Notes under the pieces: model-generated
Told to the model about the DNA's origin: nothing
Databases searched by the model: none
The model's input: only the letters and a program-made list of their open reading frames with translations
Assembly (NCBI RefSeq): GCF_020010925.1
Contig: NZ_JAGJBZ010000001.1
Coordinates: 186,001 to 250,000 of the forward strand
Direction of reading: 5' to 3'
DNA: 64,000 bases
Source: Streptomyces griseiscabiei
GTDB lineage: Bacteria; Actinomycetota; Actinomycetes; Streptomycetales; Streptomycetaceae
Shown: piece after piece, positions 1 through 64,000 of the stretch
How positions within the stretch are numbered: position 1 is the first letter of the stretch
Layout of the letters: each line of letters opens with the position of its first letter
Position numbers and translations under genes: made by a program

Positions 1-2498
1 CCGGGCTGCTCGACGCCGCCGACTGGTCCGCGGCCTTCGTCAGCCCGGTGGCCATCGGTGGCCTGCGGATGCCGGCACCGGTGCTGCGTGGGTCCCTGCA
101 CGTGCCGGGCGAGGTGCGCAGGGCCCGCCTCTACGCCACCGCGCACGGCGTGTACACCGCCACGCTCAACGGCCGCCGCGTCGGCGACCAGGTCCTCGCA
201 CCGGGCTGGACCGCGTACGAACACCGGCTGCGCTACCAGACGTACGACGTCACGGACCTGGTGCGCGAGGGCGACAACGAACTGGACGTCCTGCTGGGCA
301 ACGGCTGGTACCGCGGACGCCTGGGCTTCAACGGCGAACGCGCCCTGTACGGCGACCGGCTCGCCCTCCTGGCACAGCTGGAGGTCACCACCGACGACGG
401 TCAGGTGCACACACTCGCCACGGACGGCACCTGGACCGCGCGGGAGAGCGAGGTGCTCGCCGACGACCTCTACGACGGTCAGCGCACCGACCTGCGACGG
501 CGCGACGCGCGCTGGCACGCGGCCGGCGACGCCGTGGAGGTGGTCCCGGGCGACCTCGGACGCCTCGTCGCACCGGAGGGGCCGCCCGTCCGGGTCGGCA
601 GTCTCCTGCCCGCCGAGAAGGTGTGGACGACACCCGCCGGCCGCACTCTGGTCGACTTCGGCCAGAACGCGGTGGGCTGGGTGCGGTTGAGGGTGCGCGG
701 GCTGGTGCCCGGCAGCGAGGTCGTCGTCCGGCACGCGGAGGTCCTGGAGAACGGTGAGCTCGCGACCGCTCCCCTGCGCTCCGCCGAGGCGACCGACAGC
801 TATCTGGTCACCGGCGCGTCCGAGGAGACGCTGGAGCCCTCCCTCACCTTCCACGGCTTCCGTTACGCGGAGGTGTCGGGTGTGCCCGGTCTGCGCGCCG
901 AGGACGTGGACGCCGTGGTGATCGGCTCCGACCTGCGCCGTACCGGCTGGTTCAGCTCCTCCCACGCCCTGCTCGACCGCTTCCACGAGAACGTGGTGTG
1001 GAGCATGCGCGGCAACTTCCTCGACGTCCCCACGGACTGCCCCCAGCGCGACGAACGGCTCGGCTGGACCGGGGACATCCAGGTGTTCGCGCCCACGGCC
1101 ATGTTCCTGTTCGACAGCGCGGGCTTCCTCGGCTCCTGGCTCGCGGACCTGGCCGCCGAACAGCAGCCCGACGGGTCGGTGCCGTATGTGGTGCCGGACG
1201 TGATCCGCACGCCCTCGCCCGCCGCGACGGCCTGGGGCGACGCCGCCGCGCTGGTCCCCTGGACGCTGTATCTGCGCACCGGCGACCACGGCATCCTGGA
1301 GCGTCAACTGCCCAGCATGCGCGCCTGGGTCGACCATGCGGCGGGGCTCGCCGGCCCCGACCGCCTCTGGTCGGGGGGCTTCCAGTTCGGCGACTGGCTC
1401 GACCCGACGGCTCCCCCGGAGGACGCCGCCCGTGCCAAGGCGGACCCGGACGTGGTGGCCACCGCGCACCTGGCCCGCTCGGCGGAGGTCGTGGCCGAGG
1501 CCGCGCGTGTACTCGGTCGCACGGCGGAGGCCGACCGGTACGCCGCCCTGGCGGCCGAGGTACGTACGGCGTTCGCCCACGCGTACGTCACCCGGACCGG
1601 CCGGATCCTCTCCGACGCCCCCACGGTGTACGCGCTGGCCGTCCAGTGGGCCCTGCTGTCCGACGCCGAGCAGCGCGAGCACGCCGGGCGGAGGCTGGCG
1701 GACCTGGTCCGCGCGAACGCGTTCCGCATCAGCACCGGCTTCGTGGGAACGCCGCTGGTGACCGACGCGCTGGTCGCCACCGGACACGTCGACGTCGCCT
1801 TCCGGCTGCTGTTCCAGACCGGGTGCCCGTCGTGGCTCTACCCGGTGACGATGGGCGCCACCACGATCTGGGAGCGCTGGGACAGCATGCTGCCTGACGG
1901 CAGCGTCAACACCGGTGGGATGACGTCGTTCAACCACTACGCGCTCGGCGCCGTCGCGGACTGGCTGCACCGCACCGTCGCCGGGCTGGCCCCCGCCGCG
2001 CCCGGCTACCGCGAGATCCGCGTCGACCCTCGCCCCTCCGCCGACCTGACGTCCGCGTCGGCCCGCCACATCACGCCGTACGGCGAGGCCCATGTCGCCT
2101 GGGAGAGGTCCGCGGGGACGTTCCGTCTGAGCGTGCGCGTCCCGGTCGGCGCGTCCGCCCATGTGCGTCTGCCCGGAGCCGACGAGCCGCTCACCGTCGG
2201 ACACGGTGAGCACCGCTGGGAGGCACCCGATCCGGTGGCCGCCGACGTGGTGTCCGGTGCCATGGCCACGGTCCGTGATCTGCTCGACGACGCGGGCGTC
2301 TGGTCCGAGGTCGTGGTGTCGGCCGTCGACACCGGTGTCGTCCCTGGGGGCGAGCCGGATGTCGCCGCCCGCCTCGCCCCGTACCTGGACTCGCCCGTGT
2401 CCGCCGTCCCGAAGGCCCTCGCACCGCACGAGGTCAACGCCGCGACCAGGGCACTGGAACAGCGGCTGCACACGATCCTCGGCCTGCGCCGCGCCTGA
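1..2498 (+). CDS. alpha-L-rhamnosidase (GH78), 5' truncated by window edge
   Basis: Hydrolyses terminal alpha-L-rhamnose from plant or microbial glycosides. The frame is already open at base 3 and reads a typical GH78 N-terminal stretch ending in DWSAAFVSP, so the true start lies outside the window. The internal GTG at 48 is not the start. Visible in order: a beta-sandwich (ARLYATAHGVYTATLNGRRV), then the (alpha/alpha)6 barrel with the acidic motif CPQRDERLGWTGD (general acid region) and GATTIWERWDS, which carries the conserved glutamate near the active site. A C-terminal beta domain follows, then about 80 residues of helical tail starting at TVRDLLDDAG. No signal peptide can be judged. It is followed after 45 bases by a GH3 gene on the same strand, so the two probably act together on a plant glycoside. 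Family assignment is firm; substrate is inferred. Confidence 0.93.
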   Translation, partial: GLLDAADWSAAFVSPVAIGGLRMPAPVLRGSLHVPGEVRRARLYATAHGVYTATLNGRRVGDQVLAPGWTAYEHRLRYQTYDVTDLVREGDNELDVLLGNGWYRGRLGFNGERALYGDRLALLAQLEVTTDDGQVHTLATDGTWTARESEVLADDLYDGQRTDLRRRDARWHAAGDAVEVVPGDLGRLVAPEGPPVRVGSLLPAEKVWTTPAGRTLVDFGQNAVGWVRLRVRGLVPGSEVVVRHAEVLENGELATAPLRSAEATDSYLVTGASEETLEPSLTFHGFRYAEVSGVPGLRAEDVDAVVIGSDLRRTGWFSSSHALLDRFHENVVWSMRGNFLDVPTDCPQRDERLGWTGDIQVFAPTAMFLFDSAGFLGSWLADLAAEQQPDGSVPYVVPDVIRTPSPAATAWGDAAALVPWTLYLRTGDHGILERQLPSMRAWVDHAAGLAGPDRLWSGGFQFGDWLDPTAPPEDAARAKADPDVVATAHLARSAEVVAEAARVLGRTAEADRYAALAAEVRTAFAHAYVTRTGRILSDAPTVYALAVQWALLSDAEQREHAGRRLADLVRANAFRISTGFVGTPLVTDALVATGHVDVAFRLLFQTGCPSWLYPVTMGATTIWERWDSMLPDGSVNTGGMTSFNHYALGAVADWLHRTVAGLAPAAPGYREIRVDPRPSADLTSASARHITPYGEAHVAWERSAGTFRLSVRVPVGASAHVRLPGADEPLTVGHGEHRWEAPDPVAADVVSGAMATVRDLLDDAGVWSEVVVSAVDTGVVPGGEPDVAARLAPYLDSPVSAVPKALAPHEVNAATRALEQRLHTILGLRRA

Positions 2499-2543
2499 CA
2501 GCGATCCGCACCAACCGATCCGCACCACAGGAAGAACACCCAC

Positions 2544-4943
2544 ATGTCCAGCAACGATCACCGCGACGTGCGCCTGCCCGCCGGCGAACGCGCCACACTG
2601 CTGCTGCGGGAGCTGACGGTCGAGGAGAAGTGCCACCAGCTCGTCTCCGTCATGCCGTGGAGCCTGGTCCGCGCCGACGGTTCGGACTCCGACGAGGCCG
2701 AACAGTGGCTGCGGAACCCGCCGGGCCATGTCGCCCAGCTGATCACCGACACCCCCGCCAAGCTCGCGCAGCTGGTCGGCAGCATCCAGCGGCAGGCCGT
2801 CGAGCGGACCCGGCTCGGGATTCCCCTCCTGTTCCACCAGGAGGCGCTCAGCGGGTTCCTCGCCGGCGGGCACATGTCCTTCCCCACCGGTACCGGCCTC
2901 GCGGCGGCCTGGAGCCCGGAGCTGGTCCAGGAGATGACCGAGCTGATCCGCCGCCAGATGATCCGCACGGGCATGCGGCACGCGCTCTCCCCCGTGATGG
3001 ACGTGGCGCTCGACCCGCGGTGGGGCCGGGTGCACGAGACGTACGGCGAGGACCCGTATCTGGCCGCCGCCCTCAGTGTCGCGTTCACTCGCGGTCTGCA
3101 GGGCGATGACCTGCGTCAGGGCGTCCTCGCCACCGGCAAGCACTTCCTCGGCTACGCCCTGCCGGTCGGCGGCGTCAACACCTCGGCGTACGAAGGGGGC
3201 GCGCGGCAGACCAGGGATCTGTTCGCCTACCCCTTCGAGGCGTCGATCCGGCTCGCCGGTCTGCGTTCGGTGATGAACTCCTACGCGGACGTGGACGGCA
3301 TTCCCGTGGGCGCCTCGCGGGAGGTGCTCACCGACCTGCTGCGCGGCGTCCTCGGCTTCGACGGCTTCGTGTCGTCGGACTACATGACCCTGGACCAGCT
3401 GGTCGAGCGCCAGCGGGTGGCGGACACCCCGGCGGAGGCCGCCTGCCTCGCGATCGCGGCCGGACTGGACGTCGAGATGCCCAAGCCGTACGGCTACGGC
3501 CAGGTGCTCGCCGAGGAGGTCGGGCGGGGCAACGCGGACCTCGCCGACGTCGACACCAGCGTGTGGCGGGTGCTGCGGGCCAAGTTCGAGCTGGGGCTGT
3601 TCGAGAACCCGTATCCGGCGGAGCGCATCGATGTGGCGGCCGTCGCGGCCGAGGGCACGGAACTCTCGCGGGAGCTGGCCCGGCGATCGGTGGTCCTCGC
3701 GAAGAACGACGGCATCCTTCCGCTGGCAGGCGGGGTGAAGGTCGCCGTGGTCGGTCCGCACGCGGACGCGGCGAAGCTCCAGTTCGCGACCTACACCTAC
3801 GCCGCGTGGCGGGAGGCGACGGATGCCGTACTGAGCGGGGAACTCGGCAACATGCTCGGCTCCGACGACGTCACCGGCCCCTGGTACAAGGCTCTCGTGA
3901 CACCCACCGACCCCGAACAGCTGGTCCACGACCGGTTCGGCGCCCGCTCGATCGCGGAGGAGCTCTGCGACTTCGCCGGGCAGGTGCGGACGGAGCAGGG
4001 CAGCACACTGACCCGCTCGCTGGGGGACGACGCCGTCGCACGGGCCGTGAAGTCCGCCGAGGACGCGGACGTGGTGGTGCTCGCCCTGGGCGGCGCGAGT
4101 CTGTGGTTCACCGGGGAGCGCACCGAGGGAGAGGCCAGCGACACGGCGGACATCTCGCTGCCGGCCGCGCAGACGCGGCTCGCGGAGGCCGTCGCCGCCA
4201 CCGGCAAGCCCCTGGTGGCCGTCCTGGTACAGGGCCGCGCCTACGCGCTGCCCGAGGTGATCCGCGATGCTCAGGCGATCGTCATGGCGTCCTACGGCGG
4301 CCCGTTCGGGCCCAGGGCGATCGCCGAGGTCCTCTTCGGCGCGACGAATCCCAGCGGGAAGCTGCCCTACAGCATCCCCCGGCACTCCGGCCAGGTCCCG
4401 GTCTACCACCACCAGAAGGCCGGCTCCGGCTACCGCAACCCCTTGCCCCCCAGCGTCGACCAGCACTACCTCGACCTGGAGGCCACGCCGCTCTACCCCT
4501 TCGCACACGGCCTGAGCTACACCGACTTCACCCTCGACGACCTGTCGCACGACGCGCGGGCCGCTACCGACGGGACGATCCGGATCACCACCACGGTCAC
4601 CAACACCGGCCCCGTGACGGGTGCCACCGTCGTCCAGCTCTACGTCCGGGTGAACAGCAAGGGCGGTGTCACCCGGCCCACACAGCAACTGGCCGGCTTC
4701 CACCGGATCGAGGCGGACCCGGGCGACTCCCACCGGGTCACCTTCCGCCTCGCCGCCGCTCAGCTGGGCCACACCGACGCCACCCGCGCGTTCGCGGTCG
4801 AACCCGCGCGCGTCGACTTCTTCCTCGGCTTCGACTCCGACGACCGGCGACTCACGGGCTCCTTCGACCTGGTGGGCGCGCCGCGCGAACTCACCGGCGC
4901 CCAGCGGGCCTTCCTCTCCGAGGCGGTGGGCGAGCGGGTCTGA
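2544..4943 (+). CDS. GH3 beta-glucosidase/beta-xylosidase family protein
   Basis: This 799-residue retaining exo-glycosidase removes terminal beta-linked glucose or xylose. The start ATG is preceded by AGGAAG at good spacing. No signal peptide is visible, so the enzyme is probably cytoplasmic. The N-terminal TIM barrel carries KHFLGYALP near residue 205 and the nucleophile motif GFVSSDYMTLD with Asp279. The second alpha/beta domain has the GERTEGEASDTADISLP segment typical of GH3, and a C-terminal fibronectin III-like domain begins near residue 660 (VTNTGPVTGATVVQLYV). Domain order and length match the BglX/XynB-like group. Position directly after the rhamnosidase suggests stepwise trimming of a rhamnose-containing oligosaccharide. 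The sugar released cannot be read from sequence. Confidence 0.92.
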   Translation: MSSNDHRDVRLPAGERATLLLRELTVEEKCHQLVSVMPWSLVRADGSDSDEAEQWLRNPPGHVAQLITDTPAKLAQLVGSIQRQAVERTRLGIPLLFHQEALSGFLAGGHMSFPTGTGLAAAWSPELVQEMTELIRRQMIRTGMRHALSPVMDVALDPRWGRVHETYGEDPYLAAALSVAFTRGLQGDDLRQGVLATGKHFLGYALPVGGVNTSAYEGGARQTRDLFAYPFEASIRLAGLRSVMNSYADVDGIPVGASREVLTDLLRGVLGFDGFVSSDYMTLDQLVERQRVADTPAEAACLAIAAGLDVEMPKPYGYGQVLAEEVGRGNADLADVDTSVWRVLRAKFELGLFENPYPAERIDVAAVAAEGTELSRELARRSVVLAKNDGILPLAGGVKVAVVGPHADAAKLQFATYTYAAWREATDAVLSGELGNMLGSDDVTGPWYKALVTPTDPEQLVHDRFGARSIAEELCDFAGQVRTEQGSTLTRSLGDDAVARAVKSAEDADVVVLALGGASLWFTGERTEGEASDTADISLPAAQTRLAEAVAATGKPLVAVLVQGRAYALPEVIRDAQAIVMASYGGPFGPRAIAEVLFGATNPSGKLPYSIPRHSGQVPVYHHQKAGSGYRNPLPPSVDQHYLDLEATPLYPFAHGLSYTDFTLDDLSHDARAATDGTIRITTTVTNTGPVTGATVVQLYVRVNSKGGVTRPTQQLAGFHRIEADPGDSHRVTFRLAAAQLGHTDATRAFAVEPARVDFFLGFDSDDRRLTGSFDLVGAPRELTGAQRAFLSEAVGERV

Positions 4944-4944
4944 G

Positions 4945-5196
4945 ACGTACGCCCACGGCGTCACCGGTTCGGTGGGCATCGAGTGGACCGTCATCGAGAA
5001 GGTCCTGTCGGTCGAGGCGGGCGCCGGCTACGCCCATAGCTGGTCGTACGCGAAGTTCTCGGGCTGGTCCACGACCACCCGTATCACCGTCCCGCCGAAG
5101 CGGGTGGGCCGGATGGCGATGCGCCCGATGCTCGCGAGCAGGTCGACTCCTGCCCCTGGCGCGGCCACGACTACAACCGGCTCCCACCGCTGCTGA
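4945..5196 (+). pseudogene. Remnant of a small secreted Streptomyces protein
   Basis: Directly after the GH3 stop codon, an open frame with no start of its own reads GVTGSVGIEWTVIEK followed by VLSVEAGAGYAHSWSYAKFSG and ends at TGA 5194-5196. The alternating pattern (GSVGIEW, EKVLSVEAG, SW followed by a TTTRITVPP stretch) is what I recall from the C-terminal half of small secreted actinomycete proteins of unknown function. The segment has lost its N-terminus and its last part (MAMRPMLASRSTPAPG) looks degraded or frameshifted. The remaining 252 bases up to 5448 hold no gene I can support. I read this as a decayed gene. The family link is from memory and not certain. Confidence 0.4.
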
Positions 5197-5448
5197 TGCT
5201 GCCGCCGGGCGGGCGCACCTGACTCTGCCGGTCCGCGCGGGACGCCTTGGGTGACATCACCACCCCTCCGGCCGCCAATCCGCGGACCGGTTGGGCCAGT
5301 TGCGCAGCCGCGGCACGGTCGGCCTGGTCTCCCGCGACGTTCCGCCGGGTCGTCCCGCCGCCCGGGGGATGGGTGCCCGCCGTACGGCGGGGGTGGACCG
5401 GCCACTCGTCGGATATCCCGAGCGGGGGCCGCGCTCCAGCATCGAGAC

Positions 5449-6684
5449 ATGACCCAGAACCCACGGGAAACGGTACTCACCCCATCGGCCGGCGCGCCCA
5501 CCGGCGTCACCGGGAGCCCGACGGACACGGCTCCGCGCGATGACCGGCCTTCGACAGGACGTCTGATCGGCGTGGACCTCGCCCGAGGGCTGGCCGTCTT
5601 CGGGATGTACGCGGCCCATGTCGGCCCGGACCCCTCCGAAGGAGGCACGACCGGCTTCCTGATGGAACTGGCGCACGGGCGCGCCTCGGCGCTCTTCGCC
5701 TTCCTGGCCGGGTTCTCGATCATCCTGATGACCGGCCGGCGCGCCCCGAAGACGGGCCGTGCAGGCCGTCAGGCGGTCGCCAAGGTCGTGATCCGGGCAC
5801 TGGTCCTGCTGGCCGTGGGCACCGCGCTGAGCCTGACCGGCACACCGGTCGAGGTGATCCTCGCCTTCTACGGCCTGTACTTCCTGATCGTCCTGCCGCT
5901 GTACCGGCTCGGTGCCCGCCCTCTGGCGGTCATCGCCGCGGCCGGTGCCCTGGTCCTGCCGCAGGTCCTGTACCTGATCAAGGGGGCCCTCGGCGAGAGC
6001 GCTCCCGGCGGTCTCTGGACCTGGCCGGCCGACGCCGACGGCGTCCTCTCGCTGCTGTTCACCGGCAGCTACCCCGTCCTGACCTGGATCCCCTTCGTCA
6101 TCGCCGGCATGGCCGTGGCCCGTCTCGACCTCGCCGCGACCGCGGTACGCGTACGTCTCGCGATCGCCGGTGTCTCGCTGGCCGTCCTCGGTTACGGCGG
6201 CTCCTGGCTGGCCCTGCGCCTCGTCCCCGGCGCGCTCACGACACTCACCGAGAACAGCTGGACCGGCTCGGCCTCCTCGGCCTGGTGGTCCGACACCTGG
6301 GGCTACCCGTTCGGCGACACCCCGGCGGAGCTGCTGGTCGCCTCACCGCACAGTGAGACGACGCTGTCGATCCTGGGCAACACCGGTGTCGCGCTCGCCG
6401 TCCTCGTCGCCTGCCTGGCCGCCGTCGACGCCTTCCCGCGCGTCCACCGTCTGGCCCGGCCGGTCATCGCGGTCGGCACCATGTCGCTGACCGCGTACGT
6501 CTTCCACATCGTCGGCATCTGGTTCCTCGGCATCGAGGAGCTGCCCGGCTCGCCCCTGCATGTGCTGCTCGCCTTCATCGCCGCCATGACCGTGTTCGCG
6601 ACGCTCTGGTCCCGCTTCTTCCGGCGCGGACCCCTGGAGTGGCTGCTCGGGAAGGCCACCAAGCCCGCGGAACTGGTCCGCTGA
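5449..6684 (+). CDS. DUF418/YeiB-like polytopic membrane protein
   Basis: This 411-residue protein opens with a polar, Ser/Thr/Pro-rich cytoplasmic tail. It is followed by the motif RLIGVDLARGLAVFGMYAAHV, the hallmark of the heparan-alpha-glucosaminide acetyltransferase-like/DUF1624-DUF418 superfamily (arginine-glycine then a conserved histidine in the first helix). About ten hydrophobic helices follow, and the C-terminal part holds LTAYVFHIVGIWFLG, the DUF418 signature region. Such proteins are thought to transfer acyl groups or to transport, but no substrate is established for this subgroup. The ATG at 5449 was chosen because upstream codons in frame are low-complexity. It stands alone between the GH3 remnant and a secreted binding protein; a link to the sugar genes is not shown. 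Confidence 0.75.
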   Translation: MTQNPRETVLTPSAGAPTGVTGSPTDTAPRDDRPSTGRLIGVDLARGLAVFGMYAAHVGPDPSEGGTTGFLMELAHGRASALFAFLAGFSIILMTGRRAPKTGRAGRQAVAKVVIRALVLLAVGTALSLTGTPVEVILAFYGLYFLIVLPLYRLGARPLAVIAAAGALVLPQVLYLIKGALGESAPGGLWTWPADADGVLSLLFTGSYPVLTWIPFVIAGMAVARLDLAATAVRVRLAIAGVSLAVLGYGGSWLALRLVPGALTTLTENSWTGSASSAWWSDTWGYPFGDTPAELLVASPHSETTLSILGNTGVALAVLVACLAAVDAFPRVHRLARPVIAVGTMSLTAYVFHIVGIWFLGIEELPGSPLHVLLAFIAAMTVFATLWSRFFRRGPLEWLLGKATKPAELVR

Positions 6685-6745
6685 GCCGACCACGCCCCCT
6701 CCCGTCCCCCTCCATTCCCCCCTCTCCACCGATCGGAGCCTCCCC

Positions 6746-7924
6746 GTGCTGTTCAACCCCCTCACCAGGTCTGCGTCCAGACCTCGTCGGCAGTCCCTTC
6801 CCCGCGTTCTGCTGTCGACCGTCGTCGCCATGGGTGTGGCCGGTACCGGGCTGGCCCTCGGCGCCGCACGTTCCGACGCCGGGACGGGCGGGGAGGAGAC
6901 CAGGTCGCTCGACCAGCTGTACGCCAGGGCGAAGGCCGAGGGCGGGAAGCTCGTCGTCTACGCGGGCGGCGACTGGAAGGACCAGCAGGACGACACCAAG
7001 AACGCGTTCGAGGAGCGATTCCCCGGCGTCGAGGTGGAGATGGTCGTCGACTACAGCAAGTACCAGGACGCCCGCGTCGACAACCAGCTCGCCACGGACA
7101 CCCTGGTGCCCGACGTGGTCCAGTTGCAGACACTGCAGGACTTCGAGCGCTGGAAGCGCGAGGGAGTGCTGCTCCCGTACAAGCCCGCCGGCTTCGGCAA
7201 GGTCCACGACAAGTTCAAGGACAAGGACGGCGCCTGGGTCGCCACCGATGTCCTCGCGTTCGGCGCGGCCTACAACAAGGACCTCGTCGGCAAGGACGCG
7301 CCGCGCGGCGTAAGGGAGTTGGCGGACCCGAAGTGGAAGGGCCGGATCGCCTCGGCGTACCCCAACGACGACGACGCGACGCTCTACCTCTACAGCCGGT
7401 ACGTGCGGAAGTTCGGCTGGGAGTGGCTCGACGGAATGGCGCGCAACACCGAGTTCCTGCGCGGCTCGGACTCCGCCGGCAACCGGATGGCGGAGGGGAA
7501 GAAGGCCGTCGGTCTCGGCGGATGGGTCACCCCCGACGCGGGGAACGACCCGGAGGCCACCACGGTCGGCATGCTTCCCCGTACCGACGACCCGTTCGTC
7601 GCCTGGGGGCAGCGCGAGGCGATCCTCAAGGACGCCCGCCATCCGGCCGCCGCCAAGCTCTTCCTCAACTGGCAGCTGTCCAAGGAGCGGCAGACCAGCG
7701 ACGGTTGGTCCGTCCGCACCGACGTGGCCGCGCCCACCGGCCTGAAGAAGGTCTGGCAGTACGAGAACTCCGGCATCGACGGCTTCCCGGCCTTCATGCG
7801 CGACCGCGCCGCGGCCGAACGCCTCCGTCAGCAGATGACCGTGTACATCGGCGAGGTCAAGGGCGCTCCGACCCCGGGGCACCTGGGCCCGCACCCCGGC
7901 GGACCGCAGGCCGCTTCCCGCTGA
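6746..7924 (+). CDS. Secreted extracellular solute-binding protein, orphan
   Basis: This 392-residue protein starts at GTG 6746 with GGAG eight bases upstream. Residues 1-45 form a basic then hydrophobic export signal (RRQSLPRVLLSTVVAMGVAG); no lipobox cysteine is visible, so it is probably secreted or cleaved by signal peptidase I. The mature part shows the cluster-F type fold seen in iron(III) and polyamine/phosphonate binding proteins: KLVVYAGGDWKDQ near the start, PDVVQLQTLQDFERW, then AFGAAYNKDLVG and a C-terminal PAAAKLFLNWQLSKE. The last motif is typical of Fe3+/AfuA-like proteins. No permease or ATPase gene lies next to it, so it either feeds a transporter encoded elsewhere or acts as a receptor. 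The ligand cannot be assigned. Confidence 0.8.
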   Translation: MLFNPLTRSASRPRRQSLPRVLLSTVVAMGVAGTGLALGAARSDAGTGGEETRSLDQLYARAKAEGGKLVVYAGGDWKDQQDDTKNAFEERFPGVEVEMVVDYSKYQDARVDNQLATDTLVPDVVQLQTLQDFERWKREGVLLPYKPAGFGKVHDKFKDKDGAWVATDVLAFGAAYNKDLVGKDAPRGVRELADPKWKGRIASAYPNDDDATLYLYSRYVRKFGWEWLDGMARNTEFLRGSDSAGNRMAEGKKAVGLGGWVTPDAGNDPEATTVGMLPRTDDPFVAWGQREAILKDARHPAAAKLFLNWQLSKERQTSDGWSVRTDVAAPTGLKKVWQYENSGIDGFPAFMRDRAAAERLRQQMTVYIGEVKGAPTPGHLGPHPGGPQAASR

Positions 7925-7944
7925 CGGCCGCTTCCCGCTGACGG
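7911..7944 (+). repeat. 17-bp perfect tandem duplication across a stop codon
   Basis: CCGCTTCCCGCTGACGG occurs twice in direct succession (7911-7927 and 7928-7944). The first copy contains the TGA stop codon of the solute-binding protein gene. It looks like a slippage event. Confidence 0.85.
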
Positions 7945-7948
7945 CCGG

Positions 7949-7977
7949 CGCCCGTGTCCCTCGCGGCGGCACGGGCG
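7949..7977. terminator. Bidirectional hairpin between convergent genes
   Basis: Arms CGCCCGTG (7949-7956) and CACGGGCG (7970-7977) with a 13-base loop lie between the end of the plus-strand binding-protein gene and the end of the minus-strand fucose operon. There is no U-tract, as usual in streptomycetes. Confidence 0.6.
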
Positions 7978-8011
7978 TCCATGTGATCGGTGGTCGTCTC
8001 GGCGGGCCGGT

Positions 8012-8740
8012 TCAGCGGGGGCTGTCCGCCGGCAGCGCGCCGGGCATGGACCCGGTCGTGCGCAGGTGTTCCCGCAGCCATTGCTCGGTGTTGCCGACAT
8101 GCAGGAGCGCGGCGGCCTTGCTGAGGGCGGCGTCGCGGCCGACGAGGGCGTCGAAGATCGCCTGGTGTTCGGCGAGGGTCCGGTCGGCGGCGCGGGCGTC
8201 GACCAGACCGCGCCAGATGCGCGCCCGCAGCGTGCGGCCGGAGACGCCCTCCAGGAGGGTGAGGAGCGATTCGTTGCCGGTGGCCGACACGACGGCGTGA
8301 TGGAAGGCGGCGTCGTGGGCGTTGAGCCGCTCGACGTCGTCCTGTGCCTCACGCATGGCGTCCAGGTGCCGCTTCACCTCCGCGAGGCCCTCGTCGGAGA
8401 TCCGGATGGCGGCCAGCGCGGTGGCGGCGGGTTCGAGCAGCCGTCTGACCTCCATCAGGTCCAGCAGGGCACCGGAGTCGCTCTGGAGCAGATCGACGGC
8501 GCCGCTGAGGCCCTCCAGCAGCAGACTCGGCTGCAGGCTGGTCACATAGGTGCCGTCGCCCCGTCTGACCTCCAGCACCCGGGCCACGGCCAGCGCCTTG
8601 ACCGCCTCTCGTGCGAGGTTGCGCGACAGGCCCAGCTGGGCGGCCAGTTCCGGCTCCGGGGGCAGCTTCGACCCGGGCGGCAGGGCGCCCGACCGGATCA
8701 GCTCCCGGATCTGCGCGATGGCCTTGTCCGTCAGAGACAA
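8012..8740 (-). CDS. GntR/FadR-family (FCD) transcriptional regulator of the fucose operon
   Basis: This 242-residue repressor candidate is the last gene of the fucose operon. An N-terminal winged helix (AIAQIRELIRSGALPPGSKL, then LAAQLGLSRNLAREAVKALA) is followed by an all-helical FCD ligand domain from about residue 85, with acidic and histidine residues placed as in metal-binding FCD proteins (HDAAFHHAVVSATGN). The start is TTG 8740: GGGAGG lies about ten bases upstream, and the start overlaps the stop of the aldo/keto reductase gene by ten bases, so it is translationally coupled. Inference: it senses L-fucose or a pathway acid and controls the promoter upstream of 19832 and possibly the divergent alpha-fucosidase gene. 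Candidate operators there are listed separately. Confidence 0.88.
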   Translation of the reverse strand: MSLTDKAIAQIRELIRSGALPPGSKLPPEPELAAQLGLSRNLAREAVKALAVARVLEVRRGDGTYVTSLQPSLLLEGLSGAVDLLQSDSGALLDLMEVRRLLEPAATALAAIRISDEGLAEVKRHLDAMREAQDDVERLNAHDAAFHHAVVSATGNESLLTLLEGVSGRTLRARIWRGLVDARAADRTLAEHQAIFDALVGRDAALSKAAALLHVGNTEQWLREHLRTTGSMPGALPADSPR

Positions 8741-9738
8741 CGCTGAACACCTCCCGTGACTGTGGGCACATCAGCCCTGATCAGGCCTTGATCGCGAAGA
8801 TCGTCCCACAGGGCGTCGGGCACGCTTCGGCGGTGGAGCTCCACGTTCCGCCCGACCTGCTCGGCATTCCGCATGCCGAGGGTGACGTTGATGATACTGG
8901 GGTGGCCGAAAGGGAAGGCCATGGCCGCCGCGGGGAGCGTCGTGCCGTGCCGTTCGCAGGTGTCCGCGATGGCGTGGGCGCGGGAGACGAGGTCCTGCGG
9001 GGCGTCCTGGTAGTCGAACTTCGCGTCCTGAGCGGGACGTTCGCGGGAGAGCAGGCCGGAGTTGAACACCCCGGCGGCCACGACGCTCTTGCCGAGTTCC
9101 AGGGCGGTGGGCAGCACGTCGTCCAGTGCGGTCTGGTCGAGGAGGGTGTAGCGGCCGGCGATCATCATCACGTCGGCCGGGGTCTCGCGGAGGAAGCGGG
9201 CGGGCATGGCCGACTGGTTCATGCCCGCCCCGATGGCGCCGATGACGCCCTGGTCGCGCAGGTCGGCGAGGGCGGGCATGGCCTCTTCGGCGGCCTGCCG
9301 CCAGTGGTCGTCGGGATCGTGCAGGTACACGACGTCCAGGCGGTCCAGCCCCATACGCGTCAGGGTGTCCTCGACGGAGCGGAGCACGCCGTCGCGGCTG
9401 AAGTCCCACTGTCTGCGCAGGTCGTCCCGTACGACGAAGCCCTCGCTGTCGACGCCACGGGGCCGCTCGTTGGGCACGAGCAGCCGCCCGACCTTGGAGG
9501 ACACGGTGTACGCGTCGCGCGGCCGGTCCCGGAGGGCGGCGCCGAGCCGCTGCTCGGACAGGCCGAGCCCGTAGTGCGGTGCTGTGTCGAAGTACCGGAC
9601 GCCGGCGTCCCACGCCGCGTCGATCGCGGCCGTCGCGTCGTGGGCGGGCGTGACCCGGTAGAGGTTTCCGATGACCGACGCCCCGAAGCCGAGTTCGGTC
9701 AGTTCCACGGAGGTGGTGGTGATCTTCCGGTGGCGCAT
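8731..9738 (-). CDS. Aldo/keto reductase, probable L-fucose (D-threo-aldose) 1-dehydrogenase
   Basis: Probably oxidises L-fucose (also L-galactose or D-arabinose in this family) at C1 to the lactone with NAD(P)+. The 335-residue TIM barrel shows the catalytic tetrad in context: Asp and Tyr in FDTAPHYG, Lys in VSSKVGRLL, His in DVVYLHDPDD. The N-terminus (ELGFGASVIGNLY) matches the L-fucose dehydrogenase/pyridoxal dehydrogenase-like AKR branch. It lies 40 bases after the PfkB kinase gene and overlaps the GntR gene. Lactonase, mutarotase and fuconate dehydratase sit in the same transcript, which makes the fucose assignment strong, although side activity on D-arabinose is expected. Confidence 0.88.
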   Translation of the reverse strand: MRHRKITTTSVELTELGFGASVIGNLYRVTPAHDATAAIDAAWDAGVRYFDTAPHYGLGLSEQRLGAALRDRPRDAYTVSSKVGRLLVPNERPRGVDSEGFVVRDDLRRQWDFSRDGVLRSVEDTLTRMGLDRLDVVYLHDPDDHWRQAAEEAMPALADLRDQGVIGAIGAGMNQSAMPARFLRETPADVMMIAGRYTLLDQTALDDVLPTALELGKSVVAAGVFNSGLLSRERPAQDAKFDYQDAPQDLVSRAHAIADTCERHGTTLPAAAMAFPFGHPSIINVTLGMRNAEQVGRNVELHRRSVPDALWDDLRDQGLIRADVPTVTGGVQRCL

Positions 9739-9778
9739 GGTCTTCTCCTCGGAGGGTGCGGTCGGTCGGGGTGGCGGG

Positions 9779-10834
9779 TCAGCGTCTGACGTGGGCGGAG
9801 CCGCCCGTCATGAGCGCCTCGACCTCGGCGAGCGAGGCCATGGAGACGTCCCCGGGCGTGGTCATGGTGAGGGCGCCGTGGGCGGTGCCGTAGGCGAGGG
9901 CGCGTTCCAGGCCCGCTCCGGTCAGCAGGCCGTGGACGAGCCCGGCGGCGAAGCCGTCGCCCGAGCCGATCCGGTCCATGACGTGCAGCCCGGGCATGTG
10001 CGGGCCGGTGACGAAGCCGGTCTCGGGTGACCAGCCCGCCGAGGACCAGTCGTTCCTGCCCGCCGACGGCACCTCCCGCAGGGTGGTCGCCAGTACCCTC
10101 GCGTCGGGGAGCCGTGCCGCGACCTCGGCGAACGCCTCCGGCAGCGCGTCGGCGCCGATGCGTACCGCGCCGGGGTGGGCGCCCGCGAGTCCCAGGGCGC
10201 CCACCACGACATCGGCCAGCGGGGCGAGCCGCAGGTCGATCTCGCGCGCGCCCTCGGCTCCGCCACGGTCGGCCCAGAGGCTGGGACGGTAGTTGGGGTC
10301 GTAGGAGACGGTCACCCCGTGACGCCGGGCCGATGCCATCGCCTCCTCCGCGACGTCCGCGGTGGTCTCCGACAGGCCGGCGAAGATGCCACCGGTGTGG
10401 AACCAGCGCGGGCCCGCGGAGAAGACGGAGTCCCAGTCGATGTCACCCTTGCGCAGGTGGGAGACGGCGGTGTTCGCGCGGTCGCTGACCCCCAGCGCTC
10501 CACGGATGCCGAAGCCCCGCTCCACGAAGTTCAGCCCGTTGCGCGCGCCGCGGCCGACGCCGTCACCGGGCACCCAGCGGATCAGCGAGGTGTCGACGCC
10601 GCCCTGCAGGATCAGGTCCTCCACGAGCCGGCCCACCGCGTTGTCGGCGAGCGCCGTGACCACGGCCGTACGCAGACCGAAGCAGCGCCGGAGGCCGCGC
10701 GCCACGTTGTATTCACCGCCGCCCTCCCAGACCTGGAAGGTGCGAGCGGTCCGGATCCTGCTCTCGCCCGGGTCGAGGCGCAGCATCACCTCGCCCAGGG
10801 CGATCACCTCCGGTGCTCGGCCGACGCCGTTCAT
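9779..10834 (-). CDS. PfkB-family sugar kinase, 2-keto-3-deoxygluconate kinase-like
   Basis: This 351-residue PfkB kinase transfers phosphate from ATP to a sugar or sugar-acid hydroxyl. Visible motifs: PEVIALGEVMLRLDPG at the N-terminus, the GGGEYNVARGL substrate loop, and the C-terminal anion-hole/catalytic motif DRIGSGDGFAAGLVHG with the catalytic Asp. The ATG at 10834 overlaps the aldolase stop codon (ATGA). Paired with a KDPG-type aldolase it looks like the lower Entner-Doudoroff branch. That is puzzling here: 2-keto-3-deoxy-L-fuconate is 6-deoxy and has no 6-hydroxyl to phosphorylate. It may serve L-galactose-type side substrates or phosphorylate another position. Confidence 0.87.
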   Translation of the reverse strand: MNGVGRAPEVIALGEVMLRLDPGESRIRTARTFQVWEGGGEYNVARGLRRCFGLRTAVVTALADNAVGRLVEDLILQGGVDTSLIRWVPGDGVGRGARNGLNFVERGFGIRGALGVSDRANTAVSHLRKGDIDWDSVFSAGPRWFHTGGIFAGLSETTADVAEEAMASARRHGVTVSYDPNYRPSLWADRGGAEGAREIDLRLAPLADVVVGALGLAGAHPGAVRIGADALPEAFAEVAARLPDARVLATTLREVPSAGRNDWSSAGWSPETGFVTGPHMPGLHVMDRIGSGDGFAAGLVHGLLTGAGLERALAYGTAHGALTMTTPGDVSMASLAEVEALMTGGSAHVRR

Positions 10835-11532
10835 GCCCTGCTCCTCTCCTTGGTCACTGCCGCGACCCTGCCGCCGTCGGCGGCCCTCGAATCCGCGGTC
10901 CCGACCGCCCCGACCGCCCCGACCGCCTCGGACGTCAGGCGCCGGATCTCCGCGTACGCACCACGCCCGACAAGCCCGGCGGTCGCCATCCAGCTGCCGC
11001 CCACGGCGACGACCGCGGGGTGGCTCAGATACCCGGCCGTCCGGGCGGGCCCGATACCGCCGGTCGGCAGGAACCGTGCCTGCGGGAACGGCGCGGCGAG
11101 CGCCCGGACCGTCGCGGTTCCGCCCAGGGTTTCGGCGGGGAACAGTTTGACGGTGTCCAGGCCGGCCGCGAGAGCGCGCATGAGTTCGGTCGCGGTCGCG
11201 ATGCCCGGTACGACCGCCACCCCCAGCCGACGGCAGCGGGCGACGACGTCGGGGTCGAAGCCGGGTGAGACCACGAAACGGGCCCCGGCCTCCACCGCCC
11301 GCTCCGCCTGCTCGGGGGTGAGGACCGTCCCGGCGCCGACGGTCAGCCCTCCGTGCGCGGCCATCGCCTCGATCGCCCGCTCGGCGTCCGGTGTGCGGAG
11401 GGTGACCTCGACGCAGGACGCGCCGCCGGCGGCGAGCGCCTCGGCCAGCGGGGCGGCCGTCGACACATCGGGCACGGTCAGCACCGGCATCACCCGGGTA
11501 CCGTCCAGAAGGGACACGATGTCGCCGGTCAT
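10831..11532 (-). CDS. KDPG/KHG-type class I aldolase
   Basis: This 233-residue aldolase cleaves 2-keto-3-deoxy sugar acids or their phosphates to pyruvate plus an aldehyde. Motifs: ASCVEVTLRTPDAERAI (conserved Glu), GAGTVLTPEQAERAV, FVVSPGFDPDVV, and the Schiff-base lysine in DTVKLFPAE. The ATG at 11532 overlaps the SDR stop codon as ATGA, and the gene's own stop overlaps the kinase start in the same way. In this operon the likely products are pyruvate and L-lactaldehyde if it accepts unphosphorylated 2-keto-3-deoxy-L-fuconate. If the kinase acts first, they would be pyruvate plus a triose phosphate. Family is firm, substrate inferred. Confidence 0.88.
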   Translation of the reverse strand: MTGDIVSLLDGTRVMPVLTVPDVSTAAPLAEALAAGGASCVEVTLRTPDAERAIEAMAAHGGLTVGAGTVLTPEQAERAVEAGARFVVSPGFDPDVVARCRRLGVAVVPGIATATELMRALAAGLDTVKLFPAETLGGTATVRALAAPFPQARFLPTGGIGPARTAGYLSHPAVVAVGGSWMATAGLVGRGAYAEIRRLTSEAVGAVGAVGTADSRAADGGRVAAVTKERSRA

Positions 11533-12299
11533 CGGCCCAGCCATCCGCCGTCGACGGGCAGGACGGCGCCGTGGACATAGGCGGCGGCGTCGGAGGCCAG
11601 GAACAGCGTGGCGCCCGCGAGGTCGTCCGCGGTGCCCCAGCGCCCGGCCGGGATACGGGCGAGGATCGCCTCGCTGCGGTCCGGATCGTCGCGCAGGGCC
11701 TGGGTGTTGTCGGTGGCGATGTAGCCCGGGGCGATCGCGTTGACGTTGACGCCGTGCGCGGCCCACTCGTTGGCCAGGGCCTTGGTCAGACCGGCGATGC
11801 CGTGCTTGGCGGCGGTGTAGCCGGGGACGGTGATGCCGCCCTGGAAACTGAGCAGCGACGCCGTGAAGATGACCTTCCCCCGGCCGCGTGCCACCATGGC
11901 CGCGCCCACGGCCCGGGTCAGGGCGAACTGCGCGTGGAGATTGACCTGGAGCACCAGGTCCCAGTCCTCGTCGCCGTGTTCGGCGGCCGGGGCCCGGCGG
12001 ATGGTGCCCGCGTTGTTGACCAGGATGTCCACCGGGCGTGCGCGTCCGGCGAGTTCCTCGCCCAGCGCCCGTACGGCGTCGGGGTCGGCGAAGTCCGTGC
12101 GGATCGCCTCGAAGGAGCGGCCGGCGGCGTGCACGTCCTTCTCCACCGAGCTGCCCGACTCCTCCAGGCCGGCGCTGACGCCGATGATGTCGGCCCCGGC
12201 CTCGGCGAGCGCGCGCGCCATGGCCCGGCCGATGCCTCGGCGGGCGCCGGTGACGACGGCGAGCCGTCCGGTCAGGTCGAAGGGGTGCGCGGCGGTCAT
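11529..12299 (-). CDS. SDR dehydrogenase, KduD-like, probable 2-keto-3-deoxy-L-fuconate dehydrogenase
   Basis: This 256-residue NAD(P)-dependent short-chain dehydrogenase shows the cofactor motif TGARRGIG at residues 18-25, NNAG, a catalytic Ser region (FTASLLSFQGG) and YTAAK. Overall it resembles 2-deoxy-D-gluconate 3-dehydrogenase (KduD). In bacterial L-fucose routes an enzyme of this class oxidises 2-keto-3-deoxy-L-fuconate to the 2,4-diketo acid. The hydrolase that would split that diketo acid is not in this operon, so the SDR may instead interconvert keto acids together with the adjacent Zn-alcohol dehydrogenase. Both ends have ATGA overlaps with neighbouring genes. Confidence 0.85.
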   Translation of the reverse strand: MTAAHPFDLTGRLAVVTGARRGIGRAMARALAEAGADIIGVSAGLEESGSSVEKDVHAAGRSFEAIRTDFADPDAVRALGEELAGRARPVDILVNNAGTIRRAPAAEHGDEDWDLVLQVNLHAQFALTRAVGAAMVARGRGKVIFTASLLSFQGGITVPGYTAAKHGIAGLTKALANEWAAHGVNVNAIAPGYIATDNTQALRDDPDRSEAILARIPAGRWGTADDLAGATLFLASDAAAYVHGAVLPVDGGWLGR

Positions 12300-13357
12300 G
12301 CGAGGGCTCCCGTCGTGTCGTTCGTCGTGTCGTTCCCGCAGTCCACGAGGATCTTCATCACGTCGCCGCCGGCCTCCAGGGCCTCGAACGCCGACGGTGC
12401 CTCGGTGAGCCCGACGACCTTGCTGATCAGCCGGTCGGCGGGGATCGTGCCGTCCGCGATCAGGCCCACCGCCCGCTCGAAGTCCGCGCGGTCGTACAAC
12501 CGGGCGCCGACAAGGGTGAGTTCGCGCCAGAAGAAGCGGTGCAGGTTGATCTCGCGGGGCCGGGGGTGGATGGCGACGAGGCACAGCCGGCCGCGCACCC
12601 CCAGCACCTCCACCGCCGTGTCGACGCCGCCCGCGGCGCCGGACACCTCGAAGGCGACGTCCGCGCCCGCGTCGCCCGTCCACCGCCGTACCAGCTCGGC
12701 GATGTCCTGTGCGGCGGGATCCCAGGTCGCCAGGCCCAGTTCCTCGGCGACGATGCGCCGGTGGCCGCTCAGCTCGACGACCCGGACATCGGCTCCGGCG
12801 GACCGCGCCACCAGGGCGATCAGGATGCCCACCGGTCCGCCGCCGACCACGACGACCCGCTCGCCGTCCCGGACTCCGGCGCGGCCGACGTCGTGCACGG
12901 CCACCGCCGTGGGTTCGACGAGGGCCGCCCGGTCCAGGGGGACCGCGTCGGGCAGGCGGACGAGTGTGGAGGCGGGCACCACCCAGCGCTGCTGCATCGC
13001 GCCGGGAGAGTCGATGCCGATGAAGTCGAGGTTCTGGCAGACGTGCCGATGACCCGCCAGGCAGGCGGCGCAGGTGTCGTCCCAGCGCAGCGGCATCACG
13101 GTCACCGCGTCGCCCGCGCTCCAGCCCTCGACCTCCGCTCCCACCCGGACGATCCGTCCGGACATCTCATGGCCGAGGACGGCGGGGGTGCTGACCCGGG
13201 AGTCCATGTCCCCGTGGAAGATGTGCAGGTCCGTGCCGCAGATACCGACGTAGGCCGGGGCAAGCTCCACCTCCCCGGGACCTGGCGGCGTGCTCGCGAC
13301 GGGTCCCAGGTCCAGTGTGCGGGCGGCGGTGTAGCGGACGGAGAGTGACGTGGTCAT
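12296..13357 (-). CDS. Zinc-dependent medium-chain alcohol dehydrogenase
   Basis: This 353-residue MDR enzyme belongs to the sorbitol/threonine dehydrogenase group. The catalytic zinc site begins with GICGTDLHIFHGD and GHEMSGRIV, and the Rossmann fold has VVVVGGGPVGIL near residue 170. The structural zinc loop reads DDTCAACLAGHRHVC, so one of the usual four cysteines is Asp; the loop may still bind zinc. The start ATG 13357 overlaps the mutarotase stop codon. Candidate roles in the fucose operon are handling L-lactaldehyde, or oxidising a secondary hydroxyl of the sugar acid together with the downstream SDR. Substrate is not determined by sequence. Confidence 0.82.
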   Translation of the reverse strand: MTTSLSVRYTAARTLDLGPVASTPPGPGEVELAPAYVGICGTDLHIFHGDMDSRVSTPAVLGHEMSGRIVRVGAEVEGWSAGDAVTVMPLRWDDTCAACLAGHRHVCQNLDFIGIDSPGAMQQRWVVPASTLVRLPDAVPLDRAALVEPTAVAVHDVGRAGVRDGERVVVVGGGPVGILIALVARSAGADVRVVELSGHRRIVAEELGLATWDPAAQDIAELVRRWTGDAGADVAFEVSGAAGGVDTAVEVLGVRGRLCLVAIHPRPREINLHRFFWRELTLVGARLYDRADFERAVGLIADGTIPADRLISKVVGLTEAPSAFEALEAGGDVMKILVDCGNDTTNDTTGALA

Positions 13358-13791
13358 CGTGATCCCAGGGTTGCTTCGGGGCGCACACCGATGGTGAGCA
13401 GAAGGTTGGCGTAGGTGCGGATGTCGGCGGTGACGACGGCCAGCGCCAGGTCGGGGGAGCGGGCGGCGTCGTAGAACGCGAAGCGGCCGAGCGTCGTGAC
13501 GGGGACGGGCGCCAGCACGGAGCGATACTCGGTGATGGCCGGCGGCTCCGGTTCGCCCTCCGGGGGCACCATGACGTGGGCCGATTCCACGGGCAGGGCG
13601 CGCAGCAGCACGTCCAGCACCGTGGTGACGTCCAACAGGCCCGGAGCCAGGTTGAGATGCACCGTCCTGGCACGTTCGCCGACGGCCGTGCCCGCCGGGT
13701 AGTGGCCGTCGGCGAGCAGGACGCGCGCCCCGTGACCGGAGCCGGCCAGGGCTTCCAGGATGCCGGGATGCAGGAGTTCGGTCAGGAGCAT
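13354..13791 (-). CDS. fucU: RbsD/FucU-family L-fucose mutarotase
   Basis: This 145-residue protein interconverts alpha and beta anomers of L-fucose, giving the dehydrogenase its preferred anomer. The family shape is clear: LLHPGILEALAGSGHGARVLLADGHYP at the N-terminus with the conserved histidine and the Asp of DGHYP, then PVESAHVMVPPEGEPEP, and a C-terminal acidic/aromatic segment (RFAFYDAARSPDLALAVVT). Length is normal. The start ATG 13791 overlaps the lactonase stop by ten bases, and the stop overlaps the alcohol dehydrogenase start. FucU rather than RbsD is preferred because of the operon, not because of a diagnostic residue. Confidence 0.88.
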   Translation of the reverse strand: MLLTELLHPGILEALAGSGHGARVLLADGHYPAGTAVGERARTVHLNLAPGLLDVTTVLDVLLRALPVESAHVMVPPEGEPEPPAITEYRSVLAPVPVTTLGRFAFYDAARSPDLALAVVTADIRTYANLLLTIGVRPEATLGSR

Positions 13792-14699
13792 GGCTGTGTC
13801 CTTCGCGCGGTCGCTTTCGGGGCGGGACGGAGTCCGTAGAACGCCGTCGCGGTGTCGTGGAGGACGGCACGCGTCTCGCTCTCGGAGCAGTCGAGCAGGA
13901 GTTCCTCGACGGTGGCGGCCCAGCGGTTCCAGCCGCCCGCCAGGAGACAGACGGGCCAGTCGGAGCCGAACATGAGCCGCCGCGGGCCGAAGGCGGAGAG
14001 CAGGGTGTCCCACACCGGCCGGATGTCGTCGAGGGTCCACTTGTCGTGGTCGGCCTCGGTGATGAGACCCGACACCTTGCAGTGCACCTGCGGATGGCCG
14101 GCCAGCCGGCGTATCCGCCGTTCCCAGTCGGCGAGTTCACCCCTGGCGAGGGGAGGCTTGCCCGCGTGGTCGAGGACCAGCGGCAGACCGGGGACACGCT
14201 CGGCGAGGCGGATCGCCTGGGGCAGTTGATGGTCCCGGACCAGCAGGTCGTAGCCGAGTCCCAGGTCGCGTATCCTGCACAGCCCCGACTCCACGACCGG
14301 GCGCTGCAGCCAGTCGGGGTCCGGCTCGTCCTGGACGACATGGCGCACGGCCCGCAGGTGTTCGCCGCCGGGTCCACCGCGGAGCCGGTCGAGCATGTCG
14401 CCGATCGCGAGGGACGTCAGGTCCAGCCACCCCACGACCCCGCCGATCAGGGGTTCCGTGTCGGCCAGGGCGAGCAGTTCCCGTGTCTCGGCCAGCGAGG
14501 TCACACACTGCACGACGACCGTGCGCACCAGGCGCTCCCCGGCGATCGCCCGGGTCGCGTCGGCACGGAGGCGCTGTGCGTCGAAGGACCGCCGGAGAGG
14601 GGCGTGCCGGGGCTCGTCCAGCCAGGGCTGAGGGCGCCGGTCGAGGTCCCATACATGGTGGTGGGCGTCGATCAGGCCGGGGCCGGCACTCTCAGACAC
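13782..14699 (-). CDS. Amidohydrolase-2 family, probable L-fucono-lactonase
   Basis: This 305-residue metal-dependent TIM-barrel hydrolase opens the sugar lactone made by the aldo/keto reductase to L-fuconate. Metal and catalytic motifs: [12 protein letters not shown] near the N-terminus (HxH), [14 protein letters not shown] in the middle and [14 protein letters not shown] near the C-terminus with the conserved Asp. These match COG3618 lactonases. The start is GTG 14699, eight bases inside the end of the fuconate dehydratase gene; there is no ATG nearby. Position between dehydratase and mutarotase genes supports the lactonase role. Confidence 0.88.
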
Positions 14700-16017
14700 G
14701 GGAGATCCAGACCGGGCCGTCGGGGTAGAGGTACTCCTTCAGGGACTCGGGATGCATCTGCGCGCTCAGCCCGGGCACGCTCGGCGCGAGGTAGTGGCCG
14801 TCGGCGATGCGCACCGGGTCGACGAAGTGCTCGTGCAGGTGGTCGACGTACTCGATGACCCGGTCCTCCGTCGTGCCGGAGACGGCGACGAAGTCGAACA
14901 TCGACAGGTGCTGCACCATCTCGCACAGGCCCACACCGCCCGCGTGCGGGCAGACCGGCACCCCGAACTTCGCGGCGAGCAGCAGGATGGCGATGTTCTC
15001 GTTGACACCACCGACCCGGGCGGAGTCGATCTGCACGATGTCCACCGCGCCGGCCTGGAGCAACTGCTTGAAGACGACCCGGTTGGCCACGTGCTCCCCG
15101 GTGGCGACCTTGATCGGAGTCACGGCCGCGCGGACGGCGGCGTGGCCGAGGATGTCGTCGGGGGAGGTGGGCTCCTCGATCCAGTACGGCTGGTACGGGG
15201 CGAGGGCGCGCATCCAGTCGATGGCGGGCTGGATGTCCCATCTCTGGTTGGCGTCCACGGCGATGCGGACGGAGTCGCCGACGGTCTCGCGGGCGGTCCG
15301 CATCCGCCGTACGTCGTCCTCCAGGTCCGCCCCGACCTTCAGCTTGATCTGGGTGAAACCGTCGGCGACGGCCTCGCGGGCGAGGCGGGCCAGCTTCTCG
15401 TCGGAGTAGCCGAGCCAGCCGGGGGTGGTGGTGTAGGCGGGGTAGCCGCGTTCCAGCAGCGCGGCGGTGCGCTCCTCGCGGCCCGGCTCCGCCTTGCGCA
15501 GGATGTCCAGTGCCTCGTCGGGGGTGAGGGCGTCGCTGAGCCAGCGGAAGTCGACCTGGGCGACCAGTTCCTCGGGGGACATCTCCGCGAGCAACCGCCA
15601 GACGGGCTTGCCCGCCCGCTTGGCGGCCAGGTCCCAGGCGGCGTTGACGACCGCGCCGGTGGCCATGTGGATGGCGCCCTTCTCCGGGCCGAGCCAGCGC
15701 AGTTGGGGGTCGTGGACCAGGGAGCGCGAGAACTCCCCGAGGTCGCCGCAGACCTCCTCGACCGAGCGGCCGACGACGTGGGGGGCGAGCGTGGCGATGG
15801 CGGCGGCCTGGGCGTCGTTGCCGCGGCCGGTGGTGAAGGCCAGGGCATGACCCTCCAGACCGTCACCGGCGTCGGTGCGCAGGACGACGTAGGCGGCGGA
15901 GTAGTCGGGTTCGGGGTTCATCGCGTCCGACCCGTCCAGGTGCTCGGACGTCGGGAAACGCACGTCCAGGACATCCAGGGCGATGATGCGGGCGGACGGG
16001 GACAGGGCAGAGGGCAT
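14692..16017 (-). CDS. L-fuconate dehydratase (enolase superfamily)
   Basis: Dehydrates L-fuconate to 2-keto-3-deoxy-L-fuconate with Mg2+. The 441-residue protein shows the expected order of active-site elements: the K-x-K acid/base in TQIKLKVG, metal ligands in [20 protein letters not shown] and [11 protein letters not shown], and the general-base His in [11 protein letters not shown], followed by [10 protein letters not shown]. The [11 protein letters not shown] motif and the length near 440 fit fuconate dehydratases better than mandelate racemases or galactonate dehydratases. The ATG at 16017 follows an 86-base gap after the transporter genes, the longest gap in the operon and the likely place for differential expression. 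Confidence 0.92.
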
Positions 16018-16103
16018 GGGGGCAACTCCTGTGAAGGCGCCGAGCGTGCTCGGGCGGTGACGTGGACGCGGGTCGTCCGGCCTGCGGAGGCGGGCGCGGC
16101 GGT

Positions 16104-17153
16104 CTACTCCTGGACCTTGCCGCCGGTGATGCGGGAGATGGTCAACGCGACCAGGATGATCAGGCCGTTGAGGGCGCCGATCCACTGCGCGGGCACGCCC
16201 GCGAGGGTGAGGACGTTCTGGATCATGAAGAGCAGCAGGATGCCGCTGAAGGCCCCGAACATGGTGCCCTTGCCGCCGTTGAGGCTGATCCCGCCGATCA
16301 CGGCGGCGGCGAAGACAGTGAAGATGTACCCGTTGCCCTGCGCGGAGGCGACGGACGCGAGCCGTCCGGAGAGCAGCAGTCCGGCGAGGGCGGCGAGCAG
16401 GCTGCCGGTGACGATGACGATCCACAGCACCCGGTCGGTGCGGATGCCGGCCGCCTTGGCGGCGTCGACGTTGCCGCCGATGGCGTAGAGGGAGCGGCCG
16501 AAGCTGGTCCAGCCGAGGACGACGATGGCGACGGCGAACAGGACGAGGCAGAGCCAGATGGAGGCGGGCATCCCGAACCACTGGGCGGTGCCGAGGTAGA
16601 GCATCGACTCCGGCAGCTGGAAGAAGGTCTGGCCGCCCGAGATACCGGTGAGGACACCGCGCAGCACGATCAGCATGCCGAGGGTGACGATGAACCCGTT
16701 GAGGCCGAAGCGGATGATCAGCAGGGCGTTGATCACACCGACGAGCACGCCCACGGCGAGCGTGACCGGGATCGACCAGGCGCCGGGGAGCAGGCCGAGT
16801 CCGTGTCCGGCGCTGCCGATGGTCAGCCAGGCCGCGACACCGGGCGCGAGGCCCATGGTGGACTCCAGGGAGAGGTCCATCTTCTTGACGATCAGGACCA
16901 TCGTCTGGGCGAGCACCAGCAGGGCGATCTCGGACATGGTCTGCAGGACGTTCATGAGGTTGTCGGCCTGCAGGAAGACCGGGTTGACGATCTGTCCGAC
17001 GATCGCGATGGCGATGATGGCCGGCACCAGGGCGAGGTCGCGCAGCCGGGCCAGGGGGATTCTGCCGCCCAGCAGGGCGGTCCGCTTCGCGGTCGGTTCC
17101 GTGGCGTCGGGCGCGGCGGCCCCCGGCGTGTCCGCGAGGACGGTTTCAGGCAT
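16104..17153 (-). CDS. Sugar ABC transporter permease (RbsC-like)
   Basis: This 349-residue membrane protein is the channel of a ribose-type (CUT2) ABC importer. After a polar 40-residue N-terminus come about nine or ten hydrophobic helices with the family motifs [16 protein letters not shown] (equivalent to GGIDLSVG), [18 protein letters not shown] and [18 protein letters not shown]. The start overlaps the ATPase stop by eight bases. One permease gene is present, so a homodimer is expected. The likely substrate is L-fucose or a related 6-deoxy sugar released by the neighbouring alpha-fucosidase. Confidence 0.92.
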
Positions 17154-18711
17154 GGAGGTCCACTCCTTCCATCGCGGCCACCAGGTCGTGGTCGTGCCAG
17201 CCGCGGGCGATCTCTGAGGTCACTCGGCCCTGGAACATCACCAGGACCCGGTCGCACATACGCAGGTCGTCGAGCTCGTCGGAGGCGATGAGCACTCCGG
17301 TGCCGGTCTCCGCGGTCTCCTCGACCTTTCCGAGGAGGAACTCCTTGGACCGCACGTCGACGCCTGCGGTCGGGTTGATCAGGACCAGCAGCCGCGGGTC
17401 GTCGGCCAGAGCGCGGGCCATGACGACCTTCTGCTGGTTGCCGCCGGAGAGCCCGGAGACGGACAGTTCGGGGCCCGGTGTCTTGATCGCGAGGTTCTCG
17501 ATCATGCCCTCGGCCAGCTGGTCCCGGCGTCGACCGCTGATGAATCCGCGCCGGCCGAGCCGCCGCGGTACGGACAGCGTCGCGTTGTCCGCGATCGACA
17601 TGTCCGGCACGAACCCCTGGTGGTGCCGGTCCTGCGGGACGAAGCCCGCGCCGGCCGCGAGGGCGCTCGGCACGCTGCCCGGACGGGGCCTGGTCCCGGC
17701 GATCTCCACCCCACCGGTGTCGGCCGCCCGCAGCCCCACGACCGTCTCGGCCACCTCGGTGCGTCCGCTGCCCGCGGCTCCGGCGAGTCCGACGATCTCA
17801 CCCGCGCCCACCTGGAACGTCACGCCGCCGTAGACGCCGTCACTGCTCAGGGCATCGACGCTCAGAGCGGCGGGAGCCGTGGTGTCGAGCGAACCGGCCC
17901 GCTGCTCCCGCTCCGCCGCGGCGGCCTCGCCGGTCATGGCGGCGACCAGCTCGGTGCGCGGAAGCCGTGCGACCGGGACGGTGACGATGTGCCGGGCGTC
18001 CCGGAACACGGTGACCGTGTCGCAGATGTCGTACACCTCCTGCAGGTGATGGCTGATGAACAGGAAGGTGACGCCCTGGCGCTGCAGATCGCGGACGCGG
18101 TCGAAGAGCCGGCTGATCGCCGCGCCGTCGAGCTGGGCGGTCGGCTCGTCGAGGATGATGAACCGGGCGCCGAAGGACAGTGCGCGGGCGATCTCGACGA
18201 ACTGCCGCTGTTCCACGCTCAGATCGCCGGCCGGGGTCTGCGGGTCCACGTCCACGGACCAGGTCGACAGCAGGTCCCGCGCCCGGCCGCGCAGACCCTG
18301 CCAGCTGATCAGCCGGTGCCGGCCGTGGTCGTGCCGGTTCAGGAAGAGGTTCTCGGCGACGGTCAGCGTGGGAATGATCGTCGACTTCTGGTAGACGCAG
18401 GCGACCCGTCGGCGCCAGGCGTCGCGGTCCGCGAGCCGGGGGGCCGGCTCGCCGCCGAAGGTGACCGTCCCCTCGTCGGGGGCCTGGAGTCCGGTGAGGA
18501 CGGACACCAGGGTGGACTTGCCGGCGCCGTTGCGGCCGACGAGCGCGTGGGTCTCGCCGGGCCTGATGGTGATCCGGGCGCCGTTCAGGGCGACCGTCGG
18601 ACCGTACCGTTTGACTATGCCCGTCGCCTCGACGACGGGCGGGCCCGCCGGGGCCCGTCCGTCGTCCGCAGGGACGGATGCGGGGCTGACTGCGCTGTCC
18701 CCGTCTCTCAT
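17146..18711 (-). CDS. Sugar ABC transporter ATPase, two nucleotide-binding domains (RbsA-like)
   Basis: This 521-residue tandem ATPase powers the CUT2 importer. The first domain has Walker A GRNGAGKSTL, signature LSVEQRQF and Walker B FIILDEPTAQ. The second domain has a degenerate P-loop GAAGSGRTE, signature LSGGNQQK and LLVLINPTAGVD, where the usual catalytic Asp-Glu pair is altered, as in other RbsA/MglA proteins. The start ATG 18711 was chosen over the longer open frame because the residues before it are low-complexity. It lies 47 bases after the binding-protein gene. Confidence 0.92.
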   Translation of the reverse strand: MRDGDSAVSPASVPADDGRAPAGPPVVEATGIVKRYGPTVALNGARITIRPGETHALVGRNGAGKSTLVSVLTGLQAPDEGTVTFGGEPAPRLADRDAWRRRVACVYQKSTIIPTLTVAENLFLNRHDHGRHRLISWQGLRGRARDLLSTWSVDVDPQTPAGDLSVEQRQFVEIARALSFGARFIILDEPTAQLDGAAISRLFDRVRDLQRQGVTFLFISHHLQEVYDICDTVTVFRDARHIVTVPVARLPRTELVAAMTGEAAAAEREQRAGSLDTTAPAALSVDALSSDGVYGGVTFQVGAGEIVGLAGAAGSGRTEVAETVVGLRAADTGGVEIAGTRPRPGSVPSALAAGAGFVPQDRHHQGFVPDMSIADNATLSVPRRLGRRGFISGRRRDQLAEGMIENLAIKTPGPELSVSGLSGGNQQKVVMARALADDPRLLVLINPTAGVDVRSKEFLLGKVEETAETGTGVLIASDELDDLRMCDRVLVMFQGRVTSEIARGWHDHDLVAAMEGVDLHA

Positions 18712-18758
18712 CTCAACCGCCTTGTGTACGTGGGTCGTCGAGCTGTCGGGCGGGAGCC

Positions 18759-19832
18759 TCAGCCGAGGTTGTTGCCCCACAGGGACGTGTCGTCGCTCTT
18801 GAGGCTGGGCACGCCGCCGTAGGTGCCGCCGTCGGCGGTCACGAGCGGGGCGGAGAGCTGGTCCTCCAGCAGGCCGTCGCGCACCTGGACGATGGTGCTG
18901 TCGTGGTCGGTCCTGCCGGGCTTGAACGTCTTCCCGTCGATCGCGGCCTTCAGGTAGTACAGGGCGTACTTGGAGTAGAGGTCCGCGGGCTGGGAGACGG
19001 TGGCGTCGATCTTGCCCTCGGCGATGGACTTGAGCTCCTCCGGAATGCCGTCGTTGGAGACGACGAAGACGTGCTTCTTGTCCTTCGGGTCGACCAGCAG
19101 GCCCTTCTGCTTCAGCACCTGGAGCGTGCCGGACAGGGCGAAACTGGACTGCATGTAGACGCCCTTGATGTCCGGGTGCTGGGTCAGCCGGGTCTGGAGC
19201 TTCTGCGCGGCGACGGCGCCGTCCCAGTTGGTGGCCTCACCGAAGACCGTGATCTTGGGGAAGTTCGTCTTCATGCACTCGTTGAACGCCTCCGTGCGGT
19301 CACGGCCGTTGATGGAGTCCAGACCGCCCTGCAGCATCACGACCTTGCCCTTGCCGCCGAGCTTGGCGCCCAGGTACTGGCAGGCCTTCTCGCCGTACGC
19401 GCGGTTGTCGGCCCGCACCACCATGTAGACCTTGCCGGAGTCGGGGCGGGTGTCGACGGTGACCACCGGGATCTTCTTGGCCTCCATCTGCGCCAGGGTG
19501 GGGGCGATGGCGGCGGTGTCCTGCGGCGCCATCGCCACGCCCTTGACGCCCTGGCTGATGAACGTCTGCGCGTTGGCGGTGAGCTTGGCGACGTCGTTCT
19601 GCGAGTTGGTGGTCTTCAGCCCGAGGCCGAGCTCCTTGGCGTACTGCGGCGTGTACTTGATGTACGAGTTCCAGAAGTCGGTGTCCGAGCGCGGGTAGTC
19701 GACACCGACCAGGGGCTGGTCGCCGCCTGCCGCGGTGGTGGTGCCGGAGCTCGAGCCGCTGCCACAGGCACTGACCAGGGCCAGTGCCGAGAGGACGGCG
19801 ACGGTGGAGCTGAGGACGGTTCTGAGTCTCAT
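18759..19832 (-). CDS. Sugar-binding lipoprotein of the fucose importer
   Basis: This 357-residue periplasmic-binding-protein type 1 family member (RbsB/peripla_BP_4) captures the sugar outside the cell. The N-terminus is a lipoprotein signal with lipobox ALVSAC and a Gly/Ser linker. The mature part includes KGVAMAPQDTAAIAPTLAQM, PVVTVDTRPDSGKVYMVVR and IDATVSQPADLYSKYALYYL. It is the first gene of a minus-strand transcript that runs through thirteen genes to the GntR regulator. The ligand is inferred from the operon (L-fucose or a close relative). Confidence 0.91.
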   Translation of the reverse strand: MRLRTVLSSTVAVLSALALVSACGSGSSSGTTTAAGGDQPLVGVDYPRSDTDFWNSYIKYTPQYAKELGLGLKTTNSQNDVAKLTANAQTFISQGVKGVAMAPQDTAAIAPTLAQMEAKKIPVVTVDTRPDSGKVYMVVRADNRAYGEKACQYLGAKLGGKGKVVMLQGGLDSINGRDRTEAFNECMKTNFPKITVFGEATNWDGAVAAQKLQTRLTQHPDIKGVYMQSSFALSGTLQVLKQKGLLVDPKDKKHVFVVSNDGIPEELKSIAEGKIDATVSQPADLYSKYALYYLKAAIDGKTFKPGRTDHDSTIVQVRDGLLEDQLSAPLVTADGGTYGGVPSLKSDDTSLWGNNLG

Positions 19833-19867
19833 GTGTTCCTCGCGCTGATCCAGTGGATTGATGGGAT

Positions 19868-19877
19868 GTATGTATAC
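19868..19877. promoter_or_regulatory. Candidate GntR operator GTAT-GT-ATAC
   Basis: A perfect small palindrome lies about 36-45 bases upstream of the binding-protein start codon. FCD-type GntR regulators often recognise GTAT/ATAC-containing sites, and this operon encodes one. Short, so chance occurrence is possible. Confidence 0.35.
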
Positions 19878-20116
19878 GGCGCATGACGCGATCCTGTCTA
19901 GCCTTCCGGGGATTTTGATGGAATTGGCTGGTCGGAGCGGTGGGTCATCACATCTCTAGCGGCGCCCGTCCTGAGAATGCATCCCATTAATGTCGGGGAT
20001 GTGGGGGTTGCCGACCCGACCGAGGGGGGTGCGTGCGCCCGAGTGTCGGCTCCGCCGTGCAGACATGCCATGTTTCCGGCATGACAAACAGCTCGAAAGT
20101 GAGCAATTCGCCCATA

Positions 20117-20146
20117 AGGGATGACCATTGGTCGTCTTTCATCCCT
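20117..20146. promoter_or_regulatory. Nested palindromes upstream of the alpha-fucosidase gene
   Basis: Arms AGGGATGA (20117-20124) and TCATCCCT (20139-20146) enclose a second, overlapping palindrome GACCA-T-TGGTC (20123-20133). It lies just upstream of the TTGACA hexamer at 20156. It is a plausible operator for the GntR protein or a general sugar regulator. Confidence 0.45.
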
Positions 20147-20466
20147 GCATACCTGTTGACATCAGGGGCTTACGTGGACGAACTTCTTCCGTAACATCTG
20201 GTGCCCGAGCTCCGCGAGTGTGCCGTGTCTCCTCCTGGTACGCGGGTGCCGTTTCCGTCCTCGGGCCCCTGGGCCCCGTGGTGCGCGACGGGGCTCGCCG
20301 TCGACGGATTCGGGACAGCGGGATCTCTGCCGTTCCTCGACCGGTCGCCACTCCCCATCGGCTCAACTGCGGGAAGGGCCACTTCCATCGGCGGCTGACG
20401 CTCCGAAGAGTTCACACCGCGACACCGGCATAGCGGGCATACGCAACGACTACGGAGGTTCCTGCA

Positions 20467-22698
20467 ATGTCAAGGCCCATCAACAGACGTGCTTTCCTGG
20501 CCTGCGCCACAGGTGTCGCGGCCGCCGCGGTCGCGGGTGGCCTCATCGGCTCCGGCACCGCGCACGCGGCCCCGTCCACCTACACACCTTCATGGGACTC
20601 GGTCGACCAGCACCCGGCGGCCCCCGAGTGGTTCAAGGACGCCAAGTTCGGCATCTACTTCCACTGGGGTGTGTTCAGCGTGCCGGCGTTCGAGAGCGAG
20701 TGGTACCCGCGCCACATGTACCAGAACAACAGCGCGGCGAAGCAGCACCACGTCGCCACGTACGGCAACCCCTCCTCGTGGCCGTACCACAACTTCATCA
20801 ACGGGGCGAACGATCTGGCGGGCAACCACAAGGAGTTCGCGCCGAAGCTCAAGTCGGCCGGCGGCAACTTCGACCCCGACGAGTGGGCACAGCTCTTCGC
20901 CGACGCCGGGGCGAGGTTCGCCGGGCCGGTCGCCGAGCACCACGACGGCTACTCGATGTGGGACAGCCAGGTCAACGAGTGGAACTCCGTCGACAAGGGC
21001 CCCCATCTGGACCTGCTGGAGCTGTTCACCGACGCCATCCGCGCCAAGAACCTCAAGCTGCTCGTGGCCATGCACCACGCCTACAACTACACCGGTTTCT
21101 TCGAGTTCGCGCCGGCGCAGTCGGACCCGAGCCTGAAGAAGCTCTACGGGCAGTTGGGCTCAGCCCAGGAGAACCAGCTCTGGTACGACAAGCTCAAGGA
21201 TGTCGTCGACCGGGCCGAACCGGACATCCTGTGGCAGGACTTCAGACTGGACCATGTCGACGAGACACAGCGGCTGAAGTTCCTGTCGTACTACTACAAC
21301 CAGGCCAACAGCTGGGGCAAGGAGGTCGTCGCCACCTACAAGGACGGCTTCAACAGCCACGGCGCGGTCTTCGACTACGAACGCGGCGGTCCCGCCGACC
21401 TCACGGCACCCTACTGGCTGACGGACGAGAGCATCTCCAGCACCAGCTGGTGCTACACCGAGGGCATCGGCTACTACAGCGTCAAGCAGATGGTGCACTC
21501 GTTCCTCGACCGGATCAGCAAGAACGGCAACGTCCTGCTCAACATCGCGCCGAAGGCCGACGGCACCATCCCCCAGGCCCAGCGCGACATCCTGCTCGGC
21601 ATCGGCGACCACCTCGGGCGCTTCGGCGAGTCGGTGTACTCGACGCGGGCCTGGACGGCGTACGGCGAGGGTCCGACGAAGATGGGCGGTGCCACCTTCT
21701 CCCAGCCGACGACGGGCACCGCGCAGGACATCCGCTTCACCCGCAACAAGGCCAACAACGTCCTGTACGCCACCGTCCTCGGCTGGCCCGGCAGCTCCCT
21801 GGAGATCAAGACCCTCGGCTCCGGCCGGATCGACGTCGGCTCGCTGACCTCGGCCAAGCTGCTCGACTCCACGGCCGGCACGTACATCAACCTCGCGAAC
21901 CCCACACAGAACGCGTCGGGGCTGCAGGTGACCCTGCCCTCCTCCGCCCCCTTCTCCGCCCACGCGTACGTGCTGAAGCTCAGCTTCTCCGGCGAGATAC
22001 CGGGTCTCAAGCCCCTAGCCGGTGCCGTCGCCCACACCAACGTGAACTACGCGGGTGACGCCGCGGTGCTCGCCCTGGGCAGTTACACGGCCGACGAGCT
22101 GACCTCCGCCGGCGTGCCCCCGCTCAGCGTCTCCTCGCTTCGTGTGGCACCTGGACACCAGGTCATCGGCTACTCCGGTGACGACTTCAGCGGTACGTCG
22201 TGGACGTTCGGCGCCGACAACAGCGATCTGCGCACCACCGGGAACAACGACAGGATCACCTCGCTGAAGGTGGTCCTCAACCCGTCGGCCTGGCTGCGCA
22301 TCACCAATGTCACCAACGGCCTGGCCCTGGACAGCGGCGGCAGCGCCACCGGCGGCTCCAACCTCAAGCAGTGGACCTGGGACGGCAGCAACAACCTGCA
22401 GTGGCACGCGGTCGACCTCGGCAACGGCTACTACAAGCTGGAGAACCGCGCCAACAGCATGGTCGCCGACGGCTGGGGTGCCACCGCCAACGGCACCGCG
22501 TGCAGGCAACTGGAGTGGAACGGCCACACCAACCAGCAGTGGAAGATCACCTATCGCGGTGACGGCCGGTACTCCCTCACCAACCGCACCACGGGTATGG
22601 CGCTGGACGGCGGGGGCAACGTCTCCTCCGGTTCCAACGCCAAGCAGTGGAGCTTCAACAGCAGCACCAACCTGCTGTGGACGTTCACCGCGCTGTGA
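20467..22698 (+). CDS. Secreted alpha-L-fucosidase (GH29) with ricin-type lectin domain
   Basis: This 743-residue exported enzyme releases L-fucose from glycans. It has a Tat signal (NRRAFLACATG) ending near AHA. The GH29 barrel follows, with FGIYFHWGVFSVPAFESEWY, AGPVAEHHDGYSMWDS and the probable nucleophile Asp258 in DILWQDFRLD. After a beta-sandwich (to about residue 510) comes a segment resembling a beta/gamma-crystallin-like module (VIGYSGDDFSGTSWTFG). A C-terminal ricin B-lectin domain with QxW repeats begins near residue 609. Ribosome site GGAGG is seven bases before the ATG. It faces the fucose operon, so polymer cleavage outside and monosaccharide uptake are encoded side by side. A hairpin terminator follows. 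Confidence 0.93.
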   Translation: MSRPINRRAFLACATGVAAAAVAGGLIGSGTAHAAPSTYTPSWDSVDQHPAAPEWFKDAKFGIYFHWGVFSVPAFESEWYPRHMYQNNSAAKQHHVATYGNPSSWPYHNFINGANDLAGNHKEFAPKLKSAGGNFDPDEWAQLFADAGARFAGPVAEHHDGYSMWDSQVNEWNSVDKGPHLDLLELFTDAIRAKNLKLLVAMHHAYNYTGFFEFAPAQSDPSLKKLYGQLGSAQENQLWYDKLKDVVDRAEPDILWQDFRLDHVDETQRLKFLSYYYNQANSWGKEVVATYKDGFNSHGAVFDYERGGPADLTAPYWLTDESISSTSWCYTEGIGYYSVKQMVHSFLDRISKNGNVLLNIAPKADGTIPQAQRDILLGIGDHLGRFGESVYSTRAWTAYGEGPTKMGGATFSQPTTGTAQDIRFTRNKANNVLYATVLGWPGSSLEIKTLGSGRIDVGSLTSAKLLDSTAGTYINLANPTQNASGLQVTLPSSAPFSAHAYVLKLSFSGEIPGLKPLAGAVAHTNVNYAGDAAVLALGSYTADELTSAGVPPLSVSSLRVAPGHQVIGYSGDDFSGTSWTFGADNSDLRTTGNNDRITSLKVVLNPSAWLRITNVTNGLALDSGGSATGGSNLKQWTWDGSNNLQWHAVDLGNGYYKLENRANSMVADGWGATANGTACRQLEWNGHTNQQWKITYRGDGRYSLTNRTTGMALDGGGNVSSGSNAKQWSFNSSTNLLWTFTAL

Positions 22699-22709
22699 GC
22701 GAACCCGGT

Positions 22710-22740
22710 GCGGCGGCCCCTGCCGGGCAGGGGCCGCCGC
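22710..22740. terminator. Bidirectional GC-rich terminator
   Basis: Two 15-base arms (22710-22724 and 22726-22740) are perfect reverse complements around a single central base; in practice a 13-bp stem with a short loop. It lies between the converging alpha-fucosidase gene and the epimerase gene. Confidence 0.75.
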
Positions 22741-22747
22741 CCCTCCG

Positions 22748-23719
22748 TCAGTCGACGAGCGGGCGTGCCACCTTCAGTTCGTCGTGGTCGATCAACCAGC
22801 GGACGGACTCGAGCACGGCGGTCTCGGGTGCGTAGCGCGGCGCGTAGTCGAGCAGGGTCCTGGCCTTCTCGATGGTGAGGCAGTGGCTGCGGTAGAGGTG
22901 CTCCCAGCTCACCTCCGCCTGGTCCGGGGCGGTGGTCCGGCGGAACTGCTCCCAGGTCACCGGTTCGAGCGACGCGGTCTGCCCGAACCACCCGGCTGCC
23001 GTGTGCGCGTAGCCACGCACGTTCAGCGCGGTGGGCGCCACGACGTTGAAGTCCTCCCCCGCCGCCGCGCCGCGGTGCTCGACGGCTCGTTCAAAGGCCT
23101 GTGCGACGTCGTCCGCGTGCACATGATGCATCGACTCGACGCCGATCCCCGGAATCCGCAGAGGCTCCCCGGCCGAGAGCGCGTACCAGACCGCGGGGTC
23201 GAGGTTGCCCACCGGACCGATCGGATGCCAGCCGGGACCGACGATGTGCCCGGGGTGCAGCGAGGTGGTCACCAGTCCCCCGGAGGCCGTCTCCTCCTTC
23301 AGCATCCGTGCGATCCGGTCCTTCTGGATTCCGTACTCGCCGACGGGAGCGGTACCCGTCGTCTCAGAGATCGGCAGCTGTTGACTGGGGCCGTAGCGCC
23401 ACAGGGTGCCGCAGTGCAGCAGGTGTCCGGCCTCACCGCGCAGCCGTTCCACCAGGGCGCGGGCCGAATCCAGGGTGAAGCACACCAGGTCGATGACGAC
23501 GTCGGCCTTCAGTCCGGCCACCCTGTCGCCGAAGGTGCCCTCGCCGTCCTCCTGTTCACGGTCGGCGACGACCTGGCGCACCTGCTGCCATTCGGAGGCT
23601 TCGGTATAGGCGGTGCGCGTGCCACGGCTGATGTTGATCACATCATGGCCGGCTCGCACCAGGCGGGGGACGAGGAATGTGCCGATGTGCCCACTCCCAC
23701 CGATAACAGCGACCCTCAT
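22748..23719 (-). CDS. NAD-dependent epimerase/dehydratase family protein
   Basis: This 323-residue Rossmann-fold protein is of the extended SDR type. The N-terminal cofactor motif is AVIGGSGHIGTFLVPRLV, and the catalytic pair appears as YGIQK. Mid-sequence HPGHIVGPGWHPI and HHVHADDVAQAFERAVEHR are typical of this group. It lies 40 bases after the DUF5060-type glycosidase gene, so it is probably the third gene of the minus-strand half of the apiose-like cluster. It could reduce or epimerise a nucleotide sugar or free sugar derivative; sequence alone does not say which. Confidence 0.8.
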   Translation of the reverse strand: MRVAVIGGSGHIGTFLVPRLVRAGHDVINISRGTRTAYTEASEWQQVRQVVADREQEDGEGTFGDRVAGLKADVVIDLVCFTLDSARALVERLRGEAGHLLHCGTLWRYGPSQQLPISETTGTAPVGEYGIQKDRIARMLKEETASGGLVTTSLHPGHIVGPGWHPIGPVGNLDPAVWYALSAGEPLRIPGIGVESMHHVHADDVAQAFERAVEHRGAAAGEDFNVVAPTALNVRGYAHTAAGWFGQTASLEPVTWEQFRRTTAPDQAEVSWEHLYRSHCLTIEKARTLLDYAPRYAPETAVLESVRWLIDHDELKVARPLVD

Positions 23720-23759
23720 GCTTGTCCGATCTCCCAGCGATCCAGGCGAAGTGCTTGCA

Positions 23760-25520
23760 TCATCCTCGGTCTTCCTCGGCCCGCAAGCGGACCGCGATGT
23801 ACGGCCGGCCCGGCAGCGGGAGGGTGAAATCCGCCTCGTACGTGCCGGGCAGTTCGGTGACCGTCATGTTCCAGGTGTCGATGACGTCCGCCCGGTAGCG
23901 GACGCCGGGAGGAAACGTGAACGCCCGTCGGCGGGGTTGGCGGGCGCCGAAGTAGATGAGCAGCTGGCGTTCCTTGACACCTCCGACCGGGAAGTCCCAG
24001 GGCGACGGTAGCGGGGCGATGCCGGCCGCGTCGGAGGGGACCTCTTCGAGGATCCGGCGCAGGAATCCCATACGGGCCGCGCTCTCGCCCTTGAGAACAC
24101 CTCCCTTGGCCCACCACAGCACGTCGTCGTCGGCCAGGTGGCATTCGCCGTGGGTGACGTATCCGCCGCGGACCACCCCTTCCCAGCAACGGCGGATCAT
24201 GTCCTCGGCCGTGAGGTTGCCCCAGCCGTGTTCAATGTCGCCCTCGTAGCCCAGTTCGTCCACGAGCACCGGCTTGCCCCACCGGGACCGCCATTCCGCC
24301 GTGTTCTCGGTGGGCTTCTGGATGCTGCAATGGGTGACCCAGTCGGCGGCGTTGTCCCAGATGTCGATGCACTCGTGCACGCTGATCAGGTGTCCGTGGG
24401 GGTCGTGCGCGCGGATCACCGCCGCGGTGCGGTGCCAGTGTTCGGTGTCCTTGGACCACACCAGGTCGTACTCGTTGGCCAGGGACCACCACACGTTGGG
24501 CAGCGCGGCCAGCCGGGAGACCAGGTAGCGGACATAGCGTGCGTCGGCGGCCGGGCTCATCTCGGAGAAGCCCCAGCGGTCGTAGGAGTGGAAGAGGATG
24601 AGGTCGGCCTGGATGCCGAGCCGGCCGAGCTGGGCGATCCGCTGTTCGAGGTGCCGGAAGTAGGCGGGGTTCGGACGGCGGAGGTCCCAGCCCGACTCGG
24701 GCGTCCCCTCGAAGGGGTACAGCGGCGGTTCGTTCGTGTTGAAGGTGTACGACTTCGGGAAGACGCACATCCGGATCTTGTTGAACGGGCTCTCCGCGAG
24801 CGTCCGGAGGGTCTGCTCCTCCAGTTCCTCGCCTTGGTGTGTCCAGGCGTAGGCGGTGGTCCCGACCGGCTGGTACCGGGTGCCGTCCGCGTGACGGAAG
24901 TGGAACGTCTCGTGCACGCGTACCGGCCCGTGGTCGCCGGTGCGGGCCGGTCCGCAGTGGAGGGACCCGGTGATCGCGTCCAGGGACCGGGCGTTGCTCG
25001 TCGTACGGAAGGTCCAGGTGCCCTCCTCGTCCGGCAGGAAGCGGATGCGATAGGTCCCCTCACCGTCGTAGAAACCGTGCGCGGTCAGCGACCGGTCGCC
25101 GTGGCGGAACTCCGCCCGCAGCGCGACGTCCGTGAAGGGGTTCCCGTGGTCGGGACCGTGCAGTTCCAGCTCGAACGTCCGCCACCGCGTGGCGGTTTCC
25201 TCCCGCACACACCGGGCGCTGCCGACGGGCACATCGGCCGGTTCGTAGTCGGCGGACGGAACGGGGTCCGCCTCGGCGGCGAGGGCCGACGGCTCGCGGA
25301 CCGTCTCGGGGAGGGTGGCGAGATCGGCGTAGAGCGCGGCCCGCGCTTCGGGGTCGGACTGCAGCCGCGGCATGAAGTTCAGCACCTGCCGCAGCGTTCC
25401 GTGCCGGAACTGGACCAGCGTCGGTTCGTCGTCGAGGCGGGGCAGGTGTCTGCGCACCACGGCTCCGGCCTGCTCGTCGCGCAGGATCTCGCCGAGGACG
25501 GAGTCGGGACCGTAGGTCAT
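23760..25520 (-). CDS. DUF5060/DUF4038-type glycoside hydrolase, apiosidase-like candidate
   Basis: This 586-residue protein has no signal peptide, so it is probably cytoplasmic. Residues 1-85 are helical (YGPDSVLGEILRDEQAGAVV). A beta-sandwich follows (DUF5060-like: FELELHGPDHGNPFTDVALRA, YRIRFLPDEEGTWTFRT). The TIM barrel then shows YQPVGTTAYAW and LAESPFNKIRMCVFPK. Two well-placed glutamates fit a retaining glycosidase: Glu350 in SLANEYD and Glu422 in VLVDELGYEGD. The C-terminal part (LIYFGARQPRRR) resembles DUF5605. DUF4038-type barrels include the characterised GH140 apiosidases. With a neighbouring isomerase, FGGY kinase and split transketolase, an apioside-cleaving role is reasonable, but another pentoside is possible. 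Confidence 0.75.
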   Translation of the reverse strand: MTYGPDSVLGEILRDEQAGAVVRRHLPRLDDEPTLVQFRHGTLRQVLNFMPRLQSDPEARAALYADLATLPETVREPSALAAEADPVPSADYEPADVPVGSARCVREETATRWRTFELELHGPDHGNPFTDVALRAEFRHGDRSLTAHGFYDGEGTYRIRFLPDEEGTWTFRTTSNARSLDAITGSLHCGPARTGDHGPVRVHETFHFRHADGTRYQPVGTTAYAWTHQGEELEEQTLRTLAESPFNKIRMCVFPKSYTFNTNEPPLYPFEGTPESGWDLRRPNPAYFRHLEQRIAQLGRLGIQADLILFHSYDRWGFSEMSPAADARYVRYLVSRLAALPNVWWSLANEYDLVWSKDTEHWHRTAAVIRAHDPHGHLISVHECIDIWDNAADWVTHCSIQKPTENTAEWRSRWGKPVLVDELGYEGDIEHGWGNLTAEDMIRRCWEGVVRGGYVTHGECHLADDDVLWWAKGGVLKGESAARMGFLRRILEEVPSDAAGIAPLPSPWDFPVGGVKERQLLIYFGARQPRRRAFTFPPGVRYRADVIDTWNMTVTELPGTYEADFTLPLPGRPYIAVRLRAEEDRG

Positions 25521-25604
25521 ACCGGATTCCTTGGGCTTTCTCGAGAACGTGAAGGTGTGCGGAAGAAGGGGTCGCGGGGCCGGCCTGACTGGTCGCCGAC
25601 GGCC

Positions 25605-26594
25605 TCAGCCGAGCAGTGCGGTCCGGACGATGCGCTGGACGGCCATCGCGTCGTGCGCGGACTGCGCGGCGCGCAGCTCGCCCAGCGGCAGACGGGCCGC
25701 CTTGTCCTCCAGGGCCCGCAGCGTGGCGACGGATTCACGGACGGCGTCGGCCGGGTCCTCCCGGTAGGGGAAGAGGTCCAGCTTGAGCGGCTCGTCCCAG
25801 CCGATCTGCCGGACGACGTGCAGGAACTCCAGGGTCTCCACGAGGTGCAGCGCGCCGGCGGTCAGATCGTCGTCCCACTCGCGGTAGTTGTCGTCCAGCT
25901 CGATGTCGACGAGGCGGCCCATGGAGTGGGCGAGGGTGAGGACTTCGGCGGGGTTCTCCTTGGCGAAGAGTGAGTGTCCGAAGTCCACGACCAGGCCGAC
26001 GTTGTCCACGCCCATCTGCTCGATGGCGAGCAGGCTGGTGGCGGCCGTCGACCAGAAGAGACGGTTGCGGGGCTCCTTGAGCTTGTACTCGATGGCGAAG
26101 GTGACGTCGGGGAAGTTCCGGGCGACGTCCCGGATCCCCTCGATGGCGTGGCGGCGCAGTTCGGCGTAGTCGACCTGGAAGGGATAGTCGTAACCGTCCT
26201 GGCCGGGCCAGAACTTCACGTAGCGGGCTCCGAGGCGGCCCGCCACCTCGACCGATTCATGGGCGAGTTCGACGGCGCGTCGGCGGGCGGAGGCGTCGGC
26301 GCTGGTGAACGAGCCGCTGCGGAAGCCGCGGTCGTAGATCACCGGCGTGATGTTGACGGCCGTCAGGCCGTGCGCGGTGAGGGCCTTGCCGACGTCGTCG
26401 ACGGTCACCCCCTCGTCGAAGGGGTAGTTGAGGTCCAGACCGACCAACTGACCCGACGCGGCGGCCAGTTCGATGGCCCGCAGGGTCGACACGGTCGGCC
26501 CGTAGCCGTCGGTGGCGTAGCGGTCGATGATGCGGCCGAAGGTCCACATACCGCCGGTGAACGTGCGGTCGGCGGAGGCTGTCCCGGGCTTCAT
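25605..26594 (-). CDS. Sugar isomerase/epimerase, xylose-isomerase-like TIM barrel (D-apiose isomerase candidate)
   Basis: This 329-residue member of the AP-endonuclease-2/xylose isomerase-like family should use a divalent metal for aldose-ketose isomerisation or epimerisation. Candidate metal ligands lie in FAIEYKLKEPRNRLF (Glu), VGLVVDFGHSLFAKE (Asp, His) and LVDIELDDNYREWDDD (acidic cluster). It is the first gene of the minus-strand transcript. A strong promoter and a TGAAT-N4-ATTCA site lie in its 5' region. In the isomerase/kinase/transketolase scheme it would turn D-apiose into D-apulose. An L-rhamnose, L-ribulose or tagatose-epimerase-like role cannot be excluded. Confidence 0.78.
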   Translation of the reverse strand: MKPGTASADRTFTGGMWTFGRIIDRYATDGYGPTVSTLRAIELAAASGQLVGLDLNYPFDEGVTVDDVGKALTAHGLTAVNITPVIYDRGFRSGSFTSADASARRRAVELAHESVEVAGRLGARYVKFWPGQDGYDYPFQVDYAELRRHAIEGIRDVARNFPDVTFAIEYKLKEPRNRLFWSTAATSLLAIEQMGVDNVGLVVDFGHSLFAKENPAEVLTLAHSMGRLVDIELDDNYREWDDDLTAGALHLVETLEFLHVVRQIGWDEPLKLDLFPYREDPADAVRESVATLRALEDKAARLPLGELRAAQSAHDAMAVQRIVRTALLG

Positions 26595-26605
26595 ACGCGA
26601 CCTCT

Positions 26606-26619
26606 TGAATGTTTATTCA
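26606..26619. promoter_or_regulatory. Operator copy 1, TGAAT-GTTT-ATTCA
   Basis: A perfect inverted repeat with 5-base arms and a 4-base spacer lies 12 bases upstream of the isomerase start codon and just downstream of its predicted transcription start. The same motif occurs before the divergent transketolase gene. The likely binder is the SorC regulator encoded in this cluster. Confidence 0.7.
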
Positions 26620-26643
26620 CTGCATTCCCTTTCGGCTGACCGG

Positions 26644-26673
26644 ACGCTAGGTCGGCACTCGGCCGACTGTCAA
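26644..26673 (-). promoter_or_regulatory. Predicted sigma-70-type promoter for the isomerase operon
   Basis: On the minus strand TTGACA (26673-26668), an 18-base spacer, and TAGCGT (26649-26644) form a good streptomycete vegetative promoter. Transcription would start near 26637, placing operator copy 1 at about +18 to +31. The -35 also lies in an inverted repeat, GTCAA (26669-26673) with TTGAC (26690-26694), around a CCCCC/GGGGG stem. Confidence 0.6.
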
Positions 26674-26743
26674 GGCCCCCAACAGGGGGTTGACGGCCGC
26701 CACGCCCACCCTCCACCATCACGGCGTCATAGATATCAGGTAC

Positions 26744-26757
26744 TGAATGGATATTCA
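26744..26757. promoter_or_regulatory. Operator copy 2, TGAAT-GGAT-ATTCA
   Basis: A second perfect TGAAT-N4-ATTCA palindrome ends three bases before the transketolase ATG at 26761, where a bound repressor would also block translation initiation signals. It mirrors copy 1 across the divergent region. Confidence 0.7.
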
Positions 26758-26760
26758 CGA

Positions 26761-27642
26761 ATGCTGACCGCTGATCCGGACGCGGCCGCGGAGTTCCGCC
26801 GACTACGGCGCGCACTCCTGTCCGAGCGCCCTGACGAAACAGTCGAGCGGCTGCGCACCATGTCCGCGGAGATCCGCCTCATGGTTCTCGACATGATCGA
26901 CAAGGCGGGGATGGGGCACATCGGCGGCGACTTCTCCGTCACCGACATCCTCGCCACGCTCTTCGGAGCCGTCGTCGACGTCGATCCGGAGCACCCCGAC
27001 GCACCCGGACGCGACCGGTTCATCCTGAGCAAGGGCCACTCCGCCGCCGCCCTCTACGCCACGCTCGCCCATTGCGGATACTTCCCGCGGGCGGAACTCG
27101 CCGGCTTCACCACCGCCTCGTCCGCCCTGAACGGGCACCCCGACCGCCGCAAGGTGCCCGGTGTCGAGACCAACACCGGCCCCCTCGGGCACGGCCTCCC
27201 CGTGGCCGTCGGCTGCGCGCTCGGCGCCCGGCTGCGTGGAGACGGCAGCCGGACCGTGGTCGTCCTCGGCGACGGCGAACTGCAGGAGGGCAGCAACTGG
27301 GAGGCGGCGATGACCGCCGGGCACCAGAGGCTGGCCGGGCTGTACGCCGTGGTCGACCGGAACCGGCTGCAGCAGGGCGCCCGCACCGAGGAGACGGTCG
27401 GTCTGGATCCGCTCCCGGAGAAGTGGGCGGCTTTCCGCTGGGAGGTGCGCGAGACGGACGGCCACGACCATGCGGCCCTGCTCGCCGCCTTCGCCCCGCC
27501 GTCGAGCGGGCGCCCCGTCGCCGTCATCGCCCACACCGTCAAGGGCAAGGGTGTCTCGTTCATCGAGGACCGCGCCGAATGGCACCACAAGGTGCCGGAC
27601 CCGAACCAGGTACGCGCAGCCGTAGAGGAGCTGACCCGATGA
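26761..27642 (+). CDS. Transketolase, N-terminal (TPP-binding) subunit
   Basis: This 293-residue subunit carries the thiamine diphosphate-binding half of a split transketolase. Visible: DMIDKAGMGHIGGDFSV, LSKGHSAAALYATLA, GPLGHGLPVAVG and the TPP motif GDGELQEGSNWEA followed by VDRN. The start is ATG 26761; the C-terminal half is encoded immediately after with an ATGA overlap. Split transketolases are used in several rare-sugar routes, including apulose-4-phosphate cleavage. The neighbouring kinase and isomerase support that type of role over central metabolism. Confidence 0.9.
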   Translation: MLTADPDAAAEFRRLRRALLSERPDETVERLRTMSAEIRLMVLDMIDKAGMGHIGGDFSVTDILATLFGAVVDVDPEHPDAPGRDRFILSKGHSAAALYATLAHCGYFPRAELAGFTTASSALNGHPDRRKVPGVETNTGPLGHGLPVAVGCALGARLRGDGSRTVVVLGDGELQEGSNWEAAMTAGHQRLAGLYAVVDRNRLQQGARTEETVGLDPLPEKWAAFRWEVRETDGHDHAALLAAFAPPSSGRPVAVIAHTVKGKGVSFIEDRAEWHHKVPDPNQVRAAVEELTR

Positions 27643-28616
27643 CCGGTACCGTCGCCCGCCCCCTCGCCACCGCGCCGACGCACGACTGCCGACAGGTCTT
27701 CGCGGAGGAACTCATCGCACTGGCACGCGAGGACAGCCGCGTGGTCGTGGTGTGCAACGACTCCGTGGGCTCCAGCAATCTCACCGGATTCCGGGACGCC
27801 TTCCCCGACCGGTTGATCAACGTCGGCATCGCCGAACAGAACATGGTGGGCGTCGCGGCCGGCCTAGCCAACGCCGGCCAGGTGCCGTTCGTCTCCGCGG
27901 CCGGCCCGTTCCTGACCGGCCGCGCGCTGGAACAGATCAAGGCCGACTGCGCCTACAGCGGGCACAAGGTGATCCTCTGCGGCCAGAGCCCCGGCCTGGC
28001 GTACGGCGAACTCGGGCCCACGCACCACTCGGTGGAAGACCTGTCCTGGCTCCGCGCGGTCGCCGACCTCACCGTGGTCGTGCCCACCGACCGCGCCCAG
28101 ACTCGCGACGCCGTCCGCTGGGCCCACTCCCACGACGGACCCAGCTATCTCCGCATCCCCCGCTTCAAGGTGCCCGACGTGACTCCTCCCGGCGCCCCCT
28201 TCGCACCGGGGCGTGCGCTGACCCTGCGGGCGGGAGACGACGTCACCCTCGTGGCCATCGGCACGATGGTCCCGCGCGCGCTGATCGCCGCCGACCGGCT
28301 GGCCGTCGAGGGCATCTCGGCCCGGGTGCTCAACACCCCCTTCGTCGCCCCCCTCGACGAGGCCGCGATCCTGCGGGCCGCCGCCGAGACCCGGGCACTC
28401 GTGGTCGCGGAGGAGGCCACCGTCAGCGGCGGCCTCGGCGCGGCCGTCGCCTCGCTCACCGGCCGGCACTCCCCCGTCCCGCTGCGGCTGCTGGGCGTGT
28501 CCGGCTTCGCGCCGACCGGCAGCCCCGAAGGTCTGCTGGAGCACTTCGGGCTGACCGCCGACGCCATGCACCGCGCCGCGCGCGAAGCCCTCGGTCTGCC
28601 ATCCTCGGCGTCATGA
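27639..28616 (+). CDS. Transketolase, C-terminal subunit
   Basis: This 325-residue partner carries the pyrimidine-binding and C-terminal domains. Motifs: LINVGIAEQNMVGVAAGLA (conserved catalytic Glu), YGELGPTHHSVEDLSWLRAV and a C-terminal VVAEEATVSGGLGAAVA. The ATG at 27639 overlaps the previous stop, and its own TGA overlaps the next start, so the two subunits and the kinase should be made in fixed ratio. In the apiose scheme the dimer would transfer a two-carbon unit from apulose 4-phosphate to glyceraldehyde 3-phosphate. That step is inferred from gene content. Confidence 0.9.
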   Translation: MTGTVARPLATAPTHDCRQVFAEELIALAREDSRVVVVCNDSVGSSNLTGFRDAFPDRLINVGIAEQNMVGVAAGLANAGQVPFVSAAGPFLTGRALEQIKADCAYSGHKVILCGQSPGLAYGELGPTHHSVEDLSWLRAVADLTVVVPTDRAQTRDAVRWAHSHDGPSYLRIPRFKVPDVTPPGAPFAPGRALTLRAGDDVTLVAIGTMVPRALIAADRLAVEGISARVLNTPFVAPLDEAAILRAAAETRALVVAEEATVSGGLGAAVASLTGRHSPVPLRLLGVSGFAPTGSPEGLLEHFGLTADAMHRAAREALGLPSSAS

Positions 28617-30112
28617 CGCCCGCTCCGCTCCTTGTCGCCGTCGACCAGGGGACCTCCGCGACCAAGGCCCTGCTGATCGACGGCGCCGGGTCCGTCGTGG
28701 GCTCGGCGTCCGTACCTATCGGCGCCGCCCACCCGCACCCCGGCTGGGTGGAGCAGTCCGCCGAGGAGATCTGGCGCAGCGTGACCCGGGCCGTCGAGGT
28801 GTGCCTGGCCGGCCGGGACGGCACCCAGGTGGCCGGCATCGGCGTGTCCAGTCAGCGGGAGTCGTGCCTGCTCTGGGAACGGTCCTCCGGACAGCCGCTC
28901 GGCCCGGTGCTCGGCTGGCAGGACCGCCGCACGGCTCCCGCCTGCGCCGAGCTGCTCGCCGAAGGAGTCGGCCCGTTCGTCCGCACGACGACCGGCCTGC
29001 CCCTGGACCCGATGTTCACCGCTCTGAAGGCGCGGTGGCTCCTCGACACGTACGACCCTGACCGCACCCGGTCCCTGCGCGGCGAACTGTGCCTGGGCAC
29101 CGTCGACTCCTGGCTGCTGTGGAAGCTGAGCGGGCACACCGACCACCTCATCGAGATCGGCAACGCCTCCCGCAGCCAGCTCCTCGACCTACGCACCCGG
29201 CACTGGGACGAACGACTCCTGGACATCTTCGGCGTACCCCGTGAGGTGCTGCCCCGGATCATGGCCTCGACGGGCCCCTTCCCCGCCGTACGAGGGCTGT
29301 CGGCGGTGCCGGACGGCACCCCGGTCGGCGCCGTCCTGGGCGACTCCCATACCGCCCTCTTCGGTCACGGCGTCCGCGCACCCGGCACCGTGAAGGTGAC
29401 GTACGGCACCGGCTCGTCCGTCATGGGTCTGGTCGACACCCCGACACAGGCGGAAGACTCGCTCCTCTGTCTGACCATCGCCTGGGACGACGGCACACCC
29501 GCCTATGCCCTGGAAGGAAACATCCGCTCCTCCGGTGCCACACTGCGCTGGCTCGCCGGCCTGTTCGGCACCGACGAGGCCGACCTCGCCGCACGGGCGG
29601 CGCCGGACGCCGCGGGCGTGCACCTCGTCCCGGCCTTCGGCGGACTCGGCGCGCCCTGGTGGGACAACGAGGCCACCGGGCTCGTCTGTGGACTCACCTT
29701 CGCGGCGGGCCTGCCCGAACTCGCCCGGGCCGCCCTCGAGTCCATCGCCTTCCAGGTCGAGGACGTCGTGGCCGGGCTCGACGCCCCGGGCGCCCCGGTC
29801 ACCACCCTGCTCGCCGACGGTGGCCCCACCGGCAACGCGACGCTCATGCAACTGCAGGCGGACATCTCGGGACGGACCCTGCACCGCCCCCGTGCCCGCG
29901 CCATGTCCGCCCTGGGCGCGGCACACCTCGCGGGCCGCTCCCTCGGACTGCTCTCCAAGGAGGACCTGAGCGCTGCGACGGGTGCGGCGGACCTCTACCA
30001 CCCCCAGTGGTCGCCCGCACGGCGCGCCCACCGTCTGAGCGCCTGGCACGAGGCGGTGTCACGGGCGAGGACGACCTCCACGGCGGCGCCGGGCACGGAG
30101 CTGTCGCCATGA
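28613..30112 (+). CDS. FGGY-family carbohydrate kinase
   Basis: This 499-residue ATP-dependent kinase has the two actin-like domains of the FGGY family. N-terminal phosphate loop region: VAVDQGTSATKALLIDGAG, then GWVEQSAEEIW and LGWQDRRTAPACAEL. In the second half come VGAVLGDSHTALFGHGV, VKVTYGTGSSVMGL and FGGLGAPWWDNEATG. The N-terminus is glycerol-kinase-like, but such sequences also occur in erythritol, xylulose and apulose kinases. Between the transketolase and SorC genes, with ATGA overlaps at both ends, it most likely phosphorylates the ketose made by the divergent isomerase. Confidence 0.88.
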   Translation: MTPAPLLVAVDQGTSATKALLIDGAGSVVGSASVPIGAAHPHPGWVEQSAEEIWRSVTRAVEVCLAGRDGTQVAGIGVSSQRESCLLWERSSGQPLGPVLGWQDRRTAPACAELLAEGVGPFVRTTTGLPLDPMFTALKARWLLDTYDPDRTRSLRGELCLGTVDSWLLWKLSGHTDHLIEIGNASRSQLLDLRTRHWDERLLDIFGVPREVLPRIMASTGPFPAVRGLSAVPDGTPVGAVLGDSHTALFGHGVRAPGTVKVTYGTGSSVMGLVDTPTQAEDSLLCLTIAWDDGTPAYALEGNIRSSGATLRWLAGLFGTDEADLAARAAPDAAGVHLVPAFGGLGAPWWDNEATGLVCGLTFAAGLPELARAALESIAFQVEDVVAGLDAPGAPVTTLLADGGPTGNATLMQLQADISGRTLHRPRARAMSALGAAHLAGRSLGLLSKEDLSAATGAADLYHPQWSPARRAHRLSAWHEAVSRARTTSTAAPGTELSP

Positions 30113-31143
30113 CGGCTCCGCCACGACCGCCCGGGGTCAGTAGGGTGCGGGGTGTGTCCCAGCGTTCTGACCTCACCAGCGGCGAATCCGTCGACAAACT
30201 GCGGCTGATCGTGCGCGTGGCCCGCATGTACCACGAACGCGGCATGCGCCAGGCCGACATCGCCGACGCCCTGGGCCTGTCCCAGGCCAGCGTCTCACGG
30301 CTGCTGCGCTCCGCGGCGGACCAAGGCGTGGTGCGGACCGTCGTCATCTCACCGCCCGGCATCCACAGCGACGTCGAGGACGCCCTGGCGGAGCGCTACC
30401 AGCTGACCGACGTCGTGGTCCTCGACGACGAGGACCAGCCGGAACACGCCGCCACGCTGCTGCGCGGACTCGGATCGGCGGCCGCCAGCCATCTGGAGAC
30501 CGCCTTCCGCCCTGGCGACCTGATCGGCGTCTCGACCTGGAGCGAGACACTGCTGGCCGCGGTGCAGACGATGCAGCACGCCAAGACGCCAGGAGCCTCC
30601 CAGGTGGTCCAGCTCATGGGCGGTATCGGCGACCCCCGCAGTCAGGTACAGGCGACCCGTCTCACCGCCCGCCTCGCCGAACTCACCGGCGCCACCCCGC
30701 TGTTCGTCCGCGCCCCCGGGCTCGTCGGCTCCGCGGAAGCCCGCCTCTCCCTGTTGCGGGATCCGGCGGTCCTGGAGGTCAGCCAGGCGTGGCAGCAGCT
30801 CAGTGCCGTCCTGGTGGGCATCGGAAGCCTGGAACCGTCCCCGCTGCTCCAGCTCAGCGGCAACGCGGTGGCCGAGGAAGAGATCGCCCGGCTGCGTGCC
30901 CTGGGCGCGGTGGGCGACATCTGCCAGCGTTTCTTCGACGAGAACGGCGTCCATGTCGACGCCGGACTGGGCGAGCGGACGATCGGCATCTCCGTCGACC
31001 AACTGCGTACGGTCCCGCGCCGCATCGCCGTCGCCGGCGGTGAGCGCAAGTACACGGCTGTACGCGCCGCGGTACGCGGCCGCTGGATCACCGCACTGAT
31101 CACCGACATCGCCACGGCTCGCCACCTGCTCCAGGAGCCCTGA
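30109..31143 (+). CDS. SorC/DeoR-type sugar-binding transcriptional regulator
   Basis: This 344-residue regulator has an N-terminal helix-turn-helix (RQADIADALGLSQASVSRLL) and a large C-terminal domain related to glucosamine-6-phosphate isomerase, which binds a sugar phosphate (LMGGIGDPRSQVQATRL; DICQRFFDENG). ATG 30109 overlaps the kinase stop; GTG 30154 would give 329 residues and is a fair alternative. It is the last gene of the transketolase operon. The likely effector is the phosphorylated ketose. The two TGAAT-N4-ATTCA palindromes between 26606 and 26757 are its best candidate operators. Confidence 0.88.
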   Translation: MTAPPRPPGVSRVRGVSQRSDLTSGESVDKLRLIVRVARMYHERGMRQADIADALGLSQASVSRLLRSAADQGVVRTVVISPPGIHSDVEDALAERYQLTDVVVLDDEDQPEHAATLLRGLGSAAASHLETAFRPGDLIGVSTWSETLLAAVQTMQHAKTPGASQVVQLMGGIGDPRSQVQATRLTARLAELTGATPLFVRAPGLVGSAEARLSLLRDPAVLEVSQAWQQLSAVLVGIGSLEPSPLLQLSGNAVAEEEIARLRALGAVGDICQRFFDENGVHVDAGLGERTIGISVDQLRTVPRRIAVAGGERKYTAVRAAVRGRWITALITDIATARHLLQEP

Positions 31144-31144
31144 G

Positions 31145-31178
31145 GCGCCGCCGCCCGAAGTCCTCCGAGCGGCGGCGC
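31145..31178. terminator. Hairpin terminator after SorC gene
   Basis: Arms GCGCCGCCGC (31145-31154) and GCGGCGGCGC (31169-31178) with a 14-base loop start right after the SorC stop, between convergent genes. Confidence 0.65.
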
Positions 31179-31211
31179 ACGAGGAAGCGCGGACGCCCTT
31201 CCGACCCAGGA

Positions 31212-31235
31212 CTACGGGGCTACGGGGCTACGGGA
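31212..31235 (+). repeat. Three tandem copies of CTACGGG(G/A)
   Basis: CTACGGGG, CTACGGGG, CTACGGGA lie side by side and run directly into the CTA that is the minus-strand stop codon of the next gene. It is a small slippage-type repeat. Confidence 0.8.
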
Positions 31236-31772
31236 CTAATGGATCAGGGTGTTCACCATGATGATCACAAGGCCGATCAGCATGTCCAGGCCTCCCGACC
31301 GGCACGAGGACGGCCATCCCCGCCCGGCCGCGCGGGCGGCCCAGGTGCCCAGGCCGAACAGGGCGGCGGTGTTGAACAGCAGGGCCGCGTCGGCCGCGGT
31401 GTCCTCCGCCCACCACCCGGCCACGGCGGCGAGCAGTGCCCCGGCCGTGGGCAGCACGGTGGCGACCAAGGGCCACTCCGCGACCACCGAGCGCAGTCTG
31501 CTGGTGGTGGCCGACCCGTCGCCGGACGCGCGCTGGGCGATGACGTGCGCGTATCCATGGGCGGCGGCGGACGCCAGCGCGGTGATCAGTACCCACAGCG
31601 CGTCCGCACCGGGATCGGCCTCGTCTCCCGTCGAGTCCAGCGCGGCGACCATGGCACTGGCCAGCACCAGTCCGTAGATGCCGCTGAACAGCCACTGCTC
31701 CGACGGCTGTCGCCACAGGGTGTGTCGTGCCGCGACGCCCTCGGGACGGACACGGTCGGCGCGGTCGGGCAT
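31236..31772 (-). CDS. Small integral membrane protein of unknown function
   Basis: This 178-residue protein has about four or five hydrophobic segments (WLFSGIYGLVLASAMVAAL; LWVLITALASAAAHGYAHVI; LVATVLPTAGALLAAVAGWW; ALLFNTAALFGLGTWAA; LDMLIGLVIIMVNTLI). I do not recognise a named family. Similar short four-helix membrane proteins are common in streptomycetes. The ATG start has no outstanding Shine-Dalgarno. It is separated from neighbours by a terminator on one side and a decayed gene on the other, so context gives no function. Confidence 0.65.
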   Translation of the reverse strand: MPDRADRVRPEGVAARHTLWRQPSEQWLFSGIYGLVLASAMVAALDSTGDEADPGADALWVLITALASAAAHGYAHVIAQRASGDGSATTSRLRSVVAEWPLVATVLPTAGALLAAVAGWWAEDTAADAALLFNTAALFGLGTWAARAAGRGWPSSCRSGGLDMLIGLVIIMVNTLIH

Positions 31773-31898
31773 CGCATCCCCTCGGTGTGGAAACAGGGCT
31801 GGGCCCGCACATGCTCACCCGCGTGGTCTCGGGGGCCACGACACCACGCGAGCGAGCTTGCTTGTTGTGCCCGAAAGGAGGTGCAGGCCGCACCACCG

Positions 31899-32345
31899 TT
31901 GATCACGGCGTTCCCGGCCGAACGTGCCAGTGACGCCGAGGCGGTCCTGTCGGTGATGCCTGCTTCTCGGCTCCGGCTCCATGGCTCGTTCACGGTCGCC
32001 GTGGAGGGCCGGCTGGTCCGGATCCCAGAGCGCCTCTACCACGAAGGTCGTCGGTGCCACGGACCCGTGGATCGTCCCCTTCGTCGTCCAGATGGTCGGC
32101 GAGTACGTCCTGGAGATCCTCGTCGTCATCGGCGACGAGCTCCGTGATCCCACCACGCCCGGCACCCGCGGCCACCTCGCCTACGGGCAGTTCATCGTGG
32201 ACAACCCAGCCTTCTTCCTTCTTCGCGCGCACCCGACGGCGGGTCGTGAGCTACTGGAACTGCTACCACCGGGGCCGCTGCGCCGGCTTTCGGGGCCACC
32301 CGGGGTGCACTCTTCTCGACCTCCCGCGCTCCGCCGCCTCCGACA
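31899..32345 (+). pseudogene. Frameshifted remnant of a conserved streptomycete hypothetical protein
   Basis: Three frames must be joined to read one protein-like sequence. Frame 3 gives LITAFPAERASDAEAVLS then LRLHGSFTVAVEGRLVRIPE. Frame 1, from about 32040, gives DPWIVPFVVQMVGEYVLEIL then AYGQFIVDNPAFF. Frame 2, from about 32230, gives RRVVSYWNCYHRG and GHPGCTLLDL. A deletion and two frameshifts explain this. The parts match what I recall of a roughly 200-residue actinomycete protein of unknown function. The possible start is TTG 31899, or GTG 31881 right after AGGAG. No product is expected. Confidence 0.65.
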
Positions 32346-32436
32346 GAGCGGGGCGCCCATGGCCCGCCCTCGCTCCCGCCGGTGCCAGGGTGGACGGCTA
32401 CTGCCAGGGCGCGACCGGGCAGGCTCGCCGGGCCGG

Positions 32437-33321
32437 TCAGGAACAGTCGTACGTGAAGCGGGCGGTGGCCGAGCGCGGGTCGGCCGAGAGGATGCGCAGT
32501 TCGGCCTGTGCCGAGCGGTGTCCCTCGCCCTGGAAGGTCCACCGCAGGTGCACACGTGCCTGACGCTGTCCCCGGACCACCACCTCCTCCAGGACGCCCG
32601 AGCGCGTGCCGTCGCTTCGGATCCAGCGGTAGGAGAACGTGCCGGGTCGGCCGTTCGTCGCGACCACGGCGACGATGTCCGCGGTGCTGTCGCACTTCAG
32701 GACCGTGGGCCTGGCGGTGACCGTCACCGTGCCGACCTCGAGACGCGGTCCCAGCCGCTGCCAGGCCAGGAAGGCGAGGACGGCGAGGAGGACCAGTACG
32801 GGCAGCGCGTGTCGGCGCAGTCGTCGGCGCCGGGGTACTCGTGGCGTCGGGAGGGCGGGCAGTGTGCGGTGGGTTCGCTGCGCGACGACGTTGGTCACGC
32901 CGGGGCCGAAGCGCAGCAACGTGCCGTCGATGCGATCGGGCGGCGTCGCCCCGTTCACCGCGGCTGTGGAGGGCTGTTCGACGGTCTCCTCGGCGACGGT
33001 CGCTTCGGCGAGGGTCGGTTGGACGACGGTCGGTTCGGCGAGGGTCTCGTCGGGTTCGGGTCGCTGGATCCAGTGGCTGGCCAGCACGGTGGCGCTGTAC
33101 TCGGCGTCGGCCGTGCCCGCGCCCGCCTCGGCACCGGGGACGCGACCGGAGCCGGCATGCGGGGTGGAGCCCAGGAAGAGGGTGGGGGCGGACTCGTGGG
33201 CGGCCGGAAGAACCAGGGTGGGCTCGCCCGCCTCGACGAGCGTGGGCTCGTCGGTCTCCGTGAGCGTGGGCTCGACGGCCCCCGCCGGCCGGGGTGTCCG
33301 GTCCTCGTCGTACGCGGTCAT
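32437..33321 (-). CDS. Single-pass membrane protein with Thr-rich EPTL tail, partner of the Ser/Thr kinase
   Basis: This 294-residue protein has three parts. The cytoplasmic N-terminal half is acidic and carries repeated EPTL/EPTV motifs: Thr19, Thr27 and Thr35 are exactly eight residues apart, with more (APTLFL, EPTVVQPTLAEATV) downstream. Next come a basic stretch (RRRRLRR) and one helix near residues 169-186 (LPVLVLLAVLAFLAW). The C-terminal domain is a predicted beta-sandwich with two cysteines (TVLKCD; TYDCS end). ATG 33321 overlaps the kinase stop as ATGA, so the two are made together. The threonine repeats look like phosphorylation sites for the kinase. No family name is known to me. 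Confidence 0.75.
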   Translation of the reverse strand: MTAYDEDRTPRPAGAVEPTLTETDEPTLVEAGEPTLVLPAAHESAPTLFLGSTPHAGSGRVPGAEAGAGTADAEYSATVLASHWIQRPEPDETLAEPTVVQPTLAEATVAEETVEQPSTAAVNGATPPDRIDGTLLRFGPGVTNVVAQRTHRTLPALPTPRVPRRRRLRRHALPVLVLLAVLAFLAWQRLGPRLEVGTVTVTARPTVLKCDSTADIVAVVATNGRPGTFSYRWIRSDGTRSGVLEEVVVRGQRQARVHLRWTFQGEGHRSAQAELRILSADPRSATARFTYDCS

Positions 33322-34973
33322 CCGATGACACACCGTCTGGTCAGGAGCTGCTGCGAGGCGCCGCCGTCGGCGGCGGTCGGGGTGGTCGTGGCCTGCACCG
33401 ACCAGTAGCAGCCGGTACCGCGGAAGGTGTGGTCGACGGTGAGGGTGTACCGGGTGGCGCCGCTGCGTTCGAAGGTCTGGGACACGCCGTCCGGGGTACC
33501 GAACCGCCCTGGCGCGTCGCCTACGGACCACGAGACGGTGAGGGAGATCGGTCCGGTGCCGTCCGTGACGACGTCGATGGTCGCCGTGGCGGTCGCCGGA
33601 CCGGTCTGCCGGAAACCCGACACCGAGACGTCCTTGACGGCGGGGGCGGTGACCGGCGCGGGGGACGTCGTCGTCGGTGGCGGGGTGGTGGTCGCGCCGC
33701 CCGGCTCGGTCGTGACCGTGCTCCCGTCCGTGGTCACGGTGGACGAGGGCTCACCGGTGGGGGTGAGCGCGGTGTCCGACGGCGACGGGGTGGGAGAGGA
33801 CGACTCGCTCGCCGAGTCGGTGGGTGTCGGGGACGAGGAAGCGGAAGCGGAGTCCGTCGGCGCCGGGGGTGCCGCCGTCTGTGTGCTCCCCTCGGCACTG
33901 GTGGTGGCGAGGGCCTGGGCGACCTGCCCGGTGTCGGCTCCGGGGGCGTGCTGGAGGCCGAAGGTGAGGACGGCTCCGAGGAGCAGTGCGGCACCGGAGA
34001 CGAGCATGCCGGAGGGGCCGGGCAGCCACGCCTGGGCGCCGCCGCGGCCCGGCTCCTGGCGCAGCACCGTGCGGGCGGTGTCCGTGGTGGTCCTCGGGTC
34101 GCCGTGGGCCGAGGGCAGCAGCAGCGGCAGCAGGGCCACCAGCGCGGCGAGCCGCCCACGGCCGCGTTCCTCCCAGTCGGGCCCGTAGCCGGCGAGGGCC
34201 GCCGCCTCCAGTTCCCCGACGAACTCCTCGGCCTGCGCGGGCCGTTCCTCCGGGTCCTTCGCCAGACCTCGGCGCACCAGCTCACGGACCGCTTCCGGTA
34301 CCTCGTCGGCGGGGACGGGCGCGTCGACATGCTGCAGCGCCAGAGCCGCCATGTTGTCGCCGCGGTAGGGCTTGTGGCCCGTGAGGCACTCGAAGAAGGT
34401 GGCGGCGGCCGCGTACACGTCGGCCGCCGGAGAGGCGGGCGCGCCGGTCCACTGCTCGGGGGCCATGTAGGAGGGGGTGCCCGCCACACCGGCTCTGGTG
34501 CCCGCGTCCACCGCGATACCGAAGTCGACCAGCTTGGAGGACCCGTCCGGCGCGACCAGGACGTTCTCGGGCTTGTAGTCGCGGTGGACGACACCGACGC
34601 GGTGCGCGTCCGCCAGACCGAGCAGTGATCCCTTGAGGATGACGAGCGCGGCCTCCGGGCCGAGCTCGGCCTCCCGCCGCAGTACGGCGCGCAGCGAGAC
34701 ACCGTCCACCAGTTCCATCACGATGGCGGCGCCGTCCGGGCTCTCCACGTACTCGTACAGCTCGGTGACGAAGGGGCTCTCCAGCCCGCCGAGCAGCCGG
34801 GCCTCGGCCCGGAAGTCACGGACGAAACCCGGCCGGGTGCACAGCGACTCGCTGAGGTACTTCACGGCCACCGGCACACCGGTCTCCTCGTGCACGGCGA
34901 GGACCACCCGCCCGCTCGCCCCCGACCCGAGCACGAACGACTCGGTGTATCCGGGCAACGCCCATGTGTTCAT
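33318..34973 (-). CDS. Transmembrane Ser/Thr protein kinase (Hanks type)
   Basis: This 551-residue receptor-like kinase has a cytoplasmic catalytic domain (residues about 9-270) with glycine loop LGSGASGRVV, catalytic lysine in VAVKYL, HRDYKPEN, DFGIA and APEQW. A linker and one transmembrane helix (MLVSGAALLLGAVLTFGL, about residue 350) follow, then a Ser/Thr/Pro-rich stalk. The C-terminal extracellular beta-sandwich carries two cysteines (GTGCYWSV; TRRCVIG). No PASTA repeats are present, so the sensor differs from PknB. The extracellular domain resembles that of the coupled downstream protein. The stimulus is unknown. Confidence 0.92.
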   Translation of the reverse strand: MNTWALPGYTESFVLGSGASGRVVLAVHEETGVPVAVKYLSESLCTRPGFVRDFRAEARLLGGLESPFVTELYEYVESPDGAAIVMELVDGVSLRAVLRREAELGPEAALVILKGSLLGLADAHRVGVVHRDYKPENVLVAPDGSSKLVDFGIAVDAGTRAGVAGTPSYMAPEQWTGAPASPAADVYAAAATFFECLTGHKPYRGDNMAALALQHVDAPVPADEVPEAVRELVRRGLAKDPEERPAQAEEFVGELEAAALAGYGPDWEERGRGRLAALVALLPLLLPSAHGDPRTTTDTARTVLRQEPGRGGAQAWLPGPSGMLVSGAALLLGAVLTFGLQHAPGADTGQVAQALATTSAEGSTQTAAPPAPTDSASASSSPTPTDSASESSSPTPSPSDTALTPTGEPSSTVTTDGSTVTTEPGGATTTPPPTTTSPAPVTAPAVKDVSVSGFRQTGPATATATIDVVTDGTGPISLTVSWSVGDAPGRFGTPDGVSQTFERSGATRYTLTVDHTFRGTGCYWSVQATTTPTAADGGASQQLLTRRCVIG

Positions 34974-34995
34974 CCCAGCCCCCAAGACCGCCGTG

Positions 34996-35018
34996 CGCCA
35001 GAGCCCCGCCCTCTGGCG
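34996..35018 (-). other. Stem-loop in the 5' leader of the kinase gene
   Basis: Arms CGCCAGAG (34996-35003) and CTCTGGCG (35011-35018) with a 7-base loop lie about 23 bases before the kinase start codon. It could affect translation or mark the end of an upstream transcript. Confidence 0.5.
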
Positions 35019-35092
35019 AACCACCACATCGCGCGATGAGAGACACATATTCAGCCACATCGGTTGCGGAAAACCATCCCCCGAGCGGCAAG

Positions 35093-35131
35093 CCGCCGGG
35101 AAGGGACCACCGTCCCGGAATCTCCCGGCGG
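35093..35131 (-). terminator. Nested hairpin after the IclR gene
   Basis: Outer arms CCGCCGGGA (35093-35101) and TCCCGGCGG (35123-35131) enclose an inner GGGAC/GTCCC stem. It begins 27 bases past the IclR stop codon and would end that transcript before the kinase gene. Confidence 0.6.
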
Positions 35132-35158
35132 TCACGTGACAGGAAGGTGGGGCGCGTC

Positions 35159-35968
35159 CTACCGGCCCGTGGCGCCGTCGTCGACGGAGCCCGCCAGGGC
35201 GGCGGCGGCCGTGGTGAGGGCGGTTCGCATCGTGCGCTCGCGGGAGAGCAGGTCCTGCTGTCTGCCGACGACGGACACGGCCGCGCGGATACGGCCGCCG
35301 GTGTCGCGCACGGGTACGGCGTACTCGGTGACGCCGTGCTCGAACTCGCCGTGCGCGGCGACGACGCCGCGCAGACGGTCGCGGTCGTTGGCGGCGGCCA
35401 GTTCCCCGGCGGAGTGGGCGGCGTTGGGACCGCCGACGCCGATCAGCTCGTAGTCGTCGAGCAGGGTGGAGATCTCCTCGGCGGTGTGGTCGAGGAGGAG
35501 CGCGCGGCCCGCGCCGGTGCACCAGCACGGCGTGACGAGGCCCGCTCGGCCCTGCCACTCCCTGGCGAAGTCCGCGGCGGACTCGGCACGCAGCAGCCTG
35601 ACCTGGACGCCGTCGCGGACGGAGAGACGTGCGCCCACGCCGTGTTCGACGGCGATACGGCGCAGGAGCGGGCGGCTGCGGCGGAGCAGGCCGGGGTGCA
35701 GGGAGGCGGCGGCGGTGAAGAAGGCGTCGCCGACGCGCAGGGTCGAGTCGTCGCGGCGTTCGAGGAAGCCCTTGTCGCAGAGGTCCTGCGTGGTACGTGA
35801 CGCCTTGCTGCGCTCGACTCCGACCTCGTCGGCGAGCCTGCTGACGTTGAAACCGGTCCGGCCGGAGGCTTCGCGGTCCAGCACGGTGTTGACCATGCGC
35901 AGGGCCATCCGCAGTGAGGAGGCCGCCCCCAGGCCCGTCTGTCCGCTTGAGGGGCCGTTCGTCGTCAC
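35159..35968 (-). CDS. IclR-family transcriptional regulator
   Basis: This 269-residue regulator starts at GTG 35968. The winged-helix N-terminus is FNVSRLADEVGVERSKASRT, with the effector domain from about residue 90: VGARLSVRDGVQVRLLRAE, and CWCTGAGRALLLDHTAEEI followed by the C-terminal VTEYAVPVRDTGGRIRAAVSV. Overall this is standard IclR length. It is divergent from the homoserine-dehydrogenase-like operon across 248 bases that hold a CGCATG-G-CATGCG palindrome, so it most likely controls that operon. The effector is unknown. Confidence 0.88.
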   Translation of the reverse strand: MTTNGPSSGQTGLGAASSLRMALRMVNTVLDREASGRTGFNVSRLADEVGVERSKASRTTQDLCDKGFLERRDDSTLRVGDAFFTAAASLHPGLLRRSRPLLRRIAVEHGVGARLSVRDGVQVRLLRAESAADFAREWQGRAGLVTPCWCTGAGRALLLDHTAEEISTLLDDYELIGVGGPNAAHSAGELAAANDRDRLRGVVAAHGEFEHGVTEYAVPVRDTGGRIRAAVSVVGRQQDLLSRERTMRTALTTAAAALAGSVDDGATGR

Positions 35969-36078
35969 GTCCGCACTATAGCGGGCCGGTGATCTCCGGC
36001 CCGGGGCGGCGGCAGCGGGCAGCAGGGGCGCACGGTCCGGGCCCCGCGAGCGCAGGCAACCGGGAGCAGGACGCAGGA

Positions 36079-36091
36079 CGCATGGCATGCG
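36079..36091. promoter_or_regulatory. Palindrome CGCATG-G-CATGCG in divergent IclR/dehydrogenase region
   Basis: A perfect 6-base-arm palindrome lies between the IclR gene and the divergent dehydrogenase gene, about 125 bases before the latter's start. It is a candidate IclR operator. Confidence 0.4.
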
Positions 36092-36216
36092 ACCGGAGCA
36101 CATCGGCAGTCGTAGCGGTCGTTTCGGCATGGCCGGGCCGACCCGCCGGAGCCTGACGCTGTACATGGTCGCGCCGCCGGACGGGTGGCGCCGGTGGAGA
36201 CAAGGAGGAGGTCCGG

Positions 36217-37314
36217 ATGACCCGATACGACCTGGCGCTCATCGGATTCGGCGGGGTGAACCGAGCGCTCGCCGAGCTGATCGCCGACCGCGGGGACGCC
36301 CTGGAGGCCGAACTCGGCTTCGCCCTGCGGGTGGTGGCCATCACCGATCTGCGGGCCGGATCGCTCGTCCGCACGGACGGCGGCGGCGTCGATCTGGCGG
36401 GGCTGCTCGCGGTGGCGCCCGGTGAGCTGGACTTCTCGGCGTGGGAGGGCGGCAGCCCGGAGCCCCGCAACGAGTGGGTGATCCGTGAGGTGCCCGCCGA
36501 CATCGTCGCCGAGGCCACCTTCACCAACCCCTCGGACGGGGAGCCCGCGCTGTCGCACGTGCGGTGGGCCGTCGAGGCCGGCAAGCACGTGTGCACCACC
36601 AACAAGGGCCCGGTCGCCCTGCACGGGCGGGCGCTGAAGGAGCTGGCACGGCGGCACGGGGTGTCCTTCGAGTTCGAGGGCACCGTGATGTCGGGCACCC
36701 CCGTGCTGCGCACCGCCCGCCGGATGTTCGGCGGGCTGTCCGTGCACGGCTTCGAGGGAATCATGAACGGCACCTCCAACTACGTCCTGGGCCGCCTGGA
36801 GTCGGGGCTGTCCTTCGCGGAGGCCGTCGCCGAGGCCCAGGCCCTGGGCTACGCCGAGGCCGACCCGACGGCCGACATCGAGGGCCATGACGTCCAGCTG
36901 AAGGTCGTGATCCTCGCCAACGAGGTGCTCGGCGCCGACCTGCGGCGCGCGGACGTGCCCTGCACCGGTCTGTCCGCCCTCACCCCCGACGACGTCCGCC
37001 GGGCGGCGGCCGAGGGACTGCGCTGGAAGCTGGTCGGCTCCGCCGCCCGGCGCCCGGACGGCACGGTGGACGCGCGGGTCGCGCCGGTCGCGCTGCCCGC
37101 CGGGCACCCCCTGGCCGGCGTCGCCGGCCCCGGCAACGCCATCGCCTTCCACACCGACCCGCTGGGCACCGTCACCGTCGGCGGCCCGGGAGCGGGACGC
37201 GTCGAGACGGCGTACGCCCTGCTGTCCGACGTCATCGGCATCCACGAGCAGACCGTCGCGGGCGCGGTCCCCGGAGCCGGCACCGAGATCCTCGCGGAGG
37301 CCCACCGTGTCTGA
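36217..37314 (+). CDS. Homoserine dehydrogenase-like oxidoreductase without ACT domain
   Basis: This 365-residue NAD(P)-dependent enzyme has the N-terminal nucleotide-binding motif [17 protein letters not shown]. The homoserine dehydrogenase signature region is intact: [13 protein letters not shown], then [36 protein letters not shown] and a lysine in [11 protein letters not shown]. Biosynthetic homoserine dehydrogenases are longer and end in a threonine-sensing ACT domain. Here the protein stops without one, which fits a catabolic, feedback-free enzyme oxidising L-homoserine to aspartate 4-semialdehyde. AAGGAGGAGG precedes the ATG. The downstream aldehyde dehydrogenase overlaps it by eight bases. 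Another beta-hydroxy acid substrate is possible. Confidence 0.85.
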
Positions 37315-38743
37315 CACCACCGTCCTGAGCTCCCGTCCGGCCTCCCCCGAGCGGGTCGGCGACGGCATGGCCGCCGTGCGCGACCCCTACAGCGGCGAGA
37401 CCATCGGCTCGGTGTGTCTCACCCCGGCGTACGCCGTGGACGACGTCATGCGGCGGGCCCGCGCGGGGCGGGAGACCGCCCGCCGGCTCTCCCGGGCCGC
37501 CCGTGCCGCCGTGCTCGACGGGGCGGCCCGGCTGATCGAGGAGCGTGCCGAGTCGTTCGCCCGGCTGATCGTCGCCGAGGCCGGCAAGACCCTCGTCCAG
37601 GCCCGCAAGGAGACCGGTCGCGCCGTCAACACGCTGCGGCTGTCGGCCGCCGAGGCGCGCCGCAACGCGGGCGAGGTGGTGCCGTTCGACGCCTTCGCGG
37701 GCTCGGAGGGGCGCCTCGGCTGGTTCACACGCGAGCCGCTGGGCGTGATCGCGGCCGTCACGCCGTACAACGACCCGCTCAACCTCGTCGCGCACAAGCT
37801 CGGGCCGGCGATCGCCGGCGGCAACGCGGTCGTGCTCAAACCGTCGCTGCTCGCCCCGCTGTCCGCGCTGCGGCTGGTCGACACCCTGGTGGAGGCCGGG
37901 CTGCCGGAGGAGGTGGTGACGGTCGTCAACGGAGGCGCCGAGCTGGGCGCCGCCGTGGTGTCCGCGCCGGACGTGCGCATGGTGTCCTTCACCGGCGGCT
38001 TCCGCACCGGTGAGACCATCGCGCGGTCGGCGGGGCTGAAGAAGCTGGCCATGGACCTGGGCGGCAACGCCCCGGTCGTCGTGCTGGCCGACGCCGACCT
38101 GGACGCGGCGGTGGAGGCGTGTGTGTCCGGCGCGTTCTGGGCGGCCGGGCAGAACTGCATCGGCACCCAGCGCATCCTGGTCGAGCGCGAGGTGTACGCG
38201 GCGTTCCGGGACGCCTTCGTGGCGCGGACCCGGCGGCTGCGTGCCGGGGACCCCGCGGACGGCGGCACCGACGTCGGCCCCATGATCGACGAGCGGGCCG
38301 CGCGGGCGGCCGAGGCCATGGTCGCCGCCGCGCTCGCCGAGGGCGCCCGGCTGCTGTGCGGACACGAGCGCCGCGGCAGTCTGTACGCGCCGACCGTGCT
38401 GGAGGACGTGCCGGACACGTCCTCGGTCCGGCGGGAGGAGGCGTTCGCGCCCGTCGTGGTGCTGCAGGCCGTCGACTCCTTCGAGGAGGCCGTGGAGCGG
38501 GCCAACGAGATCGACTTCAGCCTGCACGCGGGCGTGTTCACCGCCTCCCTGGACCGGGCGATGGACGCGGCCCGGCTGCTGGACGCCTCCGGCGTGATGG
38601 TCAACGACTCGTCCGACTACCGGTTCGACGCGATGCCCTTCGGCGGCTTCAAGTACGGCAGCATGGGCCGCGAGGGCGTGCGCTTCGCCTACGAGGAGAT
38701 GACCCAGCCGAAGGTGGTCTGCCTCAACAGGGAGCCGGTGTGA
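37307..38743 (+). CDS. NAD(P)-dependent aldehyde dehydrogenase, aspartate-semialdehyde oxidation candidate
   Basis: This 478-residue enzyme is of the succinate-semialdehyde/phosphonoacetaldehyde dehydrogenase type. Visible: substrate-entry motif [19 protein letters not shown], cofactor loop FTGGFRTGE, catalytic Cys284 in [10 protein letters not shown], and C-terminal [10 protein letters not shown]. The residue 34 positions before the cysteine, usually the general-base Glu of the ELGG motif, is Asp250 (MDLGGN). The GTG start lies inside the previous gene and the stop overlaps the aspartase start, so all three enzymes are coupled. In this order it would oxidise aspartate 4-semialdehyde directly to L-aspartate without phosphate. 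Substrate is inferred from the operon. Confidence 0.87.
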
Positions 38744-40218
38744 GCGAGTTCGACGCCGGGCGGGTCGTGAGCGCGGACGGCTCCGAGGCGCGGACGGAGA
38801 CCGGCGCCGGGTCGCGGACCGGTACCAGTACCGGCACCGGGTTCCGGATCGAGACCGACGCGCTGGGGGACGTGGCGGTTCCCTCGGGGGCGTACTGGGG
38901 TGCGCACACCGCTCGGGCCCTGGAGAACTTCCGCGTCAGCGGGGTCCCCGTCTCGGTCCATCCCCATCTCGTGCGCGCGCTGGCCCAGGTGAAGCACGCC
39001 GCGGCGCTGGCCAACGGTGAGATCGGGGTGCTGGAGCCGCACAAGGTGCGGGCCGTCGCGGCGGCCTGCCGGGCCGTCGCGGAGGGCCGGCACCATGACC
39101 AGTTCGCCGTGGACGTCGTCCAGGGCGGTGCGGGCACCAGCACCAACATGAACACCAACGAGGTGATCGCGAACCTCGCCCTGGAGCACCTGGGTCACCC
39201 GCGCGGACGGTACGAGCACCTGGACCCGCTCGACGACGTCAACCGCTGCCAGTCCACCAACGACACCTATCCCACCGCCCTGCGGATCGCGATCAGTGCG
39301 TCGCTGTCCGAGCTGAGTACCGAACTCACCTTGCTGGCGGCCGAGTTCGCGGCCAAGGGCGAGGAGTTCGCCACGGTGGTGAAGGTGGGGCGGACCCAGT
39401 TGCAGGACGCCGTGCCCATGACGCTGGGCCGGGAGTTCGCGGCCTTCGGTGTGACGCTCACCGAGGACGTCGCCCGGATCGGCGAGACGCTGCCGCTGCT
39501 GGCCGAGACCAGCCTCGGCGCGACGGCGATCGGCACGGGCATCGCCGCCGAACCGGGCTACGCCGCCGCGGTCGTACGGCATCTGCGGGCGCTGACCGGG
39601 CTCGACGTGACACCGGCCGCGGACCTGGTGGAGGCCACCTCGGACACGGGTGTGTTCCTGCTGGTGTCGGGGGTGGTGAAGCGGACGGCGGTGAAGCTGT
39701 CGAAGGTGTGCAGCGATCTGCGGCTGCTCGCCAGCGGACCGCGTGCGGGCCTCGCGGAGATCGGCCTGCCGCCGCGCCAGGCCGGTTCGTCGGTCATGCC
39801 GGGGAAGGTGAACCCGGTGATCCCCGAGATGGTCAACCAGATCGCGTTCGCGACCGTCGGCGCGGACGTCTCCATCACCATGGCCGCCGACAACGGACAG
39901 TTGCAGCTGAACGCGTTCGAGCCGCTGATCGGGCATCTGCTGCTGCAGCACATCGTCTGGCTGGCGCGCGGCTGCTCCGCGCTGCGCACGCTGTGCGTGG
40001 CGGGTGTCACCGCCAACCGGGAGCACCTCGCGCGCGGGGCCGCCCACGCGGTGGGCGCGGCGACGGCGCTCGCCCCGCACATCGGGCACGAGGCGGCCGC
40101 GGAGGTGGCCCGGCAGGCGTCGCGGACCGGCACCGACCCGATCGAAGTCGCCGTCGCGCGCGGTCTGCTGGAGCGGGAGACCGCGCTGCGGATCATGGCT
40201 GCCGCTGCCGCCGGCTGA
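38740..40218 (+). CDS. aspA: Aspartate ammonia-lyase
   Basis: This 492-residue enzyme eliminates ammonia from L-aspartate to give fumarate. It belongs to the fumarase/aspartase superfamily: [21 protein letters not shown], the [20 protein letters not shown] motif, [29 protein letters not shown] and the signature [19 protein letters not shown]. The [11 protein letters not shown] ending favours aspartase over class II fumarase, which usually has VNPTQ. Start GTG 38740 overlaps the previous stop (GTGA). Residues 13-30 are a Thr/Gly/Ala/Ser-rich insertion not seen in typical aspartases. The end overlaps the convergent Lrp gene by 26 bases. It closes the proposed homoserine-to-fumarate route. Confidence 0.9.
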
Positions 40219-40639
40219 CGACCCGGGACAGCGCCAGCGCTGTCACCGTGTCCCGTACACCGGGCATCTGGGCGATCTGCTCCCAGATGCCCTGTACGCG
40301 TTCCAGGGAGCCGGCCTCCACACTGACCAGCAGGTCGAACTGGCCGCTGAGGACATCGCAGGAGACCACCTCGGGGATGCGTTTGAGGGCGGCGAGGACG
40401 TCTCCGCCGCGCAGCCGGTCCTCCCGGTAGACCAGGACGTGCGCGGCCACCGCGGCCCGGTCCGGCCCGCAGGACGGGCGGACGATGGTGTAGCCGCCGA
40501 TGTGTCCCTGCCGTTCCAGGCGCTCGACGCGCTGGCGTACGGCGTTGCGGGACAGCCGTACGCGCTGGCCCAGTTCGGCGTGGGAGATCCGGGCGTTGCG
40601 GGTGAGTTCGGTGATGATCTGCTCGTCGATGGAGTCCAT
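40193..40639 (-). CDS. Lrp/AsnC-family transcriptional regulator
   Basis: This 148-residue regulator has an N-terminal helix-turn-helix (LTRNARISHAELGQRVRLSR) and a C-terminal RAM ligand-binding domain (VVSCDVLSGQFDLLVSVEAG). Length and layout are standard for amino-acid-responsive Lrp proteins. It converges on the aspartase gene with overlapping ends and sits downstream of the cyclase/permease operon behind a strong hairpin, so it probably has its own promoter or depends on read-through. It may sense the amino acid handled here. Confidence 0.9.
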   Translation of the reverse strand: MDSIDEQIITELTRNARISHAELGQRVRLSRNAVRQRVERLERQGHIGGYTIVRPSCGPDRAAVAAHVLVYREDRLRGGDVLAALKRIPEVVSCDVLSGQFDLLVSVEAGSLERVQGIWEQIAQMPGVRDTVTALALSRVVSRRQRQP

Positions 40640-40667
40640 GGCGCGGTCCGTCTCCTGACTGGCCGAA

Positions 40668-40696
40668 GGCTCCGGTGGCCTGGGGCCACCGGAGCC
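40668..40696 (-). terminator. Perfect 13-bp hairpin between cyclase gene and Lrp gene
   Basis: Arms GGCTCCGGTGGCC (40668-40680) and GGCCACCGGAGCC (40684-40696) with a TGG loop lie 24 bases past the cyclase stop and 29 bases before the Lrp start. It acts as terminator or attenuator for Lrp expression. Confidence 0.75.
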
Positions 40697-40719
40697 GGGT
40701 GTGCCGGTACGACTGGGGT

Positions 40720-41493
40720 TCAGCCCTCGTGGTGCAGGGCGAAGACGCGGGCCGGGAAGCCCGAACCGCCCTGCGGCTTGGGCCAGGTGGCGACGATCAG
40801 GGCGCCCGCCTCGGGTACCCGGTCGAGGCCTGCCATCAGCTCGATCTGCCAGCGGTCGCGTTCCAGGACGTAGCTCTCCAGGCTGAAGTCGCCCGCCGAG
40901 GTGGCCGATCCGGGGTCGGTGTCGGTCTGCTCGTGCCCGATCGCGGTGACGCCGGCCTCCTCGAAGAGGTGGCGCAGGACGTCCGCCGACCAGCCGGGGT
41001 AGTGGCTGACGCCCGCCTCGTCCTTGTTGGCCATGGCGGCCGGGTCGGGCCAGCGGTGGCTCCAGCCGGTCCGCAGGGCGACGAACGCCCCCTCGGGAAT
41101 ACGGCCGTTGCGGGCCTCCCAGGCCTCGATGTCGTCCAGGGTCGGTACGGCGTCGGGGTCGGCGGCGACGCGGTCGCTGATGTCGAGGACGACGAGCGGG
41201 AGGATCATCTCGTCGACGGGGATCTCGTCCAGGGTCCGGGCGCCGTCGACGAAGTGCACGGGCGGGTCGACGTGGGTGCCCCACTGGCCGACGATCGTGT
41301 AGAGGTGCACGTTGAAGCCGTCGCCGCGGGACATGTCGAAGGGCATCTCGCGCTTCTCGTCCGGGAAGGCGGGGAAGTGCGGCTGACCGGGGTGGAAGGC
41401 GTGGGTGAGGTCGGTGCGGACCGTCCTGTCCATCAGTTCCCGGTGCAGGGCCCACAGCGGCGGTACGGCGGTGGTGACCGTGTTCGGTGTCAT
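40720..41493 (-). CDS. Cyclase family protein (kynurenine formamidase-like hydrolase)
   Basis: This 257-residue metal-dependent hydrolase has the family motif WGTHVDPPVHF (H-x-G-T-H-x-D variant with the first residue Trp-Gly-Thr-His). Also seen are TDLTHAFHPGQPHFPAFP near the N-terminus, ALRTGWSHRW and GHEQTDTDPG in the middle. Members hydrolyse N-formylkynurenine, isatin or other amides and lactones. ATG 41493 overlaps the HAD gene stop. It is the last gene of an operon with an amino-acid permease and HAD phosphatase. A role on an amino-acid amide or lactone is plausible but unproven. Confidence 0.82.
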   Translation of the reverse strand: MTPNTVTTAVPPLWALHRELMDRTVRTDLTHAFHPGQPHFPAFPDEKREMPFDMSRGDGFNVHLYTIVGQWGTHVDPPVHFVDGARTLDEIPVDEMILPLVVLDISDRVAADPDAVPTLDDIEAWEARNGRIPEGAFVALRTGWSHRWPDPAAMANKDEAGVSHYPGWSADVLRHLFEEAGVTAIGHEQTDTDPGSATSAGDFSLESYVLERDRWQIELMAGLDRVPEAGALIVATWPKPQGGSGFPARVFALHHEG

Positions 41494-42185
41494 GCGTGCT
41501 CGTCCTCTGTCTCGGCTGTCTCGGTGTGGTGCGACAGGTCCATCAGTCGGGCCAGTTGGGCCGGTTCGGCGACGGAGGCGACCGCGCCGGCCGACTCCGC
41601 CGGGCCGCCGTACCCCCACCGCACATGGACGGCGGGGATCCCTTCGGCGGCGGCACTCTCGATGTCGTAGGCGCGGTCGCCGACCATGAGCGGCCGGCGG
41701 ACGTCGGTGCCTCCGGCCCGCAGCCGGGCGAGGCACTCCCGGATCACCAGCCGTTTCGTCGTACGGCCCGCCTCGTCGCAGACACCGCAGACGGTCCGCA
41801 GCCGGGAGTCGAGGCCGAAGCGGCGCGCCATCAGTTCCGCCTGGTCCTGCACCTTGGAGGTCGCGATGCCCATGGGGAGGCCGCGCGCGGCCAGGGCGTC
41901 GAGCAGTTCGGGTATGCCGTCGTACAGCGTGGCGGCGGACGCGCCGTCGCGGGCGTACGCGGCGCGGTAGGCGGCGAGGGCGGCCCGCGCGGCGGGCTCG
42001 TCGAGGCCGACGACCCGGCGGAAGGTGTCGTACATCGGCGGGCCGACGAACCCGCGCAGGGTGGGGGCGTCGGGGACCGGGGCGCCGACGGCCCGCAGGG
42101 CCTCGGCGGCGCTGGCGGTCACTCCGGGGGCGGAGTCGACCAGGGTGCCGTCGAGGTCCAGCAGGAGGCAGGTGGGCGGCTTCAC
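41490..42185 (-). CDS. HAD-superfamily hydrolase, phosphoglycolate phosphatase-like
   Basis: This 231-residue phosphatase has all HAD motifs: LLLDLDGTLVDSAPG (nucleophile Asp and acid Asp), GIATSKVQ (motif II Ser/Thr), a lysine in RTTKRLVI and MVGDRAYDIESAAA (motif IV acids). The cap sequence resembles Gph/PpaX-type enzymes with broad specificity. Start GTG 42185 overlaps the permease stop, and its stop overlaps the cyclase start. Substrate not predictable; perhaps housekeeping or a phosphorylated intermediate of this locus. Confidence 0.87.
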   Translation of the reverse strand: MKPPTCLLLDLDGTLVDSAPGVTASAAEALRAVGAPVPDAPTLRGFVGPPMYDTFRRVVGLDEPAARAALAAYRAAYARDGASAATLYDGIPELLDALAARGLPMGIATSKVQDQAELMARRFGLDSRLRTVCGVCDEAGRTTKRLVIRECLARLRAGGTDVRRPLMVGDRAYDIESAAAEGIPAVHVRWGYGGPAESAGAVASVAEPAQLARLMDLSHHTETAETEDEHA

Positions 42186-43627
42186 GCGGCCGCGCCGGAG
42201 GTACGGCGACGGCCGTGCCGCAGCCAGTGGTACAGGTAGCAGCCGGCGACGAACGGGACGCCGAAGTACAGGGCCGTGGCCTGCGCCGGGTCCAGCGCGA
42301 TTCCGACGAGCGAGCCGAGGCACAGGGCGAAGGCGAGCACGGGCACCACCGGGTAGAAAGGTGTCCGGTACGGAAGGGTGGCCGGGTCCCCTCCCCCGCG
42401 GACGAAGGCCCGCCGGTGGAAGAACTGCGCGGCGACGATGGACATCCAGACCCCGACCGCGGCGAATCCGGCGATCGACACCAGCACCAGATAGACCGTC
42501 TCGGGCGCGGCGACGCTGCTCACCAGGGAGGCCAGACCGCCGAGCATGCTGAGCGAGAGCGCGGTGAGGGGGATGCCACGGCGGCTGAGGCGGCGCAGCG
42601 CCTGCGGTGCCTGCTTCTCCTGGGCGAGGGAGAAAAGCATGCGGGCACAGGAGTACAGGCCGCTGTTGCCGGCCGACAGCAGCGCGGTGATGATCACGAA
42701 GTTCATGACGTCGGCGGCGTAGGGGATGCCGATGGAGGAGAAGACCGTGACGAACGGGCTCTCGTCCAGGCCGACTTCGTCGTACGGGATGGTCGCGGCG
42801 ATCACCGTGATCGCGCCGACGAAGAAGATCAGCAGCCGGATGACGGTGACGCGCAGGGCCTTGGGCACGGCCTGGGCGGGGTTCTCGGTCTCGCCGGCGG
42901 CGACGCCGATCAGCTCGGAGCCGGAGAAGGCGTAGAACGCGGCGAGCACGGTGACCAGGACGCCCGAGAAGCCGTTCGGGAACAGACCGTCCGAGGTGGT
43001 GAAGTTCTCCAGCAGGAACGGGTGGGAGCCGCCGTCGGCTAGGGGGTGGAAGCCGGCCAGGGCGGCGCCGCCCAGGACGATGAGGGCGACCACGGCGACG
43101 ACCTTGACCAGCGAGAACCAGTACTCGGTCTCGCCGAAGACGCGGGCGGAGAAGGCGTTCACCGCGAAGACGACGGCGGCGAAGACCACGCACCAGATCC
43201 AGACGTCGACGCCGGGGAACCAGCGCCGCATCAGCAGCCCGCACGCGGTGAACTCGGAGCCGAGGGCGACGGCCCAGGTCAGCCAGTACAGCCAGGCGGT
43301 GGCGAAGCCCGTGGCGGGGCCGATCGCGCGGGTGGCGTAGATGTGGAAGGCGCCGGAGACGGGGTAGGTGACGGCGAGTTCACCGAGGCAGGTCATCACC
43401 AGCCAGACGACGAACGCGCCCACCAGGTAGGCGAGGACGGCGCCGAGCGGGCCCGCCTGGGAGACGGTGAATCCGGAGCTGAGGAAGAGCCCGGAGCCGA
43501 TGACACCACCCATGGCGATCATGACGAGATGCCGGGAACGCATGGTGCGGCGCAGGCCGTCGCCGGGCGGCTGGGGGGTGGGGTCGGCGGTGGCCGGAGC
43601 GTTCTCCGGTACGGCTGAGACGGACAT
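42182..43627 (-). CDS. Amino acid permease (APC family, GABA/D-Ser/Ala-His type)
   Basis: This 481-residue, roughly 12-helix secondary transporter imports an amino acid. The N-terminus after a short tail reads GLRRTMRSRHLVMIAMGGVIG, the classic APC entry motif, followed by SGLFLSSGFTVSQAGP. Further along come CLGELAVTYPVSGAFHIYAT and FSGSELIGVAAGETENPAQA. ATG 43627 was chosen because AGAGGAGACC precedes it; a longer frame upstream is unlikely. It belongs to a minus-strand operon with HAD and cyclase genes, close to the homoserine/aspartate enzymes, and may be the uptake system for their substrate. Confidence 0.9.
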   Translation of the reverse strand: MSVSAVPENAPATADPTPQPPGDGLRRTMRSRHLVMIAMGGVIGSGLFLSSGFTVSQAGPLGAVLAYLVGAFVVWLVMTCLGELAVTYPVSGAFHIYATRAIGPATGFATAWLYWLTWAVALGSEFTACGLLMRRWFPGVDVWIWCVVFAAVVFAVNAFSARVFGETEYWFSLVKVVAVVALIVLGGAALAGFHPLADGGSHPFLLENFTTSDGLFPNGFSGVLVTVLAAFYAFSGSELIGVAAGETENPAQAVPKALRVTVIRLLIFFVGAITVIAATIPYDEVGLDESPFVTVFSSIGIPYAADVMNFVIITALLSAGNSGLYSCARMLFSLAQEKQAPQALRRLSRRGIPLTALSLSMLGGLASLVSSVAAPETVYLVLVSIAGFAAVGVWMSIVAAQFFHRRAFVRGGGDPATLPYRTPFYPVVPVLAFALCLGSLVGIALDPAQATALYFGVPFVAGCYLYHWLRHGRRRTSGAAA

Positions 43628-43799
43628 GGCGGTCTCCTCTGGGGAGCTGAGCGGGAGGGGCGGGGCGTGGGGGGTGATCGGCACGGCATGGCTGTGGGGT
43701 GTGGCCACTTTCGACGGGTGAGGGGTGCGCGTCGGGGTGGTCGCGCACGGTGGGAGCGGGCGCCCGGTGCGGGCGGCGGGGCTCGGGGGTGGCGGGCGG

Positions 43800-44279
43800 T
43801 CAGGCCCGGGAGACGAGGTCCAGCGGGGCGGAGAGTTCGATCACCGGGATCTCCCAGGGGTGAGCGTCGGTGAGGCGGGCGAGCACCCGGGCCAGGTCGT
43901 CGTCGTCCGCCTCGGCGTCGATGTACGTGGTGACGGCGAGGGTCGAGGAGAGGAACCGTCCGCCGACCGAGCCGAGGGAGGGGCGGGCGCCGGGCCGGAC
44001 GGTGAAGCCCTCGGCGCCGAGGGCCACCTCGAAGACGTCGCCGTAGACGCCGAAGTCCCCGAGTTCGGGCGAGGCCTCCACGACCCGCAGCAGCGAGGCG
44101 AAGGACTCGTCGGCGCGCAGCGCGTCGAGGTCGCCCTCCGCGCACGCGGCCAGGGTCGCGGTCTCGACCGGCCAGTACACCTTGACCGTGCGGACGGTCC
44201 GGCGCCGGACGGGGGCCGGGGCGGCCTCCCGCTCCTCTCCGGCGGCTCCCGGTGTGATCGTCGTCGTGGCCATGCGCAT
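43800..44279 (-). CDS. Small hypothetical protein with CutA/NIF3-like C-terminal motif
   Basis: This protein is about 159 residues (ATG 44279; ATG 44273 possible, both close to GAGGGA). The N-terminal 25 residues are low-complexity. Then come VKVYWPVETATLAACAEGDL, a central EASPELGDFGVYGDVFEVAL and a C-terminal LTDAHPWEIPVIELSAPLDL. The His-Pro-Trp-Glu-x-Pro motif resembles the HPYExP element of CutA and NIF3/YqfO ferredoxin-like folds, which suggests a trimeric or dimeric alpha/beta barrel that may bind metal. Resemblance is limited to that motif. It is the first gene of the permease operon and faces an IclR gene. Confidence 0.55.
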   Translation of the reverse strand: MRMATTTITPGAAGEEREAAPAPVRRRTVRTVKVYWPVETATLAACAEGDLDALRADESFASLLRVVEASPELGDFGVYGDVFEVALGAEGFTVRPGARPSLGSVGGRFLSSTLAVTTYIDAEADDDDLARVLARLTDAHPWEIPVIELSAPLDLVSRA

Positions 44280-44322
44280 CTGTCCCTCGGTGCTCGGCGG
44301 CGGCTGATGCGTGGATGGTAGG

Positions 44323-44341
44323 CCGTGCATTAAATGCACGG
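44323..44341. promoter_or_regulatory. 19-bp perfect palindrome, candidate IclR operator
   Basis: CCGTGCATT-A-AATGCACGG has 9-base arms around one base. It lies in the 181-base region between the divergent small-protein gene and the IclR gene, about 44 bases from the former's start codon. Its length makes chance unlikely. Confidence 0.7.
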
Positions 44342-44346
44342 CAAGA

Positions 44347-44359
44347 TGCAGATGCTGCA
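44347..44359. promoter_or_regulatory. Second palindrome TGCAG-ATG-CTGCA
   Basis: It lies six bases from the previous palindrome and shares the TGCA core. The pair looks like adjacent binding sites for one regulator, probably the neighbouring IclR protein. Confidence 0.5.
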
Positions 44360-44460
44360 CAATTCCGAGAAGCTCGTGCGGGCGGCGATACAGTGCGGAC
44401 CGACAGTCACGTCGGTCGGCACCCCGGGCGACCGCACACGTCGGCACGGCGGAGGAACAC

Positions 44461-45222
44461 GTGGACTCGAGCGTGACCAAGGGGCTGGACGCCCTGTCGG
44501 AACTCGCCGGCACGGCCGGCGGCCATCGCGACGGCGCCGCCGCATCCGTCTCGGAGCTGGCCCGGCAGATGGGACGCGACCGCAGCCAGCTGTCCCGCAT
44601 GGTCACCGCCATGGCCGCGGAGGAGTTCGTCGTCCGCGACGACGTCTCGGGTGGTGTCGCACCGCACTGGCGGCTCTACACGGCGGCACGCGACCTCACG
44701 GCGCACCGGCTGCGCACGGACGGGCTCACCGCCCTGGAGGGCATGGCCGCCGAGACCGGCGAGAGCTGCTACCTCGGCGTCCTGGTCGGCGACACCACCG
44801 TGACCATCGCCGAACGGGTGCCCCAGGGCAGCCGTCAGCTCGGCTCATGGATCGGCCGCCCCTACCCGGCCTACTGCAGCGACTGCGGCCAGGCTCTGCT
44901 CAGCGACGCCGACGACGACGAGGTGACCGCCGTCCTCGCCCGCACCGACTTCGTCCGCCACGGCCCCAACACACCCACCGACCTGGACGACTTCCTGCGC
45001 CGGCTGGAGGTGACCCGGCAGCGCGGCTACTCCGTCGTCGACGAGGAGGCCGAACCGGGCCTGTACTCGGTCGCGGTGCCGGTCCGCGACTTCACCGACG
45101 AGGTCGTCGCCGCCGTGCAGGTCGTCGGCCCGCGACGACGCCTGGAACCCAGGACGCGGGAGTGCGTGGCCGCCGCCCTGCGCTGGGGACGCCACCTGGA
45201 GACGGCCCTGCGCGGCGCCTGA
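44461..45222 (+). CDS. IclR-family transcriptional regulator
   Basis: This 253-residue protein starts at GTG 44461 with GGAGG five bases upstream. Helix-turn-helix: SVSELARQMGRDRSQLSRMV, and VVRDDVSGGVAPHWRLYTAA as the wing/linker. Effector domain: TGESCYLGVLVGDTTVTIAE, YPAYCSDCGQALLSD and YSVVDEEAEPGLYSVAVPV. Divergent from the permease operon with a long palindrome between, so it should control that operon and itself. Second IclR gene in the amino-acid region. Confidence 0.88.
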   Translation: MDSSVTKGLDALSELAGTAGGHRDGAAASVSELARQMGRDRSQLSRMVTAMAAEEFVVRDDVSGGVAPHWRLYTAARDLTAHRLRTDGLTALEGMAAETGESCYLGVLVGDTTVTIAERVPQGSRQLGSWIGRPYPAYCSDCGQALLSDADDDEVTAVLARTDFVRHGPNTPTDLDDFLRRLEVTRQRGYSVVDEEAEPGLYSVAVPVRDFTDEVVAAVQVVGPRRRLEPRTRECVAAALRWGRHLETALRGA

Positions 45223-45315
45223 ACCGAGGCAGTGACGCGATCCGGGCGCCGTCCCCGGGTCAGGACGCTGCCGCGCCGTCGTCGGCGCCGGACCCGTCCT
45301 TCGGCGAGCGCCGTG

Positions 45316-46347
45316 TCATGCCTCGTGCCGTGCGGCAGGGGGCTGTTCTCCCGAGCCGCGGCTGATCAGCCGGGTGGGGACGGTGACGGTGCGGGTGCGG
45401 GAGCGGTCGCCGTCGAGGCGGGTCAGGGCGGTCGCCGCGGCCGCTTTGCCGATCTCCTCGGGGTTCTGGGCGACGACGGTCAGGGCCGGTTCGAGGGCCT
45501 CGGCGAGCGCCACGTCGTCGAAGGCGACGACCGCCACGTCCTTGCGTCTGCTGCGGGCGAGTTCGCTGACCACGCCCAGGGCGACGATGTTGTTGCCGGC
45601 GAACAGCGCGGTGGGAGGATCCGCCAGGTCCAGGAGCTGGGATGTGGCGACCGAAGCACCGTGCTGGTCATGGGCGTTCATGACCAGCGCGCGGTCATGG
45701 GCCAGGCCCGCCTCCCGCAGGGCGTCCCGGTAGCCGGCCAGCCGCTCGCGGCGGGTGTACAGCTTCGTCGGCAGGTCGCCGACGAAGCCGATGCGCCGGT
45801 GTCCGTGGGCGATCAGATGGGCGACGCCGTCGTGCGCGCCCGTGCGGTTGGTGCTGACGACGCTGTCCGTGGTCAGTCCCGCTCCCGGCCGGTCGAGGAA
45901 GACGATGGGCAGCCCGGCGTCGCGATGGGACTTGAGGTGGGCGTGGTCCGCGCCGACGGACGGCACGACCATGAGGATGCTGATCCGGCGGGCGAGGAAC
46001 TTGTCCGTCAGGGCGCGTTCGCGGTCGGGGTCGTCCGCGGACGATCCCATGAGCAGGGTCAGGCCGCGGTTGCCGACCGTGTCCTCGATGCCCCGGGCCA
46101 CGGCCCCGAAGAAGGGGTTGCCGAGTTCGGGGATGACGAGTCCGACGGTGGTGTCGGGGCCGCCGACACGGATGTTGCGTGCCATCAGGTTCGGCTGGAA
46201 GCCCAGCCGGGCCACGGCGGCGAGCACCTGTTCCCTGGTCTGCGCGGAGGCGGGTCCGTCCTCGTTGAGGACACGGGAGACGGTCTTTGCGCTGACTCCC
46301 ACTTCCCGGGCGACATCGGCCAGGGTGGGGCGGCGGTTCGCTGCCAT
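45316..46347 (-). CDS. LacI-family regulator of the fructose/fructan regulon
   Basis: This 343-residue repressor has N-terminal DNA-binding domain RPTLADVAREVGVSAKTVSR followed by the hinge-helix region (ARLGFQPNLMARNIRV). The sugar-binding core includes LVIPELGNPFFGAVARGIED, IVFLDRPGAGLTTDSVVSTN and VAVVAFDDVALAEALEPALT. It is the last gene downstream of the sugar ABC importer genes, behind a 10-bp hairpin. Candidate operators are the 25-bp motifs at 49505-49529 and 50737-50761, before the importer/kinase pair and the secreted GH32 gene. The inducer is probably fructose or a derivative. Confidence 0.88.
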   Translation of the reverse strand: MAANRRPTLADVAREVGVSAKTVSRVLNEDGPASAQTREQVLAAVARLGFQPNLMARNIRVGGPDTTVGLVIPELGNPFFGAVARGIEDTVGNRGLTLLMGSSADDPDRERALTDKFLARRISILMVVPSVGADHAHLKSHRDAGLPIVFLDRPGAGLTTDSVVSTNRTGAHDGVAHLIAHGHRRIGFVGDLPTKLYTRRERLAGYRDALREAGLAHDRALVMNAHDQHGASVATSQLLDLADPPTALFAGNNIVALGVVSELARSRRKDVAVVAFDDVALAEALEPALTVVAQNPEEIGKAAAATALTRLDGDRSRTRTVTVPTRLISRGSGEQPPAARHEA

Positions 46348-46372
46348 GGAGGAAACGGTCTCCTTGCTCGTC

Positions 46373-46400
46373 GGTTCCGGCCTGGGCCTCGGCCGGAACC
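46373..46400 (-). other. Intercistronic hairpin between ATPase and LacI genes
   Basis: Arms GGTTCCGGCC (46373-46382) and GGCCGGAACC (46391-46400) with an 8-base loop would reduce read-through into the regulator gene. Confidence 0.6.
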
Positions 46401-46419
46401 CGTAGCTGCTGAAGGTTGG

Positions 46420-47256
46420 TCAGTTGGCCTGGACCCCTGCGGCCTTGGCTGCCTCGGAATCCGCGACGACGGTACCTCCCGCCGCGTCGACGGTGAGCGC
46501 GCCGGTCATGATCGCGACGACCTCGGCCATGGAGTAGTCGGAGGGCTTGATCACGGCGGCCCGCCGGCCCAGCCGGTGGACGTGGATACGGTCGGCGATC
46601 TCGAAGACGTGCGGCATGTTGTGGCTGATGAGGACGACCGGCAGCCCCTTGTCGCGGACCCGCCGGATCAGGTCGAGGACCTGACCGGACTCCTTGACGC
46701 CGAGGGCGGCGGTGGGTTCGTCCATGACGACGACGCTGCGCGCCCAGGCGACGGAGCGGGCGACGGCGACGGCCTGGCGCTGTCCGCCGGACAGGGTCTC
46801 GACCGACTGGGTCAGCGAGCCCAGTCCGATCTTCAGGTCGGCCATGTGTTCGGCGGCCTCGTCGCGCATGCGCTTCTTGTCGAGCATGCGGAAGACGCTG
46901 CCGAGGACACCGGGCCGGCGCAGTTCGCGGCCCAGGAACATGTTGGAGGCGATGTCCATGGAGGCGGCCACGGCGAGGTCCTGGTACACCGTCTCGATGC
47001 CGTGGGCGCGGGCGCTCTGCGGTCCGGAGAAGGTGATGGGTTCGCCGCCCAGGCGTATCTCGCCCGCGTCGGGGGTCACCGCGCCGGTGAGGGCCTTGAT
47101 CAGGCTGGTCTTGCCGGCGCCGTTGTCGCCGATGACGGCGAGGACCTCGCCGGGCAGCAGGTCGAAGTCGGCGCCGTCGATGGCGGTGACGTGGCCGTAG
47201 CGCTTGACCAGGCCGCGGGCCTGCAGAACGGGCGTGACGGTGCTGGTGGCGGTCAT
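46420..47256 (-). CDS. Sugar ABC transporter ATPase (single domain, FrcA-like)
   Basis: This 278-residue ATPase has one nucleotide-binding domain: Walker A GDNGAGKTSL, signature LSGGQRQA, Walker B VVVMDEPTAALG and switch His in LISHNMPHV. Single-domain CUT2 ATPases of this size are typical of fructose (Frc) systems in contrast to tandem RbsA types. ATG 47256 overlaps the permease stop. The C-terminal 20 residues are an Ala/Val-rich tail. Fructose as substrate is supported by the linked PfkB kinase and GH32 gene. Confidence 0.9.
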   Translation of the reverse strand: MTATSTVTPVLQARGLVKRYGHVTAIDGADFDLLPGEVLAVIGDNGAGKTSLIKALTGAVTPDAGEIRLGGEPITFSGPQSARAHGIETVYQDLAVAASMDIASNMFLGRELRRPGVLGSVFRMLDKKRMRDEAAEHMADLKIGLGSLTQSVETLSGGQRQAVAVARSVAWARSVVVMDEPTAALGVKESGQVLDLIRRVRDKGLPVVLISHNMPHVFEIADRIHVHRLGRRAAVIKPSDYSMAEVVAIMTGALTVDAAGGTVVADSEAAKAAGVQAN

Positions 47257-48266
47257 CGTGCCTTCTTCCGGGAGATCTGGTCGACGGTCACCGCGAGGAT
47301 CACCAGGACGCCCGTGATCAGGGTCTGGTAGATCGAGGCGACGCCCATCAGCTGCAGGCCGTTGCGGAACACGCCCACGATGAGCACGCCGATGAACGTG
47401 CCGAGGACCGAGCCGCGCCCGCCGAAGAGGCTGGTGCCGCCGAGGACCACGGCGGTGATGCTGTCGAGGTTGTCGGTCTGCCCGGCCTGCGGGTCGCCGA
47501 CCCCGGTGCGGGAGATCAGCAGCAGGGCGGCGATGCCGTAGAGGATGCCGGCGACGGTGTAGACACCGATGGTGAGCCGGCCCGTGCGGATGCCGTTCAG
47601 GCGCGCCGCCTCCGGGCTGTTGCCCAGGGCGTAGACATGACGGCCCCAGCCGGTGCTGCTCAGCGCGTAGGCGAGCAGGAGGAACAGGGCGATCGTGACC
47701 AGGGACCCGTAGGTGATGTCGGTCTTGCCGAGCGGGAAGGTCTGCCCGAGGGCCGTGAGCGGGCCGGGCAGGTTGGTGACGGTCTGTTCCTCGGAGTAGA
47801 TGTGGGTCAGGGCGAACGCCACGTTGAGCATGCCGAGGGTGACGATGAACGGCGGCAGCGGGATCTTCTGCACCAGCAGGCCGTTGAGCAGTCCGAAGCC
47901 GCCGCAGACGACCAGCCCCAGGGCGATCGCGGCGAGCGGGGGCAGGGAGCCCTCGGCGGCCATCTTGGCGATCATGATGCTGCCGAAGGCCATCACGGCA
48001 CCGCACGACAGGTCGATGCCCGCCGTGAGGATGATCAGGGTCTGGCCGATGGCGAGCGTGCCGACGACCATGACCTGCTGCACGATCAGCGAGAAGTTGC
48101 CGCCGGTGAGGAACTGGTCGGACGAGAGGGAGAAGAAGGCACAGGCCAGGAGCAGGGCGACCAGGGGGCCGGTGGTCGGTGCCGTGAGCAGTCGGCGGGC
48201 CGGGTTCGGTGCTTTGAGCTCGGCGTACGGCGAGGACGTGTCCGGTGGTGTGGTCGTGGCAGTCAT
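47253..48266 (-). CDS. Sugar ABC transporter permease (FrcC/RbsC-like)
   Basis: This 337-residue membrane channel has about nine or ten helices. Family motifs: TLIILTAGIDLSCGAVMAFG (loop after helix 2), [39 protein letters not shown] (coupling loop contacting the ATPase) and TAVVLGGTSLFGGRGSVLG. It lies 150 bases downstream of the binding-protein gene, a gap filled by a strong stem-loop, and overlaps the ATPase gene. Confidence 0.92.
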   Translation of the reverse strand: MTATTTPPDTSSPYAELKAPNPARRLLTAPTTGPLVALLLACAFFSLSSDQFLTGGNFSLIVQQVMVVGTLAIGQTLIILTAGIDLSCGAVMAFGSIMIAKMAAEGSLPPLAAIALGLVVCGGFGLLNGLLVQKIPLPPFIVTLGMLNVAFALTHIYSEEQTVTNLPGPLTALGQTFPLGKTDITYGSLVTIALFLLLAYALSSTGWGRHVYALGNSPEAARLNGIRTGRLTIGVYTVAGILYGIAALLLISRTGVGDPQAGQTDNLDSITAVVLGGTSLFGGRGSVLGTFIGVLIVGVFRNGLQLMGVASIYQTLITGVLVILAVTVDQISRKKAR

Positions 48267-48339
48267 GCGAGGTCCTTGTCGGAAGACAGAGGTCGTCGCC
48301 CGCGCTGATCGGAGACGATCGGCGGACAGGAGGACGGGC

Positions 48340-48376
48340 GGGCGGCCGTCCCGATCGAGGGAAGGGACGGCCGCCC
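48340..48376 (-). other. Strong intercistronic stem-loop after the binding-protein gene
   Basis: Perfect 13-base arms GGGCGGCCGTCCC (48340-48352) and GGGACGGCCGCCC (48364-48376) with an 11-base loop. Such structures between binding-protein and permease genes protect the upstream message and lower downstream expression. Confidence 0.75.
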
Positions 48377-48416
48377 CGCTGAGAGGTGAGGCTGTCGTAC
48401 GGCCTCAGGGGGCGGC

Positions 48417-49439
48417 TCAGCCCCAGCAGTTCTCCAGGCCGTAGGCGGTGTCCTTGGACGTGATCCCGTCCTGCGCCTTGTCGGTGATCAGGGTGACGCC
48501 CGTGTCGGTGTAACCGGACGCCTTCTTGCCGTCCTTGGCGAAGGTGACGACGGCCTTGACGCCCTCGGCTGCCATCTTCAGCGGGTACTGCTGCGAGGTC
48601 GCGGCGATCTTGCCGTCCTTGACGGCCTGGGTGCCGGTGCAGCCGCCGTCGACGGAGACGATCAGGACGTCCTTCTCGCGGCCCTTGGCCTTGAGCGCGG
48701 TGTACGCGCCCAGCGCGGCCGGCTCGTTGATCGTGTAGACGACGTTGATGTCCGGCTCCTTCTGGAGACAGTTCTCCATCGCCGTCTGGCCCTTGGCCTG
48801 GTCGCCGCCGGTGTCCTGGGCACAGGCGACGTCCTTGTCGGTGGCGCCGAACCCCTTGAGGAATCCGTCGTGCCGCTGGACGCCGACGGAGACGCCCGGC
48901 GCGAGGTCGAGGGCGGCTATCTTCGCGGTCTTGCCCTTCATCGCGGCCTTGGCGTACTCGCCGATCAGCTCGCCCGCCTTCAGGTTGTCGGTGGCGAACA
49001 GGGCGTCGACGGCGCTCTCGGGCTCGGTGGGGGTGTCCAGGGCGATCACCAGGACGCCCTTGGCCTTGGCCTTCTCGATGGCGGGCACGATGGCCTTGGA
49101 GTCGCTCGGGGTGATCAGGATGCCCTTCACACCGGCGGCGACCATGTTCTCGATGGCGGTGACCTGACCGGCGTTGTCGCCGTCGAACTTGCCGGCCGCC
49201 GTCATCAGCTTGACGCCCTCGGCCTTCGCGGCGTCCTCCGCGCCCTCCTTCATCTTCACGAAGAACGGGTTGGTGTCGGTCTTGGTGATCAGACCGACCT
49301 TGACCTCGCCCGAACCGGCACTGGCCGAACCCGATCCGGTACCGGAACCGGAGCCGCAGGCCGTCAGGGTGAGGGCCGCGACGCCCGTGATGGCAGCGGC
49401 TCTGAGGAGAGAGGAGGACAGGCGCGTGGTGCGAGACAT
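48417..49439 (-). CDS. Sugar-binding lipoprotein (FrcB/RbsB-like)
   Basis: This 340-residue protein has signal and lipobox LTLTACGSG after a short basic start ([18 protein letters not shown]) and a Gly/Ser linker. The mature part has the RbsB layout: [60 protein letters not shown] and [23 protein letters not shown] 49439 has AGGAGTC upstream. It is the first gene of the importer transcript; the 25-bp operator lies 66-90 bases before it, shared with the divergent kinase gene. Confidence 0.91.
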
Positions 49440-49504
49440 GAACGACTCCTGTGGGATAGCGGGCGGCACAGGGCAGGGTGCGGGCATGCCGCCCCCGGTG
49501 TCAC

Positions 49505-49529
49505 CGTTGACTTATGTCATCGTTGACAC
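49505..49529. promoter_or_regulatory. LacI operator A of the fructan regulon
   Basis: The 25-base motif begins CGTTGACTTATGTCA and contains the perfect palindrome TGTCA-TCGT-TGACA at 49515-49528. It aligns to operator B (50737-50761) at 21 of 25 positions. It sits between the divergent binding-protein and kinase genes. Confidence 0.75.
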
Positions 49530-49686
49530 TGCATGGCGAGGATGATGGACTCCGTCTCCCGGCAACGTCAATGCCTTCCGCCCGTCACAAATCGGCAACG
49601 CCCCGCAGCCGCCGGTCACCGGCCGGGAGGAGGCAGGCGTGCGCCCCGCCCCGTGTGCCCGTCCCACCGCGAGAGAAGAGCCGCAC

Positions 49687-50649
49687 ATGAGCCCGCGCCA
49701 GATCACCGTTCTGGGAGAGTGCGTCGCCGACGCCTTCACCGAACCCGTAAGCGCCTCCAGCGAACTCGCCCTGCGGGTGCTGCCGGGCGGCGGACCCGCG
49801 AACACGGCGGTGGCCCTGGCCCGCCTCGGCACCCGGTCCCGCTTTCTCGCGCGGCTGTCCGGCGATGTGTTCGGCCGCCTGTTCCGCGCCCATCTCCAGG
49901 CGTCCGGCGTCGACCTCTCGGACGCCGTCGCGGCGGCAGAGCCCAGCACGCTGGCCGTGGCCGAGCTGGACGCCCACGGGCAGGCCGCGTTCTCCTTCCA
50001 CGCGCAGAACACCGCCGACTGGCAGTGGACTCCGGGAGAACTGGCGGGAGTCGACCTGTCCGACACCTCCTGTCTGCACACCGGCTCACTTGCCCTGGTC
50101 AGGGAGCCCGGCGCGGCCGTGGTGGAGGAGTTCCTGGCGGGGGCCTCGGCCGAGGCCACCATCAGCGTCGATCCCAATGTCCGGCCTCTGCTGGTGCACC
50201 CGGACGTCTACCGCGCCCGGCTGCCGCACTGGTGCTCCCTCGCCGACATCCTGCGCCTCAGCGAGGACGACCTGCACTTCCTCCTGCCGGACACCGCGCC
50301 GGAGGCGGCGTGCGACCTGTGGCACGCGGCCGGGGCGCGCCTTGTCGTGATCACCCGGGGTGCCGGCGGCGCCCTGGCCTCGCTGGACGGCGAACGCGTC
50401 TCGGTACCGGCGGTGGCGACACGGGTCGTCGACACGGTGGGAGCCGGGGACTCCTTCACCGCCGGGCTGCTGCACCACCTCGACACCCGCGGACTTCTCG
50501 GTGGCCGGCTCGCCTCCGTGGGCCTCGACGATGTCGCGGAAGCCGGCCGGTTCGCCGCTCGGGTAGCGGCTCTGACCTGCTCCGTCGCGGGCCCGAATCC
50601 GCCGTGGCACGACCAGTTGGCACAACTCGCGACAGCAGATCACGCCTGA
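49687..50649 (+). CDS. PfkB-family carbohydrate kinase, probable fructokinase
   Basis: This 320-residue kinase has N-terminal QITVLGECVADAF, glycine-rich loop GGGPANTAVALARLG, a lid strand region (FSFHAQNTADWQW) and the C-terminal catalytic motif VDTVGAGDSFTAGLLHHL with the base Asp. It fits fructokinases/ribokinases. ATG 49687 was chosen because the upstream frame is proline- and arginine-rich filler. It is transcribed away from the importer genes under the shared LacI operator and followed by the secreted GH32 gene, so it most likely phosphorylates imported fructose. Confidence 0.87.
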   Translation: MSPRQITVLGECVADAFTEPVSASSELALRVLPGGGPANTAVALARLGTRSRFLARLSGDVFGRLFRAHLQASGVDLSDAVAAAEPSTLAVAELDAHGQAAFSFHAQNTADWQWTPGELAGVDLSDTSCLHTGSLALVREPGAAVVEEFLAGASAEATISVDPNVRPLLVHPDVYRARLPHWCSLADILRLSEDDLHFLLPDTAPEAACDLWHAAGARLVVITRGAGGALASLDGERVSVPAVATRVVDTVGAGDSFTAGLLHHLDTRGLLGGRLASVGLDDVAEAGRFAARVAALTCSVAGPNPPWHDQLAQLATADHA

Positions 50650-50736
50650 CGGACAGACAGGCCGCACCAGCCAATCTCGTCCGGACCGTTGACGTGTTGG
50701 CCGGATTGCACCCATCATCGGGCCACTCGATGTCAG

Positions 50737-50761
50737 CGTTGACACAAGTCATCGCTGACAC
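50737..50761. promoter_or_regulatory. LacI operator B upstream of the GH32 gene
   Basis: The 25-base motif begins CGTTGACACAAGTCA and includes AGTCA-TCGC-TGACA (50747-50760). A further perfect palindrome TGTCA-GCGT-TGACA (50731-50744) overlaps its left end, so two sites lie 16 bases apart. Confidence 0.75.
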
Positions 50762-50863
50762 ACTCTGGTCGGCGGTGTGGACGACATCGCGGACCGGGGC
50801 GTCACATCGTCGGGCCGCCCGCCGCAGGCTGTGCTGCGTGGAGCCCGCAGCACAGGAGACACC

Positions 50864-53392
50864 ATGAGCTCTGGACGTACATCCCGGCGTGCCCGCGTGA
50901 GAACGACCGCCGCGGCCGCGGCCGTCTGCGCCCTGTCCGCCGCCCTGCTCACCCCTCAGACAGCCGCGGCCGACACCGCGCCGTACGCCGAGACCTACCG
51001 TCCCCAGTTCCACTTCACTCCCGAGAAGAACTGGATGAACGACCCCAACGGGCTCGTGTACTACAAGGGCGAGTACCACCTCTTCTACCAGTACAACCCG
51101 AACGGCAACTCCTGGGGCGACATGTCCTGGGGCCACGCGGTGAGCGAGGACCTCGTCCACTGGAAGGAACTGCCGCTCGCCCTGTCGCACGACGACAAGG
51201 AGATGGTCTTCTCCGGCAGCGCGGTCGTCGACGAGGACAACACGACCGGTTTCGGCACCAAGAAGAACCCGCCCATGGTCGCGATATACACGAGTCACAA
51301 CAACACCACCGGCATACAGTCGCAGGCGCTCGCCTACAGCACCGACCGCGGCCGCACCTGGACCAAGTACCAGGGCAACCCCGTCATCGACATCGGTTCC
51401 CGCGACTTCCGCGACCCCAAGGTCCAGTGGTACGCGCCGACCAAGAGCTGGCTGATGTCCGTGTCGCTGTCCGCCGAGCACAAGGTGCGGTTCTACTCCT
51501 CCAAGAACCTCAAGGACTGGACGCACCTCAGTGATTTCGGCCCGGCCGGCGCGACGGGCGGGGTGTGGGAGTGCCCCGACCTGTTCCCCCTCGCCGTCGA
51601 CGGCGACAAGAACAACATCAAGTGGGTCCTGGTCGTCAACATCAACCCCGGCGGTATCGCGGGCGGTTCAGCCGCCCAGTACTTCGTCGGCGACTTCGAC
51701 GGCACCAAGTTCACCGCCGACGACGACGGCTCCTACACCCCGCCCGCCGGTACGGTGACGCAGGACTTCGAGGGCACCGACTTCGGTTCGTGGACGGCCA
51801 CGGGGTCCGCGTTCGGCGCGGGACCGGCAGCCGGGACGCTCGGCGGGCAGCAGACGGTCAGCGGCTTCGACGGCAGGGGCCTCGCCAACAGCTTCCACTC
51901 CGGTGACGCCACCACCGGCACCCTCACCTCGCCCTCCTTCTCCGTCACCAGCCCCTATCTCAACTTCAAGGTCGGCGGCGGCCGGCACCCGCACGAGTCC
52001 GGGAAGGTCCTCGCCGACTTCGAGGGCGGCACCTACGGCGGCTGGACGGCCACCGGAGACGCCTTCGGCCCTGCGCCGGCCACCGGCACCCTCCCCGGCC
52101 AGCAGCAGGTCTCCGGCTTCCTGGGCAACGGCCTGGTCAACACCTTCCGCGACGGCGACGCCGGCACGGGCACCCTCACCTCGCCCGAGTTCACCCTCGA
52201 CAAGCGTTACGTCAACCTCCTCGTCGGCGGCGGCAACCACCCCGCCGGATCCGCCGACCCCACCGCCGTCGAACTGCTCGTCGACGGCCAGGTGGTACGC
52301 AGCGCCACCGGAAAGGACGCCGAGGCACTCGACTGGGCCTCCTGGGACGTCCATGACCTCGCCGGCAAGAAGGCGCGGATCCGGATCGTCGACGACAACA
52401 CCGGCGGCTGGGGCCACCTCAACGTCGACCAGATCCTGCTGTCCGGCACCCGCGCCGAGCCCGGCTCCCGCGAGACGTCCGTCAACCTGATCGTCGACGG
52501 CAAGGTCGTACGCAGCGCCACCGGCTCCGACAGCGAGACCCTGGACTGGGCCTCCTTCGACCTGCGCCCCTACCTCGGCAAGAGGGCGCAGATCCAGCTC
52601 GTCGACGACAACCGCGGCAGTTGGGGCCACATCCTCGCCGACCAGTTCACCACCGCGGACGCCCCCGCCCGCTCCGCACTGCAGCGCGCCTCCTGGGCGG
52701 ACTACGGCAAGGACTACTACGCGGCCGTCTCCTGGGAGAACACCCCGGGCAGCAAGCGGCACATGATCGGCTGGATGAGCAACTGGGACTACGCCGGCGC
52801 CGTCCCCACCTCCACCTGGCGCGGCGCGCAGAGCATCCCCCGTCAGATGGGGCTGCGTACCGTCGACGGCCGCGTCCGGCTGACCAGCGAGCCGGTGAAC
52901 AGCGTGAAGTCCCTGCGGCAGGCCCCCCTGTCGACCGCTGCCGCGGACACCGTGACGAACACGTCGAAGGCGCTGATCGGCCCCGCCGCGGAGGGCAAGG
53001 CCCTCGACATCGAGGCCACCTTCTCCGTCAAGGACGCCGAACGGTTCGGGCTGAAGGTGCGCACCGGCGCCGCGGGCGAGGAGACCGTCATCGGCTACGA
53101 CACCACGACCCAGGAACTGTACGTGGACCGCACCCACTCCGGCGCCGTGGGCTTCAACGGCACCTTCCCCGGCGTCCAGACCGCGCCCCTGAAGGCGGAG
53201 AACGGCAAGATCAGAATGCGGATCCTCGTCGACTGGTCGTCGGTCGAGGTCTTCGGCGGCGAAGGCGAAGCCGTGATCACCGACCAGATCTTCCCCGATC
53301 CCGCCAGCCAGGGAGTCCAGGTCTTCGCCGAGAACGGCTCGGTGAAGCTCGACAAGGCCACCGTCTGGCACCTCGACCCCACCCACGACTGA
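50864..53392 (+). CDS. Secreted GH32 fructan hydrolase (levanase/inulinase type) with nested insert domain
   Basis: This 842-residue exported enzyme releases fructose from beta-fructans or sucrose. Signal peptide ends near TAAADTA. GH32 catalytic residues: Asp60 in WMNDPNG, Asp184 in FRDPKVQW and Glu236 in VWECPDLF. After QYFVGDFDG the catalytic part is interrupted by about 300 residues of beta-rich insert. This holds a half copy (301-378), a full copy (385-535, starting DFEGGTYGGW) and the missing second half (537-600, VNLIVDGKVVRSATG) of the same domain. The catalytic sequence resumes at RASWADYGKDYYAAVSWEN and ends with the C-terminal sandwich. AGGAG precedes the ATG. It is regulated by operator B. 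Confidence 0.92.
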   Translation: MSSGRTSRRARVRTTAAAAAVCALSAALLTPQTAAADTAPYAETYRPQFHFTPEKNWMNDPNGLVYYKGEYHLFYQYNPNGNSWGDMSWGHAVSEDLVHWKELPLALSHDDKEMVFSGSAVVDEDNTTGFGTKKNPPMVAIYTSHNNTTGIQSQALAYSTDRGRTWTKYQGNPVIDIGSRDFRDPKVQWYAPTKSWLMSVSLSAEHKVRFYSSKNLKDWTHLSDFGPAGATGGVWECPDLFPLAVDGDKNNIKWVLVVNINPGGIAGGSAAQYFVGDFDGTKFTADDDGSYTPPAGTVTQDFEGTDFGSWTATGSAFGAGPAAGTLGGQQTVSGFDGRGLANSFHSGDATTGTLTSPSFSVTSPYLNFKVGGGRHPHESGKVLADFEGGTYGGWTATGDAFGPAPATGTLPGQQQVSGFLGNGLVNTFRDGDAGTGTLTSPEFTLDKRYVNLLVGGGNHPAGSADPTAVELLVDGQVVRSATGKDAEALDWASWDVHDLAGKKARIRIVDDNTGGWGHLNVDQILLSGTRAEPGSRETSVNLIVDGKVVRSATGSDSETLDWASFDLRPYLGKRAQIQLVDDNRGSWGHILADQFTTADAPARSALQRASWADYGKDYYAAVSWENTPGSKRHMIGWMSNWDYAGAVPTSTWRGAQSIPRQMGLRTVDGRVRLTSEPVNSVKSLRQAPLSTAAADTVTNTSKALIGPAAEGKALDIEATFSVKDAERFGLKVRTGAAGEETVIGYDTTTQELYVDRTHSGAVGFNGTFPGVQTAPLKAENGKIRMRILVDWSSVEVFGGEGEAVITDQIFPDPASQGVQVFAENGSVKLDKATVWHLDPTHD

Positions 53393-53439
53393 CACGACGG
53401 CCACCCGCCGCATCAGCCCTCACACAAGGACATGACACA

Positions 53440-53733
53440 GTGAAGAAGACCCTGCTCGCGGAGTTCACCGCCCGCGAAGGCGCACAGGACGAGGTCGCCC
53501 GTCTGATCGGCGACTACGCCCGCACGGTCCGCGAGGAAGAAGGCAACCTCGCCTTCGACGTCTACACCAAGGCAGCCGACCCGCGCGCCTACTGGATCTT
53601 CGAGGTCTACCGCGACGAGGACGCCTTCCAGACCCACCTCAAGGCCCCCTACGGCCCCCCGTTCAACGCCGCGCTCACCCCGCTCATCGAGGAGGACGCC
53701 TCCGTCCTGACCTTCCTCGATCCGACGGTGTGA
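53440..53733 (+). CDS. Antibiotic biosynthesis monooxygenase (ABM) domain protein
   Basis: This 97-residue protein is of the dimeric ferredoxin-like ABM/YgiN type: KKTLLAEFTAREGAQDEVAR, LIGDYARTVREEEGNLAFDV and ARAYWIFEVYRDEDAFQTHL-like segment (read here as PRAYWIFEVYRDEDAF). Such proteins degrade quinones or haem or have unknown roles. GTG 53440 is preceded by AAGGA; an ATG at 53432 is out of frame. It is the last gene of the fructan plus-strand run, 47 bases after the GH32 gene, and ends at a strong hairpin. A link to fructan use is not obvious. Confidence 0.85.
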   Translation: MKKTLLAEFTAREGAQDEVARLIGDYARTVREEEGNLAFDVYTKAADPRAYWIFEVYRDEDAFQTHLKAPYGPPFNAALTPLIEEDASVLTFLDPTV

Positions 53734-53739
53734 ACGAAG

Positions 53740-53771
53740 CCGGGCCCGGCCGTGTGCGCGGCCGGGCCCGG
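53740..53771. terminator. Bidirectional 13-bp hairpin terminator
   Basis: Arms CCGGGCCCGGCCG (53740-53752) and CGGCCGGGCCCGG (53759-53771) with a 6-base loop sit between the converging ABM and MarR genes. Confidence 0.75.
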
Positions 53772-53809
53772 AGCCGTCGAACGAGTGGCCCGCCGCGCCC
53801 GGGAGGCGA

Positions 53810-54316
53810 TCAGCCGGGGTGCTTCCTCGTCAAGGAGGCCAGGCCGTCCTCCAGGCCCTGCCGGAACGACAGCCGCCGTTTCTCCGGCATGTCCAGCAGC
53901 AGGCGGTCCTCCAGCTGTTGCACCGCGGGCGCGCAGGCGGCGAGCAGCTCCTCACCGTTCCGGGTCAGCCGGGCCTCCATGATCCGCCGGTTCCCGGGAG
54001 CGTGATCACGTTCGATCAGCTCCCGCTCCTCCAGGGACCGCACGATCTCGTGCATGGTCTGGGGCCTGACGAAGGAGCGCCGGGCCAGCTGGGCGGAGGA
54101 CAGACCGCCGCGGTGCTGCAGCACGGTCAGGGCGGTGTACTGGAGGGTCGTGAGTCCGTACGGGCGCAGCGCCTCGTCCATGTAGGACCGGATGGCCAGT
54201 TCGAGTTGTTTGACGAGATAGATCGTCAGCGGACTCCGTGGACCCGGCCCGTCCGGATCCGAGGGCGGATCGGGGCAGTCGGCGGGGGTCGGATCCCGGT
54301 CAGCTGCCTCCGCCAT
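53810..54316 (-). CDS. MarR-family transcriptional regulator
   Basis: This 168-residue winged-helix repressor has a proline/aspartate-rich leader to residue 25. Dimerisation helix: LTIYLVKQLELAIRSYMDEA. DNA-binding part: LTTLQYTALTVLQHRGGLSS and LARRSFVRPQTMHEIVRSLE, with the wing ERDHAPGNRRIMEARLT. ATG 54316 has AAGG at normal spacing. It lies 45 bases after the last transporter gene and is probably co-transcribed. The paired ATCAGG-N3-CCTGAT palindromes before the operon (59205 and 59363) are its best candidate sites. Confidence 0.88.
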   Translation of the reverse strand: MAEAADRDPTPADCPDPPSDPDGPGPRSPLTIYLVKQLELAIRSYMDEALRPYGLTTLQYTALTVLQHRGGLSSAQLARRSFVRPQTMHEIVRSLEERELIERDHAPGNRRIMEARLTRNGEELLAACAPAVQQLEDRLLLDMPEKRRLSFRQGLEDGLASLTRKHPG

Positions 54317-54361
54317 CGTGCGCACCTTCTCAGTCGTGTCCAGGGACGCCGGGCGCGGCGG

Positions 54362-55384
54362 TCAGGAAGATCGGACGGCCGGTGTCCGCACCCGGTAGCC
54401 GACAGGCAGTAGCTCGAGATCACGTCGGCGTGCCACCGTACCCCAGAGGCCCTGGGGCATCCACAGCGTCATGCAGATGGCCAGGGCGCCCAGGCCGATC
54501 AGGTACCAGGTGCCTCCGTTGTCGCCGAACCAGTCCTGCACCAGGAAGAAGACGATCGCTCCGACGATGGGGCCCTCGAAGGTTCCGAGACCGCCGATGA
54601 CCACCATGAAGATCATGTAGGCGGACCACTGGACGCCGAAGATCGAGTCCGGCTGCACCCGCAGCGAGTTCGCGAGGATCAGACCGCCGGCGGCCCCGCA
54701 GCCCACCGCCGCGAGCACGAAGACCAGTCGTTTCGCCGAGGTGACGCGTACGCCGACGGACGCGGCTCCGGCCGGGTCGTCGCGGATCGCCTCCAGCGCG
54801 GCCCCCGTCCGGCTGCGCAGCAGCAGGAACACGGCGAGCAGCAGCAGGCTCATCAGCGCCAGGGCGAGCCAGTACACCTGGGCCTGGCGCACCGCCGGGT
54901 CGGCGGTGGACAGGTCGGTGAGCGAGCGGCCCGATCCGCCGCCCAGTGACGGTGTGTTCACCACGACCAGGCGGAAGAACTCGGCGATGGCCCACATGCC
55001 GATGGCGAACTGCCCGCCGGTGAGCCGGAAGGCGAGAAACGAGGTGGGTACGGCGACGGCTCCGGCGAGCAGGGCGGCGAGGACGATCGCGGTGAACGGG
55101 CTCATGCCCCGGTCGACGAGGACGAAGACGCCGTACGCGCCGAGGCCGATGAAGCCCTGCTGGCCGACCGAGACCAGTCCGGCGTAGCCCGACAGCGCGT
55201 TCCACATGGCGGCGACGATGACGAGCACGAACAGGCCCGTCAGCTTCGCGGTGACCTCCGGCGCGAAGACGAAGGGCGCGAACGCGAGCGCGAGCACCAG
55301 GGTGCCCAGGACGGCGGAGGCCGTGCGGGACACGGGGGTCCACCGATGGACGGTGCCGGGCGGCACCGGGGATGTGGCACTCAT
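54362..55384 (-). CDS. livM: Branched-chain amino acid-type ABC permease (LivM)
   Basis: This 340-residue membrane protein has about ten helices. LivM hallmarks: NALSGYAGLVSVGQQGFIGL, YGVFVLVDRGMSPFTAIVLA, GAALEAIRDDPAGAASVGVR (coupling loop) and VIGGLGTFEGPIVGAIVFFL near the end. ATG 55384 overlaps the LivH stop as ATGA. Together with LivH it forms the channel of a HAAT-family importer. Substrates may be branched-chain amino acids, but members also carry urea, amides or aromatic acids. Confidence 0.92.
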   Translation of the reverse strand: MSATSPVPPGTVHRWTPVSRTASAVLGTLVLALAFAPFVFAPEVTAKLTGLFVLVIVAAMWNALSGYAGLVSVGQQGFIGLGAYGVFVLVDRGMSPFTAIVLAALLAGAVAVPTSFLAFRLTGGQFAIGMWAIAEFFRLVVVNTPSLGGGSGRSLTDLSTADPAVRQAQVYWLALALMSLLLLAVFLLLRSRTGAALEAIRDDPAGAASVGVRVTSAKRLVFVLAAVGCGAAGGLILANSLRVQPDSIFGVQWSAYMIFMVVIGGLGTFEGPIVGAIVFFLVQDWFGDNGGTWYLIGLGALAICMTLWMPQGLWGTVARRRDLELLPVGYRVRTPAVRSS

Positions 55385-56253
55385 GTGCGGCTCCTTCTCA
55401 TGCCGAGCAGCCCCTGCGGGCGGAAGGCCAGGACGGCGAGGAAGACCACGTGTCCTGCCACGATGGAGAAGCGGGGGTCGACCTGTGCGCCGACCGTCTG
55501 GGCGACGCCGAGGACCATGCCCCCGACGAGCGTCCCCCACAGCGAACCGAGGCCGCCGATCACCACGACCTCGAAGGCGAACAGCAGTTGGGTGGGCCCC
55601 ATGGACGGGCTCACGGACGACCGCATCGCGAAGAACGCGCCCGCCAGTCCCGCCGTGGCGACCGCGATGGCGGCGGCCCAGGCGTAGACCCTGCGGCTGT
55701 CGATGCCGACGAGTTCGGCGGTGTCCGCGTCGGCGGCCGTGGCCCGGATCGCCCGGCCGACGCCCGTCCGGGCCAGCAGCAGTTGGAGTCCGCCCAGCAG
55801 CGCCACCGCCACCACGACGGTGAGCAGGCCCAGATACGGGACGCTCACCGACGGCCCGAGCTGAAGACCGGCCGTGGCGAGGGAACCGACGTCCAGGGAA
55901 CGGCTGTCGGCGCTGAAGATCTCCAGCAGCGCGTTCTGCAGCACGATGGCGAGCCCGAACGTGGCCAGCATCGACGACATCTCGCCGGTGCGCAGCGCGG
56001 TGCTGAGCAGCCCTCTCTGCAGCGCGACCCCGACCAGGCCCATCAGGGGCAGCACCAGCAGCACGGCGAAGAAGGGGCTGATGCCCAGGGCGGCCGCGAG
56101 CGTCGCGACGAGGAACGCGCCGAGGACGGCGAGGTCGCCGTGGCTGAGGTTGACGGTCCGCATGACGCCGAACATCAGGGAGAGGCCGCAGGCGAACAGC
56201 GCGTACACGCCGCCGAGCATGACGCCCTGCACGAGGGCGTTGATCCAGTTCAT
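55381..56253 (-). CDS. livH: Branched-chain amino acid-type ABC permease (LivH)
   Basis: This 290-residue membrane protein starts INALVQGVMLGGVYALFACG and has VMRTVNLSHGDLAVLGAFLV, RAIRATAADADTAELVGIDS (coupling loop) and VVIGGLGSLWGTLVGGMVLG, all standard LivH features. The ATG at 56253 was preferred over a longer Arg-rich upstream frame, since it overlaps the LivF stop as ATGA. It is the second channel half of the HAAT importer. Confidence 0.92.
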   Translation of the reverse strand: MNWINALVQGVMLGGVYALFACGLSLMFGVMRTVNLSHGDLAVLGAFLVATLAAALGISPFFAVLLVLPLMGLVGVALQRGLLSTALRTGEMSSMLATFGLAIVLQNALLEIFSADSRSLDVGSLATAGLQLGPSVSVPYLGLLTVVVAVALLGGLQLLLARTGVGRAIRATAADADTAELVGIDSRRVYAWAAAIAVATAGLAGAFFAMRSSVSPSMGPTQLLFAFEVVVIGGLGSLWGTLVGGMVLGVAQTVGAQVDPRFSIVAGHVVFLAVLAFRPQGLLGMRRSRT

Positions 56254-56990
56254 ACCGGCTCCCCTTGCGCGGCGGGTGTGGCGGCGGTCCGGCCCAGACC
56301 GAAGTACGCCTCGACGACCTGGTCGCGGGTGACGGCGTCGGTGGGCTCGTCGAGGACGACGCGGCCTTCGAGCATGCACAGCACACGCCGGGCCACGCCC
56401 AGGGCGCGGCCGAGGTCCTGTTCCACCAGCAGCACGGTGGTGCCGCCGGAGAGGATCGTGGCGAGCGAGGTGTAGACGGTGTCGACCACGATGGGCGCGA
56501 GGCCCAGGGAGACCTCGTCGAGCAGCAGCAGCCGGGGGTTGGTCATCAGCGCCCTGCCGATGGCCGCAGCCTGCTGCTCACCGCCCGAGAGGTCGCCGGC
56601 GCGCCGCTTCAACAGCCCGTCGAGCAGGGGGAAGGCGGTCACGACGGATGCCAGGTTCCACGGCCCGGCTCGCCGTGTCCGGGACGCCACCAGCAGGTTC
56701 TCCTCCACGGTGAGGTCGGCGAAGAGCCGCCGCCCCTCCGGGACCAGGGCGATACCGGCGGCGACGCGGTCGTGGGCCCGTCGGTCCGTCACCTCGACGC
56801 CGTCCAGACCGATACGGCCCCGGGCCGGGTGGTGTGTTCCGGCGACGGCCCGCAGGAGGGTGGACTTGCCGGCGCCGTTGGCCCCGACGACGGCCACGAC
56901 GTCGCCCTCGTCCACGGTGAACGAGACGTCACGGACCGCGCGCAGCAGGCCGTGTCGCACTTCCAGGTTCTCCACCGACAACAGGCTCAT
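56250..56990 (-). CDS. livF: Branched-chain amino acid-type ABC ATPase (LivF)
   Basis: This 246-residue ATPase has Walker A GANGAGKSTLLRAV, VPEGRRLFADLTVEENLLVA (the LivF-typical segment), signature LSGGEQQAAAIG, Walker B LLLLDEVSLGLAP and the switch region VLLVEQDL. One substitution is notable: Walker B reads LDEVSLG where LDEPSLG is usual. ATGA overlaps join it to the neighbouring genes. Confidence 0.92.
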   Translation of the reverse strand: MSLLSVENLEVRHGLLRAVRDVSFTVDEGDVVAVVGANGAGKSTLLRAVAGTHHPARGRIGLDGVEVTDRRAHDRVAAGIALVPEGRRLFADLTVEENLLVASRTRRAGPWNLASVVTAFPLLDGLLKRRAGDLSGGEQQAAAIGRALMTNPRLLLLDEVSLGLAPIVVDTVYTSLATILSGGTTVLLVEQDLGRALGVARRVLCMLEGRVVLDEPTDAVTRDQVVEAYFGLGRTAATPAAQGEPV

Positions 56991-57772
56991 GCCGCGCTCC
57001 CGAGGTACGCCTCGACCACTCTGGGGTCGGACATGACGGCGTCCGGTTCGCCCTCGGCGAGGACCCGGCCCTGGGCGAGACAGACCAGTCTGTCGATCAC
57101 CCGCAGCAGGGCGTGCAGGACGTGCTCGATCCAGACGATGGCGATGCCGTCCGCGCGCAACTGCTGGATGGTGGCGATGAGTTCGTCCGTCTCGGCGTCG
57201 GTGAGCCCTCCGGCGATCTCGTCGAGGAGCAGCACCTGGGGATCGGTGGCCAGTGCCCGCGCCAGCTCCAGCCGCTTGCGGTCCAGCAGGGTGAGGGCGG
57301 CAGCGGGCCGGTTGGCCTGGGCGAGCATGCCGCAGCGGTCCAGGACACCGAGCGCGTGCCGCTCGGCCTCCCGGCGGCGGTGCGCTCCGCCCTGTACGGA
57401 GGCGACCAGCACGTTCTCGTACGTGGTCATACCGCTGAAGGGGCGCGGCACCTGGTGGGAGCGGCCGATGCCGCTGCGGCAGCGCCGGTCCACCTTCCAG
57501 CGGGTCACGTCCTGGCCCTGGAAGGTGACACTGCCCTCGGAGGGTGCCTGGGCGCCGGAGAGGATGTCGAGAAGCGTCGTCTTCCCGGCGCCGTTCGGGC
57601 CGACGATGCCGAGCGCCTCCCCGGGGCCGAGCGTGATGTCGACACCTTCGAGGACGACCAGGCTGCCGAAACGCCGATGGACGCCGTGCGCCGCGAGGAC
57701 CGGCGGGGCCGTCCGGCCGGCCGGCCCCGCCGTCTCCGCCTGGGCGGTCACCGGCTCAGCGGAGCGGCTCAA
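56987..57772 (-). CDS. livG: Branched-chain amino acid-type ABC ATPase (LivG)
   Basis: This 261-residue ATPase has Walker A GPNGAGKTTLLDIL, the LivG-like HQVPRPFSGMTTYENVLVA, Walker B VLLLDEIAGGLTDAE and switch VWIEHVLHALLRV. The ABC signature is degenerate (LTLLDRKRLELARAL), as in many LivG proteins. Start is TTG 57772: GGAGG lies five bases upstream, inside the end of the binding-protein gene. GTG 57751 is possible but has no ribosome site. It forms a heterodimer with LivF. Confidence 0.9.
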   Translation of the reverse strand: MSRSAEPVTAQAETAGPAGRTAPPVLAAHGVHRRFGSLVVLEGVDITLGPGEALGIVGPNGAGKTTLLDILSGAQAPSEGSVTFQGQDVTRWKVDRRCRSGIGRSHQVPRPFSGMTTYENVLVASVQGGAHRRREAERHALGVLDRCGMLAQANRPAAALTLLDRKRLELARALATDPQVLLLDEIAGGLTDAETDELIATIQQLRADGIAIVWIEHVLHALLRVIDRLVCLAQGRVLAEGEPDAVMSDPRVVEAYLGSAA

Positions 57773-59069
57773 GGTGGCCTCCGAGCGGGATGCCGGCGAA
57801 GGCGCCGTTGTCGACGATGACCGGCTCGACGGCGAACTTGCTTCCGGTGGCCTTGCGCCACTGGGCCATGACCAGCGGTTCGGTGGACACGTTCTTCACC
57901 GGGCCGGACGTGAAGTCCAGCGGCCCGGCGACCGTGGTGAGCTGGACCTTGCCGAGGGCCGCCGCGAGTTCGTCGCGGTCCTTGGGGTCGGAGGTGGCTC
58001 GCAGCGCGTGGACGGCGACCTCGAACAGCGCCATGTTCGATCCGATGACCTGGTTCCACTGCTTGCCCGTCGACTTCTCGTAGTCGTCGGCCAGTTGCTG
58101 GGCGGTCTGGTCGGTGAGGGTGGAGGTGTAGGGGAACTTGGGCGACCACCAGAAGCCGGCGGTGAGTCCGTGTCCGAGCGTGCCGAGTGCCTCGATCTGG
58201 GAGGGCAGGAGTCCTGTCTTGGCGATGCTGGCGATGCGCGGCCGGTAGCCCTGCTGGCGGGCCTGCTTCCAGAAGGTGGCGAAGTCGGGCGGCAGCGGGA
58301 AGGTGTTGAAGATCTCCGCGTCGGCCTTCTTGAACGCCGCGATCTGCGCCGAGTAGTCGTTGGTTCCGTCCTCGTACGCGCCCGGGTCGACGATCCTGAA
58401 CCCGCTCTTCGTCAGCTGGGGCCCGAGTCCTTGCCGGATCGCCTTGCCGTCGGGGTCGTTGGGCCACATGACGCCGACCCGTTTGTTGGTCTCCACCCCG
58501 CCCTTCGTCCACAGGGAGTGGTAGGCGGCATGGATCTCCGCGACACCGATGAAGAAGTGGTACGTGTACGTGAACGGCTTCTCGGGGGTGGCGCCGCGGC
58601 CGAAGTACCAGGCTTCCCACGGCACCGCGGTCGACAGGCAGGGGATCTTGGCCGCCTCGCAGGCGTCGGCGACGGGGTTGACCGTCTCCGGCGTGGAGGT
58701 GACGAGCATCAGATCGATCTTCTCGCTGTTGATCAGATCGGTCGCGACCTGCGCCGCCGTCTGCGGGTTCGACTGGCTGTCGCGGTCGATGATCTCGACG
58801 GAGTACTTCGTGCCGCCGATCCTCAGCCCGTCTTCGAGGCGTGAGCGCAGTTTCTTCAGCAGATACGCGTTGGGCTCGCCGAAGCCCGCCGCCGGGCCGG
58901 TGCTGGGCGAGACATAGCCGATGCGGAGCACGGCGTCGGACTGGGCGGACGACGACTTGATCCCGCCGCAGGCGGCCAGCAGGCCGCCTGCGGAGAGCAT
59001 GCCGGCAGTTGTGGCCGAGCCTCGGAGAAGGGATCTCCGTGACAAATCGCCGCGCATGGGTGCACTCAT
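57756..59069 (-). CDS. Amino acid-type ABC substrate-binding lipoprotein (Tat signal)
   Basis: This 437-residue protein of the LivJ/peripla_BP_6 family starts at ATG 59069 with GGAGG five bases upstream. It has a twin-arginine signal (LSRRSLLRGSATTAG) and lipobox LLAACGG. Mature segments: VLRIGYVSPSTGPAAGFGEP, NPQTAAQVATDLINSEKIDL, VGVMWPNDPDGKAIRQGLGP and IGSNMALFEVAVHALRATSD. It is larger than classic LivJ, and its YFGRG/YHFFIGVAEIH region is closer to those that bind amides, urea or larger organic acids. First gene of the operon; the ligand is open. Confidence 0.88.
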   Translation of the reverse strand: MSAPMRGDLSRRSLLRGSATTAGMLSAGGLLAACGGIKSSSAQSDAVLRIGYVSPSTGPAAGFGEPNAYLLKKLRSRLEDGLRIGGTKYSVEIIDRDSQSNPQTAAQVATDLINSEKIDLMLVTSTPETVNPVADACEAAKIPCLSTAVPWEAWYFGRGATPEKPFTYTYHFFIGVAEIHAAYHSLWTKGGVETNKRVGVMWPNDPDGKAIRQGLGPQLTKSGFRIVDPGAYEDGTNDYSAQIAAFKKADAEIFNTFPLPPDFATFWKQARQQGYRPRIASIAKTGLLPSQIEALGTLGHGLTAGFWWSPKFPYTSTLTDQTAQQLADDYEKSTGKQWNQVIGSNMALFEVAVHALRATSDPKDRDELAAALGKVQLTTVAGPLDFTSGPVKNVSTEPLVMAQWRKATGSKFAVEPVIVDNGAFAGIPLGGHLEPLR

Positions 59070-59204
59070 GAATACCTCCGGGCACATCGAGGGAGCGGAA
59101 GTGAAGAGGTGAAGAGGGGTGGTGACTGCTGGGGAGGCCGGGATCGGCGGCAGTGAGCGGTGACGGTCCCCGATGCGCACCGGTGGGGCGGGCGACGGCC
59201 AGAT

Positions 59205-59219
59205 ATCAGGAACCCTGAT
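59205..59219. promoter_or_regulatory. Candidate MarR operator 1, ATCAGG-AAC-CCTGAT
   Basis: A perfect 6-base-arm palindrome with 3-base spacer lies 136-150 bases upstream of the importer's first gene. A second copy is at 59363. Confidence 0.65.
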
Positions 59220-59362
59220 GTTGGCCATGATGATGCACACGCCCGAACCGAATGGCAAGAGGGCCGCCGAGACGGCCGCCGCACGTGCCCGCGCCCGTCA
59301 CCCCGGGGAGAAAGACTGCCGCCGGAGCCTTGACGCGCCCCCTACGACGGAAGTACTCCTTT

Positions 59363-59377
59363 ATCAGGTTCCCTGAT
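59363..59377. promoter_or_regulatory. Candidate MarR operator 2, ATCAGG-TTC-CCTGAT
   Basis: This is the same palindrome as operator 1, here nearer the LysE gene and running into the 9-bp tandem array. Two copies with identical arms in one intergenic region strongly suggest a regulator site. Confidence 0.65.
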
Positions 59378-59424
59378 CAACCTGTTCAACCCATTCACCC
59401 TGATCAACCCGTTCACCCTGATCA
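59371..59424 (+). repeat. Six-unit 9-bp tandem array containing operator half-sites
   Basis: Units: CCCTGATCA, ACCTGTTCA, ACCCATTCA, CCCTGATCA, ACCCGTTCA, CCCTGATCA. All end in TCA. The half-site CCTGAT recurs at 59372, 59399 and 59417, spaced by multiples of nine. Confidence 0.8.
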
Positions 59425-59517
59425 ACCCGCAACCGAGCGACCACACCCTCCGGCGCTCGGCCTCGGATGATGAATTCCGCTGGAAGGGTGAGTCCTCACC
59501 GTGCTTGCATGAGCTTC

Positions 59518-60156
59518 ATGGTGTCCGCCGACCGTCTACTCGCCTTCGCCGCCATGTCGTTCCTGCTGATCGTGATACCCGGTCCGAGCGTGCTGTTCGT
59601 GATCGGGCGGGCCCTGGCGCAGGGGCGCCGTGCCGCGTTGACCACGGTGGTGGGCAACACGGTCGGTGCCTATGTGCTGATCGTGGCCGTGGCGTTCGGG
59701 GTGGGAGCGGTCGTGGAGCGCTCGGTACTCGTCTTCACGGTGCTCAAGCTGGTGGGCGCCGCCTACCTGGTGTTTCTCGGCATCAAGGCGTGGCGTGAGC
59801 GTGCTTCGCTGCAGGCGGCGGTCTCCGGGGCGGGCACCGCGCGGGGCGGCCGGCGCACGTTCTGGGAGGGGTTCGCCGTCGGCGTGAGCAATCCCAAGAC
59901 CATCGTGTTCTTCGCGGCGGTCCTGCCGCAGTTCGTCGACCGCGGCCAGGGTCATGTCGTGGCGCAGATGCTGCTGTTGGGCCTGGTGTTCAACATCATC
60001 GCCGTGGCGTCCGACATGGTGTGGGGGTTGGTCGCGGCCACCGCCCGGGACTGGTTCGCACGCTCGCCGCAGCGGCTTTCCCTGGTCGGCGGGATCGGCG
60101 GACTCACCATGATCGGGCTCGGCGTGACGGTCGCCACCACGGGGCGCAAGGACTGA
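59518..60156 (+). CDS. LysE/RhtB-family amino acid exporter
   Basis: This 212-residue membrane protein with about six helices exports amino acids or similar metabolites. N-terminal family motif: FLLIVIPGPSVLFVIGRALA, then VVGNTVGAYVLIVAVAFGVG, LKLVGAAYLVFLGIKAWRER and GFAVGVSNPKTIVFFAAVLP. ATG 59518 gives the usual length; ATG 59509 adds three residues. It is divergent from an amino-acid importer across a region with two candidate operators, which suggests opposing import and export under one signal. Confidence 0.88.
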   Translation: MVSADRLLAFAAMSFLLIVIPGPSVLFVIGRALAQGRRAALTTVVGNTVGAYVLIVAVAFGVGAVVERSVLVFTVLKLVGAAYLVFLGIKAWRERASLQAAVSGAGTARGGRRTFWEGFAVGVSNPKTIVFFAAVLPQFVDRGQGHVVAQMLLLGLVFNIIAVASDMVWGLVAATARDWFARSPQRLSLVGGIGGLTMIGLGVTVATTGRKD

Positions 60157-60307
60157 TCACCGCCTGCCGGTCGACATCCGGCGGGCCTTGGCCTCTGTCC
60201 GCGTTCACGGCCCCGTACGGCTGGTGTTCGGGCGCCTGTTCCTCCTGGGTGAGGCCCGGGGTGAAGCTTCCGCGGCGCACAGCCTCAGTTGAAAGCCGGC
60301 CGCGACG

Positions 60308-60530
60308 TTGAACGGTTGGGCTCCGGTCGGCGCCCAGTTGACGGAGCACACCCGCGCGCAGGCCGCCCTGCCGACCGCCTTCACCCCCCGCAACGGACCC
60401 GGCCACCCACCCCCTCCCCGGCACCCGCGCCCCCGATCTCGCCTTCGCCGACCCGGGCGAGAGCCTCCTCTCCCTGCTGCGCGCGGACGCGTACCTCCTG
60501 CTCGACCTCACGATGGGCGGCACGCCGGCG
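60308..60530 (+). pseudogene. Remnant of an FAD-dependent aromatic monooxygenase C-terminus
   Basis: In one frame PVGAQLTEHTRAQAAL (about 60323-60370) matches the region after the FAD domain of MhpA/PgaE-type hydroxylases. In another, GTRAPDLAFADPGESLL then SLLRADAYLLLDL (60420-60510) matches their thioredoxin-like C-terminal domain. The frames differ and no start or N-terminal FAD motif is present. The rest of 60157-60625 has no gene I can support. Family from recalled motifs. Confidence 0.55.
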
Positions 60531-60625
60531 AGCGCGCGCTGCCGGTCTCGCCGTCCGCACCGGGAGGCTCTACGCACCCCCGGCCGCCCGCCCCCTCACA
60601 GGAAAAAGGCGCCCCCGCACCCGAT

Positions 60626-61210
60626 CTACGCCTCGACGGCTGCGCCCGACCGCGCGGCCCGCTCGATCTTCGCGTGGTGGGCCGTGCGGGCCTCCTCGTC
60701 GATCTGCTGTTCGTGTTCGGGGCGCAATCCGGTCCGGCCGTCGAGGCTCTCGCGCAGGATGTCGGCGTGCCCGGCATGCCGGACAGTCTCGCCGAGGACG
60801 TGGACCATGACGGCGAACAGGTTGGTGTCGGCGTGGGGCTCCGGCCACCACGGCACGTGGCCGGGGGCGTCGAGGGCAAGCGCGTCGATCGTCGCGTCCG
60901 CGTGTTCCCACGTACGCCGGTAGAACCCGATGATCTGGTCGCGGCTCTCGTCCTCGCCCGCCCACAGATCGCTGCCGTCGGAGTCCTGCCACCGGGGCAG
61001 CGGTTCCGGGGACGGGCGGCCGAAGACCTCGCCGAAGTACCGGGCCTCGACACTGGCCACGTGTTTGACCAAGCCGAGGAGATTGGTCCCGGTCGCCGTC
61101 AGAGGCCGGCGGGCGTCGTAGGCGGACAGGCCGTCGAGTTTCCACAGCAGCGCCGTGCGGTCCCGCCGCAGCCTTCCGTGCAGGGTGTCCTTCGCGAACT
61201 CATCGATCAT
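60626..61210 (-). CDS. DinB/YfiT-like putative metalloenzyme (DUF664)
   Basis: This 194-residue four-helix bundle protein carries the family's metal-ligand pattern: NLLGLVKHVASVEARYFGEV (first His) and LFAVMVHVLGETVRHAGHAD (two more His). WQDSDGSDLWAGEDESRDQI lies between. DinB-like proteins often act as thiol-dependent transferases (mycothiol or bacillithiol), and actinomycete members are usually mycothiol-related. ATG 61210 was chosen; a further M lies 18 bases upstream. It ends before the monooxygenase remnant and has no operon partner that reveals a substrate. Confidence 0.87.
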   Translation of the reverse strand: MIDEFAKDTLHGRLRRDRTALLWKLDGLSAYDARRPLTATGTNLLGLVKHVASVEARYFGEVFGRPSPEPLPRWQDSDGSDLWAGEDESRDQIIGFYRRTWEHADATIDALALDAPGHVPWWPEPHADTNLFAVMVHVLGETVRHAGHADILRESLDGRTGLRPEHEQQIDEEARTAHHAKIERAARSGAAVEA

Positions 61211-61243
61211 GCGGCACGAGCCTGCCACGGGCTGATCATGGTC

Positions 61244-62638
61244 TCAAGATCCCGACGACCTGAGGGCGCCCTGCTCCAGGCGGCGGACGAAGACGTCGCC
61301 GGTCTCGTTGGTGTCCCCGGCGACGAGGTCGTTGTCCGCCGAGCCGAAAGCCGCCCTCCGTCCGAAGGCGTCGATCACGGGCGACGAACGTTGGGCCGTG
61401 TCGCTCTGCCCGTCGTCCCGCGTGAGGTTCAACCGCCGCACCTCGCCGGTGACGAGATCACGGACAAAGGCGTCGGCGTCGCCGTTGGTGTCGCCCGGCA
61501 CCAGATTGTCGGCGGACGAGGTGAAGACCACACGCCGGTTGTCGGCACTCAGCGCGGCTCCGCGCTGGTTGACCTGCCCTGCCGAGTGGCCGTTCGGCTC
61601 CGACCCGTCGTGGGCGAGGGTGAGGCGCCGGGTGACTCCGGTCCTCAAGTCCTCGGCGAAGACATCCCGTTTGTCGTTGGTATCGCCCGGCACGATCTCT
61701 GGCCACTCGCTGGCGTAGAGGGCGTGACGCCCGTCCGGGCTCAGCCCGATCTCGCCCCGCACAGGCACGGACACGCCGTCGTGCGTGTGCGCCGCCCGGA
61801 CGGTCTTCCCGGTCCGGGTGTCCCGCACATAGAAGAGGAAGGCCTGCGGCCGTCTGGCCTCGGAACTCTCCGGCCGAGTCCCTTCCTGGTCCTGGTCATC
61901 ACCCTCCAGCGGGAACTGGGTCCGGAAGCCGATCCGGGTCCCGTCCGCGCTGATCGCCGCGCCTTCCGAGAACCCCTCCGTCTGTGACCCGTCGTCGGCC
62001 ACGCTGATCCGCTCGACGGTCCTCTTCCACCGGTCGCGGACGAAGACGTCCGCACGGTCGTTGGTGTCCCCAGGAACCAGATCGCTCCTGCTCGAAGTGA
62101 ACGCCACATAGCGGCCGTCGGCACTGATGGACGGCTCGTACGTCTGCGCCCACGCGGTCCCGGCCTCCACCAACACCTCCGTCCGGCCTGTCCGTCGATC
62201 GTGGACGAAGACGTCCTGGGCGTCAGGGGTGTCGCCGGGCGCCAGGTTGCCGGCGTAGGAACCGAAGGCGATGTAGCGCCCGTTCGCGCTCAACGAGTAC
62301 GTCGTGGATTCGTTGTCGGCCTGCGCGCCGTCGCCGGCCACGTTGACCCGCTCGACGGCGCCGGTCCGCAGATCCTTGACGAAGATGTCGGAAAATCCAT
62401 TGCTGTCCCCGGCGACCAGATTGGTCGCCGAGGAATCGAATGCGACATATCTACCGTCGGCGCTGATCCCGCCCACGTCGGAGAAGTCATCGGCCTGCGA
62501 GCCCTCGGCCGTGACGCTGACCCGCTCCGTTCGGGGCCGGTGCTCGTCACCGGCCGCCACCGCCGGGTTCCCAGGCAGCGTGGCCACACAGCTGCCGGCC
62601 AGGACCACCGACACCGCGGCCCGTCTCAGACGACGCAT
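61244..62638 (-). CDS. Secreted WD40/TolB-like beta-propeller protein
   Basis: This 464-residue protein has a signal peptide (RRAAVSVVLAGSCVATLPG, cleaved near AVAAG). The rest consists of roughly seven repeats of about 50 residues built on the pattern DGRYVAFxSxxxNLVxGDTN, xxxDVFVxD then xTGxxxR. Such propellers resemble TolB/PD40 units. The acidic loop GDTNxxxDVF recurs in almost every blade and could bind calcium. Function is unknown; extracellular propellers of this type are common in streptomycetes. It is not clearly linked to its neighbours. Confidence 0.85.
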   Translation of the reverse strand: MRRLRRAAVSVVLAGSCVATLPGNPAVAAGDEHRPRTERVSVTAEGSQADDFSDVGGISADGRYVAFDSSATNLVAGDSNGFSDIFVKDLRTGAVERVNVAGDGAQADNESTTYSLSANGRYIAFGSYAGNLAPGDTPDAQDVFVHDRRTGRTEVLVEAGTAWAQTYEPSISADGRYVAFTSSRSDLVPGDTNDRADVFVRDRWKRTVERISVADDGSQTEGFSEGAAISADGTRIGFRTQFPLEGDDQDQEGTRPESSEARRPQAFLFYVRDTRTGKTVRAAHTHDGVSVPVRGEIGLSPDGRHALYASEWPEIVPGDTNDKRDVFAEDLRTGVTRRLTLAHDGSEPNGHSAGQVNQRGAALSADNRRVVFTSSADNLVPGDTNGDADAFVRDLVTGEVRRLNLTRDDGQSDTAQRSSPVIDAFGRRAAFGSADNDLVAGDTNETGDVFVRRLEQGALRSSGS

Positions 62639-62910
62639 CGCTCCCCCTCCACAAGCTCCTCGGACCCTGGACGTTCGGGCCCGACAAAGCCAATAGCCAG
62701 GACTGACCGCGGGCAACGGCGCGGGGGGACAAATCAGCCGCTCGCCCGACTGCCCATATCGCCGCATATCACCTCCCACGCCACCTGCGGACAGCAGCCG
62801 GGAGTCGGCGACGCCTCCGGCCCTGAGGGGACATCCCCGACCACACGTCCGGGACGCGCCCCTCCTCACGCAGGACGCCCGGCGCCTGCCCGAGCGGATG
62901 TCCTTGGACC

Positions 62911-64000
62911 ATGGGACTGAACAGGCGTACGGCCATGCGGGCAGCCCTCTTGACGACGGTGGTGTCGGCGCTGGGACCGAACCGCAGGCACGCGCAGGGC
63001 ACTTCGGCCCTCCCCACGCTCACCGTCCAGGGCGAGGCGGCGGTCCGGACGAACATCCCGGTCGTACGCGACCGCCGCGCGTCGGGAGGCAGATACCTGG
63101 CCCTGGCGACGGGGAGGACGCCCGGGCCGCAGGGCTGGTACGCGACGTACGCCGTTCGGGCCCCGGAGGCGGGCGTCTACGCGCTGACCGCGATCGCCAC
63201 GGCGCCGGTGGAGGTACCGCACACGGAGGCGACCGCCTCGTACTTCCGACTCGCCCTCAACGAGGGCCCGTTCCGGGAGATCGCCCGCTCCCAGCCGTAC
63301 TGGTACGAGTCGAAGCCGGCGTGGGGCGACCTCTCCGAGCTGGACCTGGGAGTGCTCGAACTGCGGTGCGGCGAGAACACGTTGACGTTCCGGGTGACCG
63401 AGCCGACGGTGGTGGAGTCCGGGACGGCGTACGCGCTCGCGCTGGACCGCTTCACGTTGAAGCGGCGGACGGGGGTGCGGGTGCGGAGGGTGTCCGTGGG
63501 CGACGGAACGCTCAACACGTACCGGCACGGGGAACCGGCCCTCCTGACCCTCACACTCGACGGGCGTCCGGCCCGCCCGCTGCGTGTGCGGCACACCGTC
63601 GTCGACCACATCGGCAGGCGGGTCGCGGCAGGGGACTCGGCCGTCGCGGCCGGGGAGACGACGGTGAGGGCCGCACTCCCCCGACTCCCGCCCGGCAACT
63701 ACCGCGTGACGGTGTCCGCCGCCGACGACGGGAATGACGACGGGGACGACGTCGGCGGCGGTGACACCGAGGGCGTGACGGCCCACTTCGCGTGCCTGCC
63801 CGCCCGTCCCGCCGCGCCCGGTGACACCAACCGCTTCGGCGTCAACGTATGGGCCACCTCGCTGGTGCCGCCCTCCCGGGTCGACGCCTTCGCCGCCGCG
63901 ATGAAGGACATGGGCGCGGGCTGGACACGGGACGGCCGGTCCTGGCCCGCCACCGAGCCGACGCCGGGCGCGTACGACACGGCCCACCACGACCGGTTGA
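62911..64000 (+). CDS. Secreted glycoside hydrolase-like protein, 3' truncated by window edge
   Basis: The frame is open from ATG 62911 to the window end (over 360 residues) and continues outside. The N-terminus NRRTAMRAALLTTVVSA looks like a Tat-type signal. Residues about 40-180 form a beta-sandwich (PQGWYATYAVRAPEAGVYAL; GVLELRCGENTLTFRVTEP) like carbohydrate-binding modules. A second beta domain follows (LTLTLDGRPARPLRVRHTVV). Then RFGVNVWATSLVPPSRVDAF and MGAGWTRDGRSWPATEPTPG begin what looks like a clan-A glycosidase barrel (GH39/GH5-like entry). The catalytic residues are outside the window. Family is therefore open. Confidence 0.75.
   Translation, partial: MGLNRRTAMRAALLTTVVSALGPNRRHAQGTSALPTLTVQGEAAVRTNIPVVRDRRASGGRYLALATGRTPGPQGWYATYAVRAPEAGVYALTAIATAPVEVPHTEATASYFRLALNEGPFREIARSQPYWYESKPAWGDLSELDLGVLELRCGENTLTFRVTEPTVVESGTAYALALDRFTLKRRTGVRVRRVSVGDGTLNTYRHGEPALLTLTLDGRPARPLRVRHTVVDHIGRRVAAGDSAVAAGETTVRAALPRLPPGNYRVTVSAADDGNDDGDDVGGGDTEGVTAHFACLPARPAAPGDTNRFGVNVWATSLVPPSRVDAFAAAMKDMGAGWTRDGRSWPATEPTPGAYDTAHHDRL

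Follow-up and report, generated by a model that had tools for sequence, protein, structure and literature searches.

Vanderlinde 2014 and Hauth 2022 reportedly describe gene clusters for homoserine and canavanine utilisation in Rhizobiales and Pseudomonas, and Liang 2022 is said to treat the homoserine dehydrogenase (HSD) of Arthrobacter nicotinovorans; the homoserine route is already known from rhizobia and canavanine users. The absence of a regulatory ACT domain is typical of the short HSD type. A passage of PMC10228743, citing work on the A. nicotinovorans HSD, reports that the family of the HSD encoded on plasmid pRL8 of R. johnstonii 3841 oxidises homoserine. In the same passage the A. 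nicotinovorans enzyme is placed among short HSDs, a family of which the pRL80071 orthologue is stated to be a member; that the A. nicotinovorans enzyme belongs to the family of the HSD analysed here rests on that statement, not on sequence. In a literature search made mostly at title level and covering few subscription journals, we found no account of the present locus in actinomycetes and none of S-methylmethionine catabolism through HSD and an aldehyde dehydrogenase.

The core operon and its counterparts

The window, a stretch of 64,000 nucleotides of Streptomyces griseiscabiei DNA, contains three consecutive genes:

36217..37314, + strand: HSD, ACT-less homoserine dehydrogenase, 365 aa
37307..38743, + strand: ALDH, non-phosphorylating aldehyde dehydrogenase, probably acting on aspartate semialdehyde, 478 aa
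38740..40218, + strand: AspA, aspartate ammonia-lyase (aspartase), 492 aa, GTG start at 38740, exact start uncertain

The open reading frames, their shared strand and the overlaps of 8 bp (HSD/ALDH) and 4 bp (ALDH/AspA, counted from the AspA GTG) confirm the three coupled genes that the initial annotation had placed at 36217-40218. The family match of AspA starts only at residue 34 and the start of the gene is thus not fixed; in the NBC_00826 plasmid relative, as annotated, the ALDH/AspA overlap is likewise 4 bp. A scan for promoters and terminators gave no match, a result that is uninformative at 71% GC.

HSD passes the NCBIfam model PRK06270 (433 bits, cut-off 373), the title of which, "homoserine dehydrogenase", gives no reaction direction. 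A domain search of the protein returned Homoserine_dh and, slightly below cut-off, NAD_binding_3 but no ACT domain, in agreement with the earlier description of the enzyme. Across 94% of its length it shows 58.3% identity with pRL80071, the pea-rhizosphere-induced HSD of R. johnstonii 3841 pRL8, where an ALDH gene comes next after HSD as it does in the window. In a tree of the HSDs, rhizobial and actinobacterial rows group together and away from the second HSD of the window's genome; inner support is weak, 5 of 26 branches being starred, and branches are long. By its close sequence relation and missing ACT domain, the window HSD would belong with the catabolic homoserine dehydrogenases of the A. 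nicotinovorans and pRL80071 type. As a second HSD (38%) is found elsewhere in the same genome, the window enzyme is probably not needed for biosynthesis, and we consider a biosynthetic role unlikely.

ALDH belongs to PF00171 and passed no substrate-specific model, all the NCBIfam matches listed (25 of 44) being below cut-off; its substrate is not readable from the sequence. The motif MDLGGN, at the Asp position of which ALDHs usually carry Glu, is present in 75 of 81 rows and is common to the three rhizobial partners examined, which are 64-68% identical to the window ALDH and whose HSDs are 58-63% identical to the window HSD. AspA scores above the cut-off of NF008909, the subfamily model for aspartate ammonia-lyase (652 bits, cut-off 510), and fails the aspA equivalog TIGR00839 (576 bits, cut-off 681), for which reason we do not claim the equivalog. 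The genome contains two further aspartase-like genes (56%).

The initial annotation had proposed a comparison of gene neighbourhoods. We made the counts with tblastn, because a simple gene caller missed genes in the lower-GC Arthrobacter loci, and used, for HSD-ALDH, AspA and Lrp, the 71 related loci whose sequence extends 4.5 kb or more downstream and, for the remaining genes (CYC, F12, MmuM and gamma-lyase), 80 related loci. A full ALDH was found at most 400 bp from HSD in 70 of the 71 loci, and the pairing is therefore not due to chance; of 249 genomes of the family, 4 have HSD and the same 4 have ALDH, the two genes being adjacent in each. AspA, on the other hand, was kept in only 16 of the 71 loci, with relics in 3 more (absent or relic in 55), and is thus no defining part of the pathway, although it is also present in the clusters of A. 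pusense and R. phaseoli. In S. stelliscabiei L003, a near relative, HSD is kept and both ALDH and AspA have decayed.

We consider it likely, judging from the sequences, that the operon forms a catabolic limb from homoserine via aspartate semialdehyde and aspartate to fumarate. With NAD(P) as cofactor, HSD would oxidise L-homoserine to L-aspartate 4-semialdehyde, ALDH would irreversibly oxidise the semialdehyde to L-aspartate, pulling the unfavourable HSD step, and AspA would split aspartate into fumarate and ammonia. Gene order, overlaps, families, conservation and orthology are observed, and from them we infer each substrate and direction. The reading is supported by the orthology to the pRL8 HSD with its ALDH neighbour, by the strict HSD-ALDH pairing and by the presence of gamma-lyase genes close to HSD in sister loci. 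Of the homoserine-to-fumarate pathway originally proposed, the HSD-ALDH part is well supported by the 58% orthology and the 70/71 pairing, whereas the aspartase is optional. HSD and ALDH might instead use another hydroxy acid and aldehyde, with AspA as a passenger: the ALDH sequence is silent on its substrate and AspA is dispensable, but the orthology and gene context that back the homoserine pathway speak against this, and we hold it very unlikely.

The surrounding locus

The permease, CYC, HAD, F12, Lrp and both IclR genes constitute one conserved locus with the operon:

35159..35908, - strand: IclR1, first IclR regulator, divergent from HSD, start ATG 35908 assumed
40193..40639, - strand: Lrp/AsnC regulator, convergent, with a 26-bp overlap with the aspA end
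40720..41493, - strand: CYC, atypical metal-dependent hydrolase of the "cyclase" family (PF04199), QWGTHVDPP subfamily
41490..42185, - strand: HAD, phosphatase-like hydrolase, overlapping both CYC and the permease
42182..43627, - strand: APC amino-acid permease of the MmuP (S-methylmethionine permease) clade, by similarity and tree
43800..44273, - strand: F12, small protein with no Pfam family and a predicted PII-like fold, candidate sulfonium lyase
44311..45222 (ORF limits), + strand: IclR2, second IclR regulator, start probably downstream of the palindrome
44324..44340, no strand: palindrome CGTGCATTAAATGCACG, putative operator between F12 and IclR2

The permease, the Lrp gene and the two IclR genes are those listed as neighbours by the initial annotation; CYC, HAD and F12 had been missed. 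The operon would be one arm of the locus, and the other genes would probably import and prepare the substrate and regulate its use. The rhizobial and Pseudomonas clusters share the HSD-ALDH pair and, in A. pusense and R. phaseoli, AspA and Lrp. They differ in that the window has an MmuP-type APC permease where the rhizobial side has ABC transporters, adds CYC, F12, HAD and two IclR genes, and, like its own genome, lacks a CtdA-like protein and a close canavanine gamma-lyase.

The permease, previously described as an amino-acid permease without further specification, is closest to MmuP. It is 56% identical to the E. coli protein and falls, in a tree with its own paralogues, in the same clade (support 100/98; the E. 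coli MmuP branch is long), though it fails the NCBIfam MmuP model PRK11387 (615 bits, cut-off 716; next family 371). A clade specific to HSD loci, which would favour a homoserine permease, was not found in the tree: the window-type permeases interleave with stand-alone ones, some of them adjoining MmuM, and a MmuM homologue is present in 5 of 10 stand-alone permease regions, one of these at 37%. The resemblance to the E. coli mmuPM salvage system extends to MmuM homologues in 16 of the 80 related loci, all of the CYC/F12 type; unlike that system, the window has no MmuM; the genome does contain, unlinked and outside the window, a MmuM-like gene at 46% identity to that of E. coli.

CYC is related to isatin hydrolase, a ring-opening enzyme, and is a candidate homoserine-lactone hydrolase. 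Its relatives (56-64%) in Rhizobium, Deinococcus and Allomeiothermus adjoin branched-chain-type ABC transporters, not MmuP. Five of eight CYC matches contain one counted stop, which we take as the alignment overrunning the gene end. A role for HAD as a dehalogenase-type, sulfonium-displacing enzyme was set aside, its DLDGTL motif being of the phosphatase type.

F12 gave no credible match against Pfam, and the top match of its profile among solved structures was the NIF3-related 2gx8 (E 0.0073). The predicted structure aligned with the SAM-AMP lyase 9gad over 114 residues, but PII proteins score equal or higher. A sequence link to the T3 SAMase was dropped, as the hhalign score (0.24%) equalled that of an unrelated control (0.23%). 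The conserved G-x-Y-x10-E of F12 has the spacing of Svi3-3; if the conserved residues are placed at random, the probability of such a match is 0.0012, for a pattern noticed before the test. The spacing is no family rule, since the catalytic Glu68 of T3, as we take it, lies 23 residues past the tyrosine of GLY if that tyrosine matches Tyr58. Any likeness of F12 to 9gad and to SAM lyases of phages, such as T3 SAMase and Svi3-3, would lie in its predicted PII-like fold and in this Svi3-3 spacing; in sequence there is no detectable similarity.

Possible sources of the homoserine

Of the 80 loci, 34 have both F12 and CYC and none has one without the other. In these 34 the permease is always present and a PLP gamma-lyase never is; the latter is found in 6 other loci, about 6 kb or less from HSD. 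PLP gamma-lyases of this kind can release homoserine. This distribution suggests, without proving it, that the homoserine arises by cleavage of a gamma-substituted precursor, the best candidate being S-methylmethionine, a sulfur compound of plants. Imported S-methylmethionine would be split to dimethyl sulfide and homoserine, directly or via the lactone, and passed to HSD, ALDH and AspA, an account that we hold tentatively. The 56% identity to E. coli MmuP, the MmuM genes confined to CYC/F12-type loci and the 4 of 41 permease loci with a gamma-lyase in place of CYC/F12 are in its favour, and a passage of PMC13209565 reports an activity in rats that hydrolyses S-methylmethionine to dimethyl sulfide and homoserine. 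MmuM and MmuP are, however, also an ordinary methionine-salvage pair, only half of the stand-alone permease regions hold a MmuM homologue, CYC relatives adjoin ABC transporters rather than MmuP, and G565, one of the nine HSD genomes of the G250 family, lacks both CYC and this permease. Locus L056, furthermore, has the permease, IclR1, HSD, ALDH and Lrp but, within 10 kb on each side, neither CYC/F12 nor a gamma-lyase, and thus no candidate cleaving enzyme; both are likewise absent from its sister L059, covered for 5.1 kb upstream. These two loci are what would be expected if free homoserine from plants entered through the MmuP-type permease and went straight to HSD, with CYC and F12 otherwise engaged, and this too is a possibility short of probable: it does not account for F12 and CYC, which accompany the permease in 34 of its 41 loci, and the permease sits in the MmuP clade, interleaved with stand-alone permeases and with no clade of its own. 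Legume exudate as the source of the homoserine, as initially suggested, is not supported by the locus evidence.

The lactone offers another origin, with CYC opening homoserine lactone or acyl-homoserine from quorum signals. Many Arthrobacter carry the locus, their HSD orthologues being 65-71% identical to that of the window, and CYC is kin to a ring-opening enzyme; soil Arthrobacter strains consume homoserine lactone according to a passage of PMC5474475. Since none of the locus genes examined could be recognised as an acylase or a lactonase, and the permease clade gives no pointer to lactones, we find this origin quite improbable. Canavanine, used in Rhizobium and Pseudomonas, has a very slim chance here: A. 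pusense has the same HSD-ALDH-AspA and, at a distance of some genes, encodes a B3/4 protein and a PLP enzyme, and S. ochraceiscleroticus L042 combines a gamma-lyase with a CtdA-like protein (38%), but the sole B3/4 match of the window's genome sits in an 849-aa frame, presumably PheT, and its three gamma-lyase-type matches are only 37-43% identical. With CtdA (B3/4) and a close canavanine gamma-lyase not found in this genome, canavanine was rejected as its feeder.

For S-methylmethionine, a complete route can be drawn, though as a whole it appears doubtful. After import by the permease, F12, as a lyase of predicted PII fold resembling phage SAM lyases, would expel dimethyl sulfide by intramolecular attack and leave homoserine lactone, which CYC, as an altered isatin-hydrolase-type enzyme, would open to homoserine for HSD, ALDH and AspA. 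This full pathway, if true, would release dimethyl sulfide in soil and give a SAM-lyase-like fold a cellular metabolic role. A feeder of this kind would by itself give a function to the unnamed F12 family and the atypical cyclase subfamily, provide bacterial genes for the conversion of S-methylmethionine to dimethyl sulfide and homoserine, and form a land counterpart of the marine dimethyl-sulfide genes. Should the core alone be right, a homoserine route already known in association with roots would extend to actinomycetes, Streptomyces among them, where it is an accessory trait of rare occurrence.

Regulators and a putative operator

A relative of Lrp is found at most 9 kb from HSD in 67 of the 71 loci. 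The palindrome is weak in the window alone, 11 of 100 shuffles giving a match at no more than 3 mismatches, and draws its weight from the relatives: the core TGCATTNAATGCA is kept in 7 of 10 Streptomyces loci of the same arrangement (among L003-L082).

The three-gene core and its rhizobial relatives

The window, with a GC content of 71%, lies at G000:C1:186001-250000 of its own 10.6-Mb genome. The initial annotation had described three coupled genes for a homoserine dehydrogenase (HSD) without the regulatory ACT domain, an aldehyde dehydrogenase (ALDH) and an aspartase (AspA). Both points were borne out: the open reading frames are as described, and a domain search of the HSD protein found no ACT domain.

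36217-37314, plus strand: HSD ORF
37307-38743, plus strand: ALDH ORF, overlapping HSD by 8 bp
38740-40218, plus strand: AspA ORF, overlapping ALDH by 4 bp; its start is the least secure detail

The window HSD, to which the S. stelliscabiei protein is 93% identical and whose nearest named relatives found are from Streptomyces, retains TTNKGP and a second stretch of 20 residues, both of which we take to have catalytic meaning. The ALDH motif MDLGGN, present in 75 of 81 rows, has Asp where Glu is usual, and Glu occupies the position in the other 6. AspA contains a 19-residue stretch, which we regard as an aspartase-type signature, and scores above the cut-off of the aspartate ammonia-lyase subfamily model and below that of the aspA equivalog model.

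HSD matches were found in 101 plasmid records, more than half of them rhizobial (Rhizobium 37, Sinorhizobium 12, Agrobacterium 5, Mesorhizobium 3). On pRL8 of R. johnstonii 3841, an HSD 58% identical to that of the window is followed by ALDH, as in the window. The order in A. pusense is HSD-ALDH-DapA-AspA-homoserine kinase-Lrp, with a B3/4 protein and a PLP enzyme several genes from the cluster, and R. phaseoli combines Lrp, HSD-ALDH, ABC genes, an aminotransferase, AspA, a phosphotransferase and Lrp. The three rhizobial ALDH partners examined are 64-68% identical to the window ALDH. A 2022 study by Hauth reportedly found that a canavanine gamma-lyase frees homoserine and that HSD, aspartate-semialdehyde dehydrogenase and aspartase are induced.

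The pathway proposed in the initial annotation, from homoserine via aspartate semialdehyde and aspartate to fumarate, is with good confidence the best reading of the core. Given the rhizobial and canavanine precedents, the route itself is already known from other bacteria, and finding it in Streptomyces extends its range. What is new here is the setting of the known homoserine limb, a locus with another type of importer and two closely linked proteins of unexplained role. Separately, on a Priestia megaterium plasmid (L086), a 42% identical HSD with ALDH ends an ectoine/hydroxyectoine-type cluster that also contains EutB, cyclodeaminase and M24 and M20 peptidases.

Conservation of the core

When species genomes were scanned with a 17-row alignment of HSD, 435 stretches were confirmed, the best 80 of which were taken as loci; downstream neighbours were counted in the 71 loci that have 4.5 kb or more of downstream sequence, the other 9 being short loci. 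All conservation counts are raw and ignore kinship of the genomes. Among these best 80 of 435, a full ALDH lay within 400 bp of HSD in 70 of 71 loci, an Lrp relative within 9 kb in 67, mostly adjoining ALDH or AspA, and AspA within 3.5 kb downstream in 16. The neighbourhood comparison proposed earlier upholds the HSD-ALDH pairing and shows AspA to be optional. AspA remnants occurred in 3 further loci (L003, L007, L008); among the short loci, AspA follows ALDH in L043 and L045 as well and lies upstream in L021. The same 4 of 249 sampled family genomes carried close orthologues of HSD (E<=1e-100) and of ALDH (E<=1e-170), adjacent in all four, which marks the pair as a rare, tightly paired trait; in the class sample, HSD was present in 3 of 345 genomes.

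The sole locus of the 71 without a full ALDH, L003 of S. stelliscabiei, holds decayed pieces of ALDH and AspA: at 10001-12830, an intact HSD is retained along with the remaining genes of the locus, and much of ALDH and AspA is lost. The same record holds another HSD-ALDH-Lrp unit (L069) at a separate position.

The permease and its linked proteins

Downward from 44273, the minus strand carries F12 (a small predicted PII-like protein), the permease, HAD (a phosphatase-like hydrolase), CYC (a PF04199 cyclase-family hydrolase) and Lrp. The permease, HAD and CYC genes overlap, and the end of Lrp falls within the end of aspA. The nearby amino-acid permease of the initial annotation is present and can be described more specifically, its top family being PRK11387, the S-methylmethionine permease, which it matches at 615 bits (cut-off 716; next family 371). 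It shares 56% identity with MmuP of E. coli. A tree built from 64 permeases placed the HSD-linked and stand-alone rows together with E. coli MmuP in a single clade, apart from six paralogues of the own genome; the HSD-linked permeases formed no single group of their own. Outside the clade lay two distant permeases encoded in the flanks of L063 and L080. In ten stand-alone permease regions, fetched out of 23 such places, MmuM of 55-59% identity was found in four, a 37% homologue in one, and none in five. The own genome has one MmuM-like gene, unlinked to the locus, and no second close MmuP-type permease was found in it (next, 39%).

Among the best 80 of 435, the permease was present in 41 loci and CYC and F12 in an identical set of 34, all with the permease; MmuM occurred in 16, every one among those 34. 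In the family sample of G250 (197 genomes; G250 is Arthrobacter-like, as inferred from identity), HSD was found in 9 genomes and CYC in 8 of these and nowhere else, 1.6-4.6 kb from HSD. The permease was found in 28, lying 0.3-3.0 kb from HSD in 8; the ninth HSD genome, G565, yielded neither CYC nor permease. By this co-occurrence CYC is linked to HSD in these groups, as is F12 in the 80 loci. Arthrobacter-type loci are rearranged, with adjacent F12 and CYC, IclR2, IclR1, permease, HSD, ALDH, an optional AspA, Lrp and HAD. Among L003-L082, 10 Streptomyces loci have the arrangement seen in the window, and 7 of them share a palindrome that lies between F12 and IclR2.

Some side observations concern these genes. 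A Ser/Thr protein kinase ORF directly adjoins IclR1 (window 33318-35558). The Microbacterium loci L070, L078 and L081 each have two MmuP-type permease copies, in two separate tree groups. Outside the window, the minus strand at G000:C1:112760-115484 carries a 38% permease relative and, adjoining it, a PLP gamma-lyase-like gene of 39% identity.

Candidate feeders and neighbouring clusters

A PLP gamma-lyase was present in six of the best 80 of 435 loci (L042, L045, L065, L070, L078, L081), the proteins of the other five being 69-92% identical to that of L078, and four of the six have the permease. CYC and F12 were absent from all six, L045 being a short contig. The HSD-ALDH pair thus appears to be placed behind varied feeders, enzymes that can, or are suspected to, strip the gamma substituent from a homoserine derivative. 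L042 (S. ochraceiscleroticus) has, besides the gamma-lyase, a 38% CtdA-like protein, the sole one in the best 80 of 435 loci, which suggests canavanine as the feeder substrate there. Against interchangeable feeders, L056 has the permease and HSD-ALDH with neither feeder, and its sister L059 showed none in 5.1 kb of upstream sequence; that of L061 was too short for a call. Moreover, Rhizobium, Deinococcus and Allomeiothermus have CYC relatives (56-64% identity) in other catabolic settings. In Lactiplantibacillus plantarum, a 42% CYC relative accompanies a methionine-synthase-like gene and an APC permease that is not MmuP-like.

L011, L012, L014, L032 and similar loci have HSD and no MmuP-type permease. 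Common to them are an AstE/AspA-type deacylase and a PdxA-like gene (Pfam, L011 copies) and, by eye alone, an FAD oxidase-like protein; this set is possibly another feeder.

The window also holds other gene clusters, of which the one next to the homoserine locus (45316-53392) is likely a fructan utilisation locus.

14692-19832, all minus strand: ABC sugar-type transporter genes and an enolase-superfamily (mandelate racemase type) gene
25605-26594, minus strand: xylose-isomerase-like TIM-barrel protein
26527-27642, plus strand: transketolase N-terminal-type gene
within ORF 27752-30112, plus strand: FGGY kinase, close to glycerol kinase
45316-53392: LacI regulator, BPD_transp_2 permease, sugar-binding protein, PfkB kinase (fructokinase-like) and GH32 enzyme
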